The notes under the pieces are model-generated. The model did no database searches, was not told the origin of the DNA, and saw only the letters and a program-made list of their open reading frames with translations. From the NCBI GenBank assembly GCA_030427295.1, contig JAUHWS010000007.1, positions 1-45,947 on the forward strand: a DNA stretch of 45,947 bases. Direction: 5' to 3'. Origin of the DNA: a bacterium (lineage in GTDB: Bacteria > Patescibacteriota > Gracilibacteria > UM-FILTER-43-11). Both the position numbers and the translations under genes were made by a program. This document shows, in pieces, positions 1-45,947 of this stretch (within the stretch, counting starts at the first letter, position 1; the number at the start of each line of letters is the position of its first letter).

Positions 1-26
1 ATGACGTAATTCTTAAAAAGTGAGCT

Positions 27-365
27 CTAAGTTTCATCTTCTTTTCGCCCTAACTTTGAAATACCGGCCACTCCAAGAGTTGCTCCTGAGGTGGCTGCAA
101 GAGCTTCTGCAACATTATTTTTTTCTGTTAATAAAGCGGCTAAGCTTGCTATGCCGGCAGCTACTGCCAATCCAAGCAGCCATTTTCTAACATGATGGCG
201 GACATCTACTGCGACTCTTTCGGCTTTTTGTTCATTTGCTGAGGATTGCTCAGTTTCATTCTTAAGACCATCTGCTAATTCATATTGTATTCTTGCTACT
301 TCTTCATCCCTGTCGGTGTGTCTACTGCCGCCTCCTACTGAAATGCTTAGTTCCTCAAAACTCAT
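27..365 (-). CDS. Small hypothetical membrane protein
   Basis: Not recognised as a known family. The 112-residue product has a charged, hydrophilic first half (about residues 1-60, many E, R, Q) followed by a hydrophobic stretch WLLGLAVAAGIASLAALL (about 63-80) and a second small-residue-rich weakly hydrophobic segment (about 86-104), ending in a charged tail. This suggests one or two membrane segments with a cytoplasmic N-terminal part. The ATG lies 43 bp beyond the dnaE stop codon, so it could be co-transcribed with dnaE; no clear Shine-Dalgarno is visible. Its Ala/Gly-rich hydrophobic part resembles in style, not demonstrably in homology, the C-terminus of the large protein at 25357-27714. 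Function unknown; coding status likely but not certain. Confidence 0.65.
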   Translation of the reverse strand: MSFEELSISVGGGSRHTDRDEEVARIQYELADGLKNETEQSSANEQKAERVAVDVRHHVRKWLLGLAVAAGIASLAALLTEKNNVAEALAATSGATLGVAGISKLGRKEDET

Positions 366-408
366 GTCATTTTAATTAATCTCTATAACCTAATTACAAC
401 AAAATTAT

Positions 409-3400
409 TTATTTGTCAATCATTTCGTTGACTTTTCCTCTCAAGGACTCTTCCCATTTCACTTTGAGGGGGATGGGGAGCACCTTGTCTCCGATGACTA
501 ATTCTATCTCATCTTCGCCAGGGTGCGCTTCGAGAAGTTCTTTCAATTCCACAAAAAATGTTTTATCGACCTCGCGATTGATGAGGATTTGATGGGCTTT
601 TTTGTTGGTGAAAAGGGATTCATTGTCCAAGCTAGAAATTTCGGCTTCGTTGACGTTCAAGATTTCTTCCGCTTGCTCCACTTCTTCTTCCTCGGTGGCT
701 TGGCGGGTGGCGGCAACGTGGGATTCCCCCTCAGTCCAATAACCTTCTTTTTTGGCTTTTTCTTGAAGTTCCTCCAGGTTCATGGCTTCGACTTTGTCTA
801 CAATCACCTGCATTTCTCCCATGCGTTTGTCTAACTTCCCATCAATGAGTAGAATTCGTCCTTCCACTAAATCTTCAGCGATTTTTTGATAACCCTTGGG
901 AAAGGCCACAACATCAATTTTCCCCGTGGTATCTTCGATTTCGAGGATGGCCATCAGATCTCCTTTTTTAGTGGTGATTTTGCGGAAGGTGGTGAGCATT
1001 CCTCCTACTTTCACTGGTTTGCCCACGGTTTTGCTGGCGAGTTTTTTGGCAGGAATCACCTTTCGTTCGAAAAACTGAGAGAGCCCAACGAGGGGATGGG
1101 AGGAAACGTAAAGTCCCAAATATTCTTTTTCCCAGGTCAGCTTCTGAGCGTCTTTGGCGGGCTCAATCTCTTCTAATTTTAGGTGATCGGATGGGGCGTC
1201 ATCTCCCAAGCTATCAAAAAGACCGGCTTGTCCCACACGATGGGAGCTGGTGGCATTTTTGGCAAAGTCGGCAATGGCTTCTACGTTCAGGCCAATTTTT
1301 CGCCGTTCTCCAAACTCATCCATGGCCCCGCTGAAGGCCAGGGCTTCGATGGTTTTTTTGTTGAGGATTTTGGCAGGGACGCGTTTGGCAAAATCTTCCA
1401 AATTGTCAAATGGACGATCTTCTGCTTGCCGGGCTTCGATGATTTTTTGGACAGAGCTAGCGCCTAAGCCTTTGATGGCGGATAGTCCGAAGCGAATTTT
1501 TCCATCCTCCACCACGGTAAAGTTGGACAGGGACTCGTTCACGTCTGGAGGGAGCACTTGAATGCCCATTTGTTCACATTCTCCAATTTCAATCACGATG
1601 CGGTCGGTGTTTCCGTAGTCTGCTGACATCAGGGCGGTCATGAATTCGGTGGGGTAGCGGGCTTTTAAATAGGCGGTTTGATAGGCGATCATGGCGTAGC
1701 AGGCGGCGTGGGATTTGTTGAAACCATAACCGGCGAAGGGTTCGATCACTTTTTCGAAGATTTCAATGGCTAGTTTTTCAGAGTGTCCTTTTTCTTTGGC
1801 GCCTTCAATGAATTTTTCTCGTTGAGCCTCCAGTTCCGAGGCGATTTTTTTCCCAATAGCCCTCCTCAATAAGTCGGCCTCCCCCAAACTGAATCCAGCA
1901 AATACTTGGGCAATTTGTAGAATTTGCTCCTGATAAATCGCAATTCCGTAGGTCGTGTTCAAAATGGGTTCTAGGCTGGGATGAGCATATTCCGTTTTCT
2001 TTCGTCCATGTTTACCAGCGATGTAATCAGGAATCCATTCCATGGGTCCAGGTCGATATAGCGAGACCATGGCGATGATGTCTTCAAACTCGGTGGGTCT
2101 TAATTCCTTGAGGTAGCGCTTCATGCCGGCGGATTCCAATTGAAAGACTCCCGTGGTTTCTCCTCGTGCCATCAGTGCGTAGGCTTTTTTGTCATCGATG
2201 GGAATTTTTTTGAGATTGATCTTATCCCCCTTAGCTCTTTCGATGATTTTGAGGGTGGTTTGCAAAATGGTTAAGTTCTTGAGGCCTAAGAAGTCCATTT
2301 TGAGCAGTCCTAGGGCTTCCAGAGGTTTGGCTGAATACTGAGTGATGAGGCCTGAGTCATCCTTGGGGGGGTGCTGTAAGGCGGTGTACTTGGTCAGGGG
2401 TTCGTCGGCGATGACTACGGCACAAGCGTGGACGGACACGTGTCGGATGGCCCCTTCTAACTTCAGGGCGTTGTCCATCAGTTCCTTGTAGGTATCGTCT
2501 TTTTCGATGGCTTCCACCAATTCCGGGGATTTTTCTAAGGCTTCATCCAATGTCGTCCCTGGCCTTTCAGGAATCAACTTGGCGAATTCATTCATTTGGG
2601 CAAAGGGAATACCCATGGTTCGACCCACATCTTTGACGGCGGCGCGGGCGGCCAAGGTTCCAAAGGTACAAATCTGAGCGACACGGTCTCGGCCGTATTT
2701 TTGAGCTACATAATCGATCACTTCATCGCGGCGGTTATCGGCAAAGTCCAAATCGATATCAGGCATGGAGATACGGGCTGGGTTTAGGAAGCGTTCAAAG
2801 AGCAAATTGTATTTGAGGGGGTCGATGGTGGTGATGTCCAAACAATAGGATACGAGCGCTCCCGCGGCTGAGCCACGGCCGGGTCCTACGATGATTTGAT
2901 GGTCCTTGGCCCATTTGACGAAGTCCCAAACGATTAAGAAGTACCCAACAAACCCCATGTCGGTGATGATTTTGAGTTCGTATTCGAGGCGCTCGTTGAG
3001 CTGTTTGATCCATTCATCCGTTGAGGCAGTCACTTCTTGTATGGTTTTAACCCCTTTTTCCTCCAGTTGGTATTTGTTGATGAGTCCTTCGTAGCACAGT
3101 TCTTTCATGTATTCGATGTCGGTTTTTCCTTCAGGGACGGGAAAAGTAGGGATGCGGTAGGTGTCGAAGTCAAAACTCACATGGCATCGCTCTGCAATTT
3201 TTGTGGTGTTTTCAATGGCTTCGGGCACGTGCTCAAAGGCTTTGATGATGGCATTGGGATCATGCATGGAATAATCGGCATTCATCATGCTGAAACGACC
3301 GGGGTCGTCCAAATTCCGGGCACTTGCGATACAGGTCATGATGTCTTGAGCCACATTGTCTTCGGGATTCACGTAATGGATATCCACTGAAGCCACTAGG

Positions 3401-4008
3401 GGGATGTTGTGTTTTTTCCCCAATTCAATGAGCTGATCGTTGACGGTTTGTTGTTGGGAAAGGGCGGGGTGATGTTCGAGTTGCAAGTAAAAGTTGTCTT
3501 TCCCAAAGGTGCTTTGAAAGCGTTCGACCATTTCATCTGCCTTTTGTTTATCCCCGTTCAAAAGGGCTTGAGGGATGTCTCCCCAGATGGAACCCGACAG
3601 GGCAATGATGCCCTTGGAATGCTTTTTCATCAGGTCCCAGTCGACACGTGGTTTGTAGTAATAACCGTCCATGCTGGCGATAGTAGCCATTTTGAGGAGG
3701 TTTTCGTAGCCTTCTTGGGTTTCGGCGAGTAAGACCGCTCGGGTTCGTTTGTTGTCTATTTGATGGCGTTTGTCAGTCAGTTTGTTGAAGGCGATGTAAA
3801 CGTCACAGCCAATGATGGGTTTGATGTCGTGATTTTTGCAGGCTTTATAAAACTCAATGGCCCCGTGCATGGTTCCATGTTCGGTCATTCCCAGGGCAGT
3901 TGCCCCTTGCTCTTTGGCTTTTTTGACGTATTCTTCGGGTTTGGAAAGTCCACTTAAAATGGAGTAGTAGGAATGGGTGTGTAGGTGGACAAAAGGGGAT
4001 GCTGACAT
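409..4008 (-). CDS. dnaE: DNA polymerase III subunit alpha
   Basis: Replicative DNA polymerase catalytic subunit (C-family), extending DNA with the beta clamp and tau complex. It is 1199 residues, usual for DnaE. The N-terminal PHP domain (about 1-290) shows the metal-site signatures HLHTH (8-12), MTEHGTMHG (about 41-49) and SVDIHY (about 207-212). The palm contains GPGRGSAAG (about 375-383) and PDIDLDF (416-422) with catalytic aspartates; a third aspartate is likely in KMDFLGLKNLT (about residue 575). A tandem HhH region with FGLSAIKGLG follows, then an OB-fold (KVGGMLTTFRKITTKKGDLM) and a C-terminal tail that may bind tau. Upstream, 60 bp before the ATG, is a run of six 11-bp repeats (4069-4134). 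No DnaQ-type exonuclease domain is fused, so this is DnaE, not PolC. Confidence 0.97.
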   Translation of the reverse strand: MSASPFVHLHTHSYYSILSGLSKPEEYVKKAKEQGATALGMTEHGTMHGAIEFYKACKNHDIKPIIGCDVYIAFNKLTDKRHQIDNKRTRAVLLAETQEGYENLLKMATIASMDGYYYKPRVDWDLMKKHSKGIIALSGSIWGDIPQALLNGDKQKADEMVERFQSTFGKDNFYLQLEHHPALSQQQTVNDQLIELGKKHNIPLVASVDIHYVNPEDNVAQDIMTCIASARNLDDPGRFSMMNADYSMHDPNAIIKAFEHVPEAIENTTKIAERCHVSFDFDTYRIPTFPVPEGKTDIEYMKELCYEGLINKYQLEEKGVKTIQEVTASTDEWIKQLNERLEYELKIITDMGFVGYFLIVWDFVKWAKDHQIIVGPGRGSAAGALVSYCLDITTIDPLKYNLLFERFLNPARISMPDIDLDFADNRRDEVIDYVAQKYGRDRVAQICTFGTLAARAAVKDVGRTMGIPFAQMNEFAKLIPERPGTTLDEALEKSPELVEAIEKDDTYKELMDNALKLEGAIRHVSVHACAVVIADEPLTKYTALQHPPKDDSGLITQYSAKPLEALGLLKMDFLGLKNLTILQTTLKIIERAKGDKINLKKIPIDDKKAYALMARGETTGVFQLESAGMKRYLKELRPTEFEDIIAMVSLYRPGPMEWIPDYIAGKHGRKKTEYAHPSLEPILNTTYGIAIYQEQILQIAQVFAGFSLGEADLLRRAIGKKIASELEAQREKFIEGAKEKGHSEKLAIEIFEKVIEPFAGYGFNKSHAACYAMIAYQTAYLKARYPTEFMTALMSADYGNTDRIVIEIGECEQMGIQVLPPDVNESLSNFTVVEDGKIRFGLSAIKGLGASSVQKIIEARQAEDRPFDNLEDFAKRVPAKILNKKTIEALAFSGAMDEFGERRKIGLNVEAIADFAKNATSSHRVGQAGLFDSLGDDAPSDHLKLEEIEPAKDAQKLTWEKEYLGLYVSSHPLVGLSQFFERKVIPAKKLASKTVGKPVKVGGMLTTFRKITTKKGDLMAILEIEDTTGKIDVVAFPKGYQKIAEDLVEGRILLIDGKLDKRMGEMQVIVDKVEAMNLEELQEKAKKEGYWTEGESHVAATRQATEEEEVEQAEEILNVNEAEISSLDNESLFTNKKAHQILINREVDKTFFVELKELLEAHPGEDEIELVIGDKVLPIPLKVKWEESLRGKVNEMIDK

Positions 4009-4068
4009 GGCTTGATTTAGAGTCGTTAGATGTTTTTATTTTACCTTTTTTTGGTGGAAAAGGCGACC

Positions 4069-4134
4069 TGTTCGAATGGTTTGCGAATGGGTTACGGATT
4101 GTTCCACGAACTGTTTACGAATTGGTTGCGGATA
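4069..4134. repeat. Six-unit 11-bp tandem repeat upstream of dnaE
   Basis: Six adjoining units, mostly 11 bp, with consensus GNTTRCGRATK: 4069-4078, GTTTGCGAATG (4079-4089), GGTTACGGATT (4090-4100), a 12-bp variant (4101-4112), GTTTACGAATT (4113-4123) and GGTTGCGGATA (4124-4134). The same units occur upstream of clpB (45398-45430 and 45485-45517), in the same orientation relative to the gene. The period is close to one helical turn, so a protein could bind all units on one DNA face. Function unknown. Confidence 0.75.
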
Positions 4135-4317
4135 GGATGTGAATTGTCTTTGTTTAAGGATTAGGGATTACGTAGTGCGTATTATGTGTCAGTAGGATTT
4201 TCTTTTTTCTTCGCATCTTCCGCACTGGAGCAATTTTTTAGATTGCTTCGATCGTCGTAAATTCTTGGAGCCCACTACACTTACGCTCCAGCTACAAGTT
4301 CGTTTGAATTGATGGAA

Positions 4318-4772
4318 GTATATACCTATCCTCTCCTAAACTATATACCTATGTCTTAATTCATTCCAGTTCACCCCAATATTTATCAATACTTTCCAAA
4401 CAAATCCTAAACTTGAATTTCTAATGTCCAAATTGCTTTGAATTTGTTTTATTTAAGCTATTTAAATTCTGAATAAGGTTTAAAAATACACATTCTGAAT
4501 TCGGTTTTATTTAGAAGCTAGAAACTAAAAAATTAGAAATTGAGAAGAAATATATACTAACCCCAACCCAAAGTATATACCTAAGTGTATGGTTGTCATT
4601 CCATGGCCTGACCATGGAATCGTCTGAATTCAGAGACTCTAAATACAGACAACTCTTGGATCAAGCCTGCCTGCCGGCAGGCAGGTCCAAGGGTGACAAA
4701 TGGTTTTTCATTGCTCAATCAAGGCGAGGTAATCCTTCGGCCTTGCTCAAGACAAGCTATCTTCGCCTTCAT
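4318..4772 (-). repeat. Composite intergenic repeat, copy 1 (inverted orientation)
   Basis: This copy reads on the minus strand. In element order: hairpin 1 arms GAAGGCGA/TCGCCTT (about 4764-4772 and 4724-4732); hairpin 2 with a CTTGGA/TCCAAG stem around a 20-bp palindrome; hairpin 3 ATTCCATGG/CCATGGAAT (4598-4620); module A with 8-mers at 4573-4580 and 4550-4557; a middle segment with AAACAAAT-type inverted arms; and module B with 8-mers at 4341-4348 and 4318-4325. Each 8-mer pair is spaced exactly 23 bp. It fills most of the gap between the dnaE upstream region and the stop codon of the membrane protein gene at 4793. Apart from this repeat and the 11-bp array, I see no gene in 4009-4792. 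Confidence 0.8.
4666..4685. repeat. Perfect 20-bp palindrome CCTGCCTGCCGGCAGGCAGG
   Basis: A perfect 20-bp GC-rich palindrome nested inside hairpin 2 of composite repeat copy 1, between CTTGGA and TCCAAG arms. A shorter form, CCTGCCGGCAGG, occurs at 38374-38385 inside another fragment of the same repeat family. It looks like a module inserted into pre-existing hairpins. Its base composition stands out from the AT-rich surroundings. Confidence 0.8.
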
Positions 4773-4792
4773 TCGTATTATATATATATCTA

Positions 4793-5524
4793 TCAAACCT
4801 CATCACTGGTGTCTTCATCGTCTTCATCTTCCTCGCCCTCTTCGTTTTCGGATGACTTTTCAACCAGATTATCTCCACCTAGGTCGGTTTGAATGTTGAG
4901 GGCATCCACTCCGTAAGACTTTAAAAAGTTGTCATAAATCAGTTCGGCGAAGCCTCCTATGAGTTCTAGAATGAGCCAGACCATGGGCATGGCGATGAGA
5001 ATGACGAGTTGTTCAGAAATGTTTGAGCTGAGGACAAACAGGGCGATGCCAATGCTTATAAAAATCCCTAAGGCATTGGAATAAATGCCCAAGAGGGAAT
5101 ATTCGTAGCCAGCCAACACTTCCATGATTAGCGATGAAATGAAGGCGCTCAATAAAAAGTGCATGGCGAGGATGCCGATATTTAATCCTAAGGGAATCCC
5201 AATCAAATAAATGGGAATGGTGAGGAAAAACAGGATAAGATTGAAAACAAAGACTTGAGTGATGATGGTTTTGCGTCGGCTGTATTTTTGGTTGTCTAAA
5301 AAGGTCAGTCCCACAGCGGTGATGGTGTTGGCGGTGATGGTGGCTAGAAAGGCGATCACAATAACTGCAAAGAAAGTCAGCGAATTGGTTTCCCCATTGG
5401 TCACAAAAGAGCTGATCAAAAATAAGGCGATGAAGGCCACGAGCATGCCAGCAATTCCTCCCGCTAGGCCACTGAGGAGTCTGAGGAGAAACAAATTGAA
5501 GGAGAGCGGTCGTTTTTCATTCAT
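4793..5524 (-). CDS. Hypothetical multi-pass membrane protein
   Basis: Family not recognised. The 243-residue product has about six or seven hydrophobic segments (roughly residues 13-38, 49-75, 88-110, 112-130, 147-168, 171-195) and a very acidic C-terminal tail (about 220-243, mostly E and D). The start ATG at 5524 is 16 bp beyond the stop of the SLH/DKNYY gene upstream (5541), so it is probably the last gene of an lspA-SLH-SLH-membrane protein run. The acidic tail is likely cytoplasmic. It is not clearly a transporter: no nucleotide-binding or substrate motif is visible. The composite repeat begins about 20 bp after its stop codon. Confidence 0.8.
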   Translation of the reverse strand: MNEKRPLSFNLFLLRLLSGLAGGIAGMLVAFIALFLISSFVTNGETNSLTFFAVIVIAFLATITANTITAVGLTFLDNQKYSRRKTIITQVFVFNLILFFLTIPIYLIGIPLGLNIGILAMHFLLSAFISSLIMEVLAGYEYSLLGIYSNALGIFISIGIALFVLSSNISEQLVILIAMPMVWLILELIGGFAELIYDNFLKSYGVDALNIQTDLGGDNLVEKSSENEEGEEDEDDEDTSDEV

Positions 5525-5540
5525 GGTGGCTGATTTTTAA

Positions 5541-7367
5541 TTAAATGGCTGTACAGATTAGGGCATCGTTTTGATCTCGTTCTATATCACATTCATCTCC
5601 ATTGGCATCTATTAATGATACTCCACTACTAGGTTCTACCGTATCCTGATCTAGAGGGTGGGATTTTATTCGTTCATTATTGTAATAGAGATGGTCTTTG
5701 TCTTTAGAAAAGTCAGTGGGGAAGTCATATTCTTCATCATAAAGTATTTCGAAGCTGTCTAGATCGGTTCCTTCAATGACCCCCCTGTTTCCATAATAGA
5801 TGTTTTTTTCGTCTTTATAAAATCTTCCATCCAGGTATTCAAAAGATTCCATATCTACATCAATATTTTCAGGAATTGTGTCGAAGATGTATACATTGTC
5901 TTTGTCTCTGGCGATATGGTAGTCAAATACTTCGAAGCTTGCTTGGTCTGGCTCTGGGAATATGATGTGGTACCACACGTAGGTGTGATTTTTGTCTTGA
6001 GCATATTTGTCGTTTAACACTTTAAAGGTTGTTGGATCGGCTTCTTTGATGGGGTGCCAGCTATTTTGGAAATCCACATAGTAGGCACTATTTTTGTCCA
6101 TCGAATAATTTTCATTCAAGCGTTTGAAACTGTCAACGTCGATTTCGTCTGTTTTACGGTTTTGATAGTACACATGATTCTTGTCTTTGCTGTACCAATC
6201 GCCTAGGACTTCAAAGCTATTCGCATCAACGTTGTCGATGTTGTGGCTGTTGAAATAAATTCGATCATCACTCCTTAAATGATCACAGCTAAGAAGCACA
6301 AAATTTTGACGCTCGTGAGTGCCAAAATCGTACTCTTGAGCTCCTTCTCCATCGGCTAAATATTCGTTCATGAGGTAGTAATGGCCTTCACCTTCACCAC
6401 ACTCGATGAAGTCTTCTTGCTTGACCTCTCCCGCTTGATTAAAACGAATGAGGTGATTGGTTGAGATGGTTTCATCCTCCTTGTCTGGCACCGCGATTGA
6501 GAAAAGGAGATCCCCATTTGTTTCTAGACAAATTTCTCCCTCATAACTTTGCACTTCAACGTTTTCTCCGTAGTTGGCTGAAAGGTATTTATTTATGAAG
6601 GTGACGGCTTCATTTTCGTTGATGCGATGACAAACGGGTCTGTTTTGAGTGAAAATGTTGATGTCCTTTTTTGAGAATTCCACATCTCTCAATAGTTGGC
6701 TATACTTAGTCCATCCATTTTCAGCCACCAGCTTTGCTTTCATCAAAAACGTGGCGGTTTTCTCTCGAGAAATGTTATTTGAAAGGGTCATGGCATTGGT
6801 TGAACTCCCTAAATCCAGGATGTTTTTTGCATTGGCAAAGGCGGTATAGGGGGCATACCATTTGCTTGGATCAATTTGGATGTTGTCTACGGTCACGTAA
6901 AATTTATTGTACTGAATGAGCTCTTCTTCCGTTTGATTTTCGATGGCCTCTTTGAAAAGGGGGTTCAGTATGATTTTGAGGGCTTGTTGTTCAGTGACGG
7001 AATCGGCCGGTCCAAATAATCCTGATTCGTATCCATTGATCCACCCTTGTTCTTTGGCATAGCAAACAGAGGCGGCAAACCACTGATTGGTCACATCGGG
7101 AAAACAGTTATTATAAAGATTTGCATCGAGCTCCAGGTTTTTTTCTCGAGCCATGATGGTCATCAGCTCCGCGCGGTTTATTTCTTTATTTAACTGAAAT
7201 GTTCCATCATCGTAGCCATTAAAAATTTCTTCCCGATGTAAATACTCGATGACGGGGTAATTGGAATGGTCTGGGGGGACGTCTGAAAAAGTGGCTTCAG
7301 TGGCATACGTTGGGCTTGTACTGGCTAATATCAAACATCCGATGAGGATTTTGTCTTTAAATTTCAC
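5541..7367 (-). CDS. Secreted SLH-domain protein with DKNYY repeats (paralogue 2)
   Basis: Likely cell-surface protein of 608 residues. An N-terminal signal peptide (about 1-22, ending PTYA) lacks a lipobox, so Sec export with signal peptidase I cleavage is likely. S-layer homology-like motifs follow (about 26-130: ATFSDVPPDH, NGYDDGTFQLNKEINRAELM, CFPDVTNQWF). From about 370 to 590 there are at least six copies of the DKNYY-type motif (KDKNHVYY, MDKNSAYY, QDKNHTYV, RDKDNVYI, KDEKNIYY, KDKDHLYY), a repeat of unknown function found in surface proteins. It is a paralogue of the gene immediately upstream (7373-9007; 5-bp gap), sharing architecture and motifs such as CYAKEQGW. The SLH part probably anchors it to the wall or an S-layer; the ligand of the DKNYY part is unknown. 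Confidence 0.85.
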   Translation of the reverse strand: MKFKDKILIGCLILASTSPTYATEATFSDVPPDHSNYPVIEYLHREEIFNGYDDGTFQLNKEINRAELMTIMAREKNLELDANLYNNCFPDVTNQWFAASVCYAKEQGWINGYESGLFGPADSVTEQQALKIILNPLFKEAIENQTEEELIQYNKFYVTVDNIQIDPSKWYAPYTAFANAKNILDLGSSTNAMTLSNNISREKTATFLMKAKLVAENGWTKYSQLLRDVEFSKKDINIFTQNRPVCHRINENEAVTFINKYLSANYGENVEVQSYEGEICLETNGDLLFSIAVPDKEDETISTNHLIRFNQAGEVKQEDFIECGEGEGHYYLMNEYLADGEGAQEYDFGTHERQNFVLLSCDHLRSDDRIYFNSHNIDNVDANSFEVLGDWYSKDKNHVYYQNRKTDEIDVDSFKRLNENYSMDKNSAYYVDFQNSWHPIKEADPTTFKVLNDKYAQDKNHTYVWYHIIFPEPDQASFEVFDYHIARDKDNVYIFDTIPENIDVDMESFEYLDGRFYKDEKNIYYGNRGVIEGTDLDSFEILYDEEYDFPTDFSKDKDHLYYNNERIKSHPLDQDTVEPSSGVSLIDANGDECDIERDQNDALICTAI

Positions 7368-7372
7368 TAAGA

Positions 7373-9007
7373 TTAGTAATAGTTATAGTAAATAATATTG
7401 GAATTATCATTCGTGTCGATGGCATTATTATTTTCTTCAATGGGATGACCATACTTGTATTCACGCTCGGCATCTTTATAGCGACCTTCTTCTAGGTATT
7501 CAAAGCTGGCCATATCGACGCCTTCTACTGTAAAAGAACCATAATAAACGTGATCTTTGTCTCTGGCCAGATCGTCTTCTAGAACTTCAAAAGTTTCTAA
7601 ATCGGGTTGAGGGTTGAGTCGATTGGCTCCATAATATACTGACTTGGCGTCACGAGCATAATTGCCTTCCAAGACCTCAAAAGTGTCTGTGTCTAATACG
7701 ATGGCTTTTAATTCGTACAGTTCGTCTAAATAGTAGTAGACCAAGCGGTCTCCTTTAATGTAGTGCTCATTGAGGGCTTGGTAATTCTTGTCATAAAAAT
7801 GCTCGTCGATCAGATTTTGATTGTAAATGTGGTTTTTATCAAAGCTGTAGGTTTCACTGAAGACATCAAAGGTGCTAATATCTACTCCTTCAATTTGATG
7901 ATTGCCAAAATAGATCTTGTCATCTGCTTTTATATAGTTGCAAGCGATGAATTTGAAATTTTTGTGTTCTCCGTAGCCCAAACTATAATTTTCGTCTCCG
8001 TCTTGAAAGTTTGTAAGCCACTGAAAATTGAAGCCCACTGGATCGCAAGCAATGGAGTCTTCAGCAAGGACATTGCCATTTCGATCAAAGCGAACGATTT
8101 GATGCATGGCGTCTTTTTCAAATACAGCCCCAACTGAATAAAGAATATTCCCATTTGATTCCAAACAGACATGTCCATCGTCTAAATAAGGCATGCCTGT
8201 ATCTTCTGGGGCAAGGGCACCGTAACGTGATTCCATATAATCTTTTATGAATGGTGTATCTTTGTTGTCTGTCATTGGATAGCATCGTGGCAAATTTGCT
8301 GGTTTGATGTCCATGCTTAATAAATATCTGTCCTTTAAAAATGGATAAAATGTTACCCATTCGTTTTTGTGCATTAGTTTAGCCTTTAGTAATATATCAG
8401 CTACTTCGCCACGTTTGATAAACTCTTTGTAGGAGGCATTAAAATATGGATAACTGCTGTAAAAAGCAGTGAGGTTTTTTTGATATGCGAATGAAAAATA
8501 CGGTTTAGCCCATTCGCTTATCACTACAATTGTTCCTGTGATTTCTTCTGGAGCGTACTCGTCTTCTGTCAAAGCTTCAATTTCATCACTAAAGAATGGT
8601 CTGAGGATAATTTTAAGTGCTTCTTCACGTGAGACCAGTCGATTTGGTTCGAAAAGCCCCGTGTCGTAACCTTGCACCCATCCTTGTTCCTTGGCATAGC
8701 AAACGGGAGCAGCAAACCATTGGTCGGTTACGTCTGGGAAACAGTTTTTATAAACATCTGGCTCAGGATTCAAGCCTTGTTCTCGAATCATAACGGTCAT
8801 CAATTCGGCCCGGTTCATGTTTTTTTCTAATTGAAAGGTTCCATCTTCATATCCCTTAAAAATCCCTTCTTGATGCAAATATTCAAGGGTTGAGTGGTTG
8901 GGATTTTCTGGCAGAACATCTGAGAAAGTTTGGTCTGCAGCCCTAGTTGGGCTGATGATTATTAATGCTAAGAAGGCGCTAGCAAGGATTTTATTTTTGA
9001 ATTTCAT
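7373..9007 (-). CDS. Secreted SLH-domain protein with DKNYY repeats (paralogue 1)
   Basis: 544-residue paralogue of the next gene. The signal peptide (about 1-23, ending SPTRA) is followed by SLH-type motifs (QTFSDVLPEN, KGYEDGTFQLEKNMNRAELM, CFPDVTDQWF, GYDTGLFEPN) over about residues 26-135. The C-terminal half carries DKNYY-like repeats (FDKNHIYN, RDAKSVYY, RDKDHVYY), fewer than its neighbour, and ends in a Tyr/Asn-rich tail. The start ATG lies 11 bp beyond the lspA stop codon, suggesting one transcript with lspA. Tandem duplication is clear from shared length, order and wording of motifs, with later divergence. A surface structural or adhesive role is inferred, not shown. Confidence 0.85.
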   Translation of the reverse strand: MKFKNKILASAFLALIIISPTRAADQTFSDVLPENPNHSTLEYLHQEGIFKGYEDGTFQLEKNMNRAELMTVMIREQGLNPEPDVYKNCFPDVTDQWFAAPVCYAKEQGWVQGYDTGLFEPNRLVSREEALKIILRPFFSDEIEALTEDEYAPEEITGTIVVISEWAKPYFSFAYQKNLTAFYSSYPYFNASYKEFIKRGEVADILLKAKLMHKNEWVTFYPFLKDRYLLSMDIKPANLPRCYPMTDNKDTPFIKDYMESRYGALAPEDTGMPYLDDGHVCLESNGNILYSVGAVFEKDAMHQIVRFDRNGNVLAEDSIACDPVGFNFQWLTNFQDGDENYSLGYGEHKNFKFIACNYIKADDKIYFGNHQIEGVDISTFDVFSETYSFDKNHIYNQNLIDEHFYDKNYQALNEHYIKGDRLVYYYLDELYELKAIVLDTDTFEVLEGNYARDAKSVYYGANRLNPQPDLETFEVLEDDLARDKDHVYYGSFTVEGVDMASFEYLEEGRYKDAEREYKYGHPIEENNNAIDTNDNSNIIYYNYY

Positions 9008-9018
9008 GATTTTATTTT

Positions 9019-9492
9019 TTAGTCTTTTTCTTCTACCAGCATTGTAACAAATAGCAGCAATAAACCAACGGTAATTCCAACGTCAGCGATATTGAAGGTT
9101 GGAATGGGTTTGAGGATGATGAAGTCAACGACGTAGCCTTGTGCTAAGCGATCGATCAAATTGCCAACCCCCCCTCCTAAAATCATCCCTAATAAAATGG
9201 CTTGGAATGTGGCAGGCCCTTTTAATTCAAATAAATAGCGAATGCCCATCCAGAGCAAAAAGGCAATGATGAGCAGGCTGGCTAAAATTTGAATAACAAA
9301 CGGGATGTCCAATCCAAAAGCAATGCCATCATTTTTATGAAAAGGGACCAAATAAAACCAGCTTTCAATGAAAGTGAAGGGGTGGAAGGATTCTGAAACG
9401 GCCCAGCGTTTGGTGAAGAAATCAAAAATAAGCCAAAGATCGAAAGAGAGAAATAGGGCCAATAATGCTTTAATTTTGGAATGTTTCATCAT
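9019..9492 (-). CDS. lspA: Signal peptidase II (prolipoprotein signal peptidase)
   Basis: Inner-membrane aspartyl protease that removes the signal peptide of diacylglyceryl-modified prolipoproteins. The 157-residue length is typical. Four membrane helices are visible. The catalytic aspartates are seen in GNLIDR (D114) and in FNIADV (D137), the two signature boxes of the family; the Asn of the N-terminal [10 protein letters not shown] box also matches. The N-terminal helix contains the D-x-x-x-K-type element DFFTKRW. It is divergent from ftsW with only about 50 bp between starts, and lies upstream of the two SLH/DKNYY genes, which however have no lipobox, so they are not obvious substrates. 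Confidence 0.95.
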
Positions 9493-9544
9493 TATCTATT
9501 TTCAACAAAAAAGTGGAGTGATGCAAGGAAAAAGGGTATATTGG

Positions 9545-10843
9545 ATGAGCGTGCACAAAAAGCCTTCGCAGGTCCTAGTTTCAACTGAATTAGAGCTCCT
9601 GTTGGATCAAACCAATACGCAAATAATGAAAAAAAACTCCCTTGACGTCACTTTGGCCATCACCATTTTTAGTTTAGTGGTTTTTGGAATTGTAATGATT
9701 TCAAGTGTGAGTGTTTATGAATCACACCAGATTACCAGTGAGCTAGTGGCGGATGGGGTTTTAAAGGAAACATCGAATAGTTTTTACTTATGGCGACATT
9801 TTTTGCGTACCCTTGTTTCCATTCCTATTTTTATATTTGCCATTTATTTTCCGCTCAAATTTTGGAAAAAAGCAGCTTTGCCTTTTTTTATTTTTTCTAT
9901 TTTACTTTTGATTGGGGTTTTTATTCCGGGAATTGGTGATGATTTCAACACCAATGCTAAGTCGTGGATCAACATCAAAGGGCTGCCCTCTTTTCAACCG
10001 ATTGAAGTTGCCAAACTGGCGCTGATTTTTTATTTGGCTGTGTGGATGGAGAAGCGGCAAGAGTTGGTTCGCTCTTTTCAGTATGGTTTTATTCCTTTTA
10101 CAGTCTTGCTCAGTGCAGTGGTGCTTTTGGTGATTTTGCAGCCTGATTTGGGATCTGTTCTGGTGGTTTTGACGATGGCAGCGTCGATGTTTTACACGGC
10201 GGGAGGGAGTGTGATTCATGTGGGGCTGGGGGCGGCTGTGGCGACCTTAATGGCGACGCCTTTCATTTTTTTTGTGGATAAATTTAAGCACATTCCCAAA
10301 CGTATTTTTACCTTTTTGAATCCGGAATTAGCCGATCCTCTCAAAGAAGGGTTTCAAATTAAACAGGCTCTGATTGCGGTGGGGAATGGGGGTTTATTTG
10401 GGGTGGGGTTTGGGAAGTCGGTTCAAAAATTTGGTTATTTGCCTGAAGTTCAAAGTGATACCATTTTTGCAGCGGCTGCTGAAGAGCTGGGGTTCATCCG
10501 TATTGTCTTTTTGGTTTTGGCTTACGCAATCATTGCCTATCGTGGTTTTGCGATTGCCAATCATGCCAAAGATCGTTTTTCGATGCTCATCGCTGTGGGA
10601 ATCACAAGCTTGTTCACGTTTCAGGCCATCATCAATATTGGAGTGGTCTTGGCCATTTTGCCCAATACAGGAATTACTCTCCCTTTCTTGAGTTATGGAG
10701 GGACCTCACTCACCATCAATTTGTTGGCGGCTGGCATCTTACTTAATATTTCACGTTATGCCCAAGAAGGTACGCATTTTACTCACCGGAGGCGGGTCCG
10801 GCGGACATATTCTTCCCAATCTCGCCGTCGCGTCCGCTATTAA
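9545..10843 (+). CDS. ftsW: FtsW/RodA-type SEDS peptidoglycan glycosyltransferase
   Basis: SEDS-family polytopic membrane protein that polymerises lipid II together with a class B PBP. About ten membrane helices start at DVTLAITIFSLVVFGIVMIS. Conserved boxes include QPIEVAKLALIFYLA (helix 3-4 region), QPDLGSVLVVL, and the C-terminal PNTGITLPFLSYGGTSL, which is closer to FtsW than RodA. I chose the ATG at 9545 (MSVHKK); ATGs at 9521 and 9626 are also possible, and the still longer frame back to 9368 would overlap lspA and is rejected. The 3' end overlaps murG by 86 nt, implying translational coupling. The short Arg-rich C-terminus (RRRVRRTYSSQSRRRVRY) comes from the overlap region. Confidence 0.93.
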   Translation: MSVHKKPSQVLVSTELELLLDQTNTQIMKKNSLDVTLAITIFSLVVFGIVMISSVSVYESHQITSELVADGVLKETSNSFYLWRHFLRTLVSIPIFIFAIYFPLKFWKKAALPFFIFSILLLIGVFIPGIGDDFNTNAKSWINIKGLPSFQPIEVAKLALIFYLAVWMEKRQELVRSFQYGFIPFTVLLSAVVLLVILQPDLGSVLVVLTMAASMFYTAGGSVIHVGLGAAVATLMATPFIFFVDKFKHIPKRIFTFLNPELADPLKEGFQIKQALIAVGNGGLFGVGFGKSVQKFGYLPEVQSDTIFAAAAEELGFIRIVFLVLAYAIIAYRGFAIANHAKDRFSMLIAVGITSLFTFQAIINIGVVLAILPNTGITLPFLSYGGTSLTINLLAAGILLNISRYAQEGTHFTHRRRVRRTYSSQSRRRVRY

Positions 10844-11840
10844 TGAGCACAATCAGCAAGTTGAGCTCTTCTACATCTCTTCTCGAAAGGCGATGGATCG
10901 AAATTTGCTCAGAGGCTCAAGTTTGAGGGTATTTCGAATTTTTTCTGGCAAGTGGCGGCGTTATTTTTCGTGGCAAAATTTTATCGATCCAGTGTTTATT
11001 TTGTTGGGTTTTTTCCAATCTTTGGGGATTTTAATCTTGCATCGTCCTCAGGTGGTGTTTTCTAAAGGAGGTTATGTGAGTCTGCCTGTTACTTTTGCTG
11101 CCTTTTTATTGCGGATTCCTGTTATTTTACACGAATCTGATCGTCGCATGGGGATGGCAAATCGAATGGCGAGCCGTTTCGCCCGTTTTATTTTTGTGGC
11201 TTTTCCTCAATTGAAAGCTAAAAATAAAAAAATACGAGTCACGGGAAATCCCATTCGTTCTGAGGTGCTTGAGGGGGAGGTTAAAACTGGTTATCAGTTG
11301 ACTGGATTTGATTCAAAAAAACCGGTGCTTTTGGTGTGGGGGGGTAGCCAGGGAGCTCAGCAAATCAATGATTTACTGATGGCGGATTTGGAACGTTTCA
11401 CGTCCTTTTTTCAGGTCGTTCACATCACGGGACAAGCTCATTTGGGCCAAAAACATCCTGCGCATTCTTATAAATCATTTTCTTATTTGAAAGAAGATTT
11501 GAAGCATGTTTACGCGATTACGGACATGGTGATTGGGCGTGCTGGAGCCAATTCTCTTTTTGAGATTGCCGCGCTCAAAAAACCGAATATCATCATTCCT
11601 TTGGCTAATCTAGACCAACAAAAGAATGCGGCTTACTTTGAACAAAAGAAGGCAGGTTTGGTTTATCAAAAGACCGATAATCTTTTTGATTTAGCGCGGG
11701 ATTTGTGGCAAAATGAAGCCCTCAAAAAAGAGATGAAAATCGCCCTTGAGCATCTGTCCAAACCGCATGCTGCAGAAACGATTGCTGAATTGATTTTATC
11801 CATTGCGAAGGGCCAAAAAACGCTACCTAAATTGACCTGA
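10758..11840 (+). CDS. murG: UDP-GlcNAc:lipid I N-acetylglucosaminyltransferase
   Basis: Peripheral-membrane GT-B enzyme that adds GlcNAc to lipid I, giving lipid II, the substrate of FtsW. The start MPKKVRILLTGGGSGGH at 10758 fits the family, whose N-terminus begins just before the glycine loop GGGSGGH. The longer frame from 10695 is rejected because it would prepend residues translated from inside ftsW. Other signatures: HESDRRMGMANR (usually HEQN), GGSQGAQ, and the C-terminal donor site GRAGANSLFEIAALKKPNIIIPL followed by QQKNAAYF. About 360 residues, normal length. It overlaps ftsW by 86 nt and its TGA shares one base with the next ATG, so ftsW-murG-glycosyltransferase is a tight operon. 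Confidence 0.95.
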   Translation: MPKKVRILLTGGGSGGHILPNLAVASAINEHNQQVELFYISSRKAMDRNLLRGSSLRVFRIFSGKWRRYFSWQNFIDPVFILLGFFQSLGILILHRPQVVFSKGGYVSLPVTFAAFLLRIPVILHESDRRMGMANRMASRFARFIFVAFPQLKAKNKKIRVTGNPIRSEVLEGEVKTGYQLTGFDSKKPVLLVWGGSQGAQQINDLLMADLERFTSFFQVVHITGQAHLGQKHPAHSYKSFSYLKEDLKHVYAITDMVIGRAGANSLFEIAALKKPNIIIPLANLDQQKNAAYFEQKKAGLVYQKTDNLFDLARDLWQNEALKKEMKIALEHLSKPHAAETIAELILSIAKGQKTLPKLT

Positions 11841-12967
11841 TGAAGATTGGAATTAACGCACGCTTTCTGGCATTGCCGTATACCGGTGTTGGTAAATACA
11901 CCTATCACTTGATTCGCGGGCTTGCTACGTTGGATCAAGACAACGAGTATTTCTTGTTCACGCCTGAGCTGGCTGAAATTGAACTTCCTCCTCATTTCAA
12001 GCAAATTCGAGTGCCCGAAAAAGATTTTGCTTCTGAGAGCCTAAAAAAAGCTCATTGGGAACAGAAGCAGGTTCCCGCTGAGATGAAAAAATGGAAGGTG
12101 GATTTGGCTCACTTTTTATATCCGGCCAATCCGACTCAAAAACTTGATATTCCCACGATTGTTACGGTTCATGATGTGATTCCATGGCGCTTGGCAGCTT
12201 ATAATAAAAAACTTCGTTCCAAGCTATACCATCTCAATACAAAATTGGCTCTTAAAAAAGCAGATTATTTTATTACGGTTTCGAATTTTTCAAAGTCAGA
12301 AATTTTGTCCACCCTCAAGGTGGGTGAGGATAAAATCACTGTGACACCTCTAGCCTCTCCGCTAGTTGAAGTTCAGGAGGTGCCGGATCAATTGAATTTG
12401 CGGCGAGATTTTTTGCTTTATGTGGGAGGTTACGATGAACGCAAAAATGTCCCCTTGCTCATGATTGCCTTTCAAAAATTCATTGCCAATCATTATCCTG
12501 TCGATTTGATTTTGGTGGGGGCGAAAAATCGCAAACTGGAACGCTATTTGGTGGATGATTTTTTGGAGAAAGTGGACAATAAATTTCCCCTCAAACCCAA
12601 GGGTAAGATTGTGTTTACCGAGAACTTGTCTGATCATGAATTGGCGGGGTTGTATAAAAAGGCTATGGCTCTGGTCCATGCTTCAAATTACGAAGGATTC
12701 AATTTGCCTCTGGTGGAGGCCATGAATTATAACTTGCCCATGGCGGTGGCTGATATCCCCGTGAACCGAGAAGTGGCTGGGGATGCTGCCTTTTTCATTA
12801 ACCCTCAAGATGAAGACACGTTTGGTTTGGGCTTACATCAGTTTTTAAATCAAAAATCCATGCATGCGGATTTGGCTCAAAAGGCCAAGGCTCGTAAAAA
12901 GCATTTTGATTGGGAAAAAACCGCCCAAAAAACCTTGGATATTTATCGGTCGTTTAAAAAGTCTTAA
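11840..12967 (+). CDS. Glycosyltransferase, GT4 (GT-B) type
   Basis: Retaining GT-B glycosyltransferase, probably acting on nucleotide-sugar donors to build a cell-surface glycan; acceptor unknown. The N-terminal domain opens MKIGINARFL and contains the Gly loop YTGVGKYTYHL, then TVHDVIPW. The C-terminal donor domain begins FLLYVGGYDERKNVPLL and holds the E-x7-E signature in YEGFNLPLVEAMNYNLP, followed by VADIPVNREVAGDAAFFINP, all typical of group 1 (mannosyltransferase-like) enzymes. 375 residues. ATG overlaps the murG stop (TGATG), so it is translationally coupled to a lipid II gene; a role in decorating lipid-linked precursors or envelope polysaccharide is an inference from that context. 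Confidence 0.9.
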   Translation: MKIGINARFLALPYTGVGKYTYHLIRGLATLDQDNEYFLFTPELAEIELPPHFKQIRVPEKDFASESLKKAHWEQKQVPAEMKKWKVDLAHFLYPANPTQKLDIPTIVTVHDVIPWRLAAYNKKLRSKLYHLNTKLALKKADYFITVSNFSKSEILSTLKVGEDKITVTPLASPLVEVQEVPDQLNLRRDFLLYVGGYDERKNVPLLMIAFQKFIANHYPVDLILVGAKNRKLERYLVDDFLEKVDNKFPLKPKGKIVFTENLSDHELAGLYKKAMALVHASNYEGFNLPLVEAMNYNLPMAVADIPVNREVAGDAAFFINPQDEDTFGLGLHQFLNQKSMHADLAQKAKARKKHFDWEKTAQKTLDIYRSFKKS

Positions 12968-13035
12968 CAATTAGCTTAAAAAGCTTAATAAGTTAGTGAA
13001 TAGATAATCAATAATAAGTAATAAATAATATATTC

Positions 13036-14853
13036 ATGAACAATCGCATCGCCGTTCTCGACTTTGGAGGCCAATATGCCCATTTGATTGCCAACCGTGT
13101 TCGGCGTTTGGGGGTTTATAGTGAGATTTTAGATAACGAGATCTCTGCGGCAGAGTTGGCTGACTATGCTGGCGTGATTTTGTCGGGGGGTCCAGATAGT
13201 GTTCGAGAGCTTGGCGCGCCTCAGTGTGATCCAGCTATTTTTGAACTTCCCGTTCCGATCTTGGCTATTTGCTATGGTCATCAATTGATGCAGCACACTT
13301 TGGGGGGACGTGTGGATAAAGGTGAGACACGTGAATACGGATTTGCTTCGCTTCAGCTTCAAAAAAAAGAGGGGATTTTTGAGGGATTTTCCGATCGTTC
13401 TCGGGTATGGATGTCTCATTTTGACGTCGTTCATGATTTGGCTGAGGGATTTGAAATTTTGGGAACCACGGAGGATTGTCCCACGGCGGCAGTGGGCAAT
13501 TTGGAACGAAATTATTTTGGGATTCAGTTTCACACCGAAGTTACGCATACGGAAGAAGGCAACAGGCTCCTCGATAATTTCTTAAACTTGTGTCAGGTGG
13601 AGCGAAATTGGAATATTAAAGCGTTTATTCAAAAAGAGGTGGAAGCCATTCAGGATAAAATTGGCGATAAAAAAGTCTTTTTGTTGGTTTCTGGGGGAGT
13701 GGATTCCACGGTTTGTTTTGCTCTTCTTGAAAAAGCTCTGGGGGCTGATCGGGTTTATGGCATGTTGGTGGATACGGGTTTGATGAGGCTTGATGAAGCT
13801 TTCAAAGTCAAAACAGCTTTGAAAGCGGCTGGATTCACCAATTTGCACGTGGCGGATAAAAAAGAGCTCTTTTTGGAGCGTTTGAAGGGTATTTCTGATC
13901 CTGAAGAGAAGCGAAAAATCATTGGGGAGCTCTTTTGGGAGGTGAAAGAATCCGTGGCTGAAGAGCTTGGTTTGAATCCTGATGAATGGATCATGGGGCA
14001 GGGAACGATTTATCCAGATACCATTGAAACGGGAGGGACAAAGCATGCGGATAAGATCAAAACCCATCACAATCGGGTGGATCTAGTTCAAGAAATGATT
14101 GCGGCGGGAAAGGTGATTGAACCCATTGCCGAGCTTTACAAAGATGAAGTGCGTGAGTTGGGCGAAGAATTGGGGCTACCTCACCAGCTCGTGTGGCGCC
14201 ATCCTTTCCCTGGGCCTGGACTGGGTGTGCGGATTTTATGTACGAGCGCACAAGATGTTCAACAGGCTGATGATTATAGTCAACTGAGTCAAGACATTAC
14301 CGATTATTGCCGAGATACCTTTGAACTGGATGTTTTTTCAGCTCAAGTCTTGCCCTGTAAGTCGGTGGGTGTTCAGGGGGATGAGCGGACTTATGCCCAT
14401 CCGGTGGCCTTGTTCACTGATGTCCGGGATTGGGATTTGCTTGAAAAGATTTCCACGACCATTACCAATCGCTACCCTCAAGTGAATCGAGTAATGCTTT
14501 GTTTGGAGGGGCAGCCTGATCGTTTTAAACTCAAACTTGCCGACACGAATGCAGCGCGGGTTCAACTGCTTCAGCGGGTGGATGATACCGTCACTCAGGT
14601 GATGAACCAAGCTGAGCAGGATTACAATATTTGGCAATTTCCGGTGGTTTTGGTACCGGTGAGTTCGGAAGAAGGCAAAGAGTCGATTGTGCTCCGCCCG
14701 ATTGTTTCGACGGAGGCCATGACGGCGAGTTTTGCTCGGATCGATGAATCAATTCTCCAAAAACTCACGGATCAAATTTGTGAGTCCTCAGACATTTCTC
14801 ACATTTTCTATGATTTGACGCATAAGCCTCCGGGGACGATTGAGTGGGAGTAA
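13036..14853 (+). CDS. guaA: GMP synthase (glutamine-hydrolysing), long form
   Basis: Converts XMP to GMP with ATP and glutamine. The class I amidotransferase domain (about 1-190) shows LDFGGQY, the nucleophile elbow AICYGHQ, and the His/Glu pair in FGIQFHTEVTHTEEG. The ATP pyrophosphatase domain has the P-loop SGGVDST (about 219-225) and THHNRV. The C-terminal dimerisation region is about 200 residues rather than the roughly 120 of E. coli, bringing the total to 605. Motifs KSVGVQGDERTY, FPVVLVPV and YDLTHKPPGTIEWE resemble the long, two-lobed form known from eukaryotic GMP synthase. It starts 68 bp after the glycosyltransferase; no clear Shine-Dalgarno is visible. Confidence 0.95.
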   Translation: MNNRIAVLDFGGQYAHLIANRVRRLGVYSEILDNEISAAELADYAGVILSGGPDSVRELGAPQCDPAIFELPVPILAICYGHQLMQHTLGGRVDKGETREYGFASLQLQKKEGIFEGFSDRSRVWMSHFDVVHDLAEGFEILGTTEDCPTAAVGNLERNYFGIQFHTEVTHTEEGNRLLDNFLNLCQVERNWNIKAFIQKEVEAIQDKIGDKKVFLLVSGGVDSTVCFALLEKALGADRVYGMLVDTGLMRLDEAFKVKTALKAAGFTNLHVADKKELFLERLKGISDPEEKRKIIGELFWEVKESVAEELGLNPDEWIMGQGTIYPDTIETGGTKHADKIKTHHNRVDLVQEMIAAGKVIEPIAELYKDEVRELGEELGLPHQLVWRHPFPGPGLGVRILCTSAQDVQQADDYSQLSQDITDYCRDTFELDVFSAQVLPCKSVGVQGDERTYAHPVALFTDVRDWDLLEKISTTITNRYPQVNRVMLCLEGQPDRFKLKLADTNAARVQLLQRVDDTVTQVMNQAEQDYNIWQFPVVLVPVSSEEGKESIVLRPIVSTEAMTASFARIDESILQKLTDQICESSDISHIFYDLTHKPPGTIEWE

Positions 14854-14859
14854 CTTTCT

Positions 14860-15291
14860 AGACTCTTAGCTACTAGCTGTTTGCTGTTAGACTAATCAGT
14901 ATTCAGAATGACTCTATTTGTTCCGTTGATACTCCCTGAATCATCATTCCCCATGTCATCTTCAGACTTGTTCCCGGGATCTCGTTTAGACTCACGGAAC
15001 AAGTCCGAGAGTGATATTGAGGTGTGGTGTTGGTATATACTTTGGGTTGAGGTGAGTATATACTTTCGTTTCAATTACAAGTTACGAATTACGAATTAAA
15101 TCGCAGTGTCTAAAACCTCAATTCTTAAACATCATTTTGAATATTGATGGCTTAAATAAAACAAATTCTAAACCGTTTGGACATTAGAAATTAAAGTTTA
15201 AGATTTGTTTGGGGGTGAATTGGAATGAATTGGAAAGTATTGGAATGAATTAAGACATGGGTATATAGTTGGGGAGAGGGTGGGTATATAC
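14860..15291 (+). repeat. Composite intergenic repeat, copy 2
   Basis: Begins soon after the guaA stop. The left part has TTAGCTACTAGCTG-type heptads and a segment (GTTAGACTAATCAGTATTC) also found in copy 4, then an inverted repeat ACTTGTTCC/GGAACAAGT (14966-14974/14996-15004). Module A has GTATATAC at 15033-15040 and 15056-15063. The middle holds inverted arms at 15159-15173 and 15196-15210 (AAACAAATTCTAAAC/GTTTAAGATTTGTTT). Module B has GTATATAG at 15261-15268 and GTATATAC at 15284-15291. Both pairs are spaced 23 bp. A 63-codon open frame across this region is not credible as a gene. The rest of the gap to 15410 contains only the sigma-gene promoter. Confidence 0.8.
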
Positions 15292-15358
15292 TTCAGTTTT
15301 TTCGTAACAAATATTCAGATGGGACGTTGTAAAAAGAGTGGTTGTGAGCCTAAATTTC

Positions 15359-15387
15359 TTGCAAAATTGATTAAATTATTGTATAAA
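15359..15387 (+). promoter_or_regulatory. Promoter of the sigma factor gene
   Basis: TTGCAA (15359-15364), a 17-bp spacer, then TATAAA (15382-15387). Transcription would start near 15394, leaving only about 15 nt before the TTG start codon at 15410. It lies just downstream of composite repeat copy 2. Confidence 0.65.
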
Positions 15388-15409
15388 GAAATAAATTTAT
15401 TTTGATCCT

Positions 15410-15967
15410 TTGTCAAATATCCCTTCAAAAAAAATCGATGAGCTTGTGGAGCGGGCTCAAAAAGGAGATGCCGAGGCTTTCGGTGGTATTTATGATGAAT
15501 TGGTCAAGCCGATTTATCGTTATATCTATTACCGGGTGGAGCCTCAGATTGCTGAAGATCTGACGGAAGAGACTTTTTTGAAGGCTTGGAAAGCACTCCC
15601 TAAATATAAAAAAACGAAGCATCCATTTTCGGCGTGGGTTTTTAGGATTGCTCATAATTTAGTCTGTGATTATTATCGTAAAAATAAGACCACTAGTGAA
15701 ATTGATGAAAATGTGGCGGATGAGAATCGGTCTTCGAGTCCTAAAGAGCAAGTCAATCTCAAGCTAAATCAGGTTAAGCTCCATAAAGCCATCAAAAAGC
15801 TACCTGAAAATTACCAGCAGGTCATTATTCTCAAATATATTAATGAGGAAGAAAATCCGGCCATTGCTAAAATCATTGGAAAATCGGAGGGGGCCGTTCG
15901 AACCCTCCAATTTAGAGCTCTTGAAAAATTGAGGGGCTTGCTCTCCGAAAAAAAGGAAGATTTTTGA
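15410..15967 (+). CDS. ECF-type RNA polymerase sigma factor
   Basis: Sigma-70 family factor of 185 residues with only regions 2 and 4, the ECF layout. Region 2 (about 20-90) includes FGGIYDELVKPIYRYIYYRV, DLTEETFLKAWKAL and FSAWVFRIAHNLVCDYYRK. After a polar linker, region 4 (about 125-172) has LPENYQQVIILKYINEE and a helix-turn-helix ending EGAVRTLQFRALEKLR. The start is TTG; no ATG or GTG lies upstream in frame near the promoter at 15359-15387. The next gene, 49 bp downstream, encodes a membrane FecR-domain protein, so this is very likely a sigma/anti-sigma pair that senses an envelope signal. Target genes are unknown. Confidence 0.9.
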   Translation: MSNIPSKKIDELVERAQKGDAEAFGGIYDELVKPIYRYIYYRVEPQIAEDLTEETFLKAWKALPKYKKTKHPFSAWVFRIAHNLVCDYYRKNKTTSEIDENVADENRSSSPKEQVNLKLNQVKLHKAIKKLPENYQQVIILKYINEEENPAIAKIIGKSEGAVRTLQFRALEKLRGLLSEKKEDF

Positions 15968-16016
15968 AACAAATCCGTATTTGCTGCGTTGTATGACATG
16001 TAAGTATTAAAATTAA

Positions 16017-18221
16017 ATGGACAATTTAGACAAAGAACTTCACCGGCTGTCTAAAATCGAGCCCTCTGAGTCGTTTATGAATGACTCAAAAAAGAGGTTG
16101 CTCCATCATGTCCAACGTTCTCAGCCAGATCACTGGTTTAGAGCTTTTTTAAAAAAAGTCGGTGTGATTGAACCCTCCTCGTCTTTTGTTGTTGGCGCAA
16201 GGGCACGACTGGTTAGCCAAATTAAGGCGCTTCCTCAGCGGCCCTTGCGTGGACTTACTGTTTTTTGGCAGTTTGCTAAAAAGGCCATTGCATCCACCTT
16301 GGTCATGACTATTTCTGTTTTTTCTGTGTTGGTGGTCACTTATGAAAAACCGGTGTCTGCGTCGGATGATTCTTATCTACTCAACTTCAGTGATGGAGAT
16401 GTGTATGTCCAGCATGCGAATTCTAATTCTTTTGACAAAGTGAATGATCAGATTCAAATTCAAGAAGGAGACTTGATTTGGACCAAGGATAATAGCCCAG
16501 CCACTCTTTATTTTTCCGATGGCACACGGATTGAATTGGATGAAAATACTCGTTTTTTAATCAAGACTCTTAAATTGAGCCCTCACTTGGATCGTCAGGC
16601 CATCATTCAGGCCTCTCTCTCGGAAGGTCGGGTGTGGACACAAGTTTCTAATGTTAATGATGATGCGGCAGGCTTGACCATTTCAACGACAGATGCGGTG
16701 GTCACCAGTTTGAATGCCAGTTTCGATTTGAGGGATAATCTCATTCAGCCCACTGAAGTCTCTGTGTTTAAGGGGCGGGTGAAGGTGAGTCAAAACAGCG
16801 TAGGGCTGAACGGTCCTCAAGAAGTGGTCCGTTTGATGAGTGATGAACGGTTGGTGGTGGACAATAGAATCACCAATTTACCAACTTACAGTGAGTCTAT
16901 GCTCAGTGAAGCCATTGAGTTGGATGATTGGATCCAAGCCAATATGGAAAAGGATAAGGAGCATTTGGAGCGTTTGAAGGAAAAAGATTATCAAATGCTT
17001 GAGCAGATGGCTGGTCCTGTTCCTGGAGATCTCAATTATTTAGTTGAACAAGCCAATCAATATCTTAATTTGGCTTTGAGCGATGATGAGCAAGTGGTGG
17101 TGGATATTGCCAACAATCATTTGAATGATGCAATTTTGTTGTTTAAGTCGGGTGAGGTTGAAAAGGCCACGAAATCTTTAGAGGCTTACCGCGAGTTGAG
17201 TCGTCAGATTGCACAAGATGAGCGTTTTAAGGAAGATTCTGGTCAAGATGATGTGGAGACCCTGACTCATAAGCTTGTGACTACTCATGAAGCGAGTCTG
17301 AGGACTCAAGAGCCGGCGGACCCTGCGACTGATCTGGTGGAAGAAGCGATTCAAGAAACGGCTAAAGAATTGGTTGAAAATAATCCATTAAAGCTTGAAA
17401 AACTTAAAACGAATCAGGCGGTTGGCACTCTTGAAGATGTAGAGAAGCTTTTGGACGCGGGTGAAGTTGATTTGGCCAAAGATAAACTTGAAAAATATGG
17501 ACAAGAAAAGGCAATTCCTAAAGATGAATCTTTGAGAGATGAGATTAAGAAGGAAAATTCAGTGATTGAGTTGAAGGAGGATGAGCTGGCTTTGCTTGAA
17601 TCAGTGGCGGAGGAAATGACTAAAAAAGAGGCGATTAAACCTGATGATGAAAAGGATAAGAAATTGATTGCTATGGTGGATACAGCCTCTGAATCGGTTA
17701 AAAAAGAAGTGACGGAAGCTCGAGGTGAAGTCGATGGGACTGAAGACCATTCTGATTCCATGGCTAGTGCGACCCCAATCAATTTTGACCCAACCATTCC
17801 AAGTGAGCCAGTTGTGGTTACCAAGCCTCAGCCTGAACCCACCTATCGTGACCTTCAGTTCATGAGCTTGGTGGATCAAATTTATGTTTATGATTCGTGG
17901 GAGCGTCAAATCAACCAAATCAATCGTTTGTTTAATTTGGAGGAGGCCACTCAAACCAATATTGATTTCCTTCGAACTATCAGTGGCCAAATGCCAGCAG
18001 GCCGGGCGAAGTCTTATCTAGATTCAGCGATTTATCGTTTACAAATTACTTTAGATGCTCAAAATCAGCCTCTTGAAGATGCTTCTGGTCAGGTGGAGGG
18101 CGATGATCTTGCGGAAGGTGAAACGGTCCAACACCCAGCTCCTACAGAAGTGAATGACGCTGAGTACGATGAAAATCAGTCCACAAACAACGAGACTTCA
18201 GAATCTGATGAGATTCGTTAG
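16017..18221 (+). CDS. Membrane-anchored FecR-domain protein, putative anti-sigma factor
   Basis: 734 residues. The N-terminal cytoplasmic part (1-85) contains two copies of a short motif, IEPSESFMNDSKKRL (about 14-28) and IEPSSSFVVGARARL (about 51-65), which may contact the sigma factor encoded just upstream. A single membrane helix (about 88-109) is followed by an extracytoplasmic FecR-like domain (about 118-280: LLNFSDGDVYVQ, GDLIWTKDNSPATLYFSDGTRIELDENTRF, SVFKGRVKVSQ). The remaining 450 residues are acidic, helical and repetitive (LVEQANQYLNLAL, LEDVEKLLDAGEVDLAKDKL), probably an extended extracellular coiled region. A role as signal-receiving anti-sigma factor follows from gene order and topology. 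Its end overlaps the convergent gene by 4 nt. Confidence 0.85.
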   Translation: MDNLDKELHRLSKIEPSESFMNDSKKRLLHHVQRSQPDHWFRAFLKKVGVIEPSSSFVVGARARLVSQIKALPQRPLRGLTVFWQFAKKAIASTLVMTISVFSVLVVTYEKPVSASDDSYLLNFSDGDVYVQHANSNSFDKVNDQIQIQEGDLIWTKDNSPATLYFSDGTRIELDENTRFLIKTLKLSPHLDRQAIIQASLSEGRVWTQVSNVNDDAAGLTISTTDAVVTSLNASFDLRDNLIQPTEVSVFKGRVKVSQNSVGLNGPQEVVRLMSDERLVVDNRITNLPTYSESMLSEAIELDDWIQANMEKDKEHLERLKEKDYQMLEQMAGPVPGDLNYLVEQANQYLNLALSDDEQVVVDIANNHLNDAILLFKSGEVEKATKSLEAYRELSRQIAQDERFKEDSGQDDVETLTHKLVTTHEASLRTQEPADPATDLVEEAIQETAKELVENNPLKLEKLKTNQAVGTLEDVEKLLDAGEVDLAKDKLEKYGQEKAIPKDESLRDEIKKENSVIELKEDELALLESVAEEMTKKEAIKPDDEKDKKLIAMVDTASESVKKEVTEARGEVDGTEDHSDSMASATPINFDPTIPSEPVVVTKPQPEPTYRDLQFMSLVDQIYVYDSWERQINQINRLFNLEEATQTNIDFLRTISGQMPAGRAKSYLDSAIYRLQITLDAQNQPLEDASGQVEGDDLAEGETVQHPAPTEVNDAEYDENQSTNNETSESDEIR

Positions 18222-18820
18222 GTGGCGGCGGGTTGTGCTCCGCTGTAAAAAGGTCTGCCGAGTTGATTCAATGCTCCTGGAAGTCTTTCGGTGAAGTACT
18301 GAGTTTTTGAGCTGAGTAGCGTGCTGACTCCTTGTCGGGTTCTCCCAATAAGAGCCCCTACTGTTCCAGTGACGGTTTCTTTGGCATTTTTCACGAGATT
18401 GATTTTGGAGGCATGATCTTTCATGGCATCCCAGTTCATTTTGGCCGTTACCCAGGCTAACATGGCGAAGTTGGTGGTTGAGTCGACAATCATTTTTTTG
18501 AGCCCCCCTCCAAATTTCCAAGCTCCCCATAGCGGAACGGAAAGTGTTTCAAGTCCTCCTTTGGCCATTCGATAGATGTCGACAAAAGGGGCTTTGACGA
18601 TTTCTTTGGTGGCTCCAACCAGTCCTCCAATGGTTTCGCCAATGCGACTGCGGGTTCGCATGACCAGACCGTTTTCAGGTTTTTCAGCAACTTCTTTGCT
18701 TTCTGCTTTCACTAAGGCTGTTTCTTTTTCCCCAGATTTTTCCGCTTCGGCCATGAAAATGGAGCGAGCAGGAACGTTGCTCAGTGGGTCCGTTGATTGA
18801 AGGTGAATTTTTTGGAGCAT
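18218..18820 (-). CDS. Hypothetical protein, second gene of the 1393-residue protein unit
   Basis: 200 residues, family not recognised. The first 50 residues are polar and charged (EAEKSGEKETALVKAESKEV); the rest is amphipathic with short hydrophobic stretches (GETIGGLVGATKEIV, NFAMLAWVTAKMNW) that may associate with membranes but are not classical helices. The phrase AKGGLETLSVPLWG resembles IKGGAETLVPAL in the C-terminal part of the large protein encoded just upstream, hinting at a shared module. The ATG is 28 bp past that gene's stop, so the two are almost certainly co-transcribed. An internal Met at residue 23 (MAEAEKSG) is an alternative start. Confidence 0.75.
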   Translation of the reverse strand: MLQKIHLQSTDPLSNVPARSIFMAEAEKSGEKETALVKAESKEVAEKPENGLVMRTRSRIGETIGGLVGATKEIVKAPFVDIYRMAKGGLETLSVPLWGAWKFGGGLKKMIVDSTTNFAMLAWVTAKMNWDAMKDHASKINLVKNAKETVTGTVGALIGRTRQGVSTLLSSKTQYFTERLPGALNQLGRPFYSGAQPAAT

Positions 18821-18848
18821 TTATTTTTTTAGCTTTTTTTGAGGGGTT

Positions 18849-21800
18849 TTATGCCTCGGGTAAATGGAAGGCAATGAAGGTGGATTCACGGGGTGTGCTT
18901 TGAGTGAATCCTGCAATGGCTTCCAGTTTTGTGTTGAGTTGTTCAGGTGTGGTGCCGGTTTCCACTTTTCCATCCATGAAATAGGTCAAGGCTTCGGCTC
19001 GAGCGTAAGATTTGATGGCTGATTCACGGTTTTTCATGTTGCTGACAAAATCAGGGCTGGTGGCATCAAAGGCTTTATTGGGAAGGACTTCTACAATTAA
19101 ATATTGATTGCCATCCGGCATTTGGGTGTAGTAACGTCCTCCATTTTCTTCGACATCTGGATTTTCGGGCCCCTGCTCGAAAGTTTTCCAGATGGGATAC
19201 TGGTGTTTTCCAAAAATAGACTGTTCAGGATTGAGCTCCAGGTTGTGAGACACCACTGGCATGCCTGTTTTTGGATCGATTTCGGCGGGTTTGTCTCCAT
19301 CCCATTCCCAGGCGTATTCGCCGGCAATGTCTGAGGAGAGGAATTGTCCATCTTCTGCGGTGTGTAAGGTTGGCGGAAAGGCTGTTTTATCTGCCCATTC
19401 GACTGCCGTTCTAAGGGCGGGTACCAAGGTTTCGGCACCGCCTTTGATCAATTTGAATGGGAAAGCGACTGCTGTAGAGCTGATTTCCCACGCATCATCG
19501 CCTACCTTGTCAATGGTGGCGGCTAGGTCACCGGATTGCATTCTCACCAAAAGTTGTTTCCCTTCGGCTTCCAAGTATAATTTTTTTTCTTGGGCAAAAG
19601 AGGCGACGGATTCGTAAGCACCGGTGTCTTGAATCGATGACAGAACCGTTTCGGCTTTCTCGCTGATCCAGTTGTAGGCTCCGGTGGCTACCGATTCCAG
19701 AGTGACTTGATTGGCGATGTTTTGCTGGATCAAATACGGGCTCACTTCGGTTTGCATCACCTTTTCAAAGGTCAGTTGCTCTGGATGTTGTCGATACATG
19801 TTGGCCAAGACTTCGGGCAAAAGAACCTCGGCATGTTCAATGGGATGATTTTTATCTTCAATGTTGGTCACCCACATTTCTTTGAGAATGTTGAAGGTCT
19901 CGTCTTTTGGTTTTCCACGTTGTTTGGCCGAGAATTCAATGGAACGAGCGATGGTTTCAAAAACCACACTTTGATTGCGTCTCATTTTTTCTTTTCCTGG
20001 CAATTCGGGTGAAATTCGCCGGTCATCAATGTTCAAGGCCCGATATAACTCATCCATTTTTTCCTGCTTGCGTACGCCGTAAGGCTTTTTTCCTTCTTCA
20101 TAAAGTGCCAGCGCATCCTTGAACCGGACTTTTCGTAAGGCAAATTGGGCTTCTTTAAACTCTTTGGCTTTGAAGCCTTTTTCAATCATCACGTTTTGAC
20201 CTTCATTGATCAGTACTTGTTCGTGGGTGCGAACGCTTTCTTGGCCTGGCACTTGATCGGAGAGTTTTTCGATGATGCTGTTGCCCGTCCATTTTTCATA
20301 CCACAAAGCTCCCATCCCTCCCACTAAACTAGCAAAAGCGAGCTTTCCACTCGTTCCTTCCCTATTCCAGGCGGCTTTGAGATACATGGCAATCCCGACG
20401 ATGGTCAACCCTGCCAGCCCTTTGTCGACAATGTCTCCCGAATAAAGCATCCGGCGAAGGCTTCGGTAGCCTTCTTTTAATTTGCCTTTGAGGGTGGCTG
20501 GAGCCTGATTGAAGGTTTTTTCCATTTGATTGAGGGCATCAGCTTCCACTTGGACGGCTTCGGCCTTGGCTTCAATCATGGCTTTGATTCTTCCTACCAT
20601 TTCACGTGCCTTGGTTTGCACTTTTAATACTTGTGGATTGCTACTCGGTTCTTTTTTTGATAGAATGGCTGCTACAAGCGCATCTCGGCTCAACTGGGCC
20701 CCCTCTTTTTCTGGCGGAGGGATGATTTGAATCATCACGTTGGCCAGTTTTTGAGGGTCTTTATCAAACCATTCATCCCATTGCCGCATGTCGGTGTTTT
20801 CTGGATTTTCCAAATAGAGGGCGACATAGGCATCGTAAGTGGTTTTGGTGTCTAGGCCCATACGTTCTAGCTCCCGGATCATATCTACGGATCCTTCTGA
20901 GGCTTCATCTTTTTCAAATAGAGCGTGGTTGATTTCAGCCTGCCCTAATTCTTGGCGAGCGGCTTTGAATTGATCGATTGAAAGCAGTTGCAGGGTATTT
21001 GTGTTTTTGGCTAGCGCTGCGTCGCCTTGAGTTTGAAAGGCGAGGAGAAATGGGTGAGGTCTTCCATCCACAATGGGCTGTTTTAGAACGGTTTCAGTCT
21101 TTTGTATGAGCTCTTTTCGTTCTTCATTTTCTTTGACTAAGCGCTCCTTTTCATTTTCTAAAAATTTTTCGGGATAGAGTAGCGCTTCCGAATAGTTGAG
21201 TCCCCATTGATTGGCGACTGCTTTGACGTCTTCCCAAACCAAATGATCTTGTTGAAGCAGTTTATCAATTTCAACCAAGGCTTTTTGGCTGTCATGAAGT
21301 CCTTGAGCGGCTTCCCCCGCGGCAAAGGCTAATTCGATACACTGCTGGCGGATGGCTCCGGCTTTGTGCGTGTTGGGACTATTGAAGGCGTCTGAAACTT
21401 TGGTTTTTTCTAGAATCCAAGCGTTGCGAATGCTTTTATCAGCTCCTCCACTTCCTTTTCGAGAGAATTGAGAGATGAGGAGGGCCCGAATGGGTAGGTG
21501 ATACCCTTCTCCCAGTTCTCCACTGGAGAACTGGTCCACGATTTGTACTGAATTTTGAAAGCGTTTCATTAAGGCTTTGAGCAGCTCAGCTCGACCCTGA
21601 CCTTTAAAGTATTCCTTGGTGAATTTTTGATCGATCGCTGTTTTTTGAGGCCTTATTTTGGCCACGTTCAACTCGGCCTTCGCATGATTCAGGTAGGTGT
21701 TTCTAAGTTGGGTTATGACTGAATCCAGCGCATTGTTTTTATCTTTGATTTTTTGATTTTCTAGCAATCGGATATTCTCTTTCAATTCCCTTATTCGATC

Positions 21801-23030
21801 TTGGCATTCTTTTTCTGTTGGAGGAACGCTAAGTGAAGGTACTTCAGGTAAAAAGCTGTACTCGACCTTCTGATTTTTCAAAAAGGTGGATACATCTTGC
21901 ATGGCTGGAGTTGCTCGCCGAGCAATGTCTTCTGCTTGGCTGATTTGATCTGAAAGTTTGGGAGCCGTGATTTCCATCCAGGCTTCATAAAGGGCGGGAT
22001 GGTTTTTAATGTTCTCTTCGTAGTTTGAGCTCAGGTTGTCGGCTGGATCTTGATTGTAATCATTGGTTTCGACTTGTAGGTGAGCTAAAAACAGCCGTCT
22101 GTTTTCGTCAGCGCGTTGGGGGTTCAAATGGCCATTGGCATCTCGAATCAAATCTCTGAATTCGTCACTTTGTATGGCGGCATCATAAATGCTGGCCACT
22201 TCATGGTATACCGGTTTCTTTTTAACTGTTAGTTGGCTTTCCCGTTGTTTCTCCACTTCTTCGATCTTCTTCATCAGCGGCTGTGTTTCCTTCAAGATTA
22301 CGTCGGGATTTGATAAATCCGCTGAAAGAACAGGGTTTAGTTGTACCTCTTCCTTCTTCGTTTTTTTGGCTTCGTTTAAGTAGCCTTTTAATTCAAACAA
22401 GGTCTCGCGTTCTTTTCGAGTGACATTCACGCGGGGTTGATACATGATGATGTCGTCGATGGCTTCGATGGTGGCGTCTATATCAATGCCACCCTTTGCG
22501 GTCATTACAGGGTCGAGTTTGTTTTTTTGTCTCTTTTGATGAAGCTTGCTTCGAACGCCCTCATTGTATCCTTTGATTTTCTGTTGGATTGCTTTAAACG
22601 GTCCTTCGTCATTGACTTCTATGATGCCTTTTGAACGGGTTTTTTCCTCTTTTTTTAGACGGTTGAGGTTGGCAGCAATGTTTTTGAGCTCTTGTCGTTT
22701 TCGCTTGATGGATGAAAGCACCTGTTTTGCTTCAGAATTGGCAGTCAATTGACGCAAATAGGTTTCCAGATCAATTTCAAGGGTGGATGAGAGGGGATTT
22801 TTGGCATCTAGATGGCCGACATGCCCTTCAGTTTGATTGTATTGCTTGGCTAACCCTTCAAGTTCTTTTTGTTTTGCTTTATATAAGGCTTCAAATTCCT
22901 TCTCTGACATTTCTGCAGCCTTTCTTTGACCCATTGTTTCAGCTCCGTTGGTGCCATCATACACTAAGCGAGCCGTATTGAAGGGCTTTGCTGGGTCCAT
23001 GCTCCGTTGGTGGCAGTTGAGTCGGTCCAT
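18849..23030 (-). CDS. Very large hypothetical coiled-coil protein with a membrane hairpin
   Basis: 1393 residues, no family recognised. The N-terminal 850 residues are strongly helical and charged with coiled-coil character (KEFEALYKAKQKELEGLAKQ, EVEKQRESQLTVKKKP). Two hydrophobic stretches at about 865-917 (GLAGLTIVGIAMYLKAAW and GKLAFASLVGGMGALWYEKW) look like a membrane hairpin. The C-terminal 470 residues are a mixed, more globular region (ESVATGAYNWISEK, AFPFKLIKGGAETL, NGGRYYTQMPDGNQYLIVEVL). No signal peptide is seen, so the long N-terminal part is probably cytoplasmic. It has its own promoter (extended -10 at 23064-23069) and shares a transcript with the 200-residue gene downstream. 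A structural or scaffolding role at the membrane is only an inference. Confidence 0.85.
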   Translation of the reverse strand: MDRLNCHQRSMDPAKPFNTARLVYDGTNGAETMGQRKAAEMSEKEFEALYKAKQKELEGLAKQYNQTEGHVGHLDAKNPLSSTLEIDLETYLRQLTANSEAKQVLSSIKRKRQELKNIAANLNRLKKEEKTRSKGIIEVNDEGPFKAIQQKIKGYNEGVRSKLHQKRQKNKLDPVMTAKGGIDIDATIEAIDDIIMYQPRVNVTRKERETLFELKGYLNEAKKTKKEEVQLNPVLSADLSNPDVILKETQPLMKKIEEVEKQRESQLTVKKKPVYHEVASIYDAAIQSDEFRDLIRDANGHLNPQRADENRRLFLAHLQVETNDYNQDPADNLSSNYEENIKNHPALYEAWMEITAPKLSDQISQAEDIARRATPAMQDVSTFLKNQKVEYSFLPEVPSLSVPPTEKECQDRIRELKENIRLLENQKIKDKNNALDSVITQLRNTYLNHAKAELNVAKIRPQKTAIDQKFTKEYFKGQGRAELLKALMKRFQNSVQIVDQFSSGELGEGYHLPIRALLISQFSRKGSGGADKSIRNAWILEKTKVSDAFNSPNTHKAGAIRQQCIELAFAAGEAAQGLHDSQKALVEIDKLLQQDHLVWEDVKAVANQWGLNYSEALLYPEKFLENEKERLVKENEERKELIQKTETVLKQPIVDGRPHPFLLAFQTQGDAALAKNTNTLQLLSIDQFKAARQELGQAEINHALFEKDEASEGSVDMIRELERMGLDTKTTYDAYVALYLENPENTDMRQWDEWFDKDPQKLANVMIQIIPPPEKEGAQLSRDALVAAILSKKEPSSNPQVLKVQTKAREMVGRIKAMIEAKAEAVQVEADALNQMEKTFNQAPATLKGKLKEGYRSLRRMLYSGDIVDKGLAGLTIVGIAMYLKAAWNREGTSGKLAFASLVGGMGALWYEKWTGNSIIEKLSDQVPGQESVRTHEQVLINEGQNVMIEKGFKAKEFKEAQFALRKVRFKDALALYEEGKKPYGVRKQEKMDELYRALNIDDRRISPELPGKEKMRRNQSVVFETIARSIEFSAKQRGKPKDETFNILKEMWVTNIEDKNHPIEHAEVLLPEVLANMYRQHPEQLTFEKVMQTEVSPYLIQQNIANQVTLESVATGAYNWISEKAETVLSSIQDTGAYESVASFAQEKKLYLEAEGKQLLVRMQSGDLAATIDKVGDDAWEISSTAVAFPFKLIKGGAETLVPALRTAVEWADKTAFPPTLHTAEDGQFLSSDIAGEYAWEWDGDKPAEIDPKTGMPVVSHNLELNPEQSIFGKHQYPIWKTFEQGPENPDVEENGGRYYTQMPDGNQYLIVEVLPNKAFDATSPDFVSNMKNRESAIKSYARAEALTYFMDGKVETGTTPEQLNTKLEAIAGFTQSTPRESTFIAFHLPEA

Positions 23031-23063
23031 TTAGGGGCCTCAAGTTCTTTAATAAATCTTTAT

Positions 23064-23069
23064 ATTATA
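23064..23069 (-). promoter_or_regulatory. Extended -10 promoter element for the 1393-residue protein gene
   Basis: On the minus strand the sequence reads TTTGGTATAAT, a TATAAT box with the TG-N extension. No good -35 is visible, which fits an extended -10 promoter. Transcription would begin near 23057, about 27 nt before the ATG at 23030. Confidence 0.6.
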
Positions 23070-23185
23070 CCAAATTTTGGCTTAAAAAGCGAGTTTATAT
23101 GTGTTGACGTATTTATTTATAATGGCCTAATTTTTAGGTGTTTTTCCGTCCTTAGAATGTGAGGAAATTGTTTCACTTTAATTCT

Positions 23186-23564
23186 GAAAGCGAGGTTTGG
23201 AAACCTCGCTTTCATTGAGAAATGGGAAAAATGGTTGTACTCTGGGGCGTTAGACCCTAGAGTCGTCAGTATTTGGATGCTCAGAATTAAGACGATTCCA
23301 TGGTTAAGCCATGGAATGACAACTCTATACTTTGGGTTGAGGTTAGTATATACTTTCGTCTCAATTACGAATTACAAGTGACTAATGACGAGTTTGTTTT
23401 TTGAGCGTTTAGCGGTCAGCGTGTAGCGTTTAGCTCTATTCTAAGATCTATTTTAGCTATTCGCTACTCGCTATTCGCTAGTCGCTTGCTGAAAAAGGTA
23501 CTGGGATGAACTTCAGTATTTTGAAGATGATGAGTATATGGTTGAGGAGAGGGTCAGTATATAC
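23186..23564 (+). repeat. Composite intergenic repeat, copy 3
   Basis: The layout is complete. Hairpin 1 is at 23186-23213 (GAAAGCGAGGTTT/AAACCTCGCTTTC). Hairpin 2 is ACTCTGGGG (23239-23247) with CCCTAGAGT (23255-23263). Hairpin 3 is ATTCCATGG/CCATGGAAT (23295-23317). Module A has 8-mers at 23323-23330 (degenerate) and 23346-23353. A long inverted repeat of heptads follows: TTTAGCG-type units (23404-23434) against CGCTATT-type units (23455-23487). Module B has 8-mers at 23534-23541 and 23557-23564. Module B ends at the base before the stop codon of the minus-strand gene at 23565. The gap 23031-23564 holds nothing else but the promoter near 23064. Confidence 0.82.
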
Positions 23565-24866
23565 TTACAACGAATCGATGTCGCTTAGTATGGCTGATTT
23601 CCTTCTTCCTTTTCGACCTGATCCCGCTTCTTCGGGTTCGGGGAGTTCAAATGGAATGTTCGAATCTAGGGCGGCTAAAGCCTCTTTTCCTTGTTGATAA
23701 CCGAAGAAGGCAGCATCTTCGATGAGGTCTTTTTTGAGCCAATCCACGACATCTTTTTTAACGAAATCCTCATCTCTCAAATCACGGGGTTTCATGGTGG
23801 GGTCTAAAATTAGGGTGATTTGGCGAATTTTATTCCAATTTTTAGCCCGTACCAAACCGTCTAATCGAGAAGTGATTGTACTGAGTCGTTCATTGTGCTC
23901 TGCTTTTTGGGCGGGGGCTTTTTCAATGATGTATTTGACCACTTTTCGTACGGCCATGGGGGGGTAATCGTGCGGATTTTTGCTCATGTTTTTGATCAAC
24001 CGATCCATGTCTTTGCCTTCTTTGTCCGCTAGTTTTTCTATTTTTTTGTCTTTGGCCTTGGGGAGTAGCTCTGGCAAATAACCGGCTAATTCATCTCGGT
24101 TGGCATGCGGAAGCCAACGGGCGATCAGCATCACGCGTTGGGTGTGGAAGTAATCTTCCATGGATTCTTTGGATGCTTCTCCTTTTTCGGCGGCTTCAAG
24201 GGTTTCATCTTTGATCCATAACCCTTCTTTATTTTGAGCTAAAAAGTGACCATCTGACCCTATTCCTCCCAACATGACGGGAGGTTTGGAATTGTCCCAA
24301 ATTTCTTGTACGTCGTCTTGGGTGGCGGAGGGTTTGATTTCAAAGGCAGATCCTTTTCGGCTTTGTAGCCCAACGGCCATGGCTTCGAGGAGACTTCTTA
24401 GAGGGTGACCTTTGGCTTCGGAGGGGTAATTGCTTTCATTGACTGCATCTAGAGCATTTTTGACTTGGCTGAATTGAGCGGCTTTTTCGGGTTCAAGCGG
24501 CGCGCTGGCGGTGGGAGTGTCCAGAAAGTCTTCTTGAAATTGATTGGCTTCCCATTCGGTTCCGGGTGAGGTTGCTGCTTGAGTCGGAGCTGTTTCACTG
24601 TTTACATCGCTTAAATCTACCTTGCTCAAAACACGGTCGGCTCGCTTTTCAATGCGTTCGGTGTCACGTCCTGCTTTATCGCGGCGCTCATGCCGTTTTT
24701 GAATGGTTTCGACTCGATTCTTTTTTCGTTTGAGTTTGCGCAATTCTCGCCCTGCTTCTCGCCTTTCTTTGCGCGCCCGGCGTCGACGTGGGCCGACGAC
24801 ATCACTGATCACCTCTTCTTTGGCGTCGCGTTTCTTATCACGCGTGGCTTCGATTTTTTTCTCCAA
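23565..24866 (-). CDS. Hypothetical highly charged protein (fourth gene of the large-protein operon)
   Basis: 433 residues from a TTG at 24866; not recognised. The N-terminus is extremely basic and coiled (RRRRARKERREAGRELRKL and onward to about residue 85), then a Ser/Thr/Pro-rich linker, then a helical region (about 125-420: HPLRSLLEAMAVGLQSRKG, ARWLPHANRDELAGYLPELL). No signal peptide or membrane helix is visible, so it is probably cytoplasmic and may bind nucleic acid or acidic partners through the basic segment. The frame stays open for about 150 bp upstream and looks coding there (for example NNGFEPFKEARRVYRN), yet contains no ATG, GTG or TTG, so the true start may be a rare codon nearer 25000. 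It follows the 110-residue gene in the same operon. Confidence 0.8.
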   Translation of the reverse strand: MEKKIEATRDKKRDAKEEVISDVVGPRRRRARKERREAGRELRKLKRKKNRVETIQKRHERRDKAGRDTERIEKRADRVLSKVDLSDVNSETAPTQAATSPGTEWEANQFQEDFLDTPTASAPLEPEKAAQFSQVKNALDAVNESNYPSEAKGHPLRSLLEAMAVGLQSRKGSAFEIKPSATQDDVQEIWDNSKPPVMLGGIGSDGHFLAQNKEGLWIKDETLEAAEKGEASKESMEDYFHTQRVMLIARWLPHANRDELAGYLPELLPKAKDKKIEKLADKEGKDMDRLIKNMSKNPHDYPPMAVRKVVKYIIEKAPAQKAEHNERLSTITSRLDGLVRAKNWNKIRQITLILDPTMKPRDLRDEDFVKKDVVDWLKKDLIEDAAFFGYQQGKEALAALDSNIPFELPEPEEAGSGRKGRRKSAILSDIDSL

Positions 24867-25017
24867 TTGATCGAGTTTTTTATCGATTTCTTTTTGAAAG
24901 GCTTCCCCCGATTCCGAAAGTCCTTCAGGATTTCGGTAAACCCGTCGCGCTTCTTTGAAAGGCTCAAAGCCGTTGTTGTGGAGGTGTGTGTTTTTTATTT
25001 TTTGGTTTTCTTAAAAT

Positions 25018-25350
25018 TTAGCCAGCATTTTTATGGGCCTTTAACACCCGTTCTTCAAATTTTTCAATTGCTTTAGCCATTGCTTCTTGGGCAGCGGGAC
25101 TGTTTTTAATCAATTCTGTTATGAGTGCCCACCAATTGTTTTGATTGGTTTCTTTTTGCAGGGCTTGATCGACAAGATCTGGATTGATGTGTCTAGCGGC
25201 CGCGTCAAAGAGTTGGTCATGGAGAATTTTTCCAAAAACTTCCTTTAATTCGGCTATTTTTTGAGGGTCTTCATTTTGCATGCCCATTTTCTCGATCAAT
25301 TGGTCGAGAAATGTGATGGGGTCGAAATTTTTTTCAGACATATTTTTCAT
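25018..25350 (-). CDS. Small hypothetical helical protein
   Basis: 110 residues, predicted all-helical and soluble: FLDQLIEKMGM, LKEVFGKILHDQLFDAAARHI, WWALITELIKNSPAAQEAMAKAIEKFEERVL. It resembles in style the short helical domains of unknown function common in Patescibacteria, but I cannot name the family. Two starts are possible, ATG at 25350 (MKNMSEK) or at 25341 (MSEK). It starts 6 bp after the stop of the 785-residue gene, so the two are surely co-transcribed. Its place among much larger proteins suggests an accessory or adaptor subunit, which is an inference from operon structure only. Confidence 0.8.
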   Translation of the reverse strand: MKNMSEKNFDPITFLDQLIEKMGMQNEDPQKIAELKEVFGKILHDQLFDAAARHINPDLVDQALQKETNQNNWWALITELIKNSPAAQEAMAKAIEKFEERVLKAHKNAG

Positions 25351-25356
25351 GAGAGT

Positions 25357-27714
25357 TTATTTTTTATCTTTCTTCTTTTCTTTCTTTTTCGCAGCGGCTT
25401 TTTTGACAAACGGGATATAGCCGGCCAATCCCCCGGTCCCTACCACGGCTAATTTAGCTGCCCCTCGACCGATGTCTCTAGCGCGTTTGACGAAGGCTGG
25501 AAGCACTCCAGCGACTCCAGCGGCAGCTAAGGCAGGTAGGGCTCCTGCTCCAAGAAGAAGCATGGCTCCTCCTCCTACTGCTCCTGAGATGAGGAGTGTT
25601 TTATGGAATGTGTCTAATCTTTCTTGTTCTTCAGCAGTCTCTGCTTCAATACTTGCATTCTTCAGTTTACCTGCTCCATAAATGGCTGCTCCTGTGAGTA
25701 AGGCTGCAGGGCTTAAGGCATACAATGCTATACCTGCTGCTGTTTTAGTAAGTCCTTTTGCCCATTCTATCGTTTCTCTGTCTCTGAAAAACTTGGCTAG
25801 TACATCAATCTTTGCACTATCTCCTTGAGTGTTACTTTTTTCCCAGTTGTGACCAAATGACAGCATGTGATCAATTCCCTTTCCTTTAGCATTTTTATCT
25901 GCTTGCTCCACAACATTGTCTTCGATGATGTTCAATAATTTATCTGCTTTTATGGCTGAGTCGGCATCCACTTTGGCGGCATTGGCACTGTAAACGGTAG
26001 CTTTTAGGTAGCCAACAATTAGTGGAGCATACACTTTATTGACATGCTCGGGGCTGAATTTTTTAATTTCACTGACCCATTTTTCGTAGCTCATTTTTTC
26101 ATCGGCGACATCTTCAAGTTTTTTGAGATGTTCCACGCCAATTCTACCCAGTTTATCATCTTTTAGGGCAATTTCCTCAAGGGTGCTCGCCAAATCTGGC
26201 TTAAACCATCCTGAAACTCGCTCTAAGAATCCAATGCGAGCACGATTCGCTTCGCGAGCTTCTCGTTCGTAAGTTCGAGCGACTTCTTTGGCACGCTCAT
26301 GGCTTGGTTCTTCACTGTCATTGACAGCGCTTATAGATTCAAAATAATATGAAATTAAAGCCAGGGCTTCACGAGGTGAGCGAACCGGGGCGAGGCGTCT
26401 TCCTTTTTGGCTTATTTCGCTATCTAGTAAATTACTGCGTCCAACCCATTCTTCTCTTTTATTGCGAAGCTCATCTATGCGATCACTACTTTCGTGAATT
26501 TCCTGAATGGTTCGATTTGGATTTTGCATCAGACGTCGGTCTTCTTCGATGGCTATTTCAATTTCGTCATCAATTTGATTGAGACCTTGTTCAACCAACT
26601 GCCTTTGATCATTGTATTGTTTGAGTTCTTCAGCGGTTAAGCCTTTTGGATTTTGTAAGTAAGCTTTTAAGGCTCGATAGTCTACGGTTCCTAATTCCTC
26701 TTGATCTTTCAAAAGCTCAATGATGGCAAAAGCAATTGGATCCTTTGTTTCAGTATCAATCCTCAATTCCTCTATTAAAAATTGATATGCTCCATAATTT
26801 GGATTTAGCCTGGCTTGTGGTCTGGCAGGTGCTAAATTTGGTCCAGCATTGATGTCTGCTTCTCCTAAGCCTGATACGATTGTACCTGGCGCCGCGGGTG
26901 CTGCTGCTGGCTCAAGTGGTGTTTGTGCAACATCCATACTGGTTGGAGCTCCAACAGTTCCTCCGGATGGTCTGGGTTGTGGTGGGGCAGGTGCGGGTGT
27001 TGGTGCCGGCGTTAGAATAGAAACACCCTCGACCGGCCCAGTCCGCTTCATTTCTGGATTGATGGATTCACTTGCTCCTGCATCGGTTATAGTTGCTTCT
27101 GGAGCTGTCGGAGCGGCGGTGTTGGTTGGTTGCCCAACAATAGTTGCCATACTGTTTAATCCACCAACGGTATCATCTGCTGTTGGGGTTGGCATGTCTA
27201 CAGTGGGTGTCGTTTCACCTGTGACGATAGACACTCCCACCTCGGGCTCGCTTGGTGCTTTAGTTGGTTCAGGCACTAGAGCTAATTGAATTCTTTTCCG
27301 AACATTCGGATTTTCTGAAACCCTTTCAGCGGTAACATCTATTAGTGCTTCATCTACATAAGCATCGAGTTCTTTAAAAATATCAGCTAGTTCCTCACCT
27401 CTGCTCTGGCTCTTTCTGTCTTCTCCAATTTGCCTTAATCCAACCAACAGAGCTTTCATGTCACGTCTAGTTGAAGACACCCTTGCTCGGTCTTTAATTT
27501 TATCCAGAATGTCTGGATAGCCAGAAAGCATTTTCTGGAAACGTGCTTCAGCGGCTGCGACTTCTACTGGGTTGTAGGTTAGGGCTCCATCATCTCCAGA
27601 TTTGAGGGCTGTTTTTGCGTCTTCAAGCAGTGTGCGAAACTCAATAATGCGATTTTGCTCCTCGGTTAATTCTCTTGCTTTGTCTGCTCCTGTGGGTGCT
27701 GCGGCGGTGGCCAT
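25357..27714 (-). CDS. Large hypothetical protein with Pro/Thr-rich linker and C-terminal membrane segments
   Basis: 785 residues, family not recognised. About residues 1-145 are helical; 150-300 form a low-complexity linker rich in Pro, Ala and Thr (APTPAPAPPQPRPSGG), likely flexible; 300-640 are helical and charged (IEIAIEEDRRLMQNPNRTI, HVNKVYAPLIVGYLKATVY). The C-terminus (about 645-765) has several hydrophobic Ala/Gly-rich segments (AAGIALYALSPAALLTGAAIY, split here by eye, and ISGAVGGGAMLLLGAGALPA) and ends in a Lys-rich tail (KKAAAKKKEKKKDKK). This implies C-terminal membrane insertion with a large cytoplasmic head. It lies 19 bp after the 766-residue gene and 6 bp before the 110-residue gene, in one operon. 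Confidence 0.82.
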   Translation of the reverse strand: MATAAAPTGADKARELTEEQNRIIEFRTLLEDAKTALKSGDDGALTYNPVEVAAAEARFQKMLSGYPDILDKIKDRARVSSTRRDMKALLVGLRQIGEDRKSQSRGEELADIFKELDAYVDEALIDVTAERVSENPNVRKRIQLALVPEPTKAPSEPEVGVSIVTGETTPTVDMPTPTADDTVGGLNSMATIVGQPTNTAAPTAPEATITDAGASESINPEMKRTGPVEGVSILTPAPTPAPAPPQPRPSGGTVGAPTSMDVAQTPLEPAAAPAAPGTIVSGLGEADINAGPNLAPARPQARLNPNYGAYQFLIEELRIDTETKDPIAFAIIELLKDQEELGTVDYRALKAYLQNPKGLTAEELKQYNDQRQLVEQGLNQIDDEIEIAIEEDRRLMQNPNRTIQEIHESSDRIDELRNKREEWVGRSNLLDSEISQKGRRLAPVRSPREALALISYYFESISAVNDSEEPSHERAKEVARTYEREAREANRARIGFLERVSGWFKPDLASTLEEIALKDDKLGRIGVEHLKKLEDVADEKMSYEKWVSEIKKFSPEHVNKVYAPLIVGYLKATVYSANAAKVDADSAIKADKLLNIIEDNVVEQADKNAKGKGIDHMLSFGHNWEKSNTQGDSAKIDVLAKFFRDRETIEWAKGLTKTAAGIALYALSPAALLTGAAIYGAGKLKNASIEAETAEEQERLDTFHKTLLISGAVGGGAMLLLGAGALPALAAAGVAGVLPAFVKRARDIGRGAAKLAVVGTGGLAGYIPFVKKAAAKKKEKKKDKK

Positions 27715-27733
27715 CTAAAATAAAATTAAGTGA

Positions 27734-30034
27734 TTATTTTTCTGACAGGTCTTCTTCTATTAAAAATTTAGCTTCCGGGTCTGTTTGTAAGTATCTTTTG
27801 AGTTCTTCTACATCTTTTATTGCTGGAAGTTCACTCAGGACATCTTGCTTCATTCCATTGTAGGTGGGGCTGAAATATTCTTTTGAGAGGGCGACCAATA
27901 ATCTCTCAAAACTAGCTTGAAGAGGTTCACCTTCTAAAGCTGCTAAAAATTCACCATATGTATCAGATAATTCTGGACTGATAGAAGGTTTGTTTGTTTC
28001 TGGTTTGATGCCGGCTATTTTGTAATAGGCTTGTAAAGCTCTTTCGATGTGCCCTCCTTGATCTTCTTTGAAGATTTTGCAGACCATTCTTGCTCCAGGA
28101 GCTTCATCAGTTTGTTCTACATCAATGATACGCTTTAGCTTACTTTTGTCAATTTCTTGGAACCCATTCACTTTGGCAACATCTTTTATTTTTCCGTCCA
28201 CCATGGCATCCACAATGACACTCAGCATTTGGGAAGCAAAAACTCTCAAACGATTTGTTCTTGCATCATTTCTGGGAAGGTCTAGCATCTGAAAGAGAGT
28301 ATCGATTTTTGCCACCACTTCTCTGGCAAAATCAGGTGAGCTTACTTCTTCGTAGGTGTCTGCAAAGTCGTAAGTGAGCTCATAATAAAGCTGCTCTTCA
28401 TTTATTCGTCTATTTACCACTTCAAAGGCTTGGTCGAATTCTTTCTTTTCCCACCACTTGAATTCATCTCTTTGTTCTACATTTCTTTTGACTTGTATAG
28501 CAAGTCTTTTTCGCGCTTCTTCTAAGCTTTCTATTCGATCCCTATGATCTAGTTTTGCATATTCTTCGGAGCTAACTATAATTTGAAAATCTCTTAGGTA
28601 ATCCCTTAATTCTCCTAGTGCTTCACGCTCTTGATCAAGGGTTCTTTCTTTTTTTGGAGGTTTAATCGAGACTGTTGCTGGCTCTACTTTTCCTCCAGCT
28701 TTTTTACCACTGTCGTCTGGTCTTTTGATTCCAGGAACGAATGAAATCAAAGGTAGCGTACTTGTTCCGATTTCATCGGCGACTTTTATTAACATGTCTA
28801 GTCCTTCGGCATAGCTTAATTCTGCATATGCTGGCATTCGTCTTCTGTCTTTTGCCCTAGAAAGGTCTGCAAGAATTCCAATCGCATCTTTTTCAAATTG
28901 ATCGGTTTTTTCTTTGTATGCTCCCACTAAAACACCCCTTAGTCTATCTGTTCGTCTCATTTGATCTCGCCCTGCATCAGCTGTTTTATCACTACCAGCA
29001 TCAGTTTTTTTATCTGCTGAGTCTCTGGAGGATGTGGGTCGGCTGGTTGAACGATCATTCTTTGTTGAAAGTGGTTTGCCTGTTTTTGGATTCACTCTGG
29101 CTTGCCTAAGTAGCTCTCCAATGTCTTCTTTTCGACGCCAACCCGATAGACCTAGTTCTTTCTTAGCCTGGGCTAAATCACTTGATAACTTTCGCTTTCT
29201 AATGGCTGATCGATGTATTTTTACTAGGATTTTGATCAATAATTTATATTTTCCTTCGTCTGCTTCTTTGATTTCTTTTATCTTCCTAGCTCCATCGCTA
29301 ATTTCTTTCGGGCTGGGATGTTCACTTTTGGCTTTATCAACATCACCTTTATCGACGGGTTTTGAATCTGGTTTTTTGCCGGCTGCTTTAGTGGCGGCTT
29401 TTGCCCTTTGCCTGGTTTCGTCTTTGGCAATAAAACGCTCCATGTGTTGTTGAATGGAAACGTATGCTTTTACTGTTAAGCCATCTGACCTTTTTTTCAT
29501 CGCTTTCCCCCGTTCATCTTTTGTCGTTGATTTGGGATTTGCGATGATTTTTACGAAACGCATTAACTCATCAAATTTGGTTTTATCACTTCCATGGGCA
29601 ATGACCAATTCCGCGACTATTTCATATTTTGCTTGCAATTGATCACCAATTGTTTTAATTAGAGTTTCAGCAGTGCTTTTTTCTCCATCGCTTAATCCAC
29701 TCGTAGCTCTTTTTAGGGCGGCTTTTACTTGTCCTAGTTCGGATGGGCTAGTGACGATAGCTTCATCCACTAAAAATTTACGAACTTCTTTGAGTTTCGT
29801 TCTATAATTTGAATCGTCTAAATCTTGAAGCATTGCTTCCACACGAGATGGTACGCTGTCAGGTGCTTTTGGTTCAGGTTTTACTGCGGCTCTGTCAACT
29901 TTTTGTCTTACTTCTCTTACTTCATTGCTGGAGTCTCTTACTTCCACTGCGCTTAATGCCCTTTTTAAGGCATCGTTCCCGAACACGCTGTCTGATGATG
30001 TTGAGGGTACGCTAACCAAATTCAATGTGGGCAA
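27734..30034 (-). CDS. Large hypothetical charged soluble protein, first gene of the operon
   Basis: 766 residues from a TTG at 30034, not recognised. There is no signal peptide or membrane helix. A helical N-terminal part (about 60-215) is followed by a Lys/Asp/Ser-rich, probably disordered stretch (about 215-265), another helical part (about 265-320), a second low-complexity region (KNDRSTSRPTSSRDSADKKT), and a mostly helical C-terminal half (about 370-766). Very high charge and coiled character throughout. It opens the transcript that continues through the 785-, 110- and 433-residue genes, driven by a near-consensus promoter at 30052-30080 with an inverted repeat over the start point. The leader is only about 11 nt, so initiation may be leaderless-like. 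Confidence 0.82.
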   Translation of the reverse strand: MPTLNLVSVPSTSSDSVFGNDALKRALSAVEVRDSSNEVREVRQKVDRAAVKPEPKAPDSVPSRVEAMLQDLDDSNYRTKLKEVRKFLVDEAIVTSPSELGQVKAALKRATSGLSDGEKSTAETLIKTIGDQLQAKYEIVAELVIAHGSDKTKFDELMRFVKIIANPKSTTKDERGKAMKKRSDGLTVKAYVSIQQHMERFIAKDETRQRAKAATKAAGKKPDSKPVDKGDVDKAKSEHPSPKEISDGARKIKEIKEADEGKYKLLIKILVKIHRSAIRKRKLSSDLAQAKKELGLSGWRRKEDIGELLRQARVNPKTGKPLSTKNDRSTSRPTSSRDSADKKTDAGSDKTADAGRDQMRRTDRLRGVLVGAYKEKTDQFEKDAIGILADLSRAKDRRRMPAYAELSYAEGLDMLIKVADEIGTSTLPLISFVPGIKRPDDSGKKAGGKVEPATVSIKPPKKERTLDQEREALGELRDYLRDFQIIVSSEEYAKLDHRDRIESLEEARKRLAIQVKRNVEQRDEFKWWEKKEFDQAFEVVNRRINEEQLYYELTYDFADTYEEVSSPDFAREVVAKIDTLFQMLDLPRNDARTNRLRVFASQMLSVIVDAMVDGKIKDVAKVNGFQEIDKSKLKRIIDVEQTDEAPGARMVCKIFKEDQGGHIERALQAYYKIAGIKPETNKPSISPELSDTYGEFLAALEGEPLQASFERLLVALSKEYFSPTYNGMKQDVLSELPAIKDVEELKRYLQTDPEAKFLIEEDLSEK

Positions 30035-30054
30035 AATGATAAAATCTTATCATT
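30035..30054. promoter_or_regulatory. Inverted repeat over the transcription start of the large-protein operon
   Basis: AATGATAA (30035-30042), 4-nt loop, TTATCATT (30047-30054): a perfect 8-bp dyad that overlaps the -10 box and the predicted start point. Its position is that of a repressor operator, but no regulator is known, and AT-rich palindromes arise by chance fairly easily. Confidence 0.4.
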
Positions 30055-30080
30055 ATAGCAAAAAAGGGAGGATTTATCAA
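30052..30080 (-). promoter_or_regulatory. Promoter of the large-protein operon
   Basis: On the minus strand TTGATA (30080-30075), a 17-bp spacer, then TATAAT (30057-30052). This is close to consensus. Start of transcription is expected near 30045, about 11 nt before the TTG codon at 30034. Confidence 0.75.
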
Positions 30081-30167
30081 GTGCTTTATCCTTAATATGG
30101 TTTGTAGAAGTGTGCCTAAACTAATTACGTCATTAATTACGTAATTCCTGATTTGAATTTTTTTAAG

Positions 30168-30199
30168 AAGAAAGCGAAGTGCCGGCACTTCGCTTTCTT
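30168..30199. repeat. Solo 16-bp perfect hairpin, hairpin-1 type
   Basis: A perfect palindrome with 16-bp arms centred at 30183/30184, outer part GAAAGCGA/TCGCTTTC. The outer eight bases are the same as hairpin 1 of composite repeat copy 3 (23186-23213), while the inner stem differs. It lies about 20 bp past the pepA stop codon. No run of T follows on the minus strand, so it is not a standard intrinsic terminator, though it could still stabilise the 3' end of the mRNA. Confidence 0.7.
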
Positions 30200-30221
30200 T
30201 CGGAATGCGGAATTAAATTCT

Positions 30222-31724
30222 TTATTTAGACAACAACTCTGTCAAAAATCCTACCCCGACGCCGGATGAGAAACCTTTGCGGCGGTGTGGTGCTCCGGAG
30301 CCGTCCATGTCGATGGAGCCGGCGATGTCGAAGTGGCAGAATTTGGCGGTGTGTTCGCCGGTTTTCTTGTCTTTGGGCACAAATCTAGCCAGGTAATAAC
30401 CAGCCTTTAGCCATCCCGCATCGCGCTCTTTTTGACCTAAGTTGGCCACGTCGGCGACGGGGCTGATGTTGTCATCGTATTCCAAATCCCATGGTCCCGA
30501 GAAAACCAGATCACCGGTTTTTTGACCGGCTTCTACGGCTTCTTGGCGCAATTCATCATCATTACACAGGTTCCCGGTGTAGACTTCTCCCAAAGCCACC
30601 ACACAGCTTCCTGTCAGCGTGGCGATGGTGTAGACTTTGTCGATGTTCTTCAAGTTATTTTTGGCGTAGCAAATGGCATCTCCCATGACGAGTCGACCTT
30701 CTGCATCGGTGTGGACGATTTCAACGGTTTGCCCATCTCCGGCCGTCCAAACGTCATCGGCCCGTTGAGCGGAGGTCCCCATCATGTTTTCGGCGAGGGG
30801 TAACAAAAAGTGGGTGGTTTCTTTGAGTTGATGCTTGTTTTTGACAATGTTCAACACGGTGGAGAGTACGCTGGCACTCCCGGCCATATCTTCCTTCATC
30901 GATTTCATGTGTGATCCTTTTCCTTGCATTCCTCCTGAGTCATAACAGATTCCCTTTCCAACCACCACGGTATTCTTTTTACTCCCTTTCACGGGGATGG
31001 TTAGAATGAGCAATTTTGAATCATGGCCGCTTCCGTGCGAGACGGCATTGAGGAGTTCGTATTTTTTAAGCTCTCGCTTGGAGACATTTTTGCATTTCAC
31101 ACCCCATTTGCGAGCGAGTTTTTGAACTACTTCTGCGTAAGCTTCAGTGCTCAAACTGTTGGGAGGGGTAGCCCCCAAAATACGCATCAAATTCTTAGCC
31201 TCTGCCGTGTTTTCTCCCCGTTTGACTTCTTTCTTCACCTTGGCAAGGGTGGCTCCTTTGAAGGATTCGTTGACCAGGGCTACGGTGAGGGCTGGTTTTT
31301 TGGGCGCCTTGGGTTTGTAAATGCTCGGATTCAAAGCGGCGACGTGGATACCGATGGCTGCAAAATAGGCCCAGTCGGCTTCGTCACACAAAATGGCGAT
31401 GGATTTGAGCCTGACGACTTCGCCTCCCAAAAACATAGATCCGAACATTCTTCTGATGGTGCGTGGAGTCATTTTGCCTTTTTTCCCCATTCCACGTACT
31501 TTCCACAACTGGCCATCCACCACCAAATTATGAGCTTCTTTTTTCTTCCCTGTCAATTTGAGGGATTTTAATTCTTTGCAATCTTTCATCATGTTTTGTG
31601 CAGATTCTTCAAAAACAGGCAAATAGAGCACATCGTACTTTTTAAAAGCTGAATCTGCCACGATCTTGGGCAAATTTTGGTTTTTTACATCGGTTAGATT
31701 CAAAATATCCTTGACGGTCATCAT
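30222..31724 (-). CDS. pepA: Leucyl aminopeptidase family protein (M17)
   Basis: Cytosolic dizinc/dimanganese aminopeptidase that trims N-terminal residues from peptides. 500 residues, usual for M17. The N-terminal domain is divergent; the catalytic C-terminal domain shows the metal and active-site boxes: VVVGKGICYDSGG (Lys and Asp ligands), MKSMKEDMAGSASV, LPLAENMMGTSAQRADDV and the signature HTDAEGRL (usually NTDAEGRL), followed by ATLTGSCVVALG. The His in place of Asn in that last box is a modest deviation. Two adjacent ATGs (31724, 31721) are possible starts. The gene is monocistronic between the DUF559 element and the hairpin at 30168; a DNA-binding role as in E. coli PepA cannot be judged from sequence. 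Confidence 0.93.
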   Translation of the reverse strand: MMTVKDILNLTDVKNQNLPKIVADSAFKKYDVLYLPVFEESAQNMMKDCKELKSLKLTGKKKEAHNLVVDGQLWKVRGMGKKGKMTPRTIRRMFGSMFLGGEVVRLKSIAILCDEADWAYFAAIGIHVAALNPSIYKPKAPKKPALTVALVNESFKGATLAKVKKEVKRGENTAEAKNLMRILGATPPNSLSTEAYAEVVQKLARKWGVKCKNVSKRELKKYELLNAVSHGSGHDSKLLILTIPVKGSKKNTVVVGKGICYDSGGMQGKGSHMKSMKEDMAGSASVLSTVLNIVKNKHQLKETTHFLLPLAENMMGTSAQRADDVWTAGDGQTVEIVHTDAEGRLVMGDAICYAKNNLKNIDKVYTIATLTGSCVVALGEVYTGNLCNDDELRQEAVEAGQKTGDLVFSGPWDLEYDDNISPVADVANLGQKERDAGWLKAGYYLARFVPKDKKTGEHTAKFCHFDIAGSIDMDGSGAPHRRKGFSSGVGVGFLTELLSK

Positions 31725-31808
31725 TTTTGTTTGGGTTTAAAAATTATTCAACGGGTAGAATAACAAAAAATTGAGTATTAAAAAAGAGTGAATTTTTACT
31801 GAAATGCA

Positions 31809-31837
31809 TTGACTAGTGAACAAATGTTTACTATAAT
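31809..31837 (+). promoter_or_regulatory. Consensus promoter ahead of the DUF559 element and CCA-adding enzyme gene
   Basis: TTGACT (31809-31814), 17-bp spacer, TATAAT (31832-31837), one of the best promoters in the window. The transcript would start near 31844, pass an ATG at 31867 and run through the DUF559 unit into the gene at 32339. It was probably the original promoter of that gene before the mobile unit inserted. Confidence 0.75.
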
Positions 31838-31880
31838 GGGGTCTTGATTATTTTCTTACTTTACTTATGTCTGAGCTTTC

Positions 31881-32327
31881 AGAGACCTCCTCCAGCTCCT
31901 CCAAAGGAGGAGAGTAAAAACGAGGATTTGGGTATGTTACTGCTAATCCATTTATTTACCCTAAAATAAGGCAAGTTCGAGATAAGCTAAAAAAATACCC
32001 TACAGAAGCGGAAGAAATTTTGTGGCAAACCCTCAAGGGCAATTCAACGGGGTATCGAATCAGGCGGCAACAAATTATTGGGCGCTATATTGTCGATTTT
32101 GTTTGTCTCAGTAAGAGTTTGGTCATTGAAGTGGATGGAAAAATTCATGAAAAACAACGTGCTTATGATAGGATGCGCACAGAGCATTTGAATTGTCTTG
32201 GTTATGATGTGATTCGTTTTACGAATGAGGAGGTGATGTCTGACCCAGACACGATTAAAAAGCAAATTGAACTTATTCTAAAAACCAAATGATTCCCCCT
32301 CCTTTGGAGGGGAAAGAGGAGGTCTCT
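31881..32327 (+). mobile_element. DUF559 mobile unit bounded by inverted repeats
   Basis: A left repeat (31881-31912) and right repeat (32295-32327) are inverted copies: both contain AGAGACCTCCT at the outer edge and CCTCCAAAGGAGG at the inner edge when read inward, with a 6-bp variable block between. They enclose a single gene encoding a DUF559 endonuclease-like protein. Each repeat is itself a small hairpin. About 450 bp in all. It sits between a strong promoter (31809-31837) and the CCA-adding enzyme gene. Genes of this family are often found beside such GGAGG palindromes in other bacteria (general knowledge), which supports a mobile or homing unit. I see no obvious target-site duplication. 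Confidence 0.7.
31918..32292 (+). CDS. DUF559 / very-short-patch-repair-like endonuclease domain protein (start uncertain)
   Basis: Small PD-(D/E)XK-type nuclease-like protein of the DUF559 group. Motifs: TEAEEILWQTLKGN, GYRIRRQQIIGRYIVDFVCL (the I-V-D-F aspartate), VIEVDGKIHEKQRAYDRMR (E-V-D-G) and LGYDVIRFTNEEV, matching the fold's order. The coordinates give the open frame. There is no ATG in it: a TTG at 32020 would delete the conserved N-terminal helices, and ATT near 31954 is possible. An in-frame ATG at 31867 reads through the left repeat into this frame but is cut off by a TAA at 31915-31917. The gene may be slightly broken, or use a rare start. It probably acts as the nuclease of the surrounding mobile unit. 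Confidence 0.7.
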   Translation, partial: KRGFGYVTANPFIYPKIRQVRDKLKKYPTEAEEILWQTLKGNSTGYRIRRQQIIGRYIVDFVCLSKSLVIEVDGKIHEKQRAYDRMRTEHLNCLGYDVIRFTNEEVMSDPDTIKKQIELILKTK

Positions 32328-32338
32328 AATTCCTTGTC

Positions 32339-33679
32339 ATGGAAAATACTGCCATTCAAATCGTCAAAACCTTCCAGGATGCTGGGTATGAGGCGTATTT
32401 TGCGGGAGGATCGGTGCGGGATTTGTTGATGGGGCATGAGCCGAAGGATTACGATATTGCCACGTCGGCTAAACCGGATGAGATTGAGGCGATCATTGAG
32501 GGGATGCATTTGGAGTCTAAATCGATTCCCATTGGCAAGCAGTTTGGGGTGATTCTGGGGATCGTTCATGGGCATGAATTTGAAATTGCCACTTTCCGCT
32601 CAGATTCCAGCACGTCGGATGGGCGGCGGCCCGATGCAGTGATCTTTACTTCTGCCAAGGAAGATGCGGTGCGGCGGGATTTTACGATCAATGGGCTGTT
32701 TTATGATCCTTTTCAAAAAAAGGTGGTTGATTTTGTGGGGGGGCAGAAAGACATCCAGCAAAAGCGCATTCGGTTCATTGGTGAACCGCATGAACGAGTG
32801 AAGGAAGATCATTTGAGGATTTTACGGGCGATTCGTTTTAAAAATCAGTTTGAATTTAAGTATCATCCCACGACTGAAAAAGCGATTCAGGAACTCGGCC
32901 ATTTGATCAAAGACATTTCGTGGGAGCGGATCCGGGATGAGCTGAATAAAATGATGCTGTCTGGGCGTCGGGCCAGTGCGATTGATGAGTTGGTTGAATT
33001 GGGTATCATGCCTCATTTGATTCCCGAATTCATGCAAACGGAGGGGGTAGATCAACCCCATCAGTATCATCAAGAGGGAGATGTGATGCAGCACTTACTC
33101 AAGGCTTTGCACGATGTGCCGGAGGAATGGGTGGAGCTTGATTTGCTGTGGGCGGTTTTGCTTCATGACATTGGTAAGCCGGCGACCTTCGAACTCGCTC
33201 CTGATCGGATTCGTTTTGATGGCCATGCAGGAATGTCGGCTCAGATGGCTCGGAAAATTTTGAAGCGACTCAAGTTTTCCAAGGCGAGCATCACCAAAAT
33301 CACGTGGATGATTGACCATCACATGACGATTGCACTGATTCCTAAAATGAAGCGGCTTCATCAGGTAAATCTATTTCTCCATCCTTGGTTTGAGGATTTG
33401 ATGAAACTCCATTGGTGTGATGAGCACGGGAGTATTCCGATTGATCTGTCCCTTTATGAGACGATTATGGGGCTTTATGAAGAGTTTAAGAATGAGAAGT
33501 TGTTGGAGGATCATTCGCAGCCAAAGCTCAATGGGGATGAGATCATGGCGTTGACAGGTTTAAAGCCGGGGCCGCGAATTCAGGAAATTCTCCATTTACT
33601 CCGGGAAGCGCAACTTGAGGGTCAGGTGACGACGAAGGAGGAGGCGGAGGGGTTTGTGAGGGGGGTAGGTGAGGGGTGA
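32339..33679 (+). CDS. CCA tRNA nucleotidyltransferase / poly(A) polymerase family, HD domain
   Basis: Class II nucleotidyltransferase of 446 residues, most likely adding CCA to tRNA 3' ends (or poly(A) to RNA; the two are hard to tell apart). Head domain: FAGGSVRDLLMG (about 21-32), catalytic DYD (37-39), and RRDFTINGLFYDP (112-124), which binds the nucleotide. Neck: VKEDHLRILRAIRF (about 154-167). The C-terminal half has an HD phosphohydrolase domain, VLLHDIGKP (about 273-281), with a further HDxx-type helix, as in many bacterial CCA enzymes that also carry phosphatase activity. Start ATG is 46 bp after the DUF559 gene. It ends in a Gly/Glu-rich tail just before composite repeat copy 4. Confidence 0.9.
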   Translation: MENTAIQIVKTFQDAGYEAYFAGGSVRDLLMGHEPKDYDIATSAKPDEIEAIIEGMHLESKSIPIGKQFGVILGIVHGHEFEIATFRSDSSTSDGRRPDAVIFTSAKEDAVRRDFTINGLFYDPFQKKVVDFVGGQKDIQQKRIRFIGEPHERVKEDHLRILRAIRFKNQFEFKYHPTTEKAIQELGHLIKDISWERIRDELNKMMLSGRRASAIDELVELGIMPHLIPEFMQTEGVDQPHQYHQEGDVMQHLLKALHDVPEEWVELDLLWAVLLHDIGKPATFELAPDRIRFDGHAGMSAQMARKILKRLKFSKASITKITWMIDHHMTIALIPKMKRLHQVNLFLHPWFEDLMKLHWCDEHGSIPIDLSLYETIMGLYEEFKNEKLLEDHSQPKLNGDEIMALTGLKPGPRIQEILHLLREAQLEGQVTTKEEAEGFVRGVGEG

Positions 33680-33732
33680 TTTATATTTGACTCGTTCGTA
33701 TTCCTGGCAAGGGAAACTTTTAACTACAATCT

Positions 33733-34101
33733 TGAAGGCGAGGTAACGTTGCCTCGCCTTCATTAAGAAATAGAGAAGCAGAATGTCACTCTGGGGCTTG
33801 ACCCCAGAGTCGTCTAAATTTGGAGTGACTGAATTCAGACGATTCCCCCGCCACGGCGGGGTAATGATAACCATACACTTAGGTATATACTTTGAGTGAG
33901 GGTGGGTATATACTTTATTCGAGCTGGTAGCTATTAGCTGGTAGCTGGTAGACTAAACAGTATTTGGAATAACTTAAATTATCTCTTATTTAAGGTAAAT
34001 AGAGAATTTTATCAACCAAATTTAACTACCAGCTATGAGCTCCCAGCTCCCAGCTTTTTTTGGATCATAGATATATACTTGAAGCAAGGGTTAGTATATA
34101 C
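33733..34101 (+). repeat. Composite intergenic repeat, copy 4
   Basis: Hairpin 1 is TGAAGGCGAGG (33733-33743) with CCTCGCCTTCA (33752-33762). Hairpin 2 is ACTCTGGGG/CCCCAGAGT (33788-33796/33802-33810), a perfect 9-bp stem. Hairpin 3 here is CCCCGCC/GGCGGGG (33846-33861), unlike copies 1 and 3. Module A has GTATATAC at 33883-33890 and 33906-33913. The inverted heptads are AGCTGGT units (33922-33951) against CCCAGCT units (about 34025-34055). Module B has ATATATAC at 34071-34078 and GTATATAC at 34094-34101. Both pairs are spaced 23 bp. It sits between two convergent genes; the region to 34228 contains only further hairpins. Confidence 0.82.
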
Positions 34102-34124
34102 TTCATAATTCTATTTATAAATAG

Positions 34125-34205
34125 GCCAGCCGGAGAACTCGAGGTTCTCTACAGCTGGCGGGGGTGCGCCTTTTGGGGCGCCTGGTACCCAGAGAACTCG
34201 AGGTT
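34125..34205. other. Cluster of GC-rich hairpins at the 3' end of the islet gene
   Basis: The outer stem GCCAGC/GCTGGC (34125-34130/34154-34159) encloses GAGAAC-TCGAG-GTTCTC (34133-34149). A second stem is GCGCC/GGCGC around a TTTTGG loop (about 34166-34180). AGAACTCGAGGTTCT is repeated exactly at 34134-34148 and 34191-34205. On the minus strand this follows the stop of the 100-residue gene and could help end or stabilise its transcript, but no T-run follows. Confidence 0.6.
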
Positions 34206-34228
34206 CTTTATGGGTGTTGATGAATGCG

Positions 34229-34531
34229 CTAGGCGCGAGGTGTGGGTCCGAGCTTCAGGTAGCCCTCTCGAGGAGCGCAGGACCTGTAGTACCCGTGGAG
34301 GTACTTGTCTCCGAGGATACCTTGTGGATCGTAAACCTCAATTAACCAGTTGTTTCCGCTCCCATCTTCGATGCCGATGGAGTTTACTCTCACCTTTATT
34401 CTTGAATCTCCATTTGGGGTTGAGATTTGAAAAGTGACGTGGAAACAACCCATGTGCCTGAGCCGCAGGGCGTCGAAGAGTGCTTCACGTGAAGGACCAT
34501 CGACGATTTCGAACTGTTTCTGAGCGGTCAT
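34229..34531 (-). CDS. Small hypothetical protein in a GC-richer islet
   Basis: 100 residues, soluble, mixed alpha/beta. It begins MTAQKQFEIVDGPSREALFD, then DALRLRHMGCFHVTFQIS, KVRVNSIGIEDGSGNNWLIEV, and a C-terminal tail with GYYRSCAPREGYLKL. The Ser-Arg-x-x-Leu-Phe-Asp-Ala opening and GSGNxW motif remind me of short proteins found in other Patescibacteria, but I cannot name the family. Unlike most genes here it has a clear purine-rich ribosome site (AAAAAGGA) before the ATG, a strong promoter and about 90 nt of structured leader. Codon and base composition are richer in G+C than its neighbours, which may indicate recent transfer. Function unknown. Confidence 0.75.
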   Translation of the reverse strand: MTAQKQFEIVDGPSREALFDALRLRHMGCFHVTFQISTPNGDSRIKVRVNSIGIEDGSGNNWLIEVYDPQGILGDKYLHGYYRSCAPREGYLKLGPTPRA

Positions 34532-34656
34532 CCGACCATTCCTTTTTGCAAAGCCTCCTTGTTGGGAAGGAAGCCAAACCCGTTACCCACGTGGGGCCAC
34601 CCATCCATCCGGACAGGAATTGGTCAAATTTTAGCAATATTTTCTAATTTTGTCAA
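34532..34656 (-). promoter_or_regulatory. Promoter and structured leader of the islet gene
   Basis: On the minus strand TTGACA (34656-34651), 17-bp spacer, TAAAAT (34633-34628); start expected near 34621. The leader of about 90 nt has GTGG-CC-CCAC near its middle and GGCTTCCTT against AAGGAGGC nearer the ATG, the latter a 9-bp stem (with G-U pairs) around CCCAAC. An AAAAAGGA ribosome site follows. It could be a cis-regulatory leader; no known riboswitch is recognised. Confidence 0.55.
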
Positions 34657-34697
34657 TACTTATTCTCATTTTATTTCAATTGTATAGAGTGCTTTTA

Positions 34698-34726
34698 TTG
34701 AACTTAGGCCAATTTTTTGCTATAAT
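34698..34726 (+). promoter_or_regulatory. Promoter of the VirD4/HerA-like ATPase gene
   Basis: TTGAAC (34698-34703), 17-bp spacer, TATAAT (34721-34726). Transcription would begin near 34733, about 23 nt before the TTG start codon at 34756. It is divergent from the islet gene promoter, about 42 bp away. Confidence 0.75.
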
Positions 34727-34755
34727 ATAAGGATTTTATTTGATCAAATAGCATT

Positions 34756-37293
34756 TTGGATCCAGAACGGTTCTTACAAATTGGGCAGAGTATCTTGGAG
34801 TGGATCAAAGAATACTGGCTAGAAGCGGTGATTCTGGTGGTGCTGGTTTTTTATATCCTGCCTGCTTTTGTGCGTTTGATTCGATTCTTGCATCTTCATT
34901 TGATGGCTCGTCATTTGGTGTATATCAAGGTGGAGCTTCCTCGTAGTGACTCCAAAGCCGATCAAGAAAAACGAACTGAGAAGGATTTTAAGGAAAAAGT
35001 GGCGATCATGTCTCAGTTCTACCGGGCGATTTATGAAATCCGAGAGTTGGATTTGATGAACCGGATTCGGACTTGGATTTGGCAGGCGGACAATCTTTCT
35101 TTCGAGCTCTTTGCCGAGAATCAGCAGTTGTCCTTTTACATTACGGTGCACAAGCGTTATCAACAAATTGTTGAAAAGCAGGTCACGACCTTTTACAAGG
35201 ATGCAGATGTGAAAGTTGAGAAAAAACCTTATAAACTTTTTGACAGAGGTAAATCGATCAAGACGTATTACATGTATACCAAGAAAGACTTTTGGTATCC
35301 TGTTAGTACGTTTAAAGAAATGGAACAGGACCCGCTCAACGATATCACCAATGTCTTTTCTAAACTTGCTCCCACAGAAAAAGCGGCGATTCAAATGACC
35401 ATCAATCCAGTCACGACCAACAAGTGGAATAAAGAGACAGAGAAAATGGCAACCAAACTTTTCAAGAATGAGCCATTGCCGTGGAAGATTCCCATTCCTA
35501 TCATTGGGCCGATCCTCGGACTCCTGTTTCGTGGGATTCGAGGGGTGGCCAAAGGGGCGACCAATGCGCCTGGGGCGTCTGGAGGGGATGCTTACATCCG
35601 TATGCTTCAGCCCAAAGAAGAGGCCATCAAGCGGATGGGGAACAAGGCCGGGCAGGTTTATTTTGATACGTCCATACGTATTGTTGGTGTTGCGGATACG
35701 GAATCTCGGGCGACTGAAATTTCGAACAACTTGAACATTGCTTTTAGCATTTATCACGATCAATACAACAATGCCTTTCAGAATCGGCGTTTGCTTTTTA
35801 TCGATGCGATCAATAATCCTTTAATGCGTTATTTGTATCAACGCCGTATTCCTGGTGTCTTTCACAAAACCAATCGTTTGGCTCAAGATGAGCTGGCGTC
35901 GATCTATCACTTTCCGGATTCCAAATACAACTCCGTTCCAGTCATCAAATGGCTGGATTACAAGGTGTTGGCCGCTCCTGTCAATTTGCCACAAGAGGGG
36001 GTCATTATTGGGAATAATGTGTATCGAGGTCAGAAGCGCCCCGTTCGGATCATGCGGGATGACCGCACGCGGCATCAGTACATCATCGGTAAATCGGGTT
36101 CCGGTAAATCGGTGCTTTTGAGTTATATGGCGCGGCAGGACATTTGGAATGGGGATGGGATTTGTTTGGTCGATCCTCATGGGGATTTGGTGGAAGACAC
36201 GCTTCAAACGGTGCCCAAAGAACGGGCGAAAGACATTGTTGTCTTTGATCCGGCGGATACTGAGCGACCGATGGGTCTCAATTTGCTTGAAGCGCACACG
36301 CCTGAAGAGCAGGACCGTGCCTCTTTGGATGCGATGGAGATCTTCATCAAAATCTTTGGGGATGAAATTTTTGGTCCTCGGATTCAACACTACTTCCGCA
36401 ATGCCTGTCTTACATTGATGTCCGACGAAGAAGAGGGGGCGACGCTTATCGATGTTCCACGTATTTTTACGGATGAAGAATTCCTAAAATACAAGCTCAC
36501 TAAAGTGACCAATTCAGTCGTCCGTTCCTTTTGGGAACATGAATATGCCAACACGGGGGAACGAGAAAAACAAGAAATGATCCCGTATTTCAGTTCTAAA
36601 TTTGGACCGTTCATCACCAACACCACGATTCGTAATATCATTGGACAGGCCAAGTCTGCCTTTAATATTCGCGAAGTGATGGATCATCAAAAAATCCTTC
36701 TGGTGAATCTATCTAAGGGTAAAATTGGGGATTTGAATGCTCAGCTTTTGGGACTCATCTTTGTGAATAAGATTAATATGGCCGCTATGAGCCGGCAAGA
36801 CATCCCTAAAAAAGAACGGAAGGATTTCTATTTGTATGTGGATGAATTCCAAAACTTTGCGACCGATACCTTTGCCAGTATTTTGTCTGAAGCCCGTAAG
36901 TATCGTTTGTCATTGATCATGGCCCATCAGTATATTGCACAGCTGACCAAAACGCCGACGGGTCGAGATGACACACGGGTGCGGGATGCGGTGTTTGGTA
37001 ACGTGGGAACGATGGTTTCATTCAAGGTGGGGGCTGATGACGCGGAATATTTGGCCAAGGAGTATGCTCCTGATCTCTCTCAACAGGATATTTTGTCGAT
37101 TGCTAATTACAAAGCTTACGTCAAATTGAATATCAACAATACGACCTCCCGACCTTTTTCGCTCGAGACGATTTGGGATCCCATCAGTAATTCGAAATTA
37201 GCTGGGGTGCTTAAAAAATACTCTCGTATGAAGTATGCGCGTAAGCGAATGTTTGTGGATCAGGAGATTGAGGCACGGCTGGGTATAGCCTAA
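34756..37293 (+). CDS. VirD4/TraG/HerA-like membrane-anchored P-loop ATPase
   Basis: 845 residues from a TTG. A membrane helix lies at about 21-40 (LEAVILVVLVFYILPAFV). A long middle domain (about 50-420) precedes the motor. The ATPase domain has Walker A GKSGSGKS (445-452), VDPHGDLVED, and Walker B FYLYVDEFQNF (about 690-700), then a sensor region (SEARKYRLSLIMAHQYIAQL) and DAVFGNVGTMVSFKVGADDA, as in type IV coupling proteins and related DUF87/TraM-recognition ATPases. Such genes are widespread in Patescibacteria even without a conjugation locus, and none is seen here. It could move DNA or protein across the membrane, perhaps in DNA uptake, but the substrate is not shown. Confidence 0.85.
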   Translation: MDPERFLQIGQSILEWIKEYWLEAVILVVLVFYILPAFVRLIRFLHLHLMARHLVYIKVELPRSDSKADQEKRTEKDFKEKVAIMSQFYRAIYEIRELDLMNRIRTWIWQADNLSFELFAENQQLSFYITVHKRYQQIVEKQVTTFYKDADVKVEKKPYKLFDRGKSIKTYYMYTKKDFWYPVSTFKEMEQDPLNDITNVFSKLAPTEKAAIQMTINPVTTNKWNKETEKMATKLFKNEPLPWKIPIPIIGPILGLLFRGIRGVAKGATNAPGASGGDAYIRMLQPKEEAIKRMGNKAGQVYFDTSIRIVGVADTESRATEISNNLNIAFSIYHDQYNNAFQNRRLLFIDAINNPLMRYLYQRRIPGVFHKTNRLAQDELASIYHFPDSKYNSVPVIKWLDYKVLAAPVNLPQEGVIIGNNVYRGQKRPVRIMRDDRTRHQYIIGKSGSGKSVLLSYMARQDIWNGDGICLVDPHGDLVEDTLQTVPKERAKDIVVFDPADTERPMGLNLLEAHTPEEQDRASLDAMEIFIKIFGDEIFGPRIQHYFRNACLTLMSDEEEGATLIDVPRIFTDEEFLKYKLTKVTNSVVRSFWEHEYANTGEREKQEMIPYFSSKFGPFITNTTIRNIIGQAKSAFNIREVMDHQKILLVNLSKGKIGDLNAQLLGLIFVNKINMAAMSRQDIPKKERKDFYLYVDEFQNFATDTFASILSEARKYRLSLIMAHQYIAQLTKTPTGRDDTRVRDAVFGNVGTMVSFKVGADDAEYLAKEYAPDLSQQDILSIANYKAYVKLNINNTTSRPFSLETIWDPISNSKLAGVLKKYSRMKYARKRMFVDQEIEARLGIA

Positions 37294-37295
37294 TT

Positions 37296-37440
37296 TAATT
37301 CATTCCAATACTTACCAATACTTTTCAATTTCCAAACAAATTTGAAATTCCGTTTCTCAATATCTAAACATTATTTGGAAATTGGGTACTTAAGATTGGT
37401 CTTTGTTTGCAAAGTATTGGGGTAAATTGGAGGTGCATTC
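37296..37440 (-). repeat. Fragment of the composite repeat middle segment
   Basis: AT-rich stretch with CAATACTTTTCAATTTCC and AAACAAAT near the left and TTTGTTTGC-AAAGTATTGG near the right, which pair as inverted arms (about 37311-37343 and 37400-37422). The same phrases (GGAATGAATT, AAAGTATTGG, ATTTGTTTGG) make up the middle of copies 1 and 2. There is no GTATATAC module here, so it is a partial or decayed copy, placed between the ATPase gene and the dsbA-like gene. Confidence 0.6.
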
Positions 37441-37468
37441 GGGTGAATTTATTTGTATTCTAGGTTAC

Positions 37469-37496
37469 TTGAATTATTTTATTCTTCCTGTAAAAT
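37469..37496 (+). promoter_or_regulatory. Probable promoter of the DsbA-like gene
   Basis: TTGAAT (37469-37474), 16-bp spacer, TAAAAT (37491-37496). The start point near 37503 would leave about 27 nt before the ATG at 37530. Confidence 0.55.
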
Positions 37497-37529
37497 GGGG
37501 GTTGTTATCTTAGCTAAACAAACACTCAA

Positions 37530-38327
37530 ATGAAACAAGCTAGCCCCCACCCTTTGCCGCTCACTTTGTCTATTGTGGCCATTGTTCTTTCCCTTTATTC
37601 TCTCTATGAAGTGACTGGATTTAATTTTATTATGCCTGAGAATGAAAAGGAGGAAGGAGAAGAGTTGAATCCTGAAGAGTTTCAGGCTGATGGTGAATTT
37701 GAAGAAGATGTGTTTGTGGCTATCGACAAGTACATTGCCAAGCAGCAAGCTGAAGCTCAGCAGGCGGCTCAAGAGGCAGCTCAAGCGGCGAGTGAGCCGG
37801 TGGAGGTGAGTGTGGATGATGATCCTATGATTGGGGATCCGGATGCGCCCGTGACTATCATTGAGTTCTCGGATTATGAGTGTCCGTTCTGTGAACGACA
37901 TTTTTTGCAGACCTATCCACAAATAAAAGCCAATTATATTGATACGGGTAAGGCAAAATTGGTTTTCCGTGATTATCCGTTGCCATCTCATTCTAATGCC
38001 GTTGGTGCTGCGAATGCGGCTGAGTGTATTCGTGAACAAGGGGGGGATGGGATGTATTTTGATTATCACGACGTGCTTTTCCAAAACCGTACGAATTTAT
38101 CTCCTGAAAGCTACAAGGCTTTTGCCGCGGATTTTGATGTCGATCAAACTGAATTTGCCGCTTGTGTGGATGAAATTCGATACCAAGAAGAAATAGCGTC
38201 TGATTTTGCTGAAGGAAGTTCCTATGGGGTGCGTGGAACCCCTGGATTCTTCATTAATGGAGTGCCAGTTTCTGGGGCGCAGCCGTATGCCGTCTTTGAG
38301 CAAGCGATTGAGGAGGCCTTGAATTAA
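37530..38327 (+). CDS. DsbA-like thiol:disulfide oxidoreductase (membrane-anchored)
   Basis: Thioredoxin-fold oxidoreductase that probably introduces disulfides in exported proteins. 265 residues. An N-terminal membrane anchor (about 10-30: LTLSIVAIVLSLYSLYEV) is followed by an acidic, Ala/Gln-rich linker (about 38-100: QQAEAQQAAQEAAQAAS). The catalytic CPFC (118-121) sits in SDYECPFCERHF, and the cis-proline loop is GVRGTPGFFING, both typical of DsbA/BdbD proteins that act outside the membrane. Cysteines C118 and C121 and two further cysteines are present. A partner such as VKOR or DsbB is not in the window. It stands alone between two repeat fragments and has its own promoter. Confidence 0.9.
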   Translation: MKQASPHPLPLTLSIVAIVLSLYSLYEVTGFNFIMPENEKEEGEELNPEEFQADGEFEEDVFVAIDKYIAKQQAEAQQAAQEAAQAASEPVEVSVDDDPMIGDPDAPVTIIEFSDYECPFCERHFLQTYPQIKANYIDTGKAKLVFRDYPLPSHSNAVGAANAAECIREQGGDGMYFDYHDVLFQNRTNLSPESYKAFAADFDVDQTEFAACVDEIRYQEEIASDFAEGSSYGVRGTPGFFINGVPVSGAQPYAVFEQAIEEALN

Positions 38328-38329
38328 TT

Positions 38330-38450
38330 ACGAGTTACTAATTACTAATTTTAGAGCGTTTAGTGATTACTTGCCTGCCGGCAGGGCGTGTAGCGTGTAG
38401 CCCTATTTTAGCTATTCGCTGGTCACTAGCCACTGCTCGCTTATCAATGG
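38330..38450 (+). repeat. Fragment of the composite repeat with heptads and a GC palindrome
   Basis: Left heptads GCGTTTA, GCGTGTA, GCGTGTA (about 38354-38400) face AGCTATT, CGCTGGT, CACTAGC (about 38409-38440), the same kind of inverted heptad array as copy 3. CCTGCCGGCAGG (38374-38385) interrupts the left arm. TTACGAGTTACTAATTAC precedes. No GTATATAC module is present. Nothing else is seen between the dsbA-like stop and the promoter near 38588. Confidence 0.7.
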
Positions 38451-38564
38451 ACGAACGGGTTGATGCTTAGTTCTTAGTCTTTCCAGGTCTACGATTCGCT
38501 CCACAATTGGTTTTACTGTTTGAAATGGTGTGTTTTAGAGGTTGTCTGCGTCAAGTTTATTTGC

Positions 38565-38593
38565 TTTAAAAAAAGCGTGTTTTTTGCTATACT
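38565..38593 (+). promoter_or_regulatory. Probable promoter of the amidase/SpoIID gene
   Basis: TATACT (38588-38593) with a weak TTTAAA (38565-38570) 17 bp upstream. The start point near 38600 leaves about 30 nt before the ATG at 38631. The weak -35 box lowers confidence. Confidence 0.45.
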
Positions 38594-38630
38594 ATTAGAT
38601 ACCATCATTTATTTGTTAAAAATTGTTTCG

Positions 38631-41600
38631 ATGGCTAAAACTAAACTAAAAAAACTTTTTACCAGCGCCTTTTTTCTTTTGGCCGTCATGGTTTTTTCTC
38701 CGTGGGCACATGCAGATGATTCAGATTTTCAACCTCTTGAGTTGACTCACCAGAATGGGCTTGAATGGTCTTCGGTTTTGAATTCTGATCAGCCCTTCAA
38801 TTCGGTGGTGGTTCGTTCGAATCAAGAGTTGGATGGACTTTTTGTTCAGTATGATCAAGGCGAATGGGAGCAGATTGATTTACATGATGATGGATGGGGG
38901 CCTGAAATTCAGCTTTTTACTGAACCTTCCACCTCTCTTCGTTTTAAGATAGATGAATCCATCGATCACCATGGCCATTTGCATGATGTTGAGGTGGAAC
39001 AGACGCTAGAAGTGATGACTTTTTTTGAGGGCGAAAATCAATTTGGAGTGGGAGGTCCCAGTTCTGGTCTCACAACCATGGGGGTGCGTATTATTTCGCG
39101 TCTTGAGTGGGGCGCTGATGAACAGATGCGTGTTCGAAACACGCCTTCGCTCCCCGGTTCAGGTAATGATGTTTGTGAGGAAATTGAAACTAACTACGGA
39201 GGTGAGTACACCATCACCTCTACTCAACGTTACAATGAGCAGGGTCAAGAATTGATTTGGCCCATCAAAACCACCGGTCAGATTGAAAAATTTGCCATTC
39301 ACCACACCGATTCTGAAATTCGGGATATCAATGGGGATGGGATGATCAATCAACGCGACTATGCAGCCATGGTTCGAGCGATTTACAGTTACCATACCAA
39401 CACACGGGGGTGGGGGGATATTGGTTATAATTACTTGATTGATCCCGATGGAAATATCTATGAAGGCCGCGCGGGAGGAGATTTTTCGATTGGGGCTCAT
39501 TCGCTTTGTTTTAATCCAGAATCTTTGGGCATTGCGATCATTGGGAACTATCAAAATGAACCCATTAGTCCTGAAGCTTTTGAAGCCTTGACCAATTTGA
39601 TTGCTGAAAAAGGTAAGCAATATGGTATTGATCCTTCAGCGAGTTCGGAGTTTCGCGGTAAGTTTTTAGACAATGTCTACGGTCATCGTGATGTGCGTTC
39701 TACCTCTTGTCCTGGAGACATGTTATATGCTCAGTTGGATGAGGTTCGTCAAACGGCTGCCTTGATCATACAGGGGCTTCCTGGTAGTTTTTCGTTGGCT
39801 GATTTAGATTACAATGCTGCCTTGACCAGTTCGCTCTCTGCCGTTGACCTTGATCCTGGCGCCAGTCAGAAGGTGACCTTGAGTTTTAAAAATACGGGGA
39901 ATCAAACCTGGACGAATGAAACGTGGCTTCATGTCGCTGACAACGACTCTGGAGCCGGTAAAATTGCACCGATTGTCGATGGCAAAACTTTTGTGGGAGC
40001 TGAGTTGAATGAATCTTCAGTGGCTCCTGGCGAAACAGGAACCTTTGACATTTTGATCGTTGCGGGTGATCAGGCCGGTTACTACTCTCGAAAGGTCACG
40101 GTGGTGGCCAATCAAAATTATAAGATTTCCAGAGCGTCTCAATTTGTGGAGTTCAATGTGAGAGACCCGAATTATGATTACGAGTTCATTTCCGCTGATT
40201 TGCCTTTAGGGGATGTTTATCCTGGACAGGTTTTGAATGGTTATTCCATTCAGCTTAAGAATTTGGGTGAGGCCACCTGGTATAACTCTGGGGACAATCA
40301 AGTTCGTTTAGCGGCTGATAATCCTCGTGGTCGAGGGAGTGAATTTGTTGTGGGCAATCGGCCTTATATGGCTACTTTACTTGAATCTGAAGTGCCGACA
40401 GGTCAGATTGGAACCTTTGTTTTTAAAATTCGAGCGCCCTATGACCACCTTGGTCCAATCGTGGAATATTTTTCACCTGTCATGGGTGAATCAGCCTGGT
40501 TTCCCCATAAAGATTTGAATTTTACTGTCAATGTGGTTGAGCCTATTTTTACGGCTAAAACGGTTCGAGCCGAGCGGGTGCCCACCCTTCGTCCGGGTGA
40601 ATCCAAAGCAATTCAATTGACCATGACGAATACCGGAAACGTTCCATGGGATCCGGACAATTTTAAAGTCACTGCTTTGGGAGATGGAATTCGCACTTCG
40701 GAACACTTCATTGAAATTGACGAAGTCATTCCTCCGGGCGAGTCGATTGTGATTCAATCGACCATCACTGCCTCCCTTACTCCTGGATTCCACAACGTTT
40801 ATTGGCGTGCTCGAGTGGGCACGGTTCCTGTTCGAGGGGGCTATGCCAAATTTGTCATCAAGGTGGAGGGTGATCCTGTTGAGGGGGCTACGGATGATTC
40901 ATTCAACATTCAACCCGTGACTGTTGACCCCGATGATTTGCCGATGCTGCCCGGAACCAGCACCACTTCTAATACGGTTTCCGATGGAGATGATTTTAGG
41001 GTTCGTTTATCTCATTATGCTGAAACAGCGACCCTTACGGCAGACACGCCTTTTCAGGTGACCAATGGCTCAGGTCAGGTGCTTTATGATCTCAGTTCAG
41101 GCGATCAGGTCTTTGTTTCCAAGGCCGGAGATGGCTTTAATGCTTCTTTTGCAGATCAAACGAAGACGGCACAGATCCTTCGTTTGGTGCCTAAAGAACG
41201 TTCGGGGGTTACCGAAATTGTCTCATGGGAACGTCACCCCGCTTGGGATCCGAGCGAAAAATACAATGACAATCGTTTCCGCGATACCATTGAAATGCGT
41301 GTGATTGATGGAAAGGTTTATTATATTAATGAATTGCTTTTAGAAGATTATTTGCGTGGTTTGGCCGAACTTGGGAATGGTGCTCATCGTCAAAAGGAAT
41401 TGGTGATTGCAACCTTGGCTCGTAGTTACGCTTATCACTACATGGATGAGGCAAATCGTAAGTTCCCAAGCATGCCATGGGATGGGAGTGACGATCCGGC
41501 TGAATTCCAAAAATATTTGGGTTATAGCTATGAAATGCGATCCGCTAGTTTTGTGAATGCGGTTGAATCCACTGCTGGTGAAGTGGTGACTTATCAGGGG

Positions 41601-41849
41601 CAACCCATCAAGACACCTTACTTTAGTCGTTCGGCGGGGTACACCAAGAGTGCCGAAGACGTGTGGGGATGGTCTGCGCCTTACTTAGTTTCTGTTCCTG
41701 ATCCATGGTGTGACAGCACTGAGTTTGCTGGGCACGGAGTTGGACTTTCAGGTTGTGGGGCTGAAATTCAAGCGCAACAAGGTAAAAATTATAAAGAAAT
41801 CATCAAATACTATTACAATGATCTCGTAGAAATTGAAAAAGTGTACTAA
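38631..41849 (+). CDS. Secreted peptidoglycan enzyme: PGRP-type amidase, three FW/Ig-like domains, SpoIID domain
   Basis: 1072 residues from ATG at 38631, chosen because a signal peptide follows ([20 protein letters not shown]); the frame extended to 38520 is rejected. The amidase/PGRP domain (about 180-375) has zinc ligands in AIHHTD (224-225), GHRDV (about 351) and STSCPG (about 359), plus [25 protein letters not shown]. Within it is an EF-hand-like loop [12 protein letters not shown] (about 233-244). Three NBR1/FW-like Ig domains follow (about 385-745; Trp in [27 protein letters not shown]). The C-terminus (about 884-1072) is SpoIID-like: [52 protein letters not shown]. It likely cleaves stem peptides and then denuded glycan strands. 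tsaB overlaps its stop by 1 nt. Confidence 0.9.
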   Translation: [1072 protein letters not shown]

Positions 41850-42490
41850 TGACCATCCTTTGTATTGACACCATCAGCTCGGCAGCCGGGGTGACTTTGG
41901 TGACTCCTGAAATGGTTTTTCATCAGTCGCTAGAACCCATGCAGGCCTCCGAGGGGATTATAGAGACGATTGATCAAGTTTTAAATAAGTTAGATCCAAG
42001 TCTTGCCCCTCCCCTTTCTCAATTGTCAGGGATGATGGTGATCAAGGGGCCAGGGAGTTTTACAGGGCTCCGGGTAGGGCTTTCGGTAGCCAATCAACTG
42101 GCTCATCAACTCAAGTTGCCGATCCTTGGATTGACCACTGATGCCTGGTGGCGCTTTCGTGTGCCTGATCCCCAGGTGTTTTACCTTCAATCGATGAATC
42201 GCAGTGAGGTTTATGTGGCTGATCATCAGCAAGCTTCTATCATCCCTTTGGAGCAACTTTTTGATTCTCCTCAGAAAACTTGGTGCGGTGAATTGAAATT
42301 TGATCATCTCGAAAAATTGCCTCCCGATTTTTCTCAGGTAGATGAGCTCAATTCCATTGAATCCACCTGGCAAAAGGCTGTTGATCATTCTTTTGATGTC
42401 TCGATGCCCCGCCGGACCTATGATGTAGTGGAACCGTTTTATGGAAAAGAGCCGAATATTACCAAGTCGAAAAAGGTGATGGGGATCTAA
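41849..42490 (+). CDS. tsaB: tRNA threonylcarbamoyladenosine biosynthesis protein TsaB
   Basis: Partner of TsaD in making t6A37 of ANN-decoding tRNAs. 213 residues, usual size. The ASKHA-type N-terminus MTILCIDTISSAAGVTLVTP is followed by the family signature KGPGSFTGLRVGLSVANQLA (about 69-88), then GLTTDAWW. The ATG overlaps the stop of the amidase/SpoIID gene (TAATG), so translation is coupled, although the two functions seem unrelated. TsaD and TsaE are not in the window. The C-terminal part is divergent and the protein ends in a Lys-rich tail just before composite repeat copy 5. Confidence 0.9.
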   Translation: MTILCIDTISSAAGVTLVTPEMVFHQSLEPMQASEGIIETIDQVLNKLDPSLAPPLSQLSGMMVIKGPGSFTGLRVGLSVANQLAHQLKLPILGLTTDAWWRFRVPDPQVFYLQSMNRSEVYVADHQQASIIPLEQLFDSPQKTWCGELKFDHLEKLPPDFSQVDELNSIESTWQKAVDHSFDVSMPRRTYDVVEPFYGKEPNITKSKKVMGI

Positions 42491-42496
42491 TGGTGA

Positions 42497-42761
42497 GTAT
42501 ATACTTTGCTTGAAGGTGAGTATATACTTCTTGCTCATTCCGTCTTCTGAGATTCTCGCCTCAACGAAACAACGTTATAACGAAATAACCGTGATTCAGA
42601 TCTAGTAATTCATTTATAGCTTATTTAATGAGCTTTATAGTCTTGTCATTGGTTGTTTCGTTCCAAGTTATTTCGTTACCATGTTGAGCGTCAGTGAGTC
42701 GCTGAACATCAGCGTCTTGAAGAAGATAGGTATATAGTTGGGAAGAGGGTGGGTATATACT
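42497..42761 (+). repeat. Composite intergenic repeat, copy 5
   Basis: Only the core is present. Module A starts 7 bp after the tsaB stop codon (GTATATAC at 42497-42504 and 42520-42527). The inverted arms are AACGAAAC-type 8-bp units (42563-42590) against GTTTCG/GTTATTTCG units (42651-42680). Module B has GTATATAG at 42731-42738 and GTATATAC at 42754-42761. Module B ends 6 bp before the clpB stop codon. Both pairs are spaced 23 bp. The gap between the two convergent genes contains nothing else. Confidence 0.82.
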
Positions 42762-42767
42762 TCCAGT

Positions 42768-45386
42768 TTAGCCCAATTCAATTTCGTCCTTTTTTGCTTT
42801 GATTTTCACTGTCGAGCCTTCTTTTAAACTTCCGTCCAAAATCTTTAGCGCCAGTGGGTTTTCAATCTCGTTTTGAATGAAGCGTTTGAGGGGGCGGGCG
42901 CCAAAATTAGGGTCGTAGCCTTGTTTGGCTAATTGTTTTTTAGCGTCTTCTGAAATGGTGATTTTAATTTTCTTGGCCTCCAAACGTTTTTGAAGGTCTT
43001 GGATTTGCAGGTCTACGATTTGAGTGATTTCATCTAAGGTCAGACTTTCAAAAATGATAATGTCGTCGATGCGGTTCAAAAACTCAGGCTTGAAGGCTTT
43101 TTTGAGGACGAGGTTTACTTCTTCTTCCATTTTTTTCCTCAAGGTAGCATCGGCTTCGGCTTTCTTTTTCTTATCCTTTTCCAGTTTGGCGACCATCATT
43201 TCTTCACTGGCGGTGTCGTTGGCGTATTTTTGAATCACATTGCTGGCCAGGTTACTGGTCATGATGATGACGGTATTTTTAAAATCCACCACGCGTCCCT
43301 TGCTGTCGGTCAGACGTCCATCATCCAAAATTTGGAGCATCAAATTGAACACTTCAGGATGAGCCTTTTCGATTTCATCAAACAAAATGACCGAGTAGGG
43401 TTTGCGGCGAACTGCTTCGGTTAATTGACCGCCTTCCTCGTAGCCCACGTAGCCTGGAGGGGCTCCAATCAGTCTGGCGACGGCGTGTTTTTCCATGTAC
43501 TCGCTCATGTCGATGCGAATGATCGATTTTTCATCGTTGAACATGAATTCAGCCAAGGATTTGGCGAGTTCGGTTTTCCCCACTCCGGTCGGTCCCATGA
43601 AAATAAAAGAGCCGATGGGTTTGTTGGGATTTCCAATGCCCGCTCGGGCCCGGCGCACGGCATTGCTGACGGCAGTGATGGCATTTTTTTGTCCAATCAC
43701 CCGATTTTGAAGGACCGTTTCCATTTCAGCGAGTTTTTTGCTTTCATCCGATAGCATCTTCTCAACCGGAATGCCTGTCCATCTTGCCACGACTTGGGCG
43801 ATGTCTTCGGCGGTGACCTCTTCCTTTAATAAGGTGGATCCAGATGCTTTGATTTTTTGATCAATTTCCTTCAATTGCTTTTCAAGCTCTGGAATTTGCC
43901 CATAACGGATTTCGGCCACGCGGCTCAAATCTCCCTGACGTTCCAATTTGTCCGCTTCTACTTTTAGCTGATCAATGGTTTCAGTTACTTTGCGGAGCTC
44001 GTCGATTTTCCCCTTTTCTTCTTGCCACTTCAGTTCCATGCCTTTGGCTTTTTCTCCCAATTCTTCAATTTCTTTGGTTACTGCGGCGAGACGTTTTTTA
44101 GATTCCGCATCTTTTTCTTTTTTGAGGGCTTCTCGTTCCACCTCCAGTTGCATCATTTTGCGATGGAGCTTGTCCAGTTCCACGGGTTTACTTTCCAATT
44201 GCATTTTGAGACCACTGGTGGCTTCGTCGATCAGATCAATGGCTTTGTCGGGCAAAAAGCGATCCCCAATGTAGCGGGTCGACAAGTTGACGGCTTCCAA
44301 AATGGCGCTGTCGGTGATGCGTACGCCATGATGGACTTCGTACTTTTCTTTGATGCCGCGCAAAATGGCGACGGTGTCTTCGGGGCTGGGCTCGTTGACC
44401 ATGACCGGTTGAAAACGGCGTTCCAATGCGGCGTCTTTTTCGATGTATTTTCTAAACTCCTTCAAAGTGGTGGCACCAATGGCGTGCAGTTGGCCTCGAG
44501 CGAGGGCGGGTTTGAGTAAGTTAGAGGCGTCCATGGCGCCTTCTCCTCCACTTCCTGCACCCACCAAGGTGTGCAACTCATCGATGAATAACACTACTTG
44601 CCCGGCACTGTCTTCAATTTCCTTGAGCAGGGCTTTCAAGCGATCTTCAAATTCTCCTCTAAATTTTGAACCGGCGACCATGGCTCCTAGATCCAAGGCG
44701 AGGACGCTCTTGTTTTTGAGCGTGTCAGGTACATCTCCAGCGACGATTCGTTGGGCCAAGCCTTCGGCAATGGCGGTTTTTCCGGTTCCTGGTTCGCCCA
44801 CCAGGACGGGATTGTTTTTGGTCCGTCGGGAGAGGATTTGCATGGTGCGACGGATTTCTTCGTCTCGTCCGATGATGGGGTCGAGTTTTCCGTTACGGGC
44901 TTGCTCGGTTAAATCGATGGTGTATTTTTTGAGGCTCTGGTATTTGCTTTCGGGGTCTTTGTCGACCACGCGATGAGAACCTCGTACCTCTTTCATCACT
45001 TTGAGCACATCGGCGTGTTTGAGGGGGAGGATTTTGGTTTGTGCTGTGATGGCTAAAATTAAATGTTCGGTCGATACATATTCATCTCCCAAGGACTCGG
45101 CTTCTTTTTCGGCTTGCTCTAGTACCTTGGCCAGGTTTTGACTGAGCATGGTTTGGGCTCCACTCACCTTGGGAAGGGTTTTTAGATGGAGCTCTAGTTG
45201 GTCAACAACGCTTTTGAGGTCGAGTTCCATTTTTTCGAGCATGGGCCGGACGATGCCTTCTTTCTGATTGATTAACGCAACAAGAAGGTGTTCGACTTCG
45301 ATTTGCTGATGCTGCAAGCTTTGAGCGATTTTTTGGGCGGCTTGCAGGGCCTGCGTGGATTTGACGGTGAATTTTTGTAGGTTCAT
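42768..45386 (-). CDS. clpB: ATP-dependent disaggregase ClpB
   Basis: Hexameric AAA+ chaperone that, with DnaK, extracts polypeptides from aggregates. 872 residues, standard length. The N-domain (about 1-145) carries Clp N repeats ([25 protein letters not shown]). NBD1 has Walker A GEPGTGKT (197-204) and Walker [14 protein letters not shown]. The coiled middle domain (about 400-530) is full length, which separates ClpB from ClpA and ClpC. NBD2 has Walker A GPTGVGKT (about 599-606), Walker [12 protein letters not shown] and the sensor FLNRIDD. No ClpP-docking loop is obvious. The leader is about 200 nt, and expression is likely repressed by HrcA through the CIRCE at 45581-45607. Confidence 0.96.
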
Positions 45387-45397
45387 TTTTTCGGATA

Positions 45398-45517
45398 GGT
45401 TACGAATTGTTTACGGATGGGTTGCGAATTATTTTAGTTCTGTATTTGGCTCCCCCTTGCCAAAGGGGGCTGGGGGGATCATCTGATTACGAATTGCTTA
45501 CGAATGGTTTGCGAATT
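45398..45517. repeat. Split 11-bp repeat array with an inserted GC hairpin in the clpB leader
   Basis: Units GGTTACGAATT, GTTTACGGATG, GGTTGCGAATT (45398-45430) and GATTACGAATT, GCTTACGAATG, GTTTGCGAATT (45485-45517). The six units match the dnaE-upstream array (4069-4134). The 54 bp between the halves contain CCCCCTT-gcca-AAGGGGG (about 45452-45468) followed by CTGGGGGGAT, a GGGGG-type palindromic repeat. The array looks like one six-unit block split by an insertion. It lies 11 bp upstream of the clpB ATG, inside its untranslated leader. Confidence 0.75.
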
Positions 45518-45580
45518 GACTGAGGGTAATACTCTATTCATTTTTTATTGCTTTATTTCTAGATTGGAATCCTATTAAAA

Positions 45581-45621
45581 TTAGCACTCTCCATTATAGA
45601 GTGCTAACGGGATGGGGTCAA
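45581..45621 (-). promoter_or_regulatory. CIRCE operator (HrcA site) overlapping the clpB promoter
   Basis: A perfect CIRCE, TTAGCACTC-N9-GAGTGCTAA (45581-45607). On the minus strand the promoter reads TTGACC (45621-45616), a 17-bp spacer, TATAAT (45598-45593), with the -10 box inside the CIRCE spacer. The start point would lie near 45586, within the operator, so bound HrcA would block initiation. This is the classic heat-shock arrangement, here for clpB; hrcA itself is not in the window. Confidence 0.92.
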
Positions 45622-45636
45622 ATTTTTTTTGGAGGT

Positions 45637-45947
45637 TTAGCTTTCTTGATTTTCCTTCTCTTGTATGTCGATGGCCCAGATTTGTTTTTGGGTTTTCCAC
45701 ACGGTGAAGATCAGGGCGAGGGAGGTGAATCCTAATAAATAGGGTAGGTAGTCTGAAAGGGGGATGCTTCCAAAGATAATGAGGAGTCCGTTGGCGACCA
45801 TGAATCCAATACGGCCTTCAGTGGGCCCGAAGCCAAAATAACTGACCCTGAATTCGTTAAGGGCGTTGAAGCTCACGAAGGCATTCACAAGAAATCCTCC
45901 ATACACCATAAAAATGAAGAAGAAGGTGTTATATTGATCGGGGATGA
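45637..45947 (-). CDS. Partial multi-pass membrane protein (possible CDP-alcohol phosphatidyltransferase C-terminus)
   Basis: The reading frame is open from its stop codon at 45637 through the right edge of the window, so the N-terminus is missing. About 100 residues are visible, with three or four hydrophobic segments (FFFIFMVYGGFLVNAFVSF, GFMVANGLLIIFG, YLPYLLGFTSLALIFTVW) and a charged tail ending KENQES. GFGPTEGRIGFMVANGL resembles the Gly-Pro-Thr-Glu-x-Arg segment in the C-terminal half of some CDP-alcohol phosphatidyltransferases, but the defining DGxxAR motif is not in view. The assignment is therefore tentative. The CIRCE promoter of clpB lies just downstream of its stop. Confidence 0.6.
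   Translation of the reverse strand, partial: IPDQYNTFFFIFMVYGGFLVNAFVSFNALNEFRVSYFGFGPTEGRIGFMVANGLLIIFGSIPLSDYLPYLLGFTSLALIFTVWKTQKQIWAIDIQEKENQES

What the first reader, a model, noticed from the sequence alone, without database searches (positions are those of the whole stretch)
18218..30034. About 12 kb of large, charged, unrecognised proteins in two adjacent transcription units
Six minus-strand genes (766, 785, 110, 433, 1393 and 200 residues) with spacing of 6-28 bp inside units show no domain I can name. Common traits are coiled, charged helical regions, low-complexity linkers and C-terminal or internal membrane hairpins in the 785- and 1393-residue proteins, with no signal peptides. 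Large cytoplasmic heads tethered to the membrane plus small helical partners look like a scaffold, a motor-less secretion or adhesion base, or a cytoskeletal assembly. In a reduced genome, 12 kb on one system implies an important role. This is the best candidate for an undescribed protein system here.
Basis: partly seen in the sequence, partly recalled or inferred. Interest (0 to 1): 0.75.

Follow-up and report, generated by a model that had tools for sequence, protein, structure and literature searches.

The report
Hidden N-terminal tag on giant proteins
The six unknown proteins include the core of a gene block conserved in one family of ultrasmall Peregrinibacteria, and three of them begin with a short peptide tag that also starts many otherwise unrelated large proteins of the group, including wall-cutting enzymes without a normal export signal, so it looks like an undescribed address label, perhaps for delivering proteins out of the cell.

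Summary
The six genes are real and have no Pfam or NCBIfam match. A2 (785 aa), B (110 aa) and D (1393 aa) belong to a block, pepA-A-B-C-D, kept in order across about a dozen genera of one Peregrinibacteria family. The 766-aa gene is unique to this genome, C is poorly conserved and E is variable.

The main discovery is an N-terminal tag in C, D and E, consensus [FL]-x-[EP]-[NKA]-R-[LF]-[VIL]-[FY]-x-x-[GP]. It recurs at the start of dozens of otherwise unrelated proteins (about 79 unique sequences, 85-2579 aa). A profile trained only on this family hit 34 places in other families of the class; 32 lie in the first 40 residues of an ORF (p about 1e-28). No hit at E<=0.002 was listed outside the class. 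Tagged proteins lack Sec signals, yet some carry transglycosylase-amidase-LysM, lysozyme-GDSL or LytR domains. Some tagged genes sit beside a polytopic membrane protein and a T4SS coupling ATPase.

Best reading: the tag addresses Sec-less proteins to a T4SS-like exporter, and the window encodes tagged cargo plus untagged helpers. That the tag is real is well supported; export, and the T4SS as route, are inferred (0.45 overall). The window's own tags, E's above all, are weaker than its relatives'.

The parts
18849..23030 (-). D, 1393 aa, tagged; principal conserved component (1.57-2.0 kaa in relatives)
   Evidence: helical AlphaFold model of a relative's fragment, pLDDT 68, no fold match
22935..22994 (-). 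Tag of D: PAKPFNTARLVYDGTNGAET, motif at residue 20
   Evidence: marginal with a model that leaves window tags out
23565..24998 (-). C, 433 aa as called, probably about 477 aa with the in-frame upstream extension; tagged
   Evidence: divergent from other C proteins
24912..24971 (-). Tag of C: GFEPFKEARRVYRNPEGLSE
   Evidence: best-scoring of all window ORFs with a model built without window tags
25018..25350 (-). B, 110 aa, untagged, five-helix bundle model; chaperone or adaptor candidate (role inferred)
25357..27714 (-). A2, 785 aa, untagged, C-terminal hydrophobic segments; conserved C-terminal two thirds
27734..30034 (-). A1, 766 aa, untagged, found only in this genome; sits in the block between A2 and pepA
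18218..18820 (-). E, 200 aa, tag candidate; an E-like tagged gene stands between D and the FecR/sigma pair in several relatives
18731..18790 (-). Tag candidate of E: DPLSNVPARSIFMAEAEKSG (weak)
   Evidence: E 7.9e-6 with a model that included it; noise level with a model that did not
30222..31724 (-). pepA-like gene (leucyl aminopeptidase by inspection, not profiled), conserved upstream neighbour of the block
34756..37293 (+). T4SS coupling ATPase (T4SS-DNA_transf, TrwB_AAD_bind), 12 kb from D; neighbourhood only

Best explanation
The block encodes a set of large proteins without Sec signals that are sorted by a short N-terminal tag. The tag, [FL]-x-[EP]-[NKA]-R-[LF]-[VIL]-[FY]-x-x-[GP], starts at about residue 3-44 and is followed by a charged, Pro/Glu-rich linker. 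In this Peregrinibacteria-type lineage it marks a few to about eight proteins per genome for handling by a T4SS-like envelope machine, most likely export to the surface or into a neighbouring cell. In the window C, D and (less surely) E are tagged cargo; B is a small helical chaperone or adaptor; A2, with C-terminal hydrophobic segments, is an untagged membrane-associated partner. Shown: the tag is a positionally constrained, clade-restricted protein motif; the block is conserved; tagged proteins lack Sec signals and some carry wall-active domains. Inferred: export, the T4SS as route, and the roles of A and B.
For: 32 of 34 profile hits outside the training family lie within the first 40 residues of an ORF (p 8e-29). 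In a phylum sample all 14 hits at E<=0.002 are in the class. All six Arg codons are used, so selection is on the peptide, not the DNA. Tagged proteins without a Sec-type start carry SLT+Amidase_2+LysM (L194), LytR (L191), lysozyme+GDSL (L184). L191 is in an operon with GH3+VanY and a T4SS coupling ATPase. In G004 and in the window's own genome a tagged or tag-like gene adjoins a 7-TM protein, with a TrwB-like ATPase next to it in G004, and similarly in other families. A small ORF precedes 19 of 66 tagged genes against 26 of 323 others.
Against: No protein was shown to leave the cell. The T4SS-like genes are class-wide while the tag is not, the T4SS-adjacent tagged proteins are only two homologous families and several have lost the Arg, and most tagged genes are not near a coupling ATPase. 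Known T4SS signals are mostly C-terminal. The window's own tags are weak, and tag columns in D are only moderately more conserved than the rest (36% against 27-28%).
Confidence: 0.45

Rival explanations
1. The tag is an intracellular docking motif: it tethers large proteins to a membrane complex or scaffold, possibly the T4SS-like complex itself, and they are not exported. This is.
For: Most tagged proteins have no enzyme domain and are long and helical; a short terminal peptide plus flexible linker suits docking; tagged genes in T4SS-like clusters could be machine parts.
Against: Wall hydrolase domains make no sense inside the cell.
Confidence: 0.3
2. The tag controls expression or turnover, for example as a translation leader or an N-terminal protease or adaptor recognition site.
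For: Position at the start of the protein; the motif tolerates 3-44 residues before it.
Against: All six Arg codons are used, which argues against an RNA-level signal; the concentration on large proteins without Sec signals and on wall enzymes is unexplained.
Confidence: 0.12
3. D and other giant tagged proteins are phage-derived, such as tape-measure or tail proteins of a prophage or tailocin.
For: Length, helicity, lysozyme or SLT domains in some tagged proteins; weak, non-significant tail-protein rows in the viral fold search.
Against: No PHROG of known function, no tail or capsid genes in the neighbourhoods read, and stable synteny with pepA and CCA-type housekeeping genes across genera.
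Confidence: 0.05
4. The motif is a chance or compositional match, and the block is just fast-evolving proteins of unrelated function.
For: It is short, and a regex alone on 337 kb of this genome is not significantly N-terminal (p 0.11).
Against: 32 of 34 N-terminal placement in families not used for training; restriction to the class.
Confidence: 0.02

Closest known systems
Xanthomonadales X-T4SS antibacterial effectors (PMC8262851, PMC11253643)
   Same: Unrelated effector bodies, including wall-active enzymes, share a recognition sequence; a small partner gene is often adjacent
   Different: Their signal is at the C-terminus and the partner is an immunity protein; here the tag is N-terminal, unrelated in sequence, and the small partner is a helical protein of unknown role
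Patescibacteria T4SS (PMC12102498)
   Same: Coupling ATPases and a polytopic membrane protein occur in these genomes; effector delivery has been proposed
   Different: No substrates or signals are described; VirB6 homologues are reported scarce or absent in Gracilibacteria, and the 7-TM protein here has no profile match
Type III secretion translocator operons (from general knowledge)
   Same: Small helical partner next to large proteins with hydrophobic segments
   Different: No homology, no T3SS genes seen, and T3SS signals have no clear consensus
Sec, Tat and other N-terminal export signals (from general knowledge)
   Same: N-terminal position, shared by unrelated proteins
   Different: No hydrophobic core (median best 12-residue hydropathy 0.59) and no twin Arg; some C homologues of other genera do have Sec- or Tat-like starts
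Encapsulation or docking peptides of bacterial compartments (from general knowledge)
   Same: Short terminal peptide plus flexible linker on unrelated proteins
   Different: No shell gene seen in the loci read; wall enzymes are unlikely cargo

Membership tests
T4SS substrate | Exported or translocated by a T4SS | not testable with these tools
   Needs secretion experiments
T4SS substrate | Encoded with or near T4SS components | tested here: inconclusive
   Some tagged genes adjoin a coupling ATPase or the 7-TM gene, most do not; T4SS-like genes are class-wide
T4SS substrate | Known C-terminal signal such as the X-T4SS consensus | not tested
   No C-terminal motif search was run
VirB6 (7-TM protein next to tagged genes) | Profile match to VirB6/TrbL | tested here: not met
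   No Pfam match for L188, L190 or L107 proteins; called VirB6-like from topology and context only
T4SS coupling ATPase (window 34756-37293) | T4SS-DNA_transf / TrwB domain above the curated cut-off | tested here: met
   E 5.5e-14 and 9.6e-10
Sec or Tat secreted protein | Hydrophobic N-terminal signal in tagged proteins | tested here: not met
   (hydropathy only; no dedicated predictor)
Phage tail or tape-measure protein | PHROG match or significant viral fold match | tested here: not met
Secretion chaperone (for B) | Fold match to a known chaperone | tested here: not met
   No PDB match at E<=0.001 for a model of moderate confidence

The most novel reading that the evidence does not exclude
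An undescribed, clade-specific N-terminal secretion code of Peregrinibacteria: one short motif addresses giant, Sec-less proteins, including peptidoglycan hydrolases, to a T4SS-like injector for delivery into or onto host cells, with dedicated small chaperones; the window block encodes a conserved cargo set of it.
Probability: 0.3. Interest if true: 0.9.

Novelty: new variant of a known kind. Interest (0 to 1): 0.72.

Why it matters
What Patescibacteria send out of the cell, and through what, is open: a 2024 review calls the role of the T4SS in Saccharibacteria completely unknown and effector delivery speculation (PMC11665869). A searchable N-terminal tag on wall-active and giant proteins would turn that into a list of candidate substrates per genome and a direct test, by mutating the conserved Arg or binding the peptide to the coupling ATPase. 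It also gives a handle on the many large unknown proteins of these reduced genomes.

Tried and rejected
Pfam, NCBIfam and PHROGs on the six proteins: nothing of known function. The first genome-contig scan, with window D alone, failed; with the family alignment it found 10 loci, titled Peregrinibacteria, Gracilibacteria or Patescibacteria except one labelled Proteobacteria. Foldseek on B and D models: no match. A1 as the missing N-terminal half of A: no similarity. Tag-T4SS link by phylogenetic profile: not supported, the 7-TM protein is class-wide. A binomial test for T4SS adjacency was computed but is not used as evidence, because the adjacent proteins turned out to be two homologous families and so not independent. 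Paper searches for the motif and for a described signal found none; the library is partial.

Full report
OBSERVATION. No curated family matches. Two details change: C extends upstream in frame to ATA 24998, with no ATG/GTG/TTG available, and only the 785-aa protein has clear hydrophobic C-terminal segments.

CONSERVATION. The window lies in a 1.48-Mb, 92%-complete genome. D is found by single sequence in 12 of 98 relatives, the window's own genome included, and by profile in 16 of 18 genomes of the family, with two weak hits elsewhere in the class. The neighbourhoods show the same block, pepA then A (0.7-1.7 kaa), B (104-120 aa), C (340-584 aa), D (1.57-2.0 kaa), in many genera, with some rearrangement. 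In G001, of the same genus, D and E sit together without A-B-C nearby (L026). Named relatives are mostly titled Candidatus Peregrinibacteria. The 766-aa gene has no relative in 17 other family genomes, and C of the window is barely similar to other C proteins. Members of the D, B and C alignments have no convincing Pfam match.

THE TAG. The starts of C, D and E share a motif that their bodies do not. In D the tag columns are only moderately more conserved than the rest (36% against 27-28% mean pairwise identity), so the case rests on recurrence in other proteins. A profile of these starts, searched in nine family genomes, brought back further hypothetical proteins. Of 14 extra loci read, 12 had the motif at a protein's start; the other two were internal matches in one gene, a DNA polymerase III delta-like protein by my reading. 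A second profile, built from family f1 only, was run over 192 class genomes. Of 34 hits outside f1 at E<=0.02, 32 are within the first 40 residues of an ORF against 11% expected (p about 8e-29). In a phylum sample all 14 hits at E<=0.002 were inside the class. Across 79 unique tagged ORFs the consensus is [FL]-[KLS]-[EP]-[NKA]-R-[LF]-[VIL]-[FY], starting at residue 3-44 (median 18), then a linker richer in Pro and Glu. Those 79 were collected with a pattern that requires R, and a hand-made list of false hits was excluded, so the invariance of R there is by construction; that all six Arg codons occur is not.

WHAT TAGGED PROTEINS ARE. They run from 85 to 2579 aa, some cut by contig or locus ends, and most have no known domain. 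Those that do are telling: SLT+Amidase_2+LysM (L194), LytR_cpsA_psr (L191, in an operon with a GH3+VanY protein and a T4SS coupling ATPase), Phage_lysozyme2+GDSL (L184), metallophosphoesterase (L198). The first three have no Sec-type N-terminus by hydropathy. Wall-active domains without a signal peptide need another way out, which is the main argument for export.

MACHINE. In G004 a tagged gene lies in a cluster with a one-TM protein, a 7-TM protein and a TrwB-like ATPase. At the 7-TM gene of other genomes, the adjacent large gene is tagged, or has a tag-like start, in most f1 genomes read, including this genome (L124), and in several other families, but not in f18 or G010. These adjacent proteins form two homologous families and several have lost the Arg, so this is suggestive and not proof. 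The 7-TM protein is class-wide and coupling ATPases are in all 25 genomes tested.

SMALL PARTNERS. Small ORFs directly precede 19 of 66 tagged genes against 26 of 323 others (p 1.6e-5). The size and distance limits were chosen after looking at the loci and the sets contain related loci, so that p-value is optimistic. Seven of the small proteins were aligned into a profile, which also found a further small gene next to a tagged gene (L204) and one with no tagged neighbour (L127). B is the counterpart in position, not shown to be homologous; its model is a five-helix bundle without PDB match. A chaperone or adaptor role is inferred.

HOW IT MOST LIKELY WORKS. Tagged proteins are kept competent by small partners, recognised through the N-terminal motif, and passed to a T4SS-like machine. 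D, helical and giant, would be the principal cargo of this block. My estimates: tag is a real N-terminal signal 0.93; it serves export 0.6; the full statement including the T4SS route 0.45. The main alternative is docking at a membrane complex without export.

LIMITS. The window's tags are weaker than those of relatives. With a model that leaves them out, C ranks first among window ORFs (iE 0.026), D is marginal, level with an unrelated internal match, and E is not above noise. Several models, patterns and thresholds were tried on the way (A5, A6, A8, A12; regexes of varying width); the statistic relied on is the one from A8 on families outside its training set. No experiment on this motif was found in the searched library.

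Noticed in passing
window 24867-24998: C has an open frame with the tag upstream of its called TTG start, but the only possible first codon is ATA in an A-rich run: unusual initiation or an assembly error.
   Followed up: partly
window 15410-18221; L026, L135, L136: An ECF-type sigma factor and a FecR-domain protein stand next to E (convergent with it in the window) and are kept near D/E in several relatives; possible regulator of the block.
   Followed up: partly
L188:9892-12261, L190:4389-6713, L107:7348-9270, L124:2810-4549: A polytopic membrane protein found in 176 of 192 class genomes has no Pfam match; by topology and context it could be the VirB6 that PMC12102498 reports as scarce or absent in Gracilibacteria.
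   Followed up: partly
L191:11608-13932: A GH3+VanY wall enzyme with neither signal peptide nor tag, in an operon with a tagged LytR protein and a T4SS coupling ATPase.
   Followed up: partly
L235, L239, L242, L246, L248: T4SS-adjacent homologues of tagged proteins have tag-like starts that lost the Arg (for example KPSFVFFAGGPE), so the motif is degenerate in some orthologues.
   Followed up: partly
L085/L127, L083, L215: A tagged gene stands beside a ruvB-like gene in G000, G001 and G014, suggesting a second conserved tagged locus.
   Followed up: no
L030:3028-4236, L023:5426-6649, L024:10855-11913: C homologues of other genera have Sec- or Tat-like hydrophobic stretches about 30-60 residues in (for example NRRGFLEKSGRTAAAVAAAALFTAIP) instead of the tag, which fits export of C by another route.
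   Followed up: no
window 23031-23564: 534-bp gap between C and D with short repeats (TAGCGAATAGC, CGCTAAACGCT) and a TATAAT-like stretch about 30 bp before D.
   Followed up: no
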